This document shows, piece by piece, positions 1 to 64,000 of a DNA stretch of 64,000 nucleotides. Source of the stretch: Proteromonas lacertae. Taxonomy: Eukaryota > Sar > Bigyra > Opalinata > Proteromonadidae. The position numbers and the translations under genes are program-made. The DNA lies in the NCBI GenBank assembly GCA_002245135.1, contig NGBS01000583.1, forward strand, positions 372,001-436,000, read 5' to 3'. The notes below the pieces were generated by a model. The model saw only the letters and a list, made by a program, of their open reading frames with translations. It had not been told where the DNA came from and did not search any database. How positions within the stretch are numbered: the first letter of the stretch is position 1; every line of letters begins with the position of its first letter.

Positions 1-2988
1 TATCTGTTAAGAATAAGTTGGAGTCAAATAGTTCGTCTATTGATACATCTGTATATGTAAATATTTGTAAGGAAGTAAAAGATTGGTGTGATACACATTC
101 AACTGAGAATACTAACTATGATGAAGCTGATGTAATTCAAGCTAAGATAAAAACTACAGAAAAGGAATTAAGAATTAGTATACAGATCAGTGAATTGAGA
201 AGCGAATTGTATTATATATATATCACTTTTATCTTAATAATAGTGATAAATTAAAGAATGAAGTTAAACAAATTAATGATATTGATGTTAAAGAATATAT
301 TTTTAACATTGAAGATAATGAAAGAGAATTGAATGAGATGAATGTGAAAACAACAACAATAAAAAAATGTAACGAGTGTATGGAAAGAATAGAAAAAATA
401 AATAATGATCTTCATTTGTACATTAAAAAAATAAGGGATATAAAAAAGGATTTTGATTCATTACATTCAATCTAGTATGTCTATTTGTATTATATTGATA
501 AATAGTAATGAATATGATAATCAGCTGAAATTATGCCCAAATAATTACAGTTTAACTGATTATCGTAACTTATTAGAAGAAATGAGTCAGTGGATTGAAA
601 AGCACACTATCTATAATTGTACAAGTGAAGAAATCAATAAAATGATTAGAAGATTAAAAGAAAAAAGCGAAACATTACCATCAGAAATAGATAAATTGAA
701 TGAAATTAATGATTTAATCACTCAAATCAAGTTTTCAATATCACAATTGAATAATAGGATAAAAGAGAATAACAAACAATACGACTTATCTGATTTTGAA
801 GAATCTTTTAAGAGATTATATAAATCTGTTGGGAAATTGAATGTGAACAAGTCAGACATTGATAAATGTTATGAACTACTATCTAGTATTGATGATGAAA
901 ATGAAAAATTACTGTCTTATTTGAAAGACAAAGATACAATTTCCTCGATTATTAATTCTATTGAAGCAGTGATTATATCATGTGAATCTGATTTGACTGA
1001 AGGCAGATACAAATCATTACAATCATTTGAGGAGAAAATAAGCACAGTTTCTGGTTGGATAAAGAAGAATCCTTTGAAGAGTAAAACTGCGCTATCAGAG
1101 TATTCAAAAAGGTCAGAAGAAATAGAAAGAATAAGAAATGAAATGGATTCGCAATTGGATGTGTTGGATCATCAAAATAAGATTATTAATAAATTGTATA
1201 TTTATTGTAAATTAAAATTAATTATTCAAAATAGGAATGGAATGAAAAAACAAGAAGAATATAGAGATTGTGTTTCTTTTGTTGAATATGTAAATATAAT
1301 TATCGATAAGGCTGGAAACATAAACAATTTGACTGAAGTAACAAAATTATATAATGAACTACCTAGATGTTTTAATCTACATCAGCAGATAAATAACAAT
1401 TTGTATATAATATACAATGTTTTAATATGATTTAGAGAAAAGTACAAAGTATTATATAACAACTTAATTAAGATGATGAAAAAGAATAAAACTAGCTACA
1501 CAGAAATTGATAACTTTTATCAAGAAATTGTATCAAAAACTAATCCTTTTCAGTTTAAAACAACAGCATTATCACAATTCATAGAAGTTGATCAAAGATT
1601 CACAATAATGTTGATAAAATTAAATGAAAAAATAGATGAATATAGATATTACCTTCTAAATTCTATTTATACAACTCAAATAAATGTATTCACAAGCGAT
1701 TTAAAAGCAGTGAATAAATACTCTGATGATTTGCTTCGATTTAATTCACAATTAACAATGAGACAAACGACAATGTCAACGATGAGGAGAACTATTAGTT
1801 CATTAAATGTAGAATCATTATATTCTTCACTTAGAATATTTAATAGATTATATGTATTATTTCTATTACTATAAAATAATTATAATGTATATATAGATTA
1901 TATGGAAATCTTCATTTGATGAAATAGTAAATAATATACAGTGTTTACTTTCCAATTCTCATTCAAATTATAAAATATATAGTAAATATGTATCCTTTCC
2001 AAAAGATTTTCAATCTGCTCTTGAAAATTATGAAGAAGAATCAATTAAACTAAAGGCAATAGCTGATGCAAAATCACTTTGTAGTAAAATAGAAATGTTT
2101 GATAAGACTAATACTGTATGAAATATAATTTTCATATGATTTGCCATAGGAGATAATAAATGAGTATATAAACAAATCCTTTAACAAAGTAAAGAATTAT
2201 GAGTATATGATTATTATTTTGTAATTTAAATAGAAATCAATTCAATAAAATGGCTCAGCAAACTCCAATCTTAAAAGAATATATCGAAAATGAGATTTAC
2301 TGTGATTATACAATAGAAACACCAATAGATTTATTGAAGCAAGAAGATGATCTTAAAAATCATGAAGACATATTAATAGTATGAAGTATTATCATTATTA
2401 TACCTAGAAAAGAAGGGATGAATATTATCAAAATCTAGAAAAGACGTATAAAAAATTCTATAAAATGAATTACAATATTACTAATCCCATATTTGATAAA
2501 GATGATTTTGCATTATCAATTAAAAGATGTACAAGTGGTTATGTTAATTTACTGTTCAAACAAAGCCAAACTATGAATCTTATGTATGTAATAATTAGTT
2601 ATATTATTATTTTTCTTTGAATAGAATAAGAGAATATTTACCAGTAGTTAATGAATTGTTTCAAATTATGAAGATTGATACAAGTGAATTGTTCTTTTCT
2701 ATATATCCAAGAATAACAAAAATTTGGCTAGTTAACTGTATAGATGTAGTATTTGAAAAATACAGATCCTTGTGCTTTTGTTATAAAGAAAAAATAGAGC
2801 TATACAAACAAATAATTATACTCATTTCAGAAATTGATAGTAAAAAAGCTGAAAACAATGTAATAGTTAGATATTCGTTTGGTGATGAAGATTTTAAAAA
2901 TAATCTAGACAAAGCTGTTATAACAATGAAAAATGAGGATTTAAGGAATTTAAAAAAGAATTTTAACAGAATTGTTAATATGTTTTAA
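1..2988 (+). CDS. Hsp70-lid-like tandem repeat protein A (5' partial)
   Basis: 3' part of a large multi-exon gene that begins upstream of the window. Conceptual splicing of introns such as 209-243 and 475-505 joins a chain of about 60-90-residue helical units. Several contain a W-type motif (DWCDTH near position 90, QWIEKH near 590, GWIKKN near 1050) followed by an acidic/Lys-rich helix. The first unit (NKLES, then Cys, Trp, ending SEL) parallels the Hsp70 C-terminal lid pattern (N-LESY ... C-E--W-L--N ... E-Y--K--EL ... KLY). No signal peptide or membrane helix is visible, so it is probably cytosolic. It ends NRIVNMF-TAA. The neighbour at 3111 is a paralogue in the same orientation. Function is unknown. 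Seen: exons and motifs. Inferred: kinship to the Hsp70 lid. Alternative: generic spectrin-like coiled helices. Confidence 0.6.
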
Positions 2989-3059
2989 TTTATAAAAATA
3001 ATATTAATAGTAACAACCAATTAATTCACTAAATTGTTGTTGTGTATTTTTTTGTCAAA

Positions 3060-3068
3060 CCTCAAGCC
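3060..3068. promoter_or_regulatory. TCAAGCC element upstream of lid-repeat gene B
   Basis: CCTCAAGCC lies about 45 nt before ATG 3111. The same core occurs inverted before the paralogue start at 17988 (about 18013-18020). Confidence 0.4.
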
Positions 3069-3110
3069 GAAATCCAACCAAAATTATAAAAATTCTATAT
3101 TTTACCCTCT

Positions 3111-6100
3111 ATGGATAGCTTCTTGAGAGAAGCATCAGAATTAAAAAAAGACACTGGTTTGGAGGTTCCTCCTAAAAGAGTTGAAGTTGCTAAGAATAAG
3201 ATAGGTGATTCAAGAACAAGGGACTTTGAAGGATTGAGAAAACGTCTAATTGTATAATCTAAACATTAATATTACAATTATATTAGAGAATGAGGAAAAT
3301 GTACTGCTGTAAAAGAGTATATGAAGATCTTATGTATAATTTACAGTTACTACATCTTAGAAATTATGCGCTTGGAATTAAAGGTGATCATATCCGGAGA
3401 TTTAGAGAGATGCAACAGAAAATTGTTGAATATGATGAAATCGATGCTAGCACTGATGAGATTGATGATATTATGGATATTATTACTGTTATTATAGAAA
3501 ATTATGAACTTTTAGATAAAATGAGAGGATTTTATCAAATTCAAGTGTATAATGTATTAAATGAGTTATAATAGAAGCAAATTTACAGATTTGTATAGTA
3601 ATTATGCAGGTAGAATACCAGACAACATAACGCTATATTATAATAAACTTAAATCATATGGATTTAGAGATAATAACAGTGAAAACCTAACAAACCAATT
3701 TATTGAATTGAAAGAATATACAAACAGAATGGAAGTATTAATTTGTCTTATCTAAATAAATAGCATTTGGCTGTGACTTTTGACATGAATAAGTTCAACA
3801 GGATAAAGTATTATACACTCATATTTCTATTCTATTTTAGAGATGAATATCAAAGCTTAATTCGACAATGTGAAAAATCAATACTACATAATTTAGTTAT
3901 ACAATCTCATAGATTAATCTTAGAAAATGTAAATCAATATGTTCGATTAAACCCACTAAATGAAGATAATACAAATGATTATAAAGAAAAATTGAGATTG
4001 ATCGATGATAATTTAAACATATTGAAAGTTGTTTATCAAAATGGAGATAGAATTGTAAGAGTGTTGTATATATATCTTAATATATATTTTTAATAGAGAT
4101 GAACTGCAAAGATTATATAGTAAATGTCCTCCCACAATTCAGTCTTATTTCCCTGAGCATAATACTTATATACAAACTTGTTGTAATAAAGACTATTCAA
4201 GAATTAGTAATAGTGAAATTACTAAACTCGTAACTGATTCTAATGTTATTAAATATACTGTCGATGTATAGATTATTATTGATATTAATAATAGAACCGA
4301 TTAGATAATGTAAAAGAATTGAAATCCAAATTGTATTTTATTATTTATAGTTTTTAATTAATAGTAATACTATAATGAATAATTATGATAGAGTTAAAAG
4401 TTCTCTTAATAACAGTAGTATTGTTTACCATTATAACAATCTTATCCAACAAATGAAAGTATTTGATAATTATAATGATGTTACTGCCACATTTATTAAT
4501 ACTTTTCAATCCAAATTGAATGATTTTGAAGAGGTTATTCATTTTAATGAAAGTAAAGGAAATGGAGATGAAGCATTAAATATTCTTATACATATCCAAG
4601 AACAAATGTATATATATTTATATTTGTCATATTAATATATTAATAGAGAAAAATATGAAAATATCAAATTGCAGTATAAAAATATGAATTTTAATTCTTA
4701 CAAATCATCATATGAAGGTGTGTGTAGTTGGTATAGAAGCAATATAACTAATCCTGATAGAGTTATAGTATCTGAAGCAAAAGAAAAGAAACAGAAAATA
4801 GATGATATAATTCTGAAAGTTTTGGTATATTTTATTTTATATTTAAAATTTATATATTTTGTATGTATAGTACAGAGTTGCTAAAGCAGATATGGAAGAA
4901 TTAAATATCTTTTATGAAGATTGTAGACAGCGCGGAGTTAATGTAAGTGGAATTAATATGAGAGAAATATTTCCTGTTGATATTTTGGATGATTTATTTG
5001 AACGTAAAAGCAAAGATATTTCATTTTATGAGGATATGTTACATGATATACAGTCTGTGCATGATAATTTAAGAGTATTATCAGAATCTAGTGTTACAAC
5101 TATAGTGAATGAGATTAGTAGTTTATTGTATGTTTGTATTTAGTATATATTTGTAATAGAAACAGTTTTTATTATAAATATAATGATAATTCTTCAATCA
5201 GAGAACTGCCTCAATTAAGATCAGCTTATGATGAAATAGTTGAATGGGTTAGAATCCATAACAATAACAATAACACATCTAAAGATGAAGCTGAAGAAAC
5301 GCTCAACAAAATGAAAAGATTAATTGCTGATTTAGAGGTATAGATATGTATGTATATTTCTGATTAGTCGATAATAAGGAAACATAAGGTGGAAAATGAA
5401 TTGTATTCTTATTTATTGTTTATTCTCATAGTAATAAACTTGTGACAAAGTATCCTGGTGGAAATGATTCTATAATTCCTGAACATCAACAATTAATAGA
5501 TGAATATATGAATATGGATTATCATAAGATAGATGATAATCAATTTGAACGAATGATATTAAGAATAAGGAATCTAAGTCAAGTTATATCATCAAAGATT
5601 GATCAATCAATTGAATTGTCTAGTAGAATGTATAAATTATTGTTATATATTTGATCATATAGTAATGAAATAAAACAAAAATATCAAAATTGTAGAAATA
5701 GAGGGATTATTCTACAAGATTTAGATGTTTATTATAATAAACTATCAGATTATGAAAGGAAAATAAGAAAATATGAAATTAATAATAATGATATTCAAAA
5801 TATAGATGAAGAAATTAACAGTTTAAGTCATAAAATTGATGAAAAAGAAGAGGAGTACAATAATAAGACTAAAATAATGATGGAGGAATTGGCTGGATTA
5901 TTGTATAAACTAAATGTATATAATATCTTCAAATAGACAAGACTTCTACAGTTTAGGTTGTTCAAAAATTGTAAGAGATCATATAAAAGAATGTAATGAT
6001 TATTTTGAAGTATATGAAAGTGTTAATAGTTGGTTTCAAAGTCATCAAGCTGATACTATTAGCAAACAGGATGTTGAAGAAAAGTTGAAAGAAATGAAGA

Positions 6101-8898
6101 AATTTTTTAATAAATTAATGTTACAAAGTGATATTTGGGAATTATCATCAAAATTGTATATTTCATTATATTTTTTAACTCTAATTTTTTGTTATAGAAA
6201 TAAAATAAGTGAATTGATTAAAAGAGAAAAACAAAAGTATTTGAACATTAGTTATAGTGATTATGTAAATAATTGTGAATTATTCAGTAAAAGACTGTCT
6301 AAATTGGATATAAATCGAAGTAGTAAAACAGAAATAAGAAATTTAAAAACAGAAGTGGAAAAATTGGAGAATAATCTAAATGGATATATTCGACAGTGTG
6401 ATACTATCATTCCAATATTAGAAAATATTAAAAGTGAATTGTATATATATATATATATATTAATTATATATTATTTAGAAATAAAATATATGGAGTATTA
6501 GAAAAGAACAGACGTAGATATAATCTTGAAAAGGAAATAACTGAATATCGATCATTGAATACTTGGTTTGAATCATGTAATGGAAGTAATCTGGCTAAGC
6601 TGACAAAGGAAAGTTGTGACAGTAAACTGAATGAAGCAAAGCAAATAACTGAAAGTCTGATTAAATCTATACAAGAAGGAAAGAAGTTAGAAAATTGTCA
6701 TAAAGATAGAGTTGATGAATTGTATCAATTGTTGTTATATTATTATTATTAGACAAAAGTTTATTACCAAAATAAACAAATCAAAATATAATGTTTCACT
6801 ATTCAAATCAAAATGTAATGAAATACAGAAATTGTTGAATGAAAAAACTCCTCTAAATTCAGGTTTAGATGATTATATTAAAATAAAGAATGATATTGAT
6901 GAACTTGTTGATAAATTCTGTGCATTTACCGAAGAAAGAAAAAAGGTACAAACTGCTATTACGAATATGAATAATAAATTGTATTTTTTATTCTCCTTAT
7001 TTATGTATATCAATAGATCCGAATTTAATAATTTAGTTGAAACTTACCCAACAAATTTAGCAATAAAGAACAACTCACCAGGAGTAGAGAATATAAGTAA
7101 ATGGTTAAGAGCTAATACAATAAATTCAAATTCTCCATTAAGTGAATATGGAAAGAGATTATCTCAATTAAAAGAAATATTACAAAAGGTGAATGATGCA
7201 ATAGATGCATCAATGAGACAAGAACAATTGGTTAAAGAGATAAACATAAAAGTTCGACAATACAAAAATAATAAGGAGGTATATAACTATTTGAATCAAT
7301 TACTGAATAAACTGAAGAATATAAGCGAAGTAAATAATGTTCAAAGAAATTTATCAGAATTAGAAAACTGTTATGAAAAGAAACAAATTATTATTGGAAA
7401 AATGTATTATGCATCATTATTTATCTTCATTTAATAGAAACAAATTTTGTAGTTTATTTGATTATTTAAGCAGTCGACGTGCTTCAATAGATGCAGATGT
7501 AAAACGATATTATAATTCAATTAAATCAGATTTACATATGTTTGATTTGTCAAACAACACTCTAGAATCATATGAAGCGAAACTAGAAGATATTAAAAGA
7601 ATGATGAATCTCATAAAACAAAATGTAAAGATTTATCAAATGAGATTAATAATAAATACACACGAAACTCAAATATACTTTTATTCTGAAGAGTATAATC
7701 ATTTGTATCCTGATGAACCAATTGCATATCCAGAATCATATAATGATTTTACAATGAGCCATTCTATATACAGAGCTCAGGAGAGTAATATAACAGATAA
7801 AATGAACGATTCAATCAACAGATTTAATATTGTTTATCATACATATCATAATAAAATATTGGAATTACAGGAGAATATTAAAATGATAATGGATAATATG
7901 AAAAGTAAATACAGTAATAATTTTAAAACAATTAGTAAATTGAATAGTAATGCATTACCACCAACCTTTTATCAGGATTTTACTGCCATTATAGATAATC
8001 CATCGAACAGTTTAACTGTTTGTAATAGACAATATGAACTTGCATTAGAGTATAAAAATATATTAGATGAAGCAATTGATGAATATTATTCCAATAAAAC
8101 TTCTGTTATTACAAAGTTGCAAAATGAAATTGCTACATTAGCCCAACAAGTACCAATACTAAGAGATGATTATAATAGTATTGATTTCAATTTAGAAGGT
8201 CGAAATACTCAATATTTAGCTGATTTTGAACTAAGATTAGTTGATTTAAAGAAACAATTTATAGAAAAAAGAAACAAGTATTACAACGAATCTTTAGCTC
8301 CATATTATATCAAGATGTACTGTTCATTATATCGTCAAAACTATACCCCTAATACTGATTTACACAACTTCATCAAAAATGTTACAATACCATATAGTTA
8401 TGAAAGATATAGAAGACAATGTGGTTTGTTTAGATATTTGTATATATTTATTATTATTATTAATATTATTATTGTATTTAGGTGTAACACATATTTACCA
8501 TGTGCTATTACGTTGTTTCAAATTTTAGCTATTAAAGATGAAAAGAGAGTGTGTAATGAAGTAATGCCCAAAATGTATAATGAGATAATGAGTGTAGTTG
8601 ATTTGAAAGATATTGATGCAATGTTCTTTAAATATCAGAATTTATATAATAAGTTGATTAATTTGATAGGTATGTGTAGTAAATACGATTCATTAAAGTA
8701 TTAATTCAATCTAATATTTTATTTTCTAGGAGTTCAATTTTAAGTATGCAGTATGAATTGCAAAATCGTAATATAAAATTAAATTTCTCAGTTCCACAAT
8801 TGAATTCACACCAAAAGTTGACAATTGACATGAATAGTTTTGGTAAGATTATAGAAGATATGAAAAAAGCAAATAGTATTCTTAATTCATATAAATGA
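3111..8898 (+). CDS. Hsp70-lid-like tandem repeat protein B
   Basis: Complete gene of about 20 exons. The start is chosen because ATG 3111 opens an exon (MDSFLREASELKK) matching the first exon of the minus-strand paralogue ending at 12564, and because a TCAAGCC element lies 45 nt upstream. Most exons encode one repeat, starting N-x-[FL]-x-x-L and ending in Leu, and are bounded by introns of the same phase (TT|GTAT...TAG|A). W-type lid-like units occur as SWYRSN (about 4730), EWVRIH (5240), SWFQSH (6030), TWFESC (6560) and KWLRAN (7100). Another recurring module has the motif IPEHQQLI (about 5480). The last exon follows an intron starting GTGTAG near 8672 and ends ILNSYK-TGA. No enzymatic motif. 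The gene lies just upstream of the PPR gene and 2 kb from a lidless Hsp70. Role unknown; a helical scaffold or client-binding array is inference. Confidence 0.65.
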
Positions 8899-8977
8899 TG
8901 ATAATATTTTGATTAATCTTCCTATATATGAGTTTTTAATTTTTGGGTTTATCAAAAATATTTTTCATTGAACCAAA

Positions 8978-10843
8978 ATGTTACATAGCTTTTTCTCATT
9001 ATCTAGACAGTTTAGAGTTATCAATAGATTTTCATCTGTTAGAATACCTTGCATAAATCTTTTATGTAAGAGAAATTTCACAGAAACTATGTATGTTTTT
9101 GTATTTAGTTGTTTAGTGATGGTGAATTCAATTATTATTGCAACAGTATATGGCAAAAAGCACAAAATAATATAATAAGTAATTCAATAGTCTTAAAAAT
9201 AATAAAGTCGCCAAATGTTGCTTCTCAAACAGTTTATTGTCAATGCATGCAAGTATGTGATAATGCTCAGATGATAATCGAAACTTATAACAAAATAGTG
9301 CAAGTGGGCTTGATTCCTGATATTGCTACTTTAACTACATTAATATCTCGTTTATTCTGTTGTAAAGCAATAGAACAAGCAGAATATTTCTATATGAAAA
9401 TATCAGCTGAAATTATTCTCCCAATTAAATCATATCACGATATCTTATACTATGCAGCACTTCAAAAGGATTATATATTCATAGAGAAAGTAATAGATGA
9501 TATAATATCAAATCATGTAAATATCAGTCCTCAAATTTACTATTACATTGTACATGGTTGTTCAAATGATATTTCAGTTTTAACGGATCTATTTTCAAGA
9601 ATGATATCATATGGTGTATGTCCAAGGTATGAAGATTTATTATATTTATTTAAATATCAACCATATAAAAGTGATTCATTGTTATATGCATTAAGATACT
9701 TAAAATTTGCTGTTAATTCAAAGATTGATATTGATGAAAATATATTTTGTATTTACTTAAATAAAATCAGTAGAACACATCGAATGAGTATTAGTACTAA
9801 AATATCACTAGTAAAACAAATATTGGGATTAAAAAAGTTAAGAAATATTCCAGTAACTTGGCATTATTATAACTCACTAATGAATATGGCAAATGAGACT
9901 AAATCATTGAGATTTGGTAATCAAATATGGAATGAAATAATAAAAGCAAAAATTGAACCAAATGAAATATTATATGCAAATTATGTGAAATTGTTAGGAA
10001 GTTTAGGATTGCATGTTGAATGTGGGAAAATAATAGAAGAAATGCAAAGTAAAAGTATATATTATCTTTTATTCATATTTTGAATAGAATTATATGTATC
10101 AATTTATTTATGTAATTCACTATTACAAGCTTGTAGTTTCAATGGAAGATTTGATTTAGTTTATGAATTATATAAACAGTTTATTTCAAAGAACATTACA
10201 CCAAATATGACTACTTATTGTCATATTCTTTTTTGTCTTTCAAAGAATAGTAGTAATCACAAATTAGATAAGAAAAAGTATATGGAAACTATAATATCCT
10301 ATATATCTTATATTTTATCACATTATTCATATAATGATTTCTTTATAAGATATTCTATTTTGGCTTTATCAAAATACAATCTATTCGATTTTATTCGAAG
10401 TATTATATATGAATGCTAATAAGAATTTAATAAGAATAACATCTAATACTCTTCAATATGTATTTATCAATGCAATTGCTAGTGGTAATATTCAAATGGT
10501 TTCCAATCTGTTAAATGATATGAAAAATACAAGAGTTGAAATGTCAGTGAAAATGGGTAGAGTTTTGCTAAATACTTTTGAAACAAAGTTTAATGGAGTG
10601 TATATGTGTTATTATAAAGATTTATATAATAAGTTGTTAGAGTTGCATTGCGATATAGATAATGAGAATGCTGTTCACGCGAAGAATCTGATTCAGCATC
10701 TAGATCCAAAGAATGATATGTTATTGCCTAATCCAGATTTGAAGTATAATTCATTTGATGATTTATTGAATTATACAAAAGAAGGATCACTTGAAGCAAT
10801 ATTAGAAGAAGCTTTGAAACAATACCAGCTCCTTTTAAAATAG
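8978..10843 (+). CDS. PPR-type mitochondrial RNA-binding protein, with one frame break
   Basis: The N-terminus (MLHSFFSLSRQFRVINRFSS) is basic, Ser/Arg-rich and lacks acids, as a mitochondrial targeting peptide would be. After a roughly 26-nt intron near 9091 the protein is a chain of helix-turn-helix units typical of pentatricopeptide repeats (for example the unit with KIVQVGLIPDIATLTTLISR near 9290, and later EIIKAKIEPNEILYANYVKL). PPR proteins bind organellar RNA for processing, stability or translation. A second intron is at about 10052-10084. At about 10408 the frame shifts by one base inside a TATATAT run; the protein continues as NANKNLIRITSNTLQ and ends with TAG 10841-10843. The break looks like a short-repeat indel, since no intron of fitting length is available. 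The specific target RNA is unknown. Confidence 0.7.
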
Positions 10844-10925
10844 ATTATTTATATCTTAATTAAGCTGTTTTTGTTTGTAATATATGTCTGTAATATATGA
10901 AAAATCTACTGTAAAGTGTGAGAAG

Positions 10926-10936
10926 CTTGGCTTGAT
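10926..10936 (+). promoter_or_regulatory. GGCTTGA element upstream of the lidless Hsp70
   Basis: AGCTTGGCTTGA ends about 22 nt before the Hsp70 ATG. Shared core and spacing with the SRPK, AAA and lid-repeat genes. Confidence 0.4.
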
Positions 10937-10958
10937 TTAATTTTTAAAAAGAAAAATA

Positions 10959-12488
10959 ATGGAAGGTAGAATAGCAGGGATCGATTTAGGAACAACTTAT
11001 TCTTCATGTGGGGTTGTAAAAATAAATAAAGTAGAATTGGCCCCATTTAATAGTAGTGATTACAGAGAGCCATCTTGGTATCATTACAATGGCGCTTCAG
11101 AAATATATGGAAGTGCTGCAAAGGATAAAGCAGCAACAGAAATTGAGTTGTGTATGTATGATTCAAAGAGATTTATAGGTAAGACCTATAATGAAGTCAA
11201 AGAAAGATGTTGGAAGATATGTGAATGTAATAAATAGAGATGATAAAATTGTTTATGAAATAAAAAATAGTGAAAATCAATTATTAGGAACTTTCACTCC
11301 ACAGACTGTTCATGAAAAATTGTTGAAGAAATTCAAAAGGGATTTAGACTCATTCAATGGTGAACAGTTAACTAGAGCTGTAATAGGTATTCCAGCAACT
11401 TATAACAAAAGTCAAAGAGAAGCAACAATGAAAGCTGCTTTATGTGATACAACAAGTCCTAATGGAGTTAATACAGTTTATAAAAGTGTAAAACTAATAA
11501 AAGAGCCAGTAGCTGTAGCAATTTCATATTTATATGATTTATCAAATCCAGTAAATGTAACAAACAATTCAAAGATTTTAATTTATGACTTTGGTGGTGG
11601 TACATTTGATTTAGCATTAGTAGAATATGATAATGGTTATTTAAAAGTCATAGCAACAGATGGTAAAGATCATTTGGGAGGACAAGATATTACAAATGCT
11701 ATATACGAGTATTATGAGAAGAAATATAAAAAAGAAATAGAATCAAATGATATAATGAAAACTAAAAGGAAAAAAGGAAGATTATTGAAAGCATGTGAAG
11801 AAGTAAAGAAATTGTTTGTTGATGAAAATGCTGAAAATGGAACTTTAGATTTTGGTGATAGTGATGAATTAAGCTATGCTTTATTTGAAAGATTATCAGA
11901 TCCTTTTATAGATGACACAATTAAACTAACCAAAGACTTTTTGAAAAAGAATAGTGTAAAAGCAAATGAATTGTATAAAGTAATTGGAACAGGAGGTTCA
12001 AGCATGTTGAGAAATGTTAAAGAAAAATTGTCTAAAGTATTTACAAAAGATAAAATTCTTATAAGTAAAACACCATTTGAAGATGTTGCTAAAGGTGTTG
12101 TATTATACGGTTATAAGTTTATGCAACGTGAAACAATTGCTCCAATTGGTATTAGAGCAACAAGAGACAAGAAGAAGCGTTTTATAGAGATACTTCCAGT
12201 AGGAACAAAATGGGGTAAAACAATCACAGTAACTGGAGTAAATGATAATAAAGCACCTGATGCATTATTCAAGTTTTATGAATATGATCTATCTGAAGAG
12301 AATTATTTAGGGAAATTGATATTACCTTTTAGTGATAAATACAAGAATAAGAAATTAATTCTATTCAAGTGACATTGAAAGTGAAAATTAATAATTATGG
12401 TGAACTTGAAGCAACAGCAAGTTATGAAGATGGAGATGAGAAAAAAGTAATTATTCGTTTATTTAAAACTAAAGAAGATATTGAATGA
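10959..12488 (+). CDS. Divergent Hsp70-family ATPase lacking the lid subdomain, two frame breaks
   Basis: About 509 residues once the frame is followed across two single-base breaks (about 11199-11205 and 12345-12356). Hsp70 signatures: phosphate-1 GIDLGTTYSS at the N-terminus, IGIPATYNKSQREAT, connecting EPVAVAISYLYD, phosphate-2 IYDFGGGTFDLALVE and adenosine-binding GTGGSSMLRNV. A short beta substrate-binding domain follows (VTLKVKINNYGELEATASYE). The protein ends KTKEDIE-TGA, aligning with the linker at which canonical Hsp70 starts its helical lid (SKEDIE...), so the alpha lid (roughly 100 residues) is absent. Sequence after the stop is AT-rich and has no lid in any frame. A GGCTTGA element lies 25 nt upstream of the ATG. 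Genes with lid-like repeats flank it. Either a working lidless chaperone, or, if the breaks are real, a pseudogene. Confidence 0.82.
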
Positions 12489-12563
12489 ATTTAAACGTTA
12501 TTTTATTTTGATTTTTGTATTGTATGATATTTTCTAACACAAACAGAATTATAGGATAATTTT

Positions 12564-15500
12564 TTAATTCAATTGTTTTCTTAGAAGCTGTATATTATTC
12601 TTTAATTCATTAATCAATTCAATAAAATCATTTTCAATAAAATTATACAGGAATGAATGAACTATTTTATCCATCATTTCCATTTGATCTTTAACTATTA
12701 TCTTCTTTCCATTTAATTTCTCTACTAGATTAGTATAAGTGTTTCTTTTCTCTAAATATTCATTGAAAATATCTTATAATCATCTATAAACAAATTATAA
12801 TGCAAGAAATTATAATACATCACATCTTAAAGTTAAGAAATTATACTTTTCCATTAAACTTTCTGTATCTCGAAGATTCTCAAAGAATGTTTCATACTGG
12901 CTTATTACATTATTAGCTATAATATCACTATATTGATTATTTACATCAAAAAGTGAAACTAGTTGTAAAACAGATGATAAATGCTTTTCATTTATATAGC
13001 GAATTAATTGTGACTTACTTTGATATTTCCTTAAATATGGAAGAGAAGTTTCTCTAATATAATCATTTAATTGTCTATTATGAACATCTTCTTGAGTAAT
13101 TGAACTATAATACAGTATAAAATATATATTCAAATATACATATAAATAATTTCGTATTGTTTTTCTAAACTGTTGGATTGATCATTCAATTGTTCTGTTA
13201 TTTCACTTTCATACTGCAATAATTCACTTACATGACTATCAATTAATATTGGATCATCAATATCATAATGAAAAACGATTTTAGATACAAATGATTGAAT
13301 GCTTGGATGTTTCAATGCAATATCTTTAAACTTATATTCATAACTTCTAATATCATCTCTTTTACTCTTCAAATATTGGTTTATTAAAGGCTATATATTG
13401 TTTATAGTAATAGTTTATAATACTTTTACTTTCTTTGTATATAACAAGTTATGTGATTTGATTAATTGATAACTTTCATACATATTGAAATGTGGAGTTT
13501 TGCATAATTGCTTATACTCTTCACATATATCATCAGGTATTTGTATATAATTCTTATATTTTTCATATGCTTTTGTAAATCTCTTTTCTACATTTGATAA
13601 TCTATTCTCATTCTCTAGTTTTGCAGCTTGATAAGTAGTCTACCATAATTTATATAAATATTATTATTATACATAAACAAAATTCCAATCTTCAATCAAT
13701 TTCTCACAATAAGTAATAGCTGTTGGTAAATCTTCAGCTGATCTTTCTACTGAGAAATATTCCATTATCTCTTTACATGATTCTGGTAATTCAATCTCTT
13801 GATCATCATCAGGTTTGTTTTGATTGTATTCTGTTACACAATCTCTTAACTGAGTAGTATATATAGAAGTAATAAGTTTATAAGCTGTCATTGAATCATA
13901 ACTCTAAAGGAATATAAAGAAAAATTATAGATACAATCAATCTACTATAGTTTCTAGTAAGTATATTTTGTGCTTCTTTGAACTGAGCCAAGTTGTTTTG
14001 AGTAATAGAAAGTAACTTATCATTATCTAATTCTTCATACTGATCAATTAAACTCTGATCGACTGATATATTCTTACTCTTTAAGTCATTATAAGCTGAT
14101 TTGTATTTTGATTTCAACACTGATAGATTTATTTTAATCTTATAACATTCTGGCAGTTCTGTTACTATTTGTTTAGCAACTTGAATTCCAGAATGAGATA
14201 ATACTTGTCTCTTTATTACATTCAAATAATCAATCATTTCTGCATCAATATAAGTTGAACTTAGTTTATCTCTATAAATCAAATTATTATTATTAACAAA
14301 TAATACATTTCTGATAGTAATAAAGCTTCTTCATTTTCTTCAGCTACAAAGTTATTGATTTCATTCGAAAGATCATTTAATTCATTCAATTTGTCATTAT
14401 ATTCACTAAGTGGAGTAGTAATAATTAATGGATGCATCATTAACCATTGACTTATCATATTGTATTTATTCTGTAACTTCACTTTATTCATATTCGATGA
14501 AGTGTTTATTATTTCTTGATATTTATCTCTACAAAAATATATAATTAAAACTAATCATACAACTCTGATTGTATTACTAAAATCATATCAGCCACTTGAA
14601 TTCTTTCTTTAATAAACACATCTAATTCTGAAATAGTTTGGTTTATTTGACTGATTATTTCAGTATAATCGTTTATTGATGAATGTTCAATATCGTGTGT
14701 ATTTAAAAACTCAATGTATTGTGTATACTTTTCAGAGAAAGTTGATAAATCATAAAGTGTCATGTTGTTTTGAATAACATCATAAAGAATACGACTAATA
14801 AATGAATATTAAATGAATGTATATACATTTGATCTTGACATTGTTTCTCTAATCTATCAACAGTTTGATTTGATTGGATAAATATCTAATAATATAAGCA
14901 ACAAAACAACATACTTCTATCTGTTTAAGTGTTTCTTTTATTTTCTTTGACATTTCAATACATTCACTTTCTTCAGCTTTTTCAATATTTAGTTTTGAAA
15001 CCCAATCACAATATAATTGATAGTTTGCTAGAAAATCATTTAAATTGTACATTTTGTTATTGTCTATCATTGTATATAATGCAGTTCTATAAAGCAATAA
15101 GTGTGAAGAATAATTATACATATCATTTTGTATATCTAGCAATATTGGTTTTATCTTATCAATTTTAGTTTTATAATTATTCAATTCAGTTATAAACGAA
15201 GTAATTTCATCATATAACTCTGCAAATTGTTGAGAAGTAGTGGTTTCTGGTGTTACTAATGATATTTTAGTATGTAAATCAAGGTATCTTGATAAGAAAT
15301 CAGTGTCACTAATATCATATTCTGCCTGAGTGTCTTTCATTAACTGATCTAAAACAGCTCTAAAATGAATAAAACATAACGATAAAATACAATTGTTCTT
15401 TCACTTTGTTAAAAGTACCTTCACTTTCACTTTGATTGATTAATTTCTAGATCATTATAATAGAATGGACTAATAATTATATATTTATACTTTATATGAT

Positions 15501-17988
15501 TGAACACTGTTAGTTATCAATGTCAATTGATCTTCAGCTTCCATCAGTATTGCATTCTCCCTATTCTGGTTTAATAACCATTTATTCACATTCTCATAAC
15601 ATTCGAAATAGACTGATATATTCTCAATTGGCGGAGATGTTGAATAGAGTTGATAAAACTCATTTCTATAAAAACAATAACAATATATGTAATATACAGT
15701 TTCTTACTAATATTTTGCAATAAAACATCAATTTGGTTATTAGTATTCTTTATTTCTTCCTATTACATATAATAATTAATTCATTTATACATCAATTTTA
15801 GGATTAATTTCATTGATTTTTGAAATTATCAATTGTATTTCCATTTCATTCATATCATTATTAATCAGTTTTAATCTCTTCAACATAACTTCATTATATT
15901 CATTTTCAATTGATGATAATGATACTCCACGAGTAGAACATGTATTATATTTTTGTTCCAATTCATCACTACAACAAAGAATATAATGATAGGTTATATA
16001 CATTAACTGTGATAAGTTTGAATATTGAGCTAACTTTGACATAATTGTAAGTTTCATATCATTTATGTTCTCTATTACTTGATTATACTCCATATCATTC
16101 ATATTATTGAAATTCATTGATGATAATTGTGTTAATAATTGTTGATGTTCTGGTAGTAATATTGGATTAGGAGTTGAATATAAATTCAATAATTCCTTTC
16201 TATTAAATATATAAATATATATAGAATATAGAATAAATACATTTTATTGGATATTTCACTTCCTCTACGATTCTTTGATTCAACAATACCTCTAACATTC
16301 TTCAAGTCATTCATAATCACTTTATAATAATCTTCACTCATAATATTATAGTTTATATTACCATATTTATTGATAATCTGCTGATGTTCTGGGATTATAT
16401 TTGGATATGGAGTTCCATATATTGACATTAATAAATTCCTATATAATAATAACAATAATAATAGTTTATACATTTCATTTATTATTTCATTGGCCTCTTT
16501 TATTCTAGTCTTAATAATATATTGAATATTATTTATCTGATTTCTATAATCCTGTATATCTGCTTGAGTTACTGTAGAATAATCAATAGCATTGACTATC
16601 AATAGTAATTGTGTATGTTCAGGTATGAAACTACTGATTGATATTTGTGGAGTAAGAGATGTAGAGTATAAATCAGTTAATTCAGCCACAGATGATTGAA
16701 TTGTTATACAGTTTTGATTAATCATCTATAATTGAATATATCTATATATAAACAATACAGTTAGTTTCTGTTGATTTTTTATCAATATATCCATCTTTTC
16801 ATTGTATTCTTTAGCATCAACAACTTCAGGGTTATCTTTTATAACAGAAAACCAGTCATTTATTGTTTGATATATTAGAATATATGGTTGAACAATAGCA
16901 TCAGATAGAAGTGTACAATTCTGTATCAAATCAAAGAATTGAATCAACTGTCCTTCTATTGGTGTAACAGTTGATGAAATGTGTAACGACTCTATATTAT
17001 TCTTAAATGGTATTAATGTATCATTTACATATTTATTAAATTCTATCAATTTCAACATATTAAAATCATAGGTTTTTATAAACGTATATTTGTTTTTTAT
17101 ATCTGAAGATAATGAAGATTGATCAAGCTGAGAATAATCACTTAATATTTTGTTTTTCATTGTATCATAGCATGATGCTAGATCTGCTGTTGTAATTAAG
17201 TTATTTAGATATATTTCACACTGTTTTTTATCATTCATATTAACAACTTGAAGATCTTGGTGTAATTGATTTAATTTCTGTGGATTATATTCTAATAATT
17301 GTAATAAATTCCTAAAAATAAATGATATATAAAAGATAAATAATATACAAATATTGATCAAATGCAGACTTATATGAATTATCTTTTAAAGAATCACAAT
17401 GAATATAATAATAAGTTCGATTTTCTATTAATAAAATGTACTGTAAATGTAGTGGTTTCATTGTAGCACTAAAATTACACACTTTTATACTGATATAATA
17501 TTGCTTAAGAGGTTCTGGGACTTGTAAGAAACAATAAAGGAATGAACGAAGTTGATTGTGGAATTCATGAATTTGCTGGTCCAAGAGGGTAGAAATTTTC
17601 AATTTATATTTATCAAATATATCTCTAATAAGTTCATCTTCTGAATTTTCATCTGCATCAGTACCAGTAGCACAATCTATTTCTTTCATGAGTTCTTTGT
17701 TTTCATTAAATCTATCTTGATATTCTGGACATTGTGGATATAGATAATCACTAAAATAAGAAATATATAATACATAACCTCATTTATCAGGACATGTTTG
17801 TAATACACTCTTTTTATAGTCTAAGATATAAACAACATCATTAATACACTAAATCTATCATGGATAGAGCTGATTTCTTGGTCCAATACATCACCATTCA
17901 GCTTTGCAGCTTTTTTAACTTTTCCAACTAACGGTTTTTCTCCTACAATTTTAGTAATTTCTTCTTGTTCCTCGATTACACGATCCAT
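12564..17988 (-). CDS. Hsp70-lid-like tandem repeat protein C
   Basis: Minus-strand paralogue of the 3111-8898 gene. It starts at ATG 17988 (MDRVIEEQEEITKIVGEKP) with an element reading GGCTTGA on its strand 25 nt upstream, and ends IQLLRKQLN-TAA at 12564. Exons again encode units of about 60-75 residues divided by introns of about 25-40 nt. W-type lid-like units: NDWFSVIKDNP with EYNEK (about 16850), NKWLLNQN (about 15590), YCDWVSK (about 15000) and SQWLMMHP with LSEYNDKLNEL (about 14430). Three successive units carry the PEHQQ/PEHTQ motif (about 16600, 16380, 16150), also present in gene B. The splice around 17740-17860 is uncertain: two phases are possible and one meets a stop, so an indel is possible there. 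It converges on the lidless Hsp70 with a 75-nt gap. Confidence 0.65.
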
Positions 17989-18012
17989 TTACTTAAAAAA
18001 AGATTTTTCAAA

Positions 18013-18022
18013 AAATGTCTCA
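18013..18022 (-). promoter_or_regulatory. GGCTTGA element upstream of lid-repeat gene C
   Basis: On the minus strand GATTGGCTTGAGA lies about 25 nt before ATG 17988. Confidence 0.4.
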
Positions 18023-18098
18023 AGCCAATCCAAAATTTTGGGGATTTGACAAATCAACGAAAATAATGTTTAAAACACAATTTATATATCAAAAAAAA

Positions 18099-21000
18099 TT
18101 AAATTTTATCAATATTAACATTTGATACTACTTGTTTTAAAGCCAATTTTCGGTATACCCCATTTTCAATTCTCATTAAATCTTCATGCTTTCCTGCTTC
18201 AACTACTCTTCCATGATCCATTACAAAGATTATATCAGCATTTTGAATTGTACTTAATCTATGAGCAACTATTATACTTGTTCTATCACTACTTTCTAAT
18301 AATTTATCAATTGCTTCTTGAACAACAGCTTCACTTTCGGTATCTAAAGCACTAGTAGCTTCATCTAACAACAATATCTTTGGATTTCTTAATACAGCTC
18401 TGGCAATGGCAATTCTTTGCTTTTGTCCTCCACTTAATTGTTCTCCTTTATTACCAACTTCAGTATTATATCCATCTGGGAATTCCATTATGAAATTATG
18501 AGCATTTGCTGCTTTTGCTGCTGCTACTACATCTTCATGAGTTATTTTATCATTTCCATAATCTCCCATCTTTATATTATCTTCAATTGTTCCACTGAAT
18601 AAAACTGGTTCTTGACCAACTAAACCAAATTGTTTTCTCAAATACTTTATATTGATTGATGTAATTTCATGACCATCTAATAAAACTTCACCTGAATCAG
18701 CATTATAGAATCTTTGTAATAAGCCAATTATTGTTGATTTACCACAACCACTTGAACCAACTAAAGCAACTTTCTGACCTTTTTGAATCTTCAAATTCAA
18801 TTTTCGTAATACTTGTTTGTTATTACCATCTACATTATAACCAAAATAAACATCTTTTAACTCAATTTCACCTTTTATCTCTGGTTTTTCTCCATTTTCA
18901 TTCGAATGATCAATAGTTGGAATTCTATCACAGATATTAAAAATACTGTTTGCAGCTATTTTGAACTTTACAGTATCCATTCCTAATGTAGCAACTAAAC
19001 CAATTGTTCCAGCACTATTAATATAAATAAATAAATAAATAAATGTTATACCATGAAGCCATTGCTAAAAACACATTCATAACTTGAACAGTATCACATC
19101 TACCTTGTAATATAAAAATACCACCAACTGCAAATCCTAATACAAAATTAGCGATTGTTATAAACTAAACAATATAATATAATATATATATATATATATA
19201 CATCAATATATCCTTGAACTATACCATTACAATATGAATCTCTCTTTCCTAACTCATTTGATGTTTGTTGTTTTGTTTGAAATTGCGACAATAAATTATC
19301 TTCTAATCCATAAGATTGAACTGTTCTGATTGAGTTAACTGATTCTGATACAATAGTACCTGCTTCTTCAAGAGGTTTTTTTACTTTTTCTGCGCTTTTT
19401 GACATAAATATAACTTGAACATATGTTCCAAATACAATCAGTGGAATGGAAATACAAACAACAAAAGTTAAAAGCCAATATGATGCAAAAGCGATAATAA
19501 GACTTGTAATTATACCAAAGAATGATTGAGAGTTAATCGCTAACTTTTGACCTAATGCTGTTTTAATATATGTATTATCTGTTGAAATTTCTGTTGTTAT
19601 TGAACCAGCAGTATGGTCTTTTTCATTATAAAATCCAACATCTTGTTTTAATAAAGATGTATAACACATTTTTCTTATTCTGCATGTATAAGATTCAGTC
19701 ATTGCACCAAAACCATAACATTTAAATGAATTTCCAACACATAATAGGATATTATAAACAATCATAATAACACACCACATTGTAACTCCATCCATCATAT
19801 CATGTACATTTGGTTTGTTATAATCATTTAACATGTTAGAGAAAATAAATGAAAATAAAGGTAAACCAATACCAACCATTGCTCCACCTATAATACCAAT
19901 GAAAATATTCCATTTTTCTGATAAAACATATGATAATAACCTCCAAGCTGATTTATTTGTCTCTTTTTGATCAATTACAGTTTTATCAATTTTTATATCT
20001 GATTTGATTATACTTGATTCACGAATGGATGATTTCTTCTCAAGAACTACTTCAGTTGGTGATACAATACCCTCAATATTATGTAGATTTTGCTTATTAC
20101 ATAATTCAGTATATACTCCATTTAGTTTCAATAATCCTAAGTGTGAACCTTGTTCTATTATTTCTCCTTGATTCATAACTATTATTCTATCAGCTTTTTC
20201 TATTGTGGATAATTTATGAGCAATTATAATTGTTGTTCTATTTTTTTGTTTTACCAATTCATCTAAAGCTCCTTGAACTATCTTTTCACTTTCACTATCT
20301 AATCCACTAGTTGCTTCATCAAGAATCATTATTGATGGATTTCTAACTAAAGCTCTAGCAATAGCTATTCTTTGTTTTTGACCACCTGACATTGAATGAC
20401 CTCCATCGCTTACTAAAGTATCATAACCTTGTTGAAATTCCATTATAAAATCATGAGCATATGCTAATTTAGCAGCTTTAATAATATCTTCATCACTACA
20501 TTCTAAATTTCCATATCTTATATTCTCTTTAATTGTGCCATAGAAAAGAACTGGTTCTTGACTAACTACACCTATTAATTTTCTATAACTCTTTATATTG
20601 ATGTTCTTTATGTCTTTATTATCAACTAATATTGATCCTGATTCAGGATCATAGAATCTTTGTATTAGCTGAGTTATTGTTGATTTTCCACTTCCACTTT
20701 TCCCAACTATTCCAATTGTTTGTCCACTTTCTATCTTCAAACTAAGATTTTTCAATACTGCTTGTTCTTTTCTTGATGGATAAGTAAAACTTACATTTCT
20801 AAACTCAATAATACCTTTGATTTCATCTATTTTCTCATTCTTCTCTTCATTTATTTCTGATTTACTTTCAATTGTTGAATAGATTGTTTTACAAATACCT
20901 CTTGATAAATTGAATGCTGATATTGCACCAGGTATCATAAATAAACTATAATTACCAGCCATTAATACTAAATAAGTTAAGAATGCTCCTCCTCCTGTAA

Positions 21001-22300
21001 AACAACTATCACCTGTTTGACATTTAAATGATTCATCACACTATGATAGATTATAACAATTTATTTATATATACAATATTCCTATTATTACATTCTTCAG
21101 ATGTAAAGTTATGATGATTGTTATTACAAACAGTGGAAATAAACAACTCACCAAACTCAGATTCAATATCATACATTCCAGGACAACTCTTTCTGAATCT
21201 AATGAATATAATAAAGAAATATTAATTATACGATTCCATCATATCATTTTGATCATCTCTAACAATAGCACCTCCATACCATAATCCACATGCTAATGCA
21301 ATATAAAACACCATATTGAAAAAACCTTCTGAAAATCCATTAAATCCAGCTACTTTTATACCAATCTTTTTTGCCTTAATAATCTAAAATTACATTTATA
21401 AATGTATATCTATACTGCTTGATCATAGATCTTATGAAAATAATCTTCAAGACCATAGGATGCAACTGTTTGAATTGAACTAATACTTTCTTCAATTATT
21501 CCACTACTTTTAGCATAGGCTGATTGTAAAGATCCGAAATATTTACCTGTATAGTTTCCAATATAAGTGGCTATGATACATAGTGGAATTCCTATTGCTA
21601 GTGTAACTAATGACATTTTCCAACCCTATGATCAAAATATAACAATGTAGTGATTATACGACAGTTAACCCAATTATATAACCTGTAATTAATTGACTAA
21701 ACGCTTTTAACATTTTACCTATTTCTATGCCTATTCCTGGAATTATTGAATAAGTATCATCAATAACTCGTGTTGACAATGTTTTAGAATCATTCATATC
21801 AAACCAAGATATTTCTTGTTTTAATATACTTTTATAGTACATACATCTAATTCTAGCCATTTGTCTTTCTAATAACATATTAAACAATCATATATCCATA
21901 CCAGCAGTATATTTAAAACAAAATGTGAATAAAAATGCTGTTATAGCGTTAACAACGTCTATTACTAACACATAAATAGAATTATTTGCTATGGCTTCTT
22001 TAATCTATTGATATTACTTAATATTAATACTTCACTTTCTTCAAGTAGTTCAATTAATTGAAATTGGTCAAATAATCTTCTTACAAATATCATTGCGACT
22101 GGATGACATACTCCACAGATTAATGCGCTTAACACTCCAACAATGTACAATAAAACATCTATTTTATCAGCATATTTGAATAGTTGACTAACAGGTAATG
22201 TTTTAGAATCAGTTTTTGTTGAATCAAGAATATCTTTAGAAGACTGAACATTATCTTTTTTAACTACATCAGTAGATGCCTTTTTGGTATTATTTCCCAT
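18099..22300 (-). CDS. Full-length ABCB/MDR-type ABC transporter
   Basis: Two halves, each with membrane helices followed by a nucleotide-binding domain. NBD1 (about 20100-20850) has Walker A GKSGSGKST, signature MSGGQKQRIAIARAL and Walker B IMILDEATSGLD. NBD2 (about 18130-18900) has GSSGCGKST, LSGGQKQRIAIARAV and ILLLDEATSALD. All catalytic residues are intact, as expected of an ATP-driven exporter of hydrophobic compounds, lipids or peptides. The start at 22300 (MGNNTKKAS) precedes a Lys/Ser-rich tail and the first helix. Exon junctions fit well, for example FKYTA|ERQMARIR across the intron near 21888-21920. A 9-bp inverted repeat lies 16-52 nt upstream of the ATG. The substrate cannot be read from sequence; homologues sit in plasma or internal membranes. 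Confidence 0.93.
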
Positions 22301-22315
22301 ATCTGCCGGTGATCT

Positions 22316-22352
22316 CTCTTTTGACTATCTATTCGTGAGAAAATCAAAAGAG
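22316..22352 (-). promoter_or_regulatory. 9-bp inverted repeat upstream of the ABC transporter
   Basis: CTCTTTTGA (22316-22324) and its exact reverse complement TCAAAAGAG (22344-22352) are separated by 19 nt, 16 nt from the transporter start codon. It could form a 5' UTR hairpin or be a dimeric factor site. No known regulator is recognised. Confidence 0.3.
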
Positions 22353-22524
22353 TAATTTTTGAAATGTTGGAATTTAACAAATGTAAAATACACAATCATT
22401 TAAGATGTAGTTTACAATAAAATTATTGCCTATATGTAGTAGAAGATTCATTATTAATGAATATTAAAAAATATTATCATAAAATATATGATATGATATA
22501 ATGAATTAAATTCGATAAAGTCTA

Positions 22525-23475
22525 CTATTTAGGAGGAAGAAGTGATAATCTTCTAGTACGAGTAAGTGTTGATGAAGGAGTAGATTTTTGAGTTTTTTCT
22601 TTCAACATTAACTTCAACTGATTGATTTCTTTCTGCATTTGATTCATCTAAGATATATTCAATATAAATATACCTTTTCTTTATAAAATGTAACATTTGT
22701 AGTTGAAGTAGCTGATATAATGTTTTGTAATGCCTTTTCTATATTCTCTTTTTCCATAATGCGACATTTATTTTGATTCTCTGATAATTCCTTGAGATAG
22801 GATGATGACTTAATTTGTTCTTCTTTTAACATGTTTTTTAAACTTTCAATTTGTTGTTTTGATTGCTCAATTTGCTGATTGAACGAATTTGTTGTTCTTT
22901 CATATAACTCTTTCTGTTGATTCAATTGAATATTCTTATAAACAGTATAGGTGAATTATAGATACTAATTTTACTGATTCATTCTGATTCAATTCAGTTA
23001 TACTGTTCAATTTTTCTGTCAATTGCTTATTCCTAGATATTATTACAATATTATATATCTTTAAAAAATACTGATTTCTTAGTATATTCATTTGCATGAG
23101 AACTTTTTGATACTCTTGCTTATCAATTTGATATTGTTTGATAAATGAATAGATATTGCCCATATCACACTTATTCGTTTCAATCTCTTAAATAAATAAA
23201 TAAATAAATGTACCACCTTTTAACTTAGCATTCTCTTTTGATAATGTCTCTATTTGTCTTTCATAATTCTTATTCTGATTCTCTAATACCTACAAATAAT
23301 TTTTATATATGTAACTTCTAGTTTGGTGCAATATTCTGTTGTACATTCACATATATGAGAATATTCTTCAACAATCTGTTCCAAAAAGTCATTTGCTAAA
23401 ACTTTATGTCAAATAAGTCGTACATAGAACATTCTTATACATATTATCCCTTAATATACTCTCAGATTCACTCAT
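22525..23475 (-). CDS. Small coiled-coil protein
   Basis: Five or six exons joined by introns of about 22-35 nt give a protein of about 230 residues that is almost entirely heptad-like helix. It begins MSESESILRDNMYKN, continues with ENQNKNYERQIETLSKENAK and a Gln/Glu/Lys-rich rod (QQIEQSKQQIESLKNML), and ends with a basic proline-containing tail TRTRRLSLLPPK-TAG. No enzymatic, membrane or targeting signal is seen. It could be a cytoskeletal or centrosomal adaptor, but no family is recognised. It is transcribed divergently from the mS26-like gene, with only 73 nt between the two ATGs, so the two likely share a promoter region. Confidence 0.6.
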
Positions 23476-23548
23476 TATATTCAAAAGAAAATTCAATTCA
23501 AAATATTTGATCGTTTCAATTTAAATCAATTTTGATTTTCTCTTGAAG

Positions 23549-24207
23549 ATGATGTTGAAAGGGCTCATTAATTATAGAAATACTGCAAAAATACAACAAA
23601 TAATGGTATATGGTTGTAATATATAATATTATTAGAGTTTAAGGCATTTTGTAACAAGAAAGGATTTGAAGCCTACAAATAAAGATGCTAAGAAATTGCT
23701 TTTTAAATCAATAGATGAGATTGGGGATTTTTCTCAAAAGAGATCGCAATATAAAAAGCATCTTCATTCACTTCGATATAAATACAATAATGAATTTACT
23801 CTTTTAGAAGAGCAAAAGAAGCAGGAACTTAAAAGAAAAACAAAAGAAATGTTGAGAGAGAATGAATTAGAAAGTCAAGAAGCACAAAGTCATAAGAAGA
23901 AAAGAGAAAACAACTTATTAGGCAAATTAGCTGAACAGAAAAAGTATTTTACTATTTAATTATATTGTATAGAGAAGATGAAAAAATAGCAAGACAGAAT
24001 TACGAATATATGATGAATTATAGAAAATTTAATTGTGCAAGACATTTAGAAGATTTAAGACAAGAATGTAAGACTTGGTGGAAAGTGACTGATAATATAG
24101 ACGAAGTATTTTTTATGTTGATATAATTATTATAGAAATTATGGAAAGAAATCAATAAAACAACCCCTACAAATTGGTATAGTACTTTTAGAGGAATGAA
24201 TAACTAA
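23549..24207 (+). CDS. Probable mitochondrial small-subunit ribosomal protein mS26-like
   Basis: Exons joined across introns at about 23606-23634, 23951-23980 and 24108-24136 encode about 190 residues. The N-terminus (MMLKGLINYRNTAKIQQIMSLRHFVTRKD) is basic with no acids for the first 24 residues, as in mitochondrial presequences. The centre is a long Lys/Glu/Gln-rich helix (LEEQKKQELKRKTKEMLREN). The C-terminus (DNIDEKLWKEINKTTPTNW, then YSTFRG) resembles the closing motif of MRPS26 proteins (ENLDARVEAAL...NYNWA-T-EG). mS26 binds the mitoribosomal small subunit. The family call is from motif memory only; another coiled mitochondrial protein is possible. Confidence 0.5.
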
Positions 24208-24369
24208 ATAATTATCAATTAATTCTTTTTTTTTCCTTTTAGTGTTTTATTTGCATTTGTTTTATGTATGTGTATAAGACAATGGATTATGTCATCCAAA
24301 TAATTAGAATAATAAAAATCTATAAAATAAATAAAAATAGATCCGTTTAAGTAGCCATTTTGATTAAGA

Positions 24370-27202
24370 ATGGACAATAACAGTACTGCTGATGAAAATG
24401 ACGATGAATATACTCCATCCAGTGATGATGACTCTGATGATGATATAAAAAATGTAATTGAAGCTGAATATGTCGAAAAACCTCCACCTCAAGCTGAAAA
24501 GCTGCTACCACAAACTGACAATATAGCAGAACATACTAGAGATAAATTGAATTTGAAAGATGTACACATTGACAAATTGGATGAAATTCTATATCAATCT
24601 CTTCCTGATGAAACACCTAGACCTAATATTGAGTATATACATAGATATTATATAATATTCTTAGATATCAAATGATACTACGAAATATGGATTTAGAGGA
24701 AAGTGAAGATGATGAATATGAACCTGAAGAAGACACTGAGAATGTAGTTGAAGATGAGGTATAAAAATAATGATATTATTTATTCACATAGCATATTACT
24801 TTATATCCTATATCAGAAAAGCATAAACATCAAACATACAAATCAAAAGTGAATAATATAAAGATATTAAAACCTATTTTACCACAGAAAGAAATCCATA
24901 CAACAAGATTATTCACTGATCCTCGTTATTCTTTATTACAACATCAAATAAAAATATTTTTCCAATTGCTAGTGGAAAACTTCTTATTGATGTTAGATAA
25001 TTCAGATTATGATGAATTATTAAAACAGGCTAAAGATATATTATGTGAGTATATTTTTAATTTATATTTGTAAATAGTTTGAGATTATTAAATGAACATT
25101 TCAAGTCATTATTTACATCACATCACAATCAATTCCATTTATCTTCAGTATTTCAATTTCCAGGTGTTCAATATATTCCATTGCTATTATCTGCTTTTAC
25201 TACCAATCATCAAAACGAAAATTTAAGAAATAATAATGACAAACAAACATCTCAATCCTATACTACAGCCTATACGACAATCCATACTCGAGCCAATTCA
25301 TTGTTTCAATATTTCGCACCATCTTTTAACCCTTCATTATATCCAAACCGTATAATAGAAAAACCTAATGAAGAAGGAGGTTATGGTTCTACAGGAAGAT
25401 TACTATTTACACCAGCTGAAGATAGATTATTAGCAATTGGTGAATATTATTATATGTCAGAGTATGATAAAATATCTGAACGTTTAGTGCCAACAATGTC
25501 AGCAAGTCAATTGAAGAATAGATCAAAAAATCTTAGACATTCGAATAGTAAAGTTGAAAATAATTGTAGTAAAGAATGTCATTCAATAATTAAATCAGGA
25601 AGATCATATAGTTTAGAAGAAGTATTATTATTTAGAGCTGGAATACAGAAATATAATGATTCAAATAAATCATATGAATTAATACAAAAAGAATTTTTAC
25701 CTCATTTAGGTGTTAATACAATCAAAGATTTGAAGAAAAGTTTGACTGAGAATAGTAGTTTATTGTATAATAAAAGTATTCAACATCAATCAGATCAAAA
25801 TGCTGTTAATTATTCAATTGTTCATCCAAATATATTACTAAAATCAAGCGAAGTATTAAAAAAATCTACCAAGAAAACGAAAAGCAGTAGTAATAGTGGT
25901 GCTAATAACAATTCAAAGACATTGCCATTAATATTCTTTGATCATGATAATATCGATAATGATAATACTCATTTACCTCCTCCACCACCTAGTACAATTC
26001 CACATGAAATATTTGAAAAAGATACAATAGATGAAGATGATGAAAATGATAATAATATTGAATTAAATAATAATAATCCTAATAGAATGACAAGAGTAAT
26101 TCAACCAATAATTAACTTTCATAATAATAATAATAATATAACATTATATCCACAACAACAAGTACAGCCACTTCCTCAAGCATTGACAATGCCAATATCA
26201 ACAATACCAACCAGATTTACTCCATTAAATATACCATCTATAATGACTAGTAACAATAATAATGGAATAAATGTTACGACAACAGCAGATAATAATAATA
26301 ATAAAACAACTAAAACGAAAAGAAAAAGAAAAAGTAAGAAAGATGAATGTAATGGAGATAATAATGATGGAACTAATAATAATAATGATAAATCAAAACG
26401 AAAAAGAAGAAAACAAAATAAGTCTGAACCTCAACAAGTATCTCCACCTCCACCTCCACAACAACAACAACCTCCACAACAAATAAATCCAATCCCATCA
26501 ATTATATCATCAAATTCTAAAGATAACTATAGTAATCATGCAATAGAACCACCACCATCTTTACCATCTACACCATTATTAATCTCATCACTATCAAAGA
26601 CAAATACAAATTCATTGAATATTAATACTAATAGCTTATTCACTACTATGAGTAATAATGGATTTACATTATCGAATGGTTTAGATTCTAATTTTGGTAG
26701 TAGATTTGAACTATCAAGATTTGGTGATGAAACATTATCAATGGATCAAAGTAATAATACATCCTCCAATCATACACCAACTATAAATGGAACATCGTCT
26801 TCATCATCATCAGCAGCAACAACATTTGAGCCATTCTTTAAAGTAATGCATGAATTTAATGGATCAACAATTTCACCATTGAGTAATACAAGTAAAAGTT
26901 TAAGTTTGAATAGTCCTAATTCAACTATTTCATCAGCAACTACATCTCCTGATAAATCAACTGAATTAAATACATTGAATTTGACAAATACACAAATATC
27001 AACTTCATCTTTATCAACTGACAGTCTGTTCAAATCACAGCAAGGAAGAGAAGAGAGGATTAATTTAACTGCTGAAGATCAATTGATATTGCAACATGTA
27101 AATACATATGGCGAGAAAAAGTGGAATTTACTTACATCAAAGATTAATAAAACTGTAGATGAAATAATCAATAGACACAAATTCATAAAAAACAAAATAT
27201 AA
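24370..27202 (+). CDS. GON4L-like nuclear protein with SANT/Myb domains
   Basis: Four exons. The start region (MDNNSTADENDDEYTPSSDDD) is strongly acidic. A conserved block follows (TRLFTDPRYSLLQHQIKIFF, then QLLVENFLLML) that matches the GON4L/YY1AP1 core, in which a F-T-P-Q helix packs before a PGV-Y-PLL segment; here FQFPGVQYIPLLLSAF. Then come a SANT domain (FTPAEDRLLAIGEYYYMSEY ... MSASQLKNRSKNL), a weaker SANT-like segment (SLEEVLLFRAGIQKYND), a long Asn/Gln/Pro/Ser-rich linker with a basic nuclear-localisation-like run near 26315 and 26400, and a C-terminal Myb repeat (LTAEDQLILQHVNTYGEKKW). GON4L proteins act in transcriptional repression complexes. The linker is low complexity and shows strong shadow frames. 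It ends FIKNKI-TAA. Confidence 0.72.
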
Positions 27203-27496
27203 TTATAATTGTCGTTTTGATTTATGTAATGATTGAATTTTAATAAAGAAAATAATATATAATAAATAGATAAGTGATTTATAAATATTCAACTTATATC
27301 TACATCCTTCTTCAAATTTTCTAAATCTTTTCACCTTTTCATTACCATCACATTCAAATACTAGCAATTCATCCAATATCTTCTTAGGAATTAAAATTTA
27401 TTGAATCTATAATAAAAATAAATTAAATATGAAATAAATTTAGAGAATCACTAGAAAGGGTCATAAAGGTTGGGTGTCTTCAATTTTATAGCATTG
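27202..27496. other. Spacer 3' of the GON4L-like gene, no convincing gene
   Basis: AT-rich. The minus strand has a short open stretch (KILDELLVFECDGNEKVKRF near 27380-27300) behind a possible 3' splice site, but no start and no phase-compatible donor could be found. It may be the tail of the snoRNA host transcript. Confidence 0.3.
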
Positions 27497-27594
27497 CTAA
27501 TTCAGAAACACGGACCTAATGATTTCATACCCATATAGATATAGATTTATTAAACATTTCTTCATATAGGGGTGAAGGTTTGTCATCACTCTAT
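27497..27594 (-). ncRNA. Box C/D snoRNA with two 28S guides (snR60/U80-like)
   Basis: On the minus strand, box C GTGATGA is at 27589-27583 and box D CTGA at 27505-27502. The sequence directly upstream of box D is antisense to AAACACGGACC (plus strand 27506-27516), a nearly invariant eukaryotic 28S rRNA segment. The D+5 rule puts methylation on the A at the fifth position. An imperfect D' (ATGA, 27565-27562) is preceded by a guide complementary to ATAGGGGTGAA (27566-27576), close to conserved 28S ATAGGGGCGAA. From memory, yeast snR60 (human U80) guides two 28S sites in these two regions. It would act in the nucleolus with fibrillarin to 2'-O-methylate pre-rRNA. Ends are approximate. Confidence 0.75.
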
Positions 27595-27649
27595 TCAGTT
27601 GGTGATGCATGAAGTGTTAATCATAAGAAATATAAATAATAATATATAT

Positions 27650-27728
27650 AAATCTCAGATAAATTGGGTATCGTTGTTTATCCACACTATTTTCAGAGTG
27701 GTGCACGGTTTGTCCTCATCGAATATAG
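27650..27728 (-). ncRNA. Box C/D snoRNA with an 18S guide (snR40/SNORD32-like D' element)
   Basis: Minus strand: box C TCGATGA (27722-27716), D' CTGA (27696-27693), a C'-like GTGGATA, and box D CTGA (27658-27655). The D' guide is antisense to AGTGGTGCACGG (27697-27708). This pairs, with one G-U, to the conserved 18S segment GTGGTGCATGG, placing the predicted methyl on the fifth-position G. That region carries guide-directed methyls in yeast and human. The D-box guide (complement of ATAAATTGGGTATCG) has no rRNA target I recognise. Boundaries are inferred from box spacing. Confidence 0.7.
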
Positions 27729-27736
27729 TAAAAATA

Positions 27737-27820
27737 TAATATCAGAAATAGAGCTCCCGTTTCTAATCTTTTGCTTTTTAGCATCTTAAGACCGTCGTGG
27801 AAGTTTTCTCATCACATATT
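27737..27820 (-). ncRNA. Box C/D snoRNA with a 28S guide
   Basis: Minus strand: box C GTGATGA (27815-27809) and box D CTGA (27745-27742). A degenerate D' (CTTA, 27790-27787) follows a guide antisense to ACCGTCGTGG (27791-27800). This corresponds to the highly conserved 28S stretch AGACCGTCGTGA near the peptidyl-transferase region, with a predicted methyl on the fifth-position U. The D-box guide (complement of AAATAGAGCTCCCGTT) was not matched. It is the most 5' member of the three-gene cluster on this strand, probably processed from one transcript. Confidence 0.65.
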
Positions 27821-27945
27821 AGAAGAAGTCAGATTAGTAATTATTAATAGTTATAATGAGTTATACCTTTATTTCTTCATGAGCAAAATGCAAAAATGCT
27901 GATTGGAAATGCAATGATTTAATTGGTCATTTCAATCTTTCAAAC

Positions 27946-27956
27946 CTCGGCTTGAT
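27946..27956 (+). promoter_or_regulatory. GGCTTGA promoter element of the SRPK gene
   Basis: CCTCGGCTTGA lies 24 nt upstream of the inferred SRPK start codon. The same core precedes the Hsp70 gene at the same spacing. Confidence 0.4.
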
Positions 27957-27979
27957 AGAATTTATATTTTTGAATATTC

Positions 27980-30304
27980 ATGCCTGTTTGTATATTTTAG
28001 AAAATACTAAATTGTAGTTAAGAAAGTATTGCAAACTGCTGCAATTCAAAAGCAAAATAAAATCGAAGATTGTATAACTTTTTATGTAATTCTCAATCTA
28101 GACTCAAGCTCAGGATCTAGTTCATGCAGTAGTAGTAGCAGTGATAGTGATGACGATATAAGCGATGACGAGGATGAAGGAGCAGAAAACTATAAAGCTG
28201 GTGGATATCATCCAGTTTATGTATATATTTCTATGTTTAATCTATATTAGATTGGAGAGACATATAATAAGAGATACAAAATACTAAAGAAATTAGGATG
28301 GGGGCATTTCTCAACTGTTTGGTTGGCTATTGATGGTGAAACAAATAAGTTAGTTGCATTAAAAGTATTAACTAATATTTGTTATGTGTAATATAAATAG
28401 TTTCAAAAAAGTGCAAAGCACTATATGGAAGCGGCAATAGATGAAGTGAAATTATGTGATTGTGTAAATACAGCAGCTAAAGACAGTTCAGTGGATAGAA
28501 GTAAAATACCAATAATACAATTATACGATCATTTCTATCATTATGGTCCAAATGGTAAACGTATTATATAATTAATTATAATTATCTCTATTTTATATAT
28601 ATAGATATGGTATTTGTATTCCAAACATTAGGCCCCAGTCTATTAGAAGTAATAAAACATTACAGATATCGTGGAATACCCATTCCAATAGTAAAGAAAT
28701 TAACCAAAGATGTGTTAAGAGGATTGGCATTTCTTCATGAGAAATGTCACATGATTCATACAGATCTAAAACCAGAGAATGTATTATTATATTATCCACA
28801 ACCAACACCAGAATATGATGATACAAAGAAGGCTAATATTAATTGGGATTTAATCTGTAAGATCTATGGAATCGATATGTCAATAGATGCACCAGCAGCA
28901 CCTGATGCTAAAGATATGGAATTTGAAGAGAGTAATAATATGTTACAATCAAAAGAAGATGATAAGGAAAAGGATAAAAAGAAGAATAAGAAGAAGAAAT
29001 CTAATAATAATAATAATAATAATGGTAGTAATAGAAGCAGTAGCAGTAGTAGATATCCTACAAGATGTCCAACTATGATATTACATAACTTCACCATTAC
29101 ACCACCACCAAATAATGAACCTAGTACAACTGTAATAGATAGTGAAGTAATAAAGCCAAAAATTAATATAATTCCAATATCAATTAGATGGGAATATCCT
29201 CCAGAGCAAATATATATGAAATTATATTTTATGATTCCATATCATGTAATTGATAAGTTATTATTATTGACAAGTCGCAATGATTTAGAAGGAGATGGAG
29301 ATAATATGAATAACAACAAAGATGAATGGATATTTACAATAGAAGGTAAATCATCTGCTTCTAATTTTATGATAAGGTTAGAAGAAGATCATGATTATCC
29401 AGTTACTCCATTATGTGAAGAAATAATCACTAAACCAATCATTAGAACATATTCATTATTTACACTTAGATTAAATACAGTTTATGCTGAAGAAATATTG
29501 GAATATTTAGAGAGTATTATACCTCAGTTTTATTTTATACATTGTCCTGCTTTCAATAAAGATTCTTTACCTTTGTTAAATACAGAGAAGATATTATATA
29601 GGAAATATATGCATTCATGTTATATACCTGATTCAAAAGCATTTGATAGTTTTGATGGTTCATTATTTGGTTTATATATACCCTCAGAATTGCCGATACA
29701 ATTTATAATACCCTTTGAAGAGAGAGTAAAATTTCCAAAAGATAGTGATAAACCAGAACTAATGAAAATAGAAGTAACCAATTACTTCGAGAATATTCCA
29801 GTAGAATGTACAGTAGTTGATTTAGGTAATGCATGTTGGATTAATAAACACTTTTCAAATGAGATACAAACAAGGCAATATCGAAGTCCTGAAGTAATGA
29901 TTGGATGCCATTATGATACATCAGCTGATATTTGGAGTTGTGCTTGTATGATATATGAGCTATTAACAGGTGATGTATTATTCGACCCTAAAAAAGGTAG
30001 TGATGATGAAAGGGACACTGACCATTTAGCTCAATGTCACGAAATGATTGGAAAGATTCCATTGAAGTTTGCATTGAGTGGTAAAAGATCTGGTATATTG
30101 TATAATAGAAAAGGATTGTTGAAAATGGAACATGAAAGGTTGGTTTATATTGGGATTAAGAATAAATTAGTTGAACATTATGAGTTTGACCCTAAAGATG
30201 CTGAAGAAATTGAGGCATTTTTATTACCAATGTTGACATGGGAACCAATCAAGAGAGCAAGTGCATCAGAGATGTTGAAACATCCTTGGTTGGAAGGAGT
30301 TTAG
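27980..30304 (+). CDS. SRPK: SR-protein kinase (SRPK family)
   Basis: ATG 27980 (MP) joins through an intron of about 37 nt to KVLQTAAIQKQNK, then a Ser/Asp-rich stretch, then GGYHPVYIGETYNKRYKILK leading into KLGWGHFSTVWLA (Gly loop) and LVALKFQKSAKHYMEAAIDE. The phrases GGYHPV, Y-I-KKLGWGHFSTVWL and IHTDLKPENVLL are diagnostic of SRPK, as is the split kinase domain with a long spacer (about 28850-29780, Lys/Asn/Ser-rich). The C-lobe contains VVDLGNACW (DLG in place of DFG, normal for SRPK), TRQYRSPEVMIG, SADIWSCACMIYELLTGD and a final HPWLEG. SRPKs phosphorylate RS domains of splicing factors, which fits an intron-dense genome. It ends with TAG 30302-30304. Confidence 0.93.
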
Positions 30305-30462
30305 AATATTAATCAATAAATATATATTTATTTAGTGAATGAAAATTATTTTGTTTTTTTGGAGAGATTTTATAAATACTAATAACTTTAAAAAATATTA
30401 CATTTGAAATTAATAATAATAATGAGTGAAACACTGATTAACGTTTTTTTTGCCTAATATAT

Positions 30463-31268
<806 letters not shown>

Positions 31269-31583
31269 AATTACCTATGGAAAAAAATAGTAAGGTCGTA
31301 TGATTTAATGAAATAAATAAAGTAAGCAACAAGTAGGAGAATAATAAAATACCTTAGAAAAGTGAAGATTGAATTCCTCAAGCTCAGTTCAAGCTTAACA
31401 GCCATTTTTTTAATAGAAATGATTAAATTCTCATTGTTTAGACCCTTTTATAATAAATGTAATATCCAAATGCATTATACAAAACCAATTCTGTTAAATA
31501 TAGCTGTATAGTGATTAATTACAGTATGTTAGAGATCTTTTAGCGAATCTGCAAAAAGGGATAAGTCAAGAGAAATAGAAATA
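31269..31583. promoter_or_regulatory. Divergent promoter region between RAB6 and the RsfS-like gene
   Basis: AT-rich spacer. Only the paired elements CCTCAAGCTC and TTCAAGCTTAAC near 31378-31402 stand out. No ORF is supported apart from possible unresolved first exons of the RsfS-like gene. Confidence 0.35.
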
Positions 31584-32568
31584 ATGAAAAAAGCATGGTA
31601 TCATTAATAGTGGTTATATTGAAGGAGTGATTATAGACCTTTTCAAGGAATATCGTTTCTAGAGTCAAAATTAAAATGGAAAACTGATTATCCAGATAAT
31701 TATATCAATAATAATAAAACAAATAGTATATCTATTCAATCAATCATACATAAATAGATGAATTTGACACAGCTGTATTAGCAGCAAGAAACTGGGATAA
31801 AATTCAGCATTCTATCAATCCTGAATTTGTATTACAATCATTAATAACCATTATAGGTTGATTTTAACTTTCCAGAAACCTATTTTAATACAATCAAAAA
31901 TAAAATGAATAATTCTACAACATCCAATCAAAATTCAGCATCATCTGCTTCAGTACCATCATTAGAAACAGAATGGATACCACCAACACAACAGCAAGAA
32001 AGTGATTTATCCACAAATAAGATAATACCATTAAAAATAGGGAAATTATTATCATTAGAAGAAGTGATAAAGATATTGGACTATTATAAAGGTGGAAATA
32101 TTAGAGTATTGAATTTAGATGGCAGGGCTGATCTAGCGAAGTATATGATATTTGTCACTGGTAATAATATTGGACATCTAAGAAAAATGGCCGATTCATT
32201 AGTTTATGCAGTATATATATTATTAATATTATTTTATATAGATGAAAATAAGGAAATTAGATAAATATGAGCCAAGTGTAGAAGGAAGAAACTCACCTAA
32301 TTGGATGATTGTTGATTGTCAAGACATAATTGTAGAGTTATTTTCTGCAAGTATAGTTATCATATATATATATATATTGTGTATTATAGAAGCTAGAGAG
32401 ATATATCAATTAGAAGATCACTGGGAAGGTATGAGAATAGGAGAAGATCGATATTTCAAAGAAGCAACAGATGAAACAGAAGAACAGATAGAGAAATTAA
32501 TGGAGAAATATGCGTTAAATCCCGAATTTTTCGATCTGTTAGATGATGTGAAACATAATAGTGAATAA
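31584..32568 (+). CDS. RsfS/MALSU1 (DUF143) family ribosome-silencing factor, N-terminus unresolved
   Basis: Exons from about 31660 join through introns at about 31726-31757, 31855-31873, 32211-32241 and 32351-32389. The C-terminal domain is typical RsfS: LLSLEEVIKILDYYKGGNIR, MIFVTGNNIGHLRKMADSL, WMIVDCQDIIVELFS and AREIYQLEDHW. RsfS/MALSU1 binds uL14 of the large ribosomal subunit and blocks premature joining; in eukaryotes it acts in mitochondria or plastids. The upstream part (about 31660-31960, FDTAVLAARNWDKIQHSI) is an extra N-terminal region in frame with it. The start codon is not certain: ATG 31584 gives an in-frame stop under the obvious splice, so the first exon may be wrong. Confidence 0.72.
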
Positions 32569-32879
32569 GACTAGTTAATGTTTGTAATTCAATAAAATAT
32601 TTCATCTTTTATCATTTTTGAATGTATTGTTATATAAGCTTATAGTCTGTATATATTTAATTGATTATTATACTATCTGAGATCATAAAAATCAACAAAA
32701 ACAAACAAAAAAACTTGAGATAACCAAGTGTTTCATACTCTGTTACTAAATTACATTTGGTGGGTATTTCTTCGATATATTTTTATTTTACGCTTATTTA
32801 GACATGCAGCATCTATTACTTCACATTATAAACAAAGAAAAAATTCATATTAACATATTGTCTCATTTCTTAAGCGGAA
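32569..32879. other. AT-rich spacer after the RsfS-like gene
   Basis: No coding frame or RNA signature is seen. The segment is rich in poly-A/T runs and ends at a GC-richer island. Confidence 0.4.
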
Positions 32880-33046
32880 ACGTGAAAAAATGGGTCAGTC
32901 ACCAATGCCCGGCATGTGAAGTATATATTTTCCTCCATAATATGTAGGTCAACCTAGATCCGTCTAGAAAGATAGGCTTCTCCTCTAACAGCAGAGCTAA
33001 TCATAATCATAACACACCCTTCCAGGACGAAAAAAATAAATAAGCA
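32880..33046. other. GC-richer island: candidate structured RNA or small unresolved coding exon
   Basis: Composition differs sharply from its surroundings. It contains a perfect hairpin CTAGA-TCCG-TCTAG with a UNCG-class loop (about 32953-32966) and a second stem around CTCT/AGAG. On the plus strand, 32948-33043 is also an open frame beginning VNLDPSRKIGFSSNSRANHN and ending DEKNK-TAA. A candidate start MGQSPMPG at 32890 does not join it in phase across the GTGAAG...TAG interval (32916-32947). A minus-strand T6 run at 32885-32890 could be a Pol III terminator. No known RNA family was recognised. Confidence 0.3.
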
Positions 33047-33096
33047 ATGTAAACCAGATATTGATACAAACTCAATTCATTTCAAATTTCTTTCAG

Positions 33097-35111
33097 AAAT
33101 TATAGCAATAGATGAATATATAAACGAATGTATACCTAATTTTCTCTATTACAATAGTCCAACAGACAGAAATTAAGAATGACTTTGAAGTCATACTTTC
33201 TGACGGTAAAAATGTCTATTTCTTGGATTGTGATAGATTAGAACAGCTTAAAGAAGGTTTGTACCTGTATTGCTACGATGAATATGAAGTATGGTAATTG
33301 TAGAATTGTTATTTTAATCAATAGGTTAAACAAATTCAACCATTCTTTGATATATGGTTGCTAAATCTATTAAAAATTAACAGAAAGTATGAAGAGAGTA
33401 TTAAGCAGATATTACTCAGAGTTGGATATACTAAGCAATTTAATAGAGAGAATAAGTTTACAAAACACTCTAGAATAATGTTAGTACTTTTAAGAGGTAA
33501 TAATCATTCCATATACGAATTGCAGTTAAAGAACAGTCATTTACAGAATTATTATATTCATCAGAATGAATATCACTATATAAGATGTGCACCCGAAAAT
33601 TTTGATAATTCTCCAGAAATATTAGAAAATTTCAATAAATATGGTCCTATATACAGAGAGTACAAACTGAGATTCACATTCCTTCCCAATCCCACCTCTT
33701 TGAAAGTATTATATATATATATATATATATAATTAAATAGACAAGAGGTAAAACAGAAAGAAAAAATAATGATACAAGACACTGTTATTCGGCTTATAAT
33801 TTATATTCAAAAGATATCCGTGAATCTGTAGAAGATGAGTATATCCAAAACAAATTAGCAAATCCAAATGAGACAGGAGATGAAGAAAATGATATTAAAT
33901 ATACAAAAAATGGTGATTTAATAATAAATAAAGATGTGATAAATAAGTTAGTAGGAGACAAATGGAAAAATGAAGATTACGATACAGTACATTGGTATGA
34001 AATGTTTTGCTTCATAGATCGAATGAGATTTTTTAAAGAAACAAATAGAATACCAGAAAATGCTCAACTTATTGTAGAAGAAGAGAAAGATTATTTAAAG
34101 AAGGAAGAATTGATTAGTAAAATATGCTATTTCAAACAAATCTTTAAAGATCATCAAAAGAAGGGAGATACAGATCCAAATGGACCTTTTGTGTTATATT
34201 ATCACCAAAGATTGCAGGAATTACAACATAATAATCCTGATATGAGAGTTGAAGAATTTGGTCCAGCGATTTATGAAGAGTTTACAGAAGAAATAATGAC
34301 TAAGGAAAAGAAATTCAATAAATTAAAGGAAAAATGCAATTTTAAAGATATAGATAGAAAATGTTTGGATTTGATAAATGATGAAGTATTAGAATACCTT
34401 CCTTCAAAAAAGAAACATATTGAGAATATTGAACAATATAGCGAATTTTGTGATTATAGAAAAGAAGATGAAAATGATAATAATAATAAAAGCAATGAAG
34501 TAATTAGTAAAGAGATGGAAGAAGAAGAACAAGAAATAATCGATGATAGTGATTATAATAACTTTGATGAAGGAAAAGTAGTTAATAAAGAAGTAGATGA
34601 AGAAGAAGTAGAAGAGGAGGAGGAGGAGGAAAAAGAAGAAAAAGAAGAAGAGAGTGATGATGATGATGATGATGATGAATACATTCCATCAGATGAAGAA
34701 GAACAACAGAGTCAATTAAATGAAAATGAGGAAAGAATAAAAAGAAAATGTGATGAAATTGATGATAATAGATTTTCATCTCCAATTAAACGTATAAAGT
34801 CTGTAATTAATGAAAAGAATACATTGTCTCCATTAGTTAATACCAGTGAATTTATAGATGATGAAGTACAATCTGATGAATATAGACATACACCTATCAA
34901 TAGAAATTATGTTGAAAGTGATGATACAAGTAATGTAATGAATTATAATTCATTTTTGTCATCATTTACTTCAAATAATGGAAATGATATAACTGCATTT
35001 ACTGATTATGTAGAGCAACCCTTTCAGGATAATGTGTATGGTAGATATATGTTTCGTGATGATAGAAATTTATATGCTTCAGATATTATGTGTGAAATGA
35101 GTGATTTATAA
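33097..35111 (+). CDS. Acidic nuclear-type protein with an HMG-box-like segment (5' end unresolved)
   Basis: Exons from about 33097 join through introns at about 33140-33167, 33288-33324 and 33708-33740. The N-terminal half (NDFEVILSDGKNVYFLDCDR, then a block with RGNNHSIYELQLKNSH) is not recognised. At 34170-34340 a segment with PNGPFVLYYHQRLQELQ, NPDMRVEEFGPAIYEEF and KEKKF resembles an HMG box. It is followed by long acidic runs (about 34520-34700) and a basic KRIK motif. This organisation suggests a chromatin-associated protein. No ATG was found for the first exon; the frame stays open upstream of 33097 without a start. It ends EMSDL-TAA. Confidence 0.5.
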
Positions 35112-35221
35112 TTCAAAAATGTTATTATAAATTAGATTTTAAAAGTTGTTGGTTATAATAGAAAAATATTTAAAGATAATAAAAAATATATAATTCTTTA
35201 AATATTTTTCTTGCTTTTCTT

Positions 35222-38200
35222 TTACTGCATATAAGCATTTTGTTTTTTTACAGCCAAATCTGCTTCATTACTACTCTTTTCAACTCGCTCATTTATCTAG
35301 AAAAATAATAGATTAAGATACCTCAATATGGCAATATCGAATATAGCTCATTATCTATGAAAGATTTCATTTATAAAATATAAGTAAAACGAATATATTT
35401 TTAATTAATCAATTGAATGTATTTTAATCATTATAGATTCAGACTAACAACAACAAACAGAATGATATGAATGTATAATAATATAATTGTATTAAAATCA
35501 GTAAGAAAATATCAGAATTACAATTTCGTGAAATCTTTTACTGTTGTTTCAGTACTTCCTCCGTCTTTTCTCTTAAGAATTCTAATTTTACGTTCAATTC
35601 ATTCATTATGTTCATCTTCTGGATTAATAAAGTACTTAATTTATTTAATTACAAAACATTAAGAAAATATAGTTATTTCATGTAAAATATATATATATAT
35701 ATAATAAAAGATATATGAACAAGTCCATCTTTACCCATATCAGAATCTTCCAATGCTTTCAAATAAACCATCTCTTCATTCATTAAAGTTAATAACGAAT
35801 CAACTTGACCGCTATGTTCAACAACATAAGCCATTTTAACTTCATTCAATTGAGCAATTGTTACTTTACCACCTTCCTTTCTTTTAATTTGAGGTTGTCT
35901 ATTATTATTATTATTAATGTCTGGATTTCTTAATGGAGACTTAGAGAATGTTGTAATTGATGATTTTGATAAATCATTTTTGGTGTTTCTCTTTGGTGTT
36001 TGGTTTACTTTTGATTGTTCTTGTTGTTCTAAGTATTGAGATATATCATTTTCTATTGAAGACATTGATAATCCATTATTATTATTATTATTTCTACTAG
36101 AAGATGAAGAAGATGGAGGTTGCATTTTACTGTATTTATTATTACTATTGTTATTCAGTAATGGAGATACATTACGATCTTGTTCTTTTTGTGCTGCTAC
36201 TGATGTACTTTTACTTCGTTTACTAGCTGGTGGTGTATTTCTTGGTGGTCTACGAGGTTGTGGTACTAATAATGGTGATGTATCTTCTTCAGTATAACTG
36301 TTATTGTTATTATTAATATTCATTGATTTGGAAAGTAAATCTTCATCTTCTTCTTGTAGTGTATTTGGAATATTTAATCGATTTCTATTCTTTAAATTGT
36401 TTTGTCTGTTATTATTCTGTGGTAATGACATTCTTTTAACTTCTTCATCTGCATATTCTTCTTCTTCATCATATTCATCTATTGATTCTATTGAATATTA
36501 ATAATAAAAATATATATACTTGGATCTAATGAATAATTTCTTCCAGTTTTTCTCTCATTTACTGCAGCAATTTTCTTCGCATGATCAGCAATATCATCTT
36601 CAGAAGGTTTAGCATCATCTGCTCTTCTAATTTCCTTAACTCTAAATGCATATCTCAATGTATTTAATGAATGTTCAACATTTAAATTACTAGGAGATAC
36701 TGTAGCAATCATTACAGTCTTACAATTACCAACTAATGAATCTTTCAATACTTGAGTTAATGTACTTGCACGGAACGGAGTGTAATTTTTAGTGTTATAC
36801 ATTGCTCTAATACATTCTTTTAATGCTAATAAACTCTTATTAATTTCAGCGCCTTCTAATCTTGTTTGTTTATCTGAAGCAGTTGTATCAGCACCTCTTT
36901 CACTTCCAGCTAAATCAATAAATGAAAATCTACCAACTTCTTTATGAGTTCTATTTTGTTCTAATGATATTTGTAATATAGCATGTGATCTTGATGAATC
37001 TAAATTTGCACCTGTACTTCCAGTACTTCTTGCTTCATTTCCTTTAACAATTAATGACATTAATGATTCTACATCTGCTACACGATGTTGTCCTAATCCC
37101 ATTATTTGAACATTCTTTTTAGCATCTTCTAAATGTCTTAATTTCTTTCGTTCATTTAATAAATCGAATATTTTACCACCATATATTTCAAAGAAGGATA
37201 CTGATATACCTAAGTTCCTATATTGTGGATCATTTAATTTTTGAAATATATCTTGCGCTGCTAATATATATAAACCAGGATTCTTATAATTCTCTCTACT
37301 AGCTTCACCCATCATTGTAAATGTTTTACCCGAACCTGTTTGACCATATGCGAAACAAGTTGCTTTACTTCCTGCAAATACAGAATCTACTAATGGCTTA
37401 GCTGAATATTGGTATAATTGTTCAGTATTGGTCCTTTCATCAAAGACATTATCAAATACATATTCATGTACTTCTACATATTTTGTTAAATCCACTTTTT
37501 CCCTATTTTAATATAATTATATATAATTCATACTTTGGCTCATGTACTAATACACTAGATCCTGAACATTCTACTACATCCATTTCTCCTCTATTTCCTT
37601 CTTTTGTACTTAAAGGACGTTTACGAACTATAACTTGAATATCTGGAGTTGAACTCTTCATTGCTGATGGTAATGGTGATTTCTTTGGTAAAGAAATGGG
37701 TCCTGTTGCTGATTTTGGACGATTCATTTGAGTTGTCTTTATTCCAGTTGAATTAGTATCAAGAGCATAGGATAATCTAACTGATGGAGTATTTTCTCGA
37801 AAATTTGTTTTACTATGTTATTATAATGATTAATATACATTGGTTGTGATGGATTAGGTGGTGGTACTTGCATTTGTTGAGATTGTGGGAGATCTTTCTT
37901 AATTGGAGGTCTTTCTGAGTATTTCTGTTCATAAGATGTAGTTTTAGGTCTATTGATATTGATAGTTTGTTAATTATATATACCTAACTGGAGCTTGTTG
38001 CTGTTGCTCATCTGGATTTTGGTGATAAGCCTATTGTAATAAATAAAAGAAATATTATACTGATTTTACTTTTTTGATTAATTCAAACAAAGAACGTCTA
38101 TCAATTATATCATGAACTCCAACTAATAAAAAATAGATAATGTCGTATATACGTTCATCAAAATCCTCAAAATTTAAATTCATAAGCTGAGCCGGTGTGG

Positions 38201-38302
38201 TTATACCATGATCATTAAAACTATCTAATGCATAGCTCAAACCTAAAATGTCATAATTAAGTCAATACCAATTCTTGTAAGCCAAGATTCAACAACACTC
38301 AT
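35222..38302 (-). CDS. Kinesin-13-type motor with N-terminal SAM domain (KIF2/KIF24-like)
   Basis: Start ATG 38302 ([12 protein letters not shown]) joins across a 26-nt intron to a SAM domain ([20 protein letters not shown] ... [17 protein letters not shown]). A Pro/Gln-rich linker and the catalytic core follow: [24 protein letters not shown]-loop [10 protein letters not shown], switch [11 protein letters not shown], switch [11 protein letters not shown] and the microtubule-binding [15 protein letters not shown]. The core starts internally and uses the kinesin-13 phrase VRKRPL, so it is a microtubule depolymerase rather than a walking motor. SAM plus kinesin-13 is the KIF24 arrangement. The Asn/Ser/Pro-rich C-terminal region (36431-35700) ends in a coiled coil; the last two introns near 35300-35530 could not be fixed. 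It ends NAYMQ-TAA. Confidence 0.88.
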
Positions 38303-38820
38303 TATAATTTAATATTGTGAAATAGAAAATGTCTATAAGGAGATGAATAATGCTCTATAGGTATATAATACTATAGTATAAAATTAACAATGTTCTTCTA
38401 GCTGTGATTGAATGACGCAATTTAAACTATACTTAAAATTCTTTCTAAACGGGATGAGTATCGAAAAAATTAAAGCAGTTGTATTTAAAAAAAGCTTGAA
38501 ATTTGAAATCGAGCCTGATTTAAATTTCAAACAACTAATTCTTGGAATCTTTGCTTAAATTGACTAAAATAGAAGAAAAATGCATCATTGAGTAGAATAT
38601 AGGAATTAAATGTGATAAAAGTGATATTAACAAATAAAAAAAATTGAACATGAATATAAGTAGATGAATTATATCTAATTTAATCCATAATAATCTATTA
38701 TAGGTGACTGAATGATAAAAAAGGATTCTACTTTTTAAAATGATGTAAAAAATGAAGAAAATAATAATATTCAAGCATCAACTCGAGCCTTTTCGAAATT
38801 TAATCTTGTTTTTCTGAAGG
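38303..38820. promoter_or_regulatory. Divergent intergenic region with a 9-bp inverted repeat
   Basis: 518 nt between two divergent genes, without a credible ORF. TTGAAATTT (38496-38504) and AAATTTCAA (38522-38530) form a perfect inverted repeat whose loop holds GAGCC, part of the local promoter motif. ACTCGAGCC at about 38781 lies about 35 nt before the plus-strand ATG. Confidence 0.4.
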
Positions 38821-41800
38821 ATGGATAATTCTCGTAGGATTCAAAATATCCACAGTTTTGTATTTCCGAAAGATTTAGATGCTGGTGATATTATTTTGTT
38901 TTCACGAGCTTGCGGTTCAATGACTCCTTTTTTTGCTATGGTTTGTATGTGTGCAAAGGTATATTCTTAAATATCTATGAGTAGACAGCATGTATGTGGG
39001 ATCATGTAGGTATTGTGATAAGAGAAAAGGATGGTTCGTTAAATCTATTAGAAGCTGACTACAAAGGTGTAATAGTATGATACTCTGTCTATAAATATAT
39101 AGATGAGACCATTAGAAGATAGATTGCGTCATAGTAAAGCCGATTTAATAGCAGTAAGAAGAATAAATGTATTTATAGAATGTATAATTAAAATATATTA
39201 GATACCTCGAACATATAGAATGAGAGAGAATGCTTCAAGATATGCCAATGAGTTAATAATGAACAGAACAAAATACGAAGGTAATTTAATGATAATGTTA
39301 AGATCAACCATAATCACTCCAAAACAGAAGAAAAGACAAGATTTAGGGTTAGAAATACACAAATTAAAAGAAAATCTCAATGTCTTAAAAGTTCATTTGT
39401 TATATAAACCTCCAGTCAATTTATTTGAAGATGCTTTTGTAATGACAAGATATACATTAGATTGGAATAGAATAAAAGATATGTTAAATGAATTTAATAG
39501 TCTTGAATCTTCAGCAATGGAAAATCAGAATCTAAGTGAAAGAATGTTTTGTAGTAAACTCTGTGCAGGTGTATTAATGAAGATGGGAGTGTTTGATGAA
39601 TATCCAGTTGAAAGTGAATATATTCCATTAGTATGAAATTCTATTATATATATATATATATATATATATAGTGGTTTACTGAGAAATTCAATCCACCAAT
39701 GAATCTACAAGCCCATTTCGAGCCTATTGAATATATACGTCATCCAGATATAGATGAATTAGCCAAATCAAAGATCAAATCACAAACCAAAACACCCACA
39801 CCTCAACAGATATATAATTTGAGAAGAATATTGTTACAAATGCCAAGATTATATAGTGTGTCACAATCTACATTAGATAATATAATTAAACAATCATTTC
39901 TGTATATATTATTATTATTATTATTATTATCAATGAATAGAATGACTCAATCTCCTGGTACTTGTGTGGATGATAATATAAGAGATAACGTATTAATTGT
40001 AGAGAACGGATCAATTCAAGCAAGAAGTTTTCAAGGATCTGAATATGGTGAAATTACAGAAGCAATGTACAAATATATAATAATTGTAATATAATATATT
40101 AATAGATTTCATAAAGGTCAAGTTGTTAATTTCAACTTATTGGTATATAATATATATATATATATATATAAATAGTATTTCTTCCCAAGAGTATGGAATT
40201 ATATATTAAATCTTGCTAAAGCTATACCTGAATCACAATTAAATAAACTGAAATCATACGTATATAAGCATATATTACTATTATATATAGTTTACTCAAC
40301 TAAGAGATGTTAGTCCATTTTTCTATTCTATTGCAAGTCATATTTTATATAACTTTCGATCAAGTACTCAACATGTATATATTTGTTTATATTATTATAA
40401 ATATAGTCCTTACACGTTTCTGATGATATTCGTTATTGGGCAATACCTGTAAAATTATATGCAGCAGTAAAAGCCAAGAGTACATTCTCTGAGAAACTAC
40501 AAGTATTCCATTATCTAAGTTCAGGACCATTACATGAGTATATTGATATACTATATATATATATATGTATATGAATAGATGTTTAGGAATAAATCATATT
40601 CCACTATTATACAATGCCATTTTATCACATAATGTACCAGATAAAAAGTGTCTATTAAAAACAGGAGATTATTTCCCATCATTATTATTCCTAGTAGAAG
40701 GTGATGTTAATTTTATTGATGGTAAAACAGGAGAGGTGGAGAAAGTTCCACCTTATTCACTATTAGGTGGATTAAGAGCATTATATTCAGTAAAAAGTGA
40801 TGGTGATTATGTGGTTGGAGAAAATGGAGCTAAGATTATTTCTATTGGTAGAAATTACTTGATGTATATTATATTATTATTGTTATTAATATTTTGTATA
40901 TTTTAGACGAACTATTGCTCCAGAACCGTTACTCTATCATCATATAGCTAAATCATTAGAAACTGAATCATCAAAAGCCACATTTTATAGCATTATCCAA
41001 TCACAATTGCAAAGTTTTATCTCCAAAGAAAGATTACAAACAAATACAGTTTTTGGCACACCCATTTTCTTGTTGCATAGATACATACCCCAATTATTTA
41101 AAGAGCCGTTAGTTCCAATTGATGTAAATATGGATATACCTGTTACACAAGATGTAATATACGATGATCATAGTAAGAAATACATAGCAGTACATGATGA
41201 TCAACATAAAAACCATTCATTATTGAATATGGTAATCAATCAATGGAATTCAGTTACTAATCAATTAACTACTCAAAAAAGGAATACTAAAGCTGGTTTA
41301 TTCTATACACCACCGTCTGAATATATGCCTGTAATCATTGAATCATTATTTCATGATCTTAATAAAGAAATGGCTTATAGTTTGCATATGGTTTTTCAAT
41401 CAAGATATGCTATATATTTATTAGAAAAACAAATCTTAAATAAACCAAAAATACAAGAACTATTGAAGAATTCAGATAATGTAGAATTAACCAAAAGAAA
41501 AATACATAAGTATATATATATATATATATATTAATAATCTTATTATTATTATAGTGATGTAATTACAATTGTTCAATGTTTTGGAGGTGCAAAGCCATCC
41601 ATAGTAAGATCAGGATCATCTGCCTTCACTGGTATTCATGATATTGTTACAAAAGTACTTGATTTTGACTATTTACTGAAATTACTCTGTTTAGGAACTT
41701 CATCATTTTTCTTACACTATTTAATGTCATTCAGATCGATAAGAACTGTACCTTTATCTATTTTATTTACATTATTAATTACATCACAAGCTGCTTTATT

Positions 41801-41907
41801 TCCTTTAGTTACATTGTATGTTCCTACTACATCCTATTTCCCACTATTTGTTGTTTCATCGTTGATTGGTTTAATGACAACTCCAATATTTTATATGTAT
41901 CACATTA

Positions 41908-41942
<35 letters not shown>

Positions 41943-42418
41943 GTTTTTATATTTATAATTGTTTATAGAAGATGAGAGATTATGAAGTCCATCGTGTAAA
42001 AGGGTTAAATAGAACGATTGACACTCAATTAAGATTAGCTATTCGTCAATTCAAATTTAGACATATCACTACTAGATTTTACATTGCTTCAATGTTATTT
42101 TGTGCTATTCCACCAATGTTATTTACATACCTTGTAGACAGTCCAACAAGATCAACTCAATGGGATATATGCAGTGCAAATGCAATCAGTGTAGCTGTAG
42201 GAACAGCAATAGCTTGTCCAATGATTAGAAGACCATTAAATAATTTGATTAGTAGAACAAAAATCAAATCATTTAATTACACCATTCGTACTATTGGATC
42301 AAGAGCATTTTGCTACGGTTTGTTACCTTTAGCCACGACTTTGTTGTATAAAGGAATTAGATCGATTATTGGATATAGTTCAATAAAAACAAACGATAGT
42401 AGTAGTAATAATAATTAA
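38821..42418 (+). CDS. Fusion: permuted NlpC/P60-like domain, cNMP-binding-like domain and C-terminal membrane helices
   Basis: About 12 exons, many separated by (AT)n introns, splice into one frame of roughly 1,000 residues. The N-terminus (MDNSRRIQNI) leads to DAGDIILFSRACG, then WDHVGIVIREKDG with the candidate catalytic His, and NLSERMFCSKLCAGVL with the candidate catalytic Cys. This order (G-D-I, H-G/H-V, then C-S) is that of permuted papain-like YiiX/LRAT-type enzymes, which cleave or transfer acyl or peptide bonds. The middle (40600-40850: LKTGDYFPSLLFLVEGDVNF, PPYSLLGGLRALYS) resembles a cyclic-nucleotide-binding beta roll but lacks a clear Arg phosphate cassette. The last 300 residues hold about four to five membrane helices (41690-41890, 42080-42360). 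The start is supported by a TCGAGCC element. I know no characterised protein with this order. Confidence 0.7.
41905..41940. repeat. (AT)n microsatellite inside an intron
   Basis: A run of about 35 nt of alternating T/A fills most of an intron of the NlpC-cNMP fusion gene. Similar runs occupy introns near 39644, 40148 and 41512. Confidence 0.7.
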
Positions 42419-42544
42419 AGTATATGTAAAATTTATATATGAATATTTCTTTTTTTCTCTTGACAATTAATCCAAAAAAGAAAGAATTAAATACAACATA
42501 CATATTTATATTTATACACACATAAGCTAACATTTAATATTCTA

Positions 42545-43622
42545 TTATTCTGCTGATTTTATGTATTGCTTTGATATTATGTTTAAAAATTGTTGTGAAG
42601 CTCTATTAGTTATTTGAGGTGATCCTCTAGCATATATTTGAGGAACAGATGGAGCTTTTAATCTTTTACTATATCCAAACTCTTGCCTCATTTCAAACAC
42701 CAATCTAGCTAACATACGTTTATAATTGACGTTATAACTCCTATAATCAGAGAAATAAGGAGGAGGTTTTTTTGTGAATAATAATCGATTTAATTTAGAA
42801 GCAACTCCTTCTTTAGGAGGAACTCTGAACACTTTTCTGTAATACATTTCATTGAAGTATCTTATTCTAAATAATATCTTCAAATAGTCATGTTTACCAA
42901 TAAACTGATTGACTAAGCTCTCTTTCAGAGTTTCTATGTAGTATGTTAAACAATGAGAATAACTAAGTATGATCATTATATCATCTATCTTGATTAACTT
43001 ATTCTGATTATGCTGATTTAACCATTCATACACTAATTTATCTTCTGTATATGTTGGATTTAAGGAATGAAAAAAATCTACACACTGATGATAGGTAATT
43101 GACATATTCGATTGAAAACCATGAATAGATAACAATACTATCATATTAAATAAATAGTAATTATACTTCTTGTTAAATTATCAATATTGAGGAAAACAAA
43201 CAGCCAAACAACAGTGATTATATTATCTGCCGTTATTTTATCATCTAAAACACAATATACAAATAAATATATACAAACACTCCCAAATTCTTGAAAAATA
43301 TTTACATAAGGGATACTGATTAAGGAAAACAAATCTTTTAGAGATAGATATGGTTTGGAAGGGTGCTGAGACCATATCTGAAGATAATGGTATTGCCACA
43401 AAGAGATTTCGTAATTAGTCACTATTATAACATTATAATATATTTAATACAACAAAGCACTGTGGCTATTTGTGTTGACTGTGTACTCATTGTTATTAAA
43501 GTTGATTCTCTCCATCCACAAAATGTTGTAGGACAGAAGTTATTATAAGCAATCATCTATATTATTAAAATATCAAAACCATTTAATACCATATTTTTAC
43601 AACGAACCTTGTCGTTATTCAT
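42545..43622 (-). CDS. EF-hand-like hypothetical protein
   Basis: Start ATG 43622 (MNNDKVRCKNM) splices to MIAYNNFCPTTFCGWREST, then through an intron near 43424-43452 to TNYEISLWQYHYLQIWSQHP. Two degenerate EF-hand-like loops follow: FGS...DDKITADNIITVVWLF and NPTYTEDKLVYEW...NKLIKIDDIMIIL. The last exon (42545-43141) continues into a basic tail with PPKEGVASKLNRLLFTKKPP and ends QYIKSAE-TAA. The loops lack several calcium-coordinating acids, so calcium binding is doubtful. The family is not recognised; it may be a divergent calcineurin-B/KChIP-like regulator. First exons are less certain than the last two. Confidence 0.5.
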
Positions 43623-44163
43623 GAGATGAGCTTTTGTAATTTTATTTTTTTAATCTTACGTAATGTGACGTCAGTAATTTGAATCTGGGTATTACTTGGT
43701 GAAACAATAGGTTATTTTCACCCTATTCTGATGGAGCTCCTATTACGAAGGCATTATACTATGACAGTCCACATGTTCCTTTGCTATTTTTAATTAACCT
43801 ATATATTATCTGATTTGCTTCAATGTATTATTAAATATCTTCTTTAACTGCATTCATGTGATTATAATACTGTAGATACTTCAATTAAGGAATTAAACAA
43901 TAAACCAATTAAACTGCATTTTATGGTGGTGCTGTTTTTACTAATCATATTTCTATACTTTTTTTACCTATTAATACCAACACAATAATTGTTAAGTTAC
44001 TTTAACTGTTTTTACTTCCATGTTTTAATCTATCTTTTACTTATATATATAATCATCAAAATAGTAGCGATTCTTTAACCTTATGAGAGCGAAAATAATG
44101 ATTTTAAATTCTTCAAGCTTTCATTTAGGCTCGAGAAATAAAAACAAATTAAAAAGCAAACTG
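43623..44163. other. Long spacer with a GC-richer, possibly decayed coding island
   Basis: 43640-43830 is richer in GC than its surroundings. The minus strand shows an interrupted protein-like frame (SKGTCGLS-stop-YNAFVIGAPSE-stop-GENNLLFHQVIPRFK) not repaired by any obvious intron. A 7-bp hairpin GGTGAAA/TTTCACC lies near 43695-43720. A minus-strand ATG near 44013 (MEVKTVK) does not extend convincingly. GGCTCGAG at 44128-44135 precedes the next gene's start by 28 nt. Confidence 0.3.
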
Positions 44164-46122
44164 ATGAGTACTTCTGTTAATATTAATAAAGTTATTACAT
44201 GTCGCTGCAAAATAGTCAATGAAAAGAATGAAAAACTACTCTTTATAATTCCTAAACCGATCTTATTATGTTTACCAATTGTGTTTAATAATTGTAGAGT
44301 TTCCAGAAATTCAATACTTGATTTAAATAAATTATTACAAATAAAGTGTAAATTGATAGTAGAAGACATTAATACAAGTATCATACTCTATATTATATAT
44401 TGAATAGATAATGATGGTGAAGAAGGAGTAATTAAGCCAGATAGTAAGATAATAATAGATTATACTACCAAATTATTATGGGATTTAAATACAATTCCTC
44501 CTGAAATATACTCATCAATAGGTGGTTATAAATTTGAAATAAATAGAATAATAACTATACTGTATAGTATAATAAGCAATAAAAAGAACACTGTAATGAG
44601 TAATGGAATAATAATAAGTGGTGTAAGTGGAATAGGTAAAACTTATATGATAAAAGAAATATGTAAATATTTAACCATTCCAATTATCAAATTTAATAGT
44701 ATGATGCTATATCAAGGAAATATAAACGAGATAATAATCGTATAATGTTTTATTTTTTTAATACTTTTTTAGGAAAAAATAAAAGAATCAATAATATATG
44801 AAGGTTCAGTAATTTTAATAGATGATATAGATGAAATAGATGATAATATAAGTAATACAATCATTTATTTTTTTGAAAGAATGATATGGGATGAATTAGA
44901 TAATAATAAAAAAGTAATAATTGTTGGTACATGTAAAGATGTATATAAAATAAACAAAAGTTGGATATGTGGAAATAGATTATTAAATAACATTGATTTA
45001 CCACCTCCCAATGAAAATGATAGAAAAGAAATAATACGTATTTATTTTAATAAATCAAATATACAATATAATGAAGATGATATAAATGAAATTAGTTTAT
45101 TGACAAGATCTTATTTACCTAATGATATAATGAGTGTAATTAGTGAAACAATTATCACAAAATATCCAAAAGAAGTAAAAATAAATGAAATTAAAGAAAA
45201 GATATCGAAATATACTCCAACTATGATTAGAAATAATATAATTTTCAACAATGAAGTGAATAGTAATATAAAATTTAATGATTTGGGTGGTTTAAGCAAT
45301 GTAATAGAATATTTAAAAGCATCAATTATTACTCCATTACAGAATACTAATTATTATAAAACAATAGGTATATTTCCAATAAATGGAATATTATTATATG
45401 GTCCAAGTGGATGTGGTAAAACAGCAATAATAAATGCTTTAGCAAATGAAACAAAAGGATTATGTAAATTTCTGACTATTAATTGTACTGAAATATTATC
45501 CAAAATAGTAAGTGAATCTGAACATATTGTGAGTGAGTTATTTAGTAAAGCAAGAAAGATTAGTCCTTGTATATTATTCTTTGATCATTTAGAATGTATT
45601 GCTGCAATAAGAGGAAATGATTCTACATCAGAAAAGTATAATTATATATTTATTTTATTTTATTATTGATATTTATATATATATAGAAGTATGGATAGAA
45701 TTTTAAGTACACTTTTGACTGAAATGGATGGAATAATTAGCAATACAATTGATATTGAAAGAAGAATTATTATAGTTGGAGCAACTAATGATTTGAATGA
45801 ATTAGATGAATCAATACTTAGAGCTGGAAGATTTGATGAACATATATTTATGAATTATCCAAATAAAGAAGAAAAGATTGAAATTATGAAAAAATATTTA
45901 TCCAAAATTCCAATGGAAGAACAATTGAAAATGGATTTAGATGATATATTAAATGATTATTGCAATAAGAAGTTATTTGCTAGTAGTGCAGAATTGATTA
46001 ATTTGTGTAAAGAAAGTGTCATGAGAGAAATTAGAGAAAAAGAAGATAATGTGCAGTGTTTAAGTGAAGAAAATTTGAAGTATATTTTAAATAAGTCTCT
46101 AAATAGCTGTTTTATTTTTTAA
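44164..46122 (+). CDS. Two-domain AAA+ ATPase (AFG2/SPATA5 or PEX1/6 type), degenerate Walker B
   Basis: Start ATG 44164 is chosen because it is 28 nt after a promoter-like GGCTCGAG and the frame stays open (MSTSVNINKVITCRCKIVNE). D1 (from about 44600) has Walker A SGVSGIGKT and Walker B VILIDDID. D2 (from about 45280) opens FNDLGGLSNVIEYLKASIIT and has Walker A GPSGCGKT, Walker B ILFFDHLE, sensor-1 VGATNDLNELD and arginine finger RAGRFDEH. The Walker B glutamate is Asp in D1 and His in D2, so D2 hydrolysis may be impaired. Such proteins unfold or extract partners (ribosome biogenesis factors for AFG2, peroxisomal receptors for PEX1/6). Three introns, for example 45638-45687. It ends NSCFIF-TAA. 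Confidence 0.75.
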
Positions 46123-46224
46123 TAATATTAATATAGATGTTGTTTGTGAAAATGATTTGTTTCTTATAAAATCTATAAAAACATTAATAATAATACATAT
46201 GATTTTAAAAATATATATATAACA

Positions 46225-46697
46225 TTAATTTATGGGTAAGTCTAAATTCTTTTCTAGTTTTCTGTCAAGATCATTTGTTTGTAGATTGAAAACAACAAAT
46301 ATATGATATACCATTATAAGCTATTTTATATACAATTCATATTTATACTTTTAATGCAGTTATAACTAGAGTCCATCTATAGAAATAAAATATTACAAAA
46401 AAAAACATACACACATCCAAATGTAGTAGTATCAATTGGGAGATAATCTTCATAATATAAAATTACATATATTATATCTAAAACGCATGAAATAAAGGTA
46501 ATTGAAGCAGAATATCTAGGATCAACTTTGTCTATTTTGCTCATTGATAGCATAATAAATAACAATATTGCAAACTATATAAACTCGTAATAACAAAAAT
46601 ACGTTCCATGAAGGTGTTCCTGCTATTGAAGCTATCATACTCATAATCTAATATGTAAATAACACAAGTATACCAAACCAACCCCTGCCATCTTCAT
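46225..46697 (-). CDS. AGTRAP-like small multi-pass membrane protein
   Basis: Assembled from five short exons missed by simple ORF finding: MKMAGVGL | IMSMIASIAGTPSWN | FAILLFIMLSMSKIDKVDPR...FGCV | WTLVITALK | LIMVYHIFVVFN...LDLPIN-TAA. About 115 residues with about four hydrophobic helices. The pattern W-x-N-F-x-I-L, D-(A/P), VLDIIYV-LY, T-FG and LK-x3-VYH matches the AGTRAP family (type-1 angiotensin receptor-associated protein), small membrane proteins that modulate receptor internalisation. Introns are 26-35 nt. Outside animals the role is unknown. Family assignment is from pattern memory. Confidence 0.6.
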
Positions 46698-46893
46698 AAC
46701 TCTGTTACTGTGCCACATACAGGCAAAAGAACGTATTTATTAAATTTGAGGTTTGATACTTTTGGGTGTGTGCAAAAAATGTTTCTCAATGACCATATAT
46801 TTAACAATAGAAAATTCTAGAAAGCTTGATTCAAGTTTGTTTCTAATAACATTTTACTTAAAACCATGAAGTATTGTTTTGCTAGTATTTATA

Positions 46894-47955
46894 ATGATTA
46901 GAGTCTATGTACACTACGAAGAGAAGGAAGAGGCAGATCATCATACTCTAAAACTTAGTCTACCAAAAAAATGGGACAAAGAACCAATTATTAAAATATT
47001 GGAGGTATAATATTATTCAATCATTATGCAATGATAGACATTTATAGAACCATATAATAAAAAACACCCAACTAATCAACTAACTCTAGAAAATTGTCAC
47101 TTAGCTGATTCAAAGTATAATAGTATAGTTTCTAATCATAATAGTAAAGCATCTCTACCAAATGAGTCAATAGCTGAGAATGTTTTCAAAAATAATGATG
47201 ATGTGTATGTAGTATCTGGACCAGCACCTGCTTTACCAGCTCAATCAACAAAACCACAAAAAACTGAAGAAAATAAAATACCTCCAGCTCCTTCTACAAC
47301 AGCTTCAAATGAAAATCCAGTTGAAGAACCAGTTTTCCCACCAGGTACTAAACTGAGATGTAAGAATTATGGCTGTAATAAATATTACACACCAGAAGAG
47401 AATGTAGATGGTTGTTGTAGACATCATGTACTTCCTCCATTTTTCCACGATTTAGCTAAAGGATGGTCTTGTTGTAAAGATAAAGTTGTATATGATTGGG
47501 ATGATTTTGGCACAATCGAAGGATGTGTAGTTGGAAAACACTCTCAAATTGATCCAAAATTGAAGTTTGCAGCATCTCCAACAGTGGAAGCTGCTAATAA
47601 GGCAGAGTCAAATAATCCAGGTCCAGCTCCAGTAATCAAATCAATTGAAGAATTTAATTCGTCAAATCCTCAAGCTAAAACTGCTTTAAGTTCATTTAAA
47701 GAAACAGTTACAACTGTTCATACTACTCCTCGTAAAGACGGTAAAGGAAAGTGTATTCATAAAGGTTGTTTAAAATGGTATGATTTAAATAACAATACTG
47801 ATGAAAGTTGTGTATATCATCCAGGTAATCCGATTTTTCATGATAGAGCAAAATATTGGTCATGTTGTCCAGATCATAAAGCATATGAATTTGAAGAATT
47901 TCAAAAAATCGAAGGTTGTACAAAAGGAAAGCATGATGATGGTTTAAATGAATAA
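46894..47955 (+). CDS. CHORD zinc-binding protein with a novel N-terminal domain
   Basis: Two CHORD domains with all Cys/His ligands: CKNYGCNKYY...CCRHH...FHDLAKGWSCC...GCVVGKH (about 47360-47540) and CIHKGCLKWY...CVYHPGNPIFHD...WSCCPDHK...GCTKGKH (about 47750-47930). CHORD proteins (RAR1, CHORDC1/melusin) are Hsp90 co-chaperones, usually paired with SGT1 or a CS domain. Here no CS domain follows. Instead, the first exon plus the next (MIRVYVHYEEKEEADHHTLK, then KASLPNESIAENVFKNNDDV) forms a roughly 100-residue domain with ubiquitin-like spacing. One intron of 33 nt near 47006-47038. It ends DDGLNE-TAA. Confidence 0.9.
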
Positions 47956-48165
47956 ATAAAGAATATAATAATAATAATAATAAATAATGATTAGTTGAAG
48001 AATTGTTTTTTTAATTCTTTCTTTTGTATCTAATTCTATTTTTTAAATTGACTTCAATTTTGGAGTAAATGTTTTCTACAAACATTAGTATTAAATGGAT
48101 GGGATGATAAAGATTAAGAACAAAAAATATAATAGTAACAAATCATATAACCAAATAACATCAAT

Positions 48166-51100
48166 TTATATTCTAACACCTTCAACTACTTGTTTCTCTG
48201 GAACTCTCACTCCTCCTCTATTCAATGTTGATGCTGATTTTGCTCTTTTGGTAAAAATACCAGTTCTCAGTAAACAACAGAACATCAACACAATCACCAA
48301 TATTCCTGCAGCTACAGATCCAACTGCTATTCCTGCTATTGCTCCACTACTTATTTTACATCTACTATCATCTATTGCACTCCAAACGCCAGTGTTTGCA
48401 TCTGTTAATAAACATTTTCTACTTTTCATTCCACTACTACTTCCTCCACATTCTATTAACACTTCTTTTCCACCTTTTTCAGCCACAGTATCAGAGAATC
48501 CTGAATCTGCTTTACAAAGGACAGCATCAAATGAAATTTCTACTGTTACTTCTTGAGTTATTGTTGATGGAGGATTTCTAATAGTAAACTTGTATTTAGT
48601 TGCTTTTACATATTCAGAAGCAGTGCCAAATATTTCTCCTGTACTTGGATCAAGTTTTATTCCTTTTGGTAAATCAGGTTCAACTGTTATTATGATATTA
48701 TCACCTACTGGAATGAATAAGAATGTGGATTTTACTGGATCACCATATTTAAATTCAATCTTTTCTACTTTTGATGATGGTACAACTACTGGATGTTTAG
48801 GAATTAAACTATTCATAATGAATGAGAATGAAACACTTGTAGAAGTTCCATATATTGTCACTGTTATATTGGTTGGTTGAAACTCTTTTTTAATATATCC
48901 GCTTATTGTTCCATTTTTACCATCAAATGTTAATGTCTCAGATGGAATCTTTGAAATAGAATATGATAATTTTTCACCTGTTACTTCACATAGTGGTTCA
49001 TTTTTATACTCTTTACCTCCATCTATTGTTAAACTATCAATATGTGATATAATTATTGGTTCTACTGATAATTGAATATGAATAATAATAGGATTTGGAA
49101 TAGCATCACCAACATCATTATAGCATTTGAATGTGTAAGATTCATCACTTGGTGGTTTAGTGTTTACTTTACCACTAATTATTCCACTCTTTTCATCCAA
49201 TTTTAATCCATCAGGTAAAGCTGGCTCAACAGAATAGGAAATAGTTTTAGCAATGCATTGATAGGGTTGTAATGATGAATAGCTCATACCATATGCCACA
49301 TTGATTTCTTTTTCATACTTTGTGTTATAAGGTTTAGTTGGTAAACTTACATTCATCTTTATATTGAATAATACTTTATCATTACTATTCTCTGCTTTGA
49401 ATGAGCAATCCATTACAGTTTCTTCTAATGTCATTCCACTAATCATTCCACTCACTTTATCTAAACTTAAACCACTTGGTAGTTTATCAACTGAATAGGT
49501 TATATTCACTCCAGTAAAAAGAAATGCTTGTATTTTTATTTCATTTCCTGCAATGATCTCTATTGTATCATTTGTCCATATTTTAATAGGTACATTTGAT
49601 GGTATTATCGTAATTGGAATAGTAAGTGTTTTAGTACCATAAAAATTACTAATCACGAAATCAACCATTCTATTGTTATATTCTATATATGGCTTTCCAC
49701 TAATTATTCCAGTTGTCTTATTAATTGTTAATCCTTCAATTTGTGGATTCATTGAATAAGATAATCCATTTCCTGACATTCTAAATAGATTCAAATTCTC
49801 TAATGTTGTTCCAGCTTTAACTGTATATGATATTTCAGATGTTATAATAGAAGGACCTTCTTTACAATCATTCATCTTTTCATACCATTCTTTATCATTT
49901 CCACAATAGAATGTTCTATTACCAATACCACCTTCTCTACAACCAATTGAAACTTCACTTCCTATTAATGTATCTGGTAGATTTTCAAACTCTTTACAGT
50001 ACAATATTGGACATAAATGAAGATTTATATCTTGTATATCGTATTTATTATTATTATTAGATGATTGTAAAAGTGATATTTTAACACCATCATACATTTT
50101 TGTTGTTTCATAATTTGGGAATGTTTTAGTTAAATCACTTGATGGATATTCAATATCACTAAATGTAGCTAATGGTATTATTTCATTACCTTCATATCCT
50201 TCTAATGAAAATGATTTTGGTTGGTTTATATTGGATGATGCATGAACGCTTAATTGATTGAAATAAGAATGATAATGATCTTTAAAACGAATAATTGAAT
50301 ATGGAAATGCAACTGATGTTGACCATTCTGTATTTACATTCTCATCAAAACCATTATTCGCTCTATATACTCCTTCAATATCTGTATTAGTCTCAGTTAC
50401 TGGTTTCAAGTATTTGTTGATTATTAAGCAATCAGATTTTGTTCCTTTTATTTTCAACAAATCAACAGATATTTCAGGGAATGAATCTTCACCATCATAT
50501 CTGTGTAGTTCAATGGAAATTATTACATTTGGTTCTTCTAACATTGGTATTGTCAACAATAACACTTCATCGGTTAATTCACTATATTTATTATTAGCCA
50601 GTGTTGAAGAAGATATTTCACCATTTGGTAGATTATTTCTAAATAATTCTTTTCCATTCATCTTGATTAATATTCCACTTAAATAACTCACTTTCAATGC
50701 AAATGCACTATAACCATCAGTATTAATAAACTTATCTATTTTTCTAACATAATAAGTATTATCAGTAGATGTCTTTTTCAAATCAGATAACTTGTTCTCA
50801 TTCCATTTCTTAGCTTTAGTAGCATCATCCCAGCCATCTTCATATACAGTGTTATATTCCCATTTAGTGTTATAACTATAATCTAATACTGCATATACTA
50901 AATCACTGCTTTCATCTTGGTCTGGCTTTAATGATTTTCTTACAACAGCAATACCATTCACAGATGTTTCAATATAACTATCTCCCCATCCATTATCAGT
51001 TCTACTACTTCTGTATATTATTGTATAATCATTTGATTCTAGACAATAATCATAATCAATAGATTTCTCATTCTTCCATCCTTCAGTTGAACCATATAAT

Positions 51101-54100
51101 GATATTAATGGTTTTCTATTATCACTGTCTATTTCAGATGTTTGATATAATAAATAAGTCCAACTATTTGAATTTTCATTTGAATTAATATGGATATGAA
51201 TCAATGTCTTTTGTTGATAATAACATACTTTATTAATTGTTTCATTGTAGAATGTAAAATTATATTGTTTTATTTTATAGCCATTAATTCCTGATGCTGT
51301 AATTGTATATTCTGTTTTTTCAACAGCAAATGTTGGTGTTCCTGTTATTGCACATGTTAAATTGTTGAAATTCAAACTTGGTGGTAATTCAGGATCAATT
51401 GTACATTTACTAACCATTTTGATTGTTGGAATTATATTGATGTTGTCATTCAAATAATAGGAATCTTTGATATTCTCTGGATATTCAAGTGTTGGTGGTT
51501 TAACTTCAGTATCTATATCAAAGACATTGTTTTTACCTACTGCAGAAACAGCTTCATCTGTCTGTTTACCTTCAGTGTAAAAATATAAATTTATATTTCC
51601 ACTTCCACCAATATTTACATTCTGGATCTTAAACTTATAATAACCCGGTTCTAAACAGATTGGATCTGTATACATATCACCGTTATAATCACTAAAATGA
51701 AATGATTGTATTTCTTTATCTGACGTATCATAATAAGAACATTCTATCTCACCTGTTGGATTTGCATCACTTATTAATTTCACAAAATGTGACTTTTCAT
51801 TTTCATCTATACAACCATTTGTTATATTAAAACCAAATCTTTTTGAAACAAATACATCATTTCCATAATATGCTCTAATTTCTAGTTCAAAATTTGTCAA
51901 ATAGTTGTATGCAATCATTGTTAATTCACCTGTCAATTTGTTAAGATTAATACCTTCAAATCCATTACCTAATTCATAATATAATAAAAATCCATCATCT
52001 ATTTTCATTATAAATCTTGATTCTTTACCTAATATCAATTCGAATTGAGAATATATATTACCATCACTATCTACGATATGAATATTCTGGGGTTTAACAC
52101 TTTCACTAATACCAATTGTTATTGAAGTACTAACAGTTTTACCATCAATAATTCCACTTATTTCATAACTTTGATAATCTTGAACTGTACTAGGAATACC
52201 ACGAATTGTACAATCATCTTCTAGTTTTAATACTGGAGGTAATGATGGAATTGATTTACATTCACTAATAGTTTTATCATTTTGTATTCTTGGGATATTA
52301 CTACCAATATCTTCATCAACAATATAAGAAGCATAACTAACTGAATATTCAAAATCACCATTTGGTACAAAATATACTGAACCTTTTAATGATTTATACT
52401 CTCCATTTTCACCTTCTTTATAGTATAACAAAATACCACTTGCACCTGTACTTCTCATATAATTCACTCTAATAAAATGATAACCAACTGATAATGCCTT
52501 AGTTGCTACAACTGAACTCCATTCATTATTACCTTTATGGTTTATTACTTCTTCATAGTCAATAAATAGCCACGAACCATCCACAGATGTGAGATTAAAC
52601 GTATATTCTGCTTCATTATCAATCTTTAAATATCCTTCCCAACTTATACCAAATTCATTTAAGAAATTATGTGTTAAATCTTCCCATAAAGATTTACTTT
52701 CAGAATATTCGTGATTTATATCATCTTCTAGCTTCATAATCTCAATATGAACATCTGGTGTTGATGATGTATAAGGATTGGAACATGATGAATCAAAATT
52801 AGAATCAGCTTTCAAATAATACCCAACAATACCATTAACATAACTGTTTAATACATCAATTGTTATTTTTGCTGTGTTTGTTACTGCATTTTCAGTTGAA
52901 CATGACATTGTATAAATATATTTTCCTTCTGTATTAATTTTTACTGAGATTATTCTCTTTGTTAAGTCAATAACAAATTCATCTGAAGTTGTACCATTGC
53001 ATTGCGATGGATTGCCTTTACCAAATTTGAATGGTATTTCTACTGTTGATCCTAATGGTATTGTATAGTAATCTCTTTCAAATGATAAGTCAGAAACAAA
53101 ATAGAATGGAGATTTCTGTAAATAAAATACAATATCTTTCTTTTGATCTTCACTTTTGCCTTTTATTTGTAATTTAAAACTTGAAGACATTACTTTAGTT
53201 TTCACTTTAGGATCATACAAATAAGGTGAAGTTTCATCATACTTATATTTATCTGTAAAACTAATATCCATTTCGAATGTGTGAAATCCTGCTGGTAAGT
53301 TGCTCCAATACTTTGATGATCTTATTTGACCACTTAAATAGCATTGTGAGTAATCTCCATTAATATCTTTTAATCCAAAGTTAGGATCACTTTTAAATAT
53401 ATCATCAACATATATATTAGCATGAAACCCATCGCCATCTAGATAAAAGTACTGAGTTTCAGTTGTTTGCGTTTCGAATTTTGCTCTCAATTCTATTCTC
53501 CAATACTTCAAATTACCATTTTCTGATAACAATCCACCTAATTTCCTATCCCACACTTCATATGCATTATTTCCATCTAATCCATTAAGATTATCGATGA
53601 TTACATCCTTAAGTTTAGTATATGGAAATCCTGTTTGATCATAGCAAATAAAAGGATTAACTTTATAAACCTTTGCTGATAATCCTTCCACAGTTTTTGG
53701 CTCTTCTTTCTTTATTGTGATTATAGCAGCTATTTCACTATCACCTGCAGGACTTGTTCCTCTTATAGTAATGCTATTGAAAAGAATTATATAATGCAAA
53801 AATACGTCATATCGGAAGAAGGATTGAAATCTTTAAATGTAATAATACCATTCTCTGAGACTGTGATTCCACTATGACTATCTGGTACAAACTCAGCATT
53901 ATAAGATTTAACAAATTTGTCACTCTTACAGTTTACAGTATCGCTAAAACTACCAGCAACTTTCAAAGTAGTTACTCCACAAGTTGTAACAGTTGACTTT
54001 TCCCAAACTATTAAAATATATATCCATTTATACCCTTGATATTGACAGTTGCTACCAAAATACTCCCATCCTTTCTAGTCAATTTTACAGTAAAATCAGC

Positions 54101-54367
54101 TTGGTATTCTTCTTCTGGAGTACCAGAAATAGTTCCTGACTTTTCATCGATTTTCAAGCCTTTGCTGAGTGATGGAGATATAGAAAATGTACCAACCTCT
54201 TCGGTATTTGGTACATTATCTTCTATTGCTTGATTGACTACATAATCTACATCATTAGAAGTATAATCAAAAGTTTCTTCAGCAGATGCGAGTGATGCAA
54301 ATAGTAGTATCAACACTAGTTATGTTTAATATCAAATATATATACAATTCAAGTTTAAGATTCTCAT
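48166..54367 (-). CDS. Large cell-surface protein with putative Ig (He_PIG) repeats and a PA14 domain
   Basis: Start at ATG 54367: exon 1 MRILNLN splices over a 30-nt intron to LLILLFASLASAEET, a clear signal peptide. About 1,990 residues. The ectodomain has one He_PIG repeat near the N-terminus, a PA14 domain (about 52340-52800: WEGYLKIDNEAEYTFNLTSV, DGSWLFIDYEEVI) that may bind glycans, a second PA14-like segment, then at least six He_PIG units with the hallmark L-x-L/I-D-x-x-S/T-G-x-I-S-G (49680, 49440, 49190, 48900, 48640). Cys-bearing insertions occur near 49900 and 48480. One membrane helix (about 48280-48350, GAIAGIAVGSVAAGILVIVL) and a 30-residue basic tail follow. Type I membrane adhesion protein or receptor. 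Two small introns near 53770-53801 and 54009-54034. Confidence 0.87.
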
Positions 54368-54713
54368 CCAAATATTTTCAATTCCTTGATAATCATAATG
54401 ATTCATCATATGACCAATCACTTTACATTTCATGAAACGACTATTATTTCTATAATTAAATTATATCATTAATATACATTTATAAACCATAATATAATCA
54501 TTTTCATATTTTAAACCAACGAAAATTTAACATACTATAAATAATTTTGAGTTTTAATTATTAGTGTTAACTTGTAGTTCTTAAAACATCAACAAGTGGT
54601 ATATAGACTAATAAGAATTAATTTAATAAAATTATACATTTCCTAACCTCTTATGTAAATACATTTTATCTTCAAGCCAAGTTTATTTTGTTTTATTTTT
54701 GTTGAATTAAATA
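54368..54713. promoter_or_regulatory. Divergent promoter region
   Basis: AT-rich spacer between divergent genes. TTCAAGCCAA (54671-54680) lies 34 nt before the kinase ATG. Nothing else is recognised. Confidence 0.4.
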
Positions 54714-56648
54714 ATGTCAAACGAAGAAAGTCTGTATATTGGTAATGTGTTACATGATAATGTATATGTTGGAACATATAATGAAGAGAGGGTGTTGATT
54801 AAAGAGTATTTGACCAATCATTTAAGTGAAAAAGAGAAGAATCACATGAAAACTGAAGTATTTAAATATAATATTATATCATAATATAGATTGATCAATT
54901 ATCTAAATTGAATAACCGATATTTAGTTCATTATTTGGGAAAGATAGAAAGAAAGAGTAAGACATTAATAATTTTAGAAGATTGTCCTGGTAGTAGTTTA
55001 CGTGAATATATAGATGATGTGAAGAATGTGGATAGACTGTTTGAAGAACATGTATCACTTTTTTGTGTTTATTAGACTAGACTGTAAAGAGAGTTTTAAT
55101 GAATTTATGTAGCGGTTTGCAATATCTTCATACTGAACGAATAAATGAAGAAACGAATGAAAAATACACAATAATTCACAGAGATTTAAGGCCAGAGAAT
55201 ATTTCCATATCATTGGGTGGTGAATTTATAATAGGAGATTTAGGATTAATAAAAAGTCGTAAAAACTTAGAAAATATCAGTATGGATCAAACAATCGTAG
55301 ATATCAAGAAAGAAAGTGATAATAATTGTTATATTGCTCCAGAACAAATGACTAGTAATTATGATAGTAAAGTGGACATGTGGAGTTTAGGCTGTATAAT
55401 CTATGAGATGTGTACTTTAACTTGTCCATTTAATGAAAGTAAATTATCAAAATTATGTTTAAATCCTGGTAGTTTAAATCTACCTGAAATGGAAGGTTAT
55501 AGTAAAGAATTGAATGATATTGTATTAAACCATTTAATTGTGTTTGACTCAAATAAGAGATATAGTAGTGAAGAATTATTAAATATCGATTATTTACATA
55601 ATTATATTAAAGAAAGTATATATATTTTTTTAAATTATTATTATGTAATATATATAGAGGAGAAAATGCCTGCTAATATCAATATATTGATTGATACTCC
55701 AGATAGAGAAATTATATCACCAATCAAAGCAGTTCGTAAGAGTTATAGAAATATTAAAAAAGTTGAATTCAATGATGATGATGATAATAATGATGATAAT
55801 AATGATGATAGAGAGAGTAGAATTATTCATAATAGTGATATTCCTCCATGTCCAGAAGATGATACTTCAGATGCAGAAGAAGAAGATGATGGTAATGATG
55901 GTAATGATGGTAATAAGAAAAAGAACAATACAACTGGGAATGATTTAACATCAACTGTGTTTTACTTTAAACCTGTTACTGAAACAATGATCATCAGTGT
56001 ATATATTAATATATATATATATATTATTATTATTAATTTATATAGAGCCATGCAACTAATATATTGACTGAAGTAACAGTTGAATTAGTATATATGAATC
56101 AAATAGCTTCAAAGCCAAATAGTGACTTGATTAACAGCATATTAAATTCAACATCCAACAGTTGGCTTAATCCTATTGAGAATAGAAATTGGTTCTTTCC
56201 AATAGATAAAAGTGAAAATGGTGAACCTTATTTCCATAATAAAAGTGAAATAAATGCATTTTTATATAATAAAGAGTTCTATAGAATGTTTAATGTGTTA
56301 TCTGAGAAATTATTAAATTATTATGGTTATTGTACAGTAATGACAAAACATCCAGTTGGTATTGGATATTTAAATCAACAAAGAATATCTGAATGGAGTT
56401 ATAATATTTGTGAGATTAAGTTTTTGGCAAGATTTTTGAAATGTCTTCATACATTGAATCATGAATATTTTGGTGGTTTATATAATAGATTAAATCAAGA
56501 TTTCTTAAGTATATATTTTCATTTTATAGTGTAATTAGGATTAATTGACGATGGTAAAACTATATTTAGAGAAAATTTTCTTGATATTATTAAAGGAGAT
56601 GATAGATACAAGACTATGTACAATTTAGCTGTTTTAATGACTGGATAA
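54714..56648 (+). CDS. Protein kinase with atypical DLG motif and long C-terminal extension
   Basis: Start ATG 54714 (MSNEESLYIGNV) after a TCAAGCC element. The Gly-rich loop is degenerate but the VLIKEYL lysine is present. LIILEDCPGSSLREYI is the hinge. The catalytic loop IIHRDLRPENIS and metal motif IGDLGL (DLG, not DFG), APEQM and DMWSLGCIIYEM show a probable active Ser/Thr kinase. The intron upstream of TVKRVLMNLC spans about 55051-55079. The lobe ends near 55610 and an acidic Asn/Asp-rich linker follows. The last part (56060-56648; NRNWFFPIDKSENGEPYFHN, MYNLAVLMTG) is not recognised. NEK-like by C-lobe style, but this is not firm. Confidence 0.72.
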
Positions 56649-56757
56649 GATGATATTAAACATTAATGTTTATGTTCTTTCATTTTTTATTTTGTTATAA
56701 AAACACAAATTCATCATTACACACACACACAAAACAAAAAAAGATAAATAAATACTA

Positions 56758-59700
56758 TTAAAACTCTGGAATTGCCTCATTTCCATTTTCTGTTGTTGTT
56801 TCATTTTTATTCTCTTTTTCAAAGACATTATCATCATCTATTTTAGGATTTTCTATTGTTTCTTTGTCTTTATTTTCATTTTCAACTGTTTCTCCTTCCA
56901 TTTTCTCATTTTCATTATTTATTCCAGTTGATACATCATTCTCATTATACTCTTTATATGTTTCTCCATAATCATTCTCAAAGAAATCTCTCTGATTCTC
57001 ATCATTAACATAGTAGCAATTCTCATTTTCAGTGTTTTCTTGCTCTCTTGGACTTTTCTTAACCATAAATAGTCTCAATTTATAACAATGATAAGCTTGA
57101 AGTATAGTACAAACAGATTGATAATGTTTAATGCTATATTCAATATCATAATCACTAATCTTTTTGATCTTCTTAAACTTCTTTTTCCATGCTTTATTAG
57201 CTCTATGATCAATAGGTAAATCTAAATCAAAGTTTTCTACTCCTTTTTCTCTCAATTCATCTTCAAGAATACGTCTTGCACATGCCAAAGTAACATCACT
57301 AAAATAAACACGAGGTTCTTCATTACCATGTTTATACATAGGAATTCTCATATTAGCGATTCTTCTTCTCAGATCTTGACCAATTACATTTGGACCAAAT
57401 CCCATTGGTGGAGGTATTAACATGAATAAATCATCAATTATAGAGAGAGGAATGTAACATTTAGCATCAGGATCAAATTGATTCCAAGCTTCTACAAATT
57501 CATCATGTTGTTCTGGTGTTAATTTTGCATTTTCTTCACTATTTATATCACCAAATCCATCCATAATAACTCCAATAAACAACTGCAATAATATCCATGA
57601 AACTATTACAGTAAATGAAAAGAAGAAAACATATGCCAAATCAGTACCACATCCATCTAATGGAGTACAACCATCAAAATCATTATAACCACACATTGAT
57701 TCATTATATTGAATATTATTATTGCAATTACTAGTTCTACAATTATCATACATTATTAAATCCCACACTTCCCCTGTTGAACAACGAACTAATGTCAAAA
57801 ATGATCTTGGAAATGTTCTAAAGTTCATATAATCATTAACATAATCACCAGGTGCTACTGTAGCAAATAATTGCAATCCCATAATTGCATAAATGAAGAA
57901 AAATAGCAATAATATTCCACTGACATTAGCTAATGATGGTAATGTCAAAACTAAAGTATTAAACAAAGTTCTTAATGATTTAGCTGATTGAATTAAACGA
58001 AGAACTCTACCAATTCTAAATGTCCTAACAACCAACAAAATACTTAGATTTTTACTATTAATTGAATCTTTTAGTATAATGCCTACATCAGAACCAATAG
58101 TAACAAGAAAATCGAATATATTCCAACCATCATTGAAATATTGTTTCAAACCTAATCCAATTAGTTTTAATATCATTTCAATAGTAAATATAATACAAAA
58201 CACATAATTAAACACATCAATTATTTGTGTTAAGAGTTTTGGTTCACCAAAATGAGAAATCATCATCAAAATTGTATTACATATAATACAAATCATAATG
58301 AACCAATCAAATGTCTTTGTCATTATCAGATTAAAACATCTTTTTCTTAATCTTTGTTTGGGTCTTTTCATTGGTCTTCTTAACTTCATAGCTAATAATG
58401 CTTCTTGCAATTCAACCCATTCTCTTTGTTCGTCTGTCAAAAATGCATGGTCTTTACCAATCTTTCTTTTCATTGAATTGAAATTATCAACTACTACACC
58501 AACAAATAATTGAATAAAGAAGAAAGCACCAATTACAATGAATAACATAAAGAAGAAATACCAATACTTATTAGATTCAGGAATTGGTTGCATTCCTATT
58601 CCTCTTCCATCTATTCCAATATATGACATATCTTGCCATCCTTCAGTAGTAACCATTTGGAAAAATGTAGATAATGATTGGAAGATGTGATCATAATGTT
58701 CTGGACAATGATATCTATTCTTCCATTCACATCCTAACCATATACAAACAGCTTCAGATGTTTTCTTTGTATATCCTTCTGGTGATCCCCAAGATTTCTC
58801 TTCATCTGTTAGATTTGAATATAAACGAGGATAGAATATCAATTCTAATTTCTCATCATCTAAATTATCATACTTTTCACCTTGACATCCCCAATTATAA
58901 CCTTTAAAATAATTAGTACCAATCACAGAGAATATTAAGAAAGCCAAAAATGTGATTAAAAACACATTAATAATACCAGGAATTGAAGCAACTAATGCAT
59001 TTACAATCAATTTCAAACCAGGAAATCTACTAACAACTCTCAATGGTCTTAATGCTCTTAAAGTACGCAAAGATCTCAATGCTGTGAGATTTGAACTAAC
59101 ATCAACATTAGGTAATAATGCTAATATTGATACTATTATAACAAAACAATCTAGAACATTCCAAGCACTATGAAAATAACTATATCTACCAATAATCACA
59201 CCGAATGTAATCATTTTCATTACCATTTCTATAGTAAATAAAGTAGTCATAACTATATCCATAACGTTTAATACTTTATGAAGAGTACCATTTGGATTAT
59301 TCAATGGACTATCAATCGCTAATGACACAGAACTTATAACAATTAATACCAGAATAACTCTATCAAACCATTTATTCTGAACAATATCAGCGACATGTGA
59401 TCTTAACCAACTCTCTGGTGGTAATAAGAAAAATGCTTTTCCATCAATAGTAATCTCACATTCATCAGTTACTGAAACTGTTTGCATGAAATAATCATCA
59501 ACAGATGTATCACTACTTGTACTATTGTATGAACTTTGTGGTGTTATTAAGAATGATCTATGAGATTTAGTTGGAGATGAACTTCTAGATGATTTCATGG
59601 ATGTATTATTATTTGATTTTGCTTTCTCTTTCTCAGCTTTTTCTTTCATTTTCTCATCTAATTTCTTTTTCTTTAGAAATGCAGTTGCAGTCATATGTTT

Positions 59701-62590
59701 CAATGATTGTATTTCTTTAGCTTTCGGATCTAATTTAGGTAGATTATTAGATGATTCTTTACTCCTTAAATCATTAGTAGAAGAGTTATGATCTGTCTTT
59801 AAAGTAGGTCTTTCGCTTTCACTTTGTGCAGCAACAACACTTTTATTTTCTCTGTTAGAATTTAAATTAGTTATTCCACCAGGTCCCATACTCTTTCTCC
59901 TATACATTTTCTCTATTAATTGCTTTCTTGGAGTACTTGGAGCAGATGGAACTACACCACCAACACCACCATATCTATTCTCTTTTAATAATCCTTTTCC
60001 TGGAGTATTTCTCATTGACAAATGAGATTCCAACACATTCTTTTCACTTAAAGATGGTTTTATATCATTTTCACTATTTTTAGAAGATAATAATCCTGTT
60101 GCTAAACTACCTTTTGTTATTGATGAATGTGGTGATGAAACAGAATTCAATCTTGATGGAGCAGCAGAATCTGGTGTAATTTTTGGTGATTTTACACATA
60201 AACAACACAATCTATTTCGAATTGTATTAGCCATTGATTTAAATGATTGTAAATAAGAAGTCATAGAACTAGATTTATTCATTTCACTTTCGCCATTGAA
60301 ATTTCCTAACAAAATAGCCAAGAATAAGTTCAATAACATCCAATTACCAATAATAATCAAATTAAATGTGTAAAATTCACTAACCCATCCAGATCCTCTT
60401 CTTTGATCATACATTACTAAGTTGTAATTATCAATGGCTAAATGCTGAAATACAGTTTCAAAGGCATATAGAAATGAATCATAATGACATCTTGGAACAA
60501 CTGCACTACCATATTCAACAGTTCCTAAATCTACTTTGAAACCTGATATTTTATCAAATCTCAACTGATTAGCAAAGAATTGCATTCCCATTAAAGTTTC
60601 AACGAATATATAAATAACCAATAACAATAGAAAGTTAAGAATATCACCAACAGATCTGCTTAATGTTCTTATTAATTCCTGTAAAGATGTCCATGATCTA
60701 GCTAATTTAAATAAACGAACTAAACGTAATGTTCTTAAAGCAGATACACCTGAACTATTACCTTCTTCATTTCCAGTTATAAAACTTGGAGGATAAATTG
60801 ATAATTCAACAATACTGATTAGAACAATAACAGCATCAAATATATTGAAACCATCTTTACACCATAGTTTAGGACCCATTCCAATCAATTTTAATACCAA
60901 TTCCAACATAAATATCATTGTTAAAACAAAGTTAATATATTCAGCTGTAGTAGCAATAGCTTTTCTAGGAGGATACATATCCAATGATAATGTAACTGTG
61001 TTTATTAAAATGCAAAGAATTATAAAAGCTTCCATCTTTGAATTATGCATAAATCTAAATACATATCTTCTTATTAAATTAGGTTGATCATAAGCTTTCT
61101 CATATAATTGTGATGTTTGTGTTCTTAAATAAGATGAATGATTCTTTTTAAATTCAGCTTCAGCCCTTCTTTGGATATTTAATTCTTCTTGAGCTGATTC
61201 AAAGTTAGATGAAATAACTGCAAGTAGTAAGTTTAAAACAAAGAAATTACCAACTACTAACAGTGCTAAATACCATATTAATGGGATATATTCAGGATTA
61301 CTATCCATATAAACATACATCAAATCAGTCCAACCTTCAACAGTCAGTGTTTGAAGGAAAGGCATTGCTACATCTAATATAGTGTCATACTTTGGATAAC
61401 CATAACCAAATTCTTCATAAAACTCAGCTTCTTGCATATAATCCCTTTTATCATTAATAAATCTTTTATTACCATAAGTATCGTAGTTTGATGCACAATA
61501 CATATTATCAGGACAATAATAACCACCACCACTACTGGTTGAACATAATCTAATAGTATCTTGATCTGTTGGCCAAACACAAACACGAGGTATTCGCCAA
61601 GCTGATGATGCTTCATCCCATTCATCCATATCTAATGGAATTGTAGCAGATACATTACCATCATAATGACAATATGGATATAACTCTCTATTATTAATTA
61701 TATCATACACTATATGATCAGTTGGTTGTCCTGCTAAATACCATTCCATTTCTAAATCTGTATATTGGCTATAAAGTGTTCTATTTACTGTTACAGGATA
61801 TGGAGTTAATCGACATCTAAAATGACTGGTTCCTTTCATGAAATTTACACCTAAAATACCAAATATTACAAAAATAAAAATGACTAAAACCAAAACATTC
61901 ATTAAATCTGGTATTGAAGATAATAAAGCACCAACAATCAATTTCATTCGTGGTACTAGTAATTTATAATATTGAATATAATTAATATATATATACATCT
62001 ATTCAAACTACGTAATGGACGAAGTACTCTTAATGCTCTTAGAAATGACACTTTTGGTACACCTGGTACACTTGTCAATATGCCTGATATAACAACTACA
62101 AAATCTATCCAATTCCAACCATCACGAAGATAGGATCCCTTACCAAATATAAATCCCATTGCGATTATTTTCAAAACTGCTTCGCATATGAAGATTATAG
62201 TAAACGGAAGTTCTACATAATCCATAAGTGCATTTGCTAGAGATGTACAAGGCTCTAGTGTCTCTGGATTAATTCCATGGTATATAGGCTCCTATTGAAA
62301 ATATATTTACAAATAACAATACATTTTGATCTATAATAACACATTTATAATCTGATAAAGCCAAAAATATCGAATTTACTAAAATAAGGAACAATATGAA
62401 TGCATCAAAATATGGATGAGTTATAATATAGACCATAAATTTTCTAAACCTACTATCTTCATCAAACAGGAATAATGAATTATCTGCATATCGATACGAC
62501 TTCCCATGCATAAAAAAATTGTATGCACAGCTTTCTTCATATATTCTGCCCTTTCTATTGATATAAATACATTGCTATATACTTCTCCAT
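56758..62590 (-). CDS. Four-domain voltage-gated cation channel alpha subunit (Cav type)
   Basis: Start ATG 62590: MEK splices across 24 nt to [20 protein letters not shown], then the first S1. Introns near 62285-62312 and 61957-61999 fit exactly. Four 6-TM repeats with Arg-rich S4 segments: [37 protein letters not shown] and [12 protein letters not shown]. Pore motifs: I TVEGW (about 61335), II AIDNY (about 60435), III TTEGW (about 58640), IV TGEVW (about 57770), giving a selectivity ring E-D-E-E, close to the calcium-channel EEEE. The II-III linker (60230-59450) is long and Ser-rich. The C-terminus has the Cav-style helix leading to PPPMGFG and an acidic tail. Plasma membrane calcium or mixed cation entry. 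It ends EAIPEF-TAA. Confidence 0.93.
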
Positions 62591-62923
62591 TAAACTAATT
62601 TTTATATTTTCGTTATTTTGATTAACATGAGAAAAACTCGATCACTGTACTTTTTGATAACTATACATATACAACATCTTTTTCAAATCTATATTAGGAA
62701 TAGATTTAGAAAAAGAATAGTATATGAATTTAGACAATGCTATGTATTTCTGAAACAAATAAAATGAAAGAAGAATAAGTGTTCTATAGTTAAATCTAGG
62801 TTGTTTTGTTGTTTAAGTTGGTAGTTATTATGTCTTTATCGATATTTGAAACAAAATAATATAAACATCTATAATAAAATTTCTATAATTCAAAAAGAAA
62901 AACCCAATTACACACAACTACAA
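62591..62923. other. Spacer upstream of the channel gene
   Basis: AT-rich, no gene seen. It would hold the channel promoter and the RGS gene's 3' flank. ACTCGATC near 62635 is a weak relative of the local promoter element. Confidence 0.35.
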
Positions 62924-64000
62924 TCACATACTCTTCTGACTATTTCCAGCAGCTAATCCAGTTGCACTAGTACTTTGCATACCTGACATGGCAATAGCTA
63001 TACCAGATTTCATTCCACTATTACTACTATTATTACTTCTTACAGACACTACTTTAGATCTAAATACACCACCAAAACCAGCATTCTCCCATTGTGGAGG
63101 TTTGTCAAAACCATTGACGAGTAAAGCATTAAATTAAGAAATACAATTCAATTGATAAATATATAATAAATAAAAAAGATATAATATTCTCTACCACTTA
63201 TATAAATACCATCTTGCATCACTTTCATAAACACTGCACTTTGAGCTTGAGGTTCCATCTTTGCATAGTTATTATACCAATTCATTAATGTTTTAGCACC
63301 TTCAAAATGAGCTGATGATTGGAATGTATAAAATGCATTTACATTAATCAAATCTTCTATTTCAGTCATTGCTTTATCAAATATATCTAATGTTAAAACA
63401 CTTGATTCCATTTCTTTAGTTATTTGTTTTTTCATAGAATCATTAATATTGATTTCTAAATCACCTTTTTCAGATATAAATCTATTGTAAATATGAACAA
63501 TACATTCATGCATCAAATCTTCACCAATCTGATCTACTGAATTTCTTAATTCATTCACAGCTTCCCAAAATATGATATTTTCTTCTTGTAATAAATCTTT
63601 CATATGTTTTTGCAAATACATTCTAGTTATTGGATTTTTCAGTACTTGAGAAAACATGGATTTATTATCTGGTGAAATATCTGGATTTCTAAATAAAAAC
63701 CATTGTTTATATGGTGTTAAACCAATCATCACAAATATCAATAGGAATATAACAGCTACATAAATATAACCAATGACAACTTGATTTGGAAAACCATTTT
63801 CTCTAATAAATGAAGTTAATGGATTTATAAACAATATCAAACTACCAATACCACAAACTCTTGTTACTTGAAGAGTTGCTTTACCTAATTCAGCTTTGGA
63901 AGTCATAATCTTTACTGCATAACCTATATTGATAAGCGCAATTAACATCTAAATATATTATTATATATATTTATATACGATAAGAATATCTACAAAACCA
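62924..64000 (-). CDS. Membrane-linked RGS-domain protein (5' partial)
   Basis: 3' part of a gene continuing past the right edge. An exon of about 265 codons from 63948 has hydrophobic helices at its start (ALINIGYAVKIM, GIGSLILFINPL, GYIYVAVIFLLIFVMIGLTP). An RGS domain follows: SMFSQVLKNPITRMYLQKHM, LLQEENIIFWEAVNELRN, VLTLDIFDKAMTEIEDLI. RGS domains speed GTP hydrolysis on G-alpha; a membrane part plus RGS suggests a 7TM-RGS receptor. The last exon (about 63130-62924) is Gly/Ser-rich, with FDKPPQWENAGFGGVF, ending SQKSM-TGA. No canonical AG fits the final junction, so that splice is unresolved. Confidence 0.82.

Follow-up and report, generated by a model that had tools for sequence, protein, structure and literature searches.

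Lid-like helical repeat genes around a lidless Hsp70-like gene in Proteromonas lacertae: a candidate family of lid-derived rods

Why should an Hsp70-like gene that ends at the entrance to its lid lie among three large genes built of repeated helical units? The earlier note on this DNA offered two readings, a split chaperone for which polymeric lid proteins provide the lid function in trans, or an expanded family of lid-derived scaffolds. Our analysis of the window (the whole stretch of 64,000 nucleotides) leads to a form of the second. With a probability of roughly 0.45, judged from sequence comparisons, the three genes, termed A, B and C, encode lid-derived helical rods resembling the tail of Hsp110, perhaps docking scaffolds for Hsp70-type proteins.

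Genes A, B and C are paralogs composed of repeated helical units and are clustered around the Hsp70-like gene. The 3' part of gene A occupies positions 1–2988 of the forward strand (15 exons in the gene model, with GTA..AG introns of 27–47 bp; units at model positions 293–673). Its end agrees with the span proposed previously, but its start does not, lying before the window at −1047 in the gene model and probably at −1924. The spans proposed for the two other genes hold. Gene B (3111–8898, forward strand; gene model and unit profile) codes for 1676 aa in 23 exons, and gene C (12564–17988, reverse strand) was modelled as 1506 aa down to 12810, where the gene caller ended; its last exon was followed by eye to 12564, with the stop codon read at 12564–12566. 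B and C can be aligned across about 1,280 residues. Between gene B and the Hsp70-like gene (10959–12488, forward strand) there is a further gene outside the system (8978–10843, forward strand; two-piece gene model, by-eye reading), which we take to be pentatricopeptide-repeat-like. When A, B and C served as queries in a sequence search of this genome, in which the best candidates were scored, arrays were seen at this cluster only. Residues 500–1170 of gene C found zero homologs among 7991 candidates scored out of 5.8 billion proteins, and the listings from searches of open-licence papers contained no account of comparable lid-unit arrays.

The unit is helical, about 78 residues long and encoded on repeated phase-2 exons. 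Units with and without a conserved W (W and non-W units) mostly alternate; a single exon of gene A (506–1195, forward strand) holds three consecutive units in the order W, non-W, W according to the gene model and the unit alignment. The arrays of helical units described earlier are real, as a profile made from the units of two genes recovers those of the third with full scores of 36.9, 49.7 and 57.0 bits, against −80.7 to −103.2 for the reversed proteins. At least a dozen units had been said to follow a lid pattern. The strict motif W-[LIVF]-x2-[NH] occurs only 6 times across the three proteins (shuffle mean 0.47; 6 reached by 0 of 1000 shuffles), but 12 of the 24 aligned units share a W in one column, which accounts for 12 of all 17 W residues in A, B and C. 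Structure prediction of a single exon-encoded unit, suggested in the earlier note, gave helices and speaks neither for nor against a lid: the AF2 model of unit c15 of gene C is a two-helix hairpin (pLDDT 87.8), and no Hsp70 lid is among the 50 entries listed by VIA-align or, for the single-unit model, among the 50 listed of 56 Foldseek matches, the hairpin being generic in both cases. The three-unit exon of gene A, modelled by AF2 without an alignment, was all helical at pLDDT 51, too poor for a fold. From the exon layout, long helices may run from unit to unit.

Lid likeness was assessed with HMMs made from canonical lids only, free of any repeat sequence (lids.hmm from 44 lids, seed.hmm from 6 seeds), against 2515 six-frame ORFs from 260 kb. 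The strongest lid-like unit is c15 (exon 14307–14528, reverse strand), whose ORF 14282–14554 reached E-values of 1.8e-4 with seed.hmm and 9.2e-4 with lids.hmm. This exon ranks right behind four canonical lid-bearing ORFs, with the second unit of Hsp110 in between in the seed.hmm run; an NBD-lid gene upstream of gene A and W units of genes A and B are among the next places. In gene B, W unit b16 (5937–6155, forward strand) scored 14.4 bits with lids.hmm and 8.3 bits with seed.hmm (ORF 5914–6498, 10.9 bits), and the exon holding W unit b20 (7017–7403, forward strand) scored 12.8 and 9.2 bits (ORF 6691–7431, 10.0 bits). The score of the gene C exon with W unit c10 (15491–15665, reverse strand) was weak, at 1.4–3.5 bits. 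Summed over the 12 W units, the scores came to 83.0 and 89.2 bits and were reached by 0 of 400 randomisations in each of five schemes, a test that is too generous because the units are paralogs.

Profile comparisons gave a similar picture for the W units, with a score of 22.3 (36%) against lids and 13.7 (1%) against spectrin. When whole profiles were permuted, the real score against lids was reached by 0 of 200 permutations of single columns and 1 of 200 permutations of 7-column blocks. Ten of the 22 matches of the W-unit profile to all PDB sequences, including the top six, are Hsp70s aligned in the lid; this result is not specific because a W-unit profile scrambled in 7-blocks also had its best match in Hsp70 lids (E 0.019), which made up 7 of its 10 matches. 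A second scrambled profile and the reversed profile found no lids in the PDB. The part of the lid that is matched is the distal bundle, namely the end of helix B and helices C–D. The lid HMMs begin in helix B and therefore could not probe the gating helices; the segment that covers the substrate in Hsp70, from helix A into the first part of helix B, was given profiles of its own (from 44 Hsp70-type or 133 lid-bearing proteins), and the scores of A, B and C with these were reached by 10–200 of 200 shuffles. The lid likeness claimed for the repeats has some support in the W units; the non-W units show no lid signal in profile comparison (10.0). The W units bear a modest likeness to the Hsp70/Hsp110 lid, greater than their likeness to spectrin and greater than that of most randomisations, which makes an expanded family of lid-derived scaffolds a fair reading, subject to the caveats from permuted and scrambled profiles.

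These caveats lend appreciable, if lesser, weight to the possibility that A, B and C are generic or spectrin-like rods. The unit would then be a three-helix or hairpin repeat peculiar to this lineage, its W motif and helix-forming composition would account for the resemblance to lids, and its place near Hsp70s would be due to chance. Such a chance vicinity is likely because one query gave 112 Hsp70-type matches in this genome. Besides the block-scrambled profile, the silent non-W units and the generic hairpins, this reading is favoured by a 19-unit profile that ranks a designed helical bundle and keratin above lids. For the profile of all units the margin is narrow (lids 16.8; spectrin 14.4, 2%), and lids permuted in 7-blocks score as high as 16.8 in 2 of 150 cases, those permuted in 11-blocks in at least 8 of 150. 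The real score of c15 was reached by 2–3 of 400 scrambles of c15 in 11-blocks, and in whole-protein scans gene C exceeded its own shuffles but A, B and the upstream gene did not. Against generic rods, spectrin was rejected as the family of the units on its low score with the W-unit profile, and Pfam found no spectrin in the array proteins up to E 1; the assignment to spectrin, plakin or coiled coils that had been named as speaking against a lid was not found, all these families staying below their curated cut-offs, as did helical families in Pfam generally. The place of the W units near the top of a search that contained no repeat sequence, and summed scores above all randomisations, also argue for a lid. 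Pfam gave no HSP70 match in A, B and C up to E 1 and hence no NBD or SBD-beta ahead of the units, and we therefore call them lid-like and not members of the Hsp70 family; we infer that they may share common descent with lids.

The gene directly upstream of gene A, outside the window, has an Hsp70-type NBD (Pfam E 6e-26). Aligned with three relatives, its segment after the NBD scores 75% against canonical lids and 0.09% when reversed, and the stretch of about 58 residues between NBD match and lid start looks too short for SBD-beta. The beta-domain profile gave no signal in this gene or in loci L043 and L044 and −1.1 bits in L046, with just 3.7 bits in the true Hsp110 of this genome. The gene apparently represents an Hsp110-like class in which the lid follows the NBD directly, without SBD-beta. 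The similarity of its helical tail was equalled in 0 of 195 local shuffles for gene A, 0 of 200 for gene B and 2 of 198 for gene C. Of two other NBD-lid tails, that of L043 was not above shuffles and that of L046 was above them against gene A alone (1 of 200). Hsp110 tails, this genome's own included, contain two lid-like units, unit 2 matching unit 1 at 96% (E 1e-9). No signal was obtained when the repeats were compared with the NBD-lid segment (12.6; 12.0 reversed) or with Hsp110 unit 2 (15.0, 2%).

On the reading that we prefer, lid-derived rods, an exon-coded helical unit would have been duplicated repeatedly to give the long proteins A, B and C. The W units would descend from the C-terminal bundle of an Hsp70-superfamily protein, which runs from the end of helix B through helices C and D; the likeliest source is an Hsp110-like tail, for example that of the NBD-lid gene directly upstream. 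The rods would bind Hsp70-type proteins and most likely act as multivalent docking sites or scaffolds, carrying many copies of the bundle that in the Hsp110 Sse1 touches the nucleotide domain of Hsp70, as PMC4753570 describes.

The Hsp70-like gene ends in RLFKTKEDIE, presumably a few residues past the point at which lid helix A of a canonical Hsp70 begins. Its truncation at the lid entry (KTKEDIE), noted earlier, is upheld with the caveat that the frame is broken twice, at about 11.2 and 12.35 kb. The NBD is present, with a Pfam HSP70 match (1–368, E 1.4e-57) taken from a model that bridges both breaks by doubtful introns, and with DLGTTYSS and DFGGGTFD, which we take to be the phosphate motifs of an actin-like NBD. 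Small introns at both places were rejected; as modelled they remove conserved NBD residues and look unlike the other introns, and the interruptions are therefore read as frame breaks. With the beta-domain profile the main frame had no match and the tail piece 4.0 bits; the beta domain of this gene is probably too divergent for the profile. The nearest scored paralog is 38% identical. No lid exon was found downstream: among ORFs of at least 35 aa on the forward strand 3' of the gene, the top lid HMM match had 8.1 bits (E 0.45) and is antisense to gene C.

The two breaks, together with others where the upstream NBD-lid gene begins, would suit a decaying cluster in which these two genes are pseudogenes and the arrays unrelated bystanders, while the frames of neighbouring genes stay open over 1888 and 1746 aa. 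We consider this unlikely. A, B and C retain long, consistent exon series, which together with the B–C alignment suggests selection, and the frame breaks could be sequencing errors.

A missing lid is usual in this genome and not special to the gene at 10959–12488: 17 of 21 complete Hsp70 models, from selected loci, show no lid signal. SBD-beta gave 36–91 bits in all 14 lidless paralogs tested, with a profile that may include a near-identical relative of one of these paralogs, L037. As a separate observation, the lid region of Hsp110 has its closest proteins at 94% and 91%, and one lidless Hsp70 at 97%. The split chaperone, in which the arrays would provide a lid in trans and gate the substrate pockets of lidless Hsp70s, is very improbable, since lid loss is usual, the arrays were found at one cluster only and only the distal C–D bundle is matched, with no gating-helix signal in A, B and C and a broken frame in the neighbouring Hsp70, even though lid-like arrays adjoin a lidless Hsp70 and compensation in trans has a precedent in Zuo1, which complements the beta domain of yeast Ssz1 according to PMC7083937.

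A broader and rather doubtful reading is that this lineage dismantled Hsp70 and multiplied its parts. These would be a large family of lidless NBD-SBD-beta Hsp70s, a complementary Hsp110-like family in which NBD and lid lack an SBD-beta, and lid units polymerised into free proteins, so that lid or exchange functions would come from separate multivalent proteins. If the units are lids, the lid bundle of Hsp70 would be a mobile, duplicable module able to exist outside Hsp70, and the genome would be a natural dissection of the chaperone into complementary parts, in which the roles of lid and Hsp110 bundle could be tested without engineered truncations. Even if they are merely lid-like, many lidless Hsp70s in one genome are unusual in themselves and testable.

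Like the canonical Hsp70 lid (SBD-alpha; PDB 1ud0, 2lmg, 5z8q), the array unit has W-[LI] near a helix end, a short loop and an acidic E-[YF]-x2-K-x-L helix, and the lengths are alike (about 72 residues in the lid, 78 in the unit); the lid, however, is a single copy on its own NBD and beta domain, whereas the arrays have many copies and no Pfam NBD or beta domain. Spectrin repeats, too, are helical units arranged in tandem and bear a conserved W, and long helices that may run on between units would be a further likeness; but they measure about 106 residues and show little profile similarity to the shorter array unit. Ssz1, Hsp70-13 and Hsp70-14, the last of which is not known to have a lid, are likewise Hsp70s minus a C-terminal part, whereas here there are many lidless paralogs in one genome. 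Yeast Ssz1 is described as without SBD-alpha (PMC7083937), and metazoan Hsp70-13 as having lost the C-terminal domain and Hsp70-14 some sequence (PMC12692333). The Hsp110/Grp170 proteins (Sse1), which are nucleotide exchange factors, differ from the arrays in having an NBD, and from the upstream class in a beta domain that the latter apparently lacks; they resemble the arrays in the lid-type bundle, putative in the latter, and in the two lid-like units of their tails, and the upstream gene is itself Hsp110-like.

In the 50.2 Mb assembly (G000) the window occupies C1140:372001-436000, and gene structures in and around it were predicted by dynamic programming, using a small gene caller whose training set consisted of long open frames. 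Introns are mostly 24-50 bp long with GTA...AG ends. Three paralogous giant genes were predicted, namely A (-1047 to 2988, + strand, 1183 aa; negative coordinates lie upstream of the window start), B (3111-8898, + strand, 1676 aa) and C (17988 to 12810, - strand, 1506 aa, with the last exon taken to 12564 by eye). The start of gene A probably lies at -1924, since the piece from -1924 to -1347 is similar to the starts of B (E 6e-5) and C (E 7e-4). The three proteins can be aligned with one another across most of their length (B with C, E 3e-87, without composition correction), and none of the three has a Pfam match at the curated cut-off. ABCB-type transporter exons adjoin the cluster (18099-21040, - strand), and a calcium channel, a kinesin and an RGS protein are further window genes, all named by eye. 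Together with the introns, this gene content marks the source as a eukaryote. By eye, a single open frame of 1888 aa (48166-53832, - strand) looks like an extracellular protein made of repeats, with a membrane segment at its C-terminus.

The repeated units of about 78 residues in A, B and C are real, being recovered in a leave-one-gene-out profile test that is not circular regarding their existence. Unit starts lie within 4 residues of exon starts in 19 of 28 cases (random, 0.098), a coincidence that is partly circular because units were cut at exon borders. Many exons measure 196-257 bp, the remainder spanning 14 to 987 bp, and phase 2 introns account for 9/14 in A, 17/22 in B and 11/19 in C. 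Tryptophan occupies one common column in 12 of 24 aligned units; these W units mostly alternate with non-W units (506-8898 and 12564-17988), so that the duplicating module may be a W/non-W pair.

Against HMMs built from canonical Hsp70 lids, the strongest unit was the gene C exon at 14307-14528 (- strand; E 1.8e-4 and 9.2e-4), with other W units and the gene upstream of A ranking after it. The mitochondrial Hsp70 lid ranked below this exon in both runs, and the second lid-like unit that follows the first in the Hsp110 tail (L018:2042-4697; lids matched by a profile of 38 Hsp110 tails with hhalign 96%, E 1e-9) ranked ahead of it in one. The pooled W units outscored every randomisation (five schemes of 400 each), and permuting the whole W profile reached the real score in 0/200 (columns) and 1/200 (7-blocks). 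Lids were the best PDB matches of the W profile and were absent from the 16 matches of its reverse. When entire proteins were scanned with the lid HMM (lids.hmm), C reached 12.3 where its shuffles peaked at 5.6, but none of A, B or the upstream gene surpassed its own shuffles. Also against a lid identity, permuted lid profiles exceeded the all-unit score in 2/150 (7-blocks) and at least 8/150 (11-blocks), and structure comparison of a unit gave a generic outcome. Spectrin was rejected as the family of the units because its profile scored low with the W units; with the all-unit profile its distance from lids was small (14.4 for spectrin, 16.8 for lids), which speaks against a lid. The lid-like repeats of the earlier note are partly supported for the W units, some of which rank high with lid HMMs, but non-W units gave no lid signal in profile comparison and one of two scrambled W profiles matched lids equally well. 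We put the probability that the units share common descent with the Hsp70 lid at about 0.6.

The window Hsp70 (10959-12488, + strand) does end at KTKEDIE, as the earlier note had claimed. Two breaks interrupt its frame, a beta domain can hardly be made out in it, and its closest paralog among the candidates scored shows 38% identity. Hsp70-type genes are very numerous in the assembly, with at least 65 matches (54 of 365 candidates scored), or at least 112 with the window Hsp70 as query (111 of 202 candidates scored). From loci hand-picked from the former search, and hence a non-random sample, a start-motif filter that missed others caught 25 Hsp70 models, and four truncated by locus ends were dropped. 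Lidlessness is common across the genome and no special trait of the A-B-C cluster, because 17 of the 21 complete models, including a fused one of 1044 aa, lack lid signal (≤0.4 bits). The other four were typed by eye. One is cytosolic and two are identical-scoring copies of BiP type, all three matching by construction as they were included in the HMM; the fourth is of mitochondrial type (9.1 bits). The lidless family is spread genome-wide (L022-L037), often in tandem, with four complete genes in L033. The BiP-type models (L020:1416-3489 and 7833-5760), equal in length and scores, are inverted about 2.3 kb apart; on contig C1119 a cytosolic Hsp70 has two equal matches.

Upstream of A, on the same strand (+), lies an Hsp110-like gene (C1140:367237-369976; window -4764 to -2025) whose start contains frame breaks. 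Its Hsp70-type NBD (E 6e-26) comes first, and some 58 residues beyond the NBD a lid segment begins with KNEIESDLYEYRR and has W-L further along; together with three relatives this segment aligns with canonical lids at 75% in profile alignment. As a query the gene returned 64 matches, eight of them itself; the 56 others include other Hsp70 types, such as the true Hsp110, and 11 extend to query residue 420 or beyond, into the lid segment. The gene belongs to a sizeable family in this genome.

A, B and C would be lid-derived docking rods, which we prefer to lids acting in trans. The earlier note had proposed the latter as one of two readings, with the arrays replacing the missing lid of lidless Hsp70s, and Ssz1 with Zuo1 offers a precedent for such compensation (PMC7083937), so the idea is not absurd. 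It is nevertheless unsupported: only the distal bundle matches the lid, a profile of the gating part (helix A together with the initial stretch of helix B) finding nothing in A, B or C, and lidless Hsp70s abound while the arrays were located only in this cluster among the best candidates scored. For docking rods speaks also, weakly, the apparent resemblance of the upstream gene's tail to A, B and C (shuffles reaching the real score in 0/195, 0/200 and 2/198). The tail at locus L043 shows no likeness to the three and that at L046 to A only, and profile comparison of the arrays with the NBD-lid segment or the second Hsp110 unit gave no match. Among the papers listed in searches of open-licence literature there was no described counterpart of lid-unit arrays.

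Hsp110 contacts Hsp70 via its nucleotide domain and helix bundle (PMC4753570), and the NBD-lid proteins could for that reason, by analogy, be exchange factors without a beta domain. That domain was undetected in the upstream gene and gave no signal above 0 bits in the completely read loci L043, L044 and L046, which have the same NBD-lid order; the test is weak, as the profile gives the true Hsp110 only 3.7 bits.
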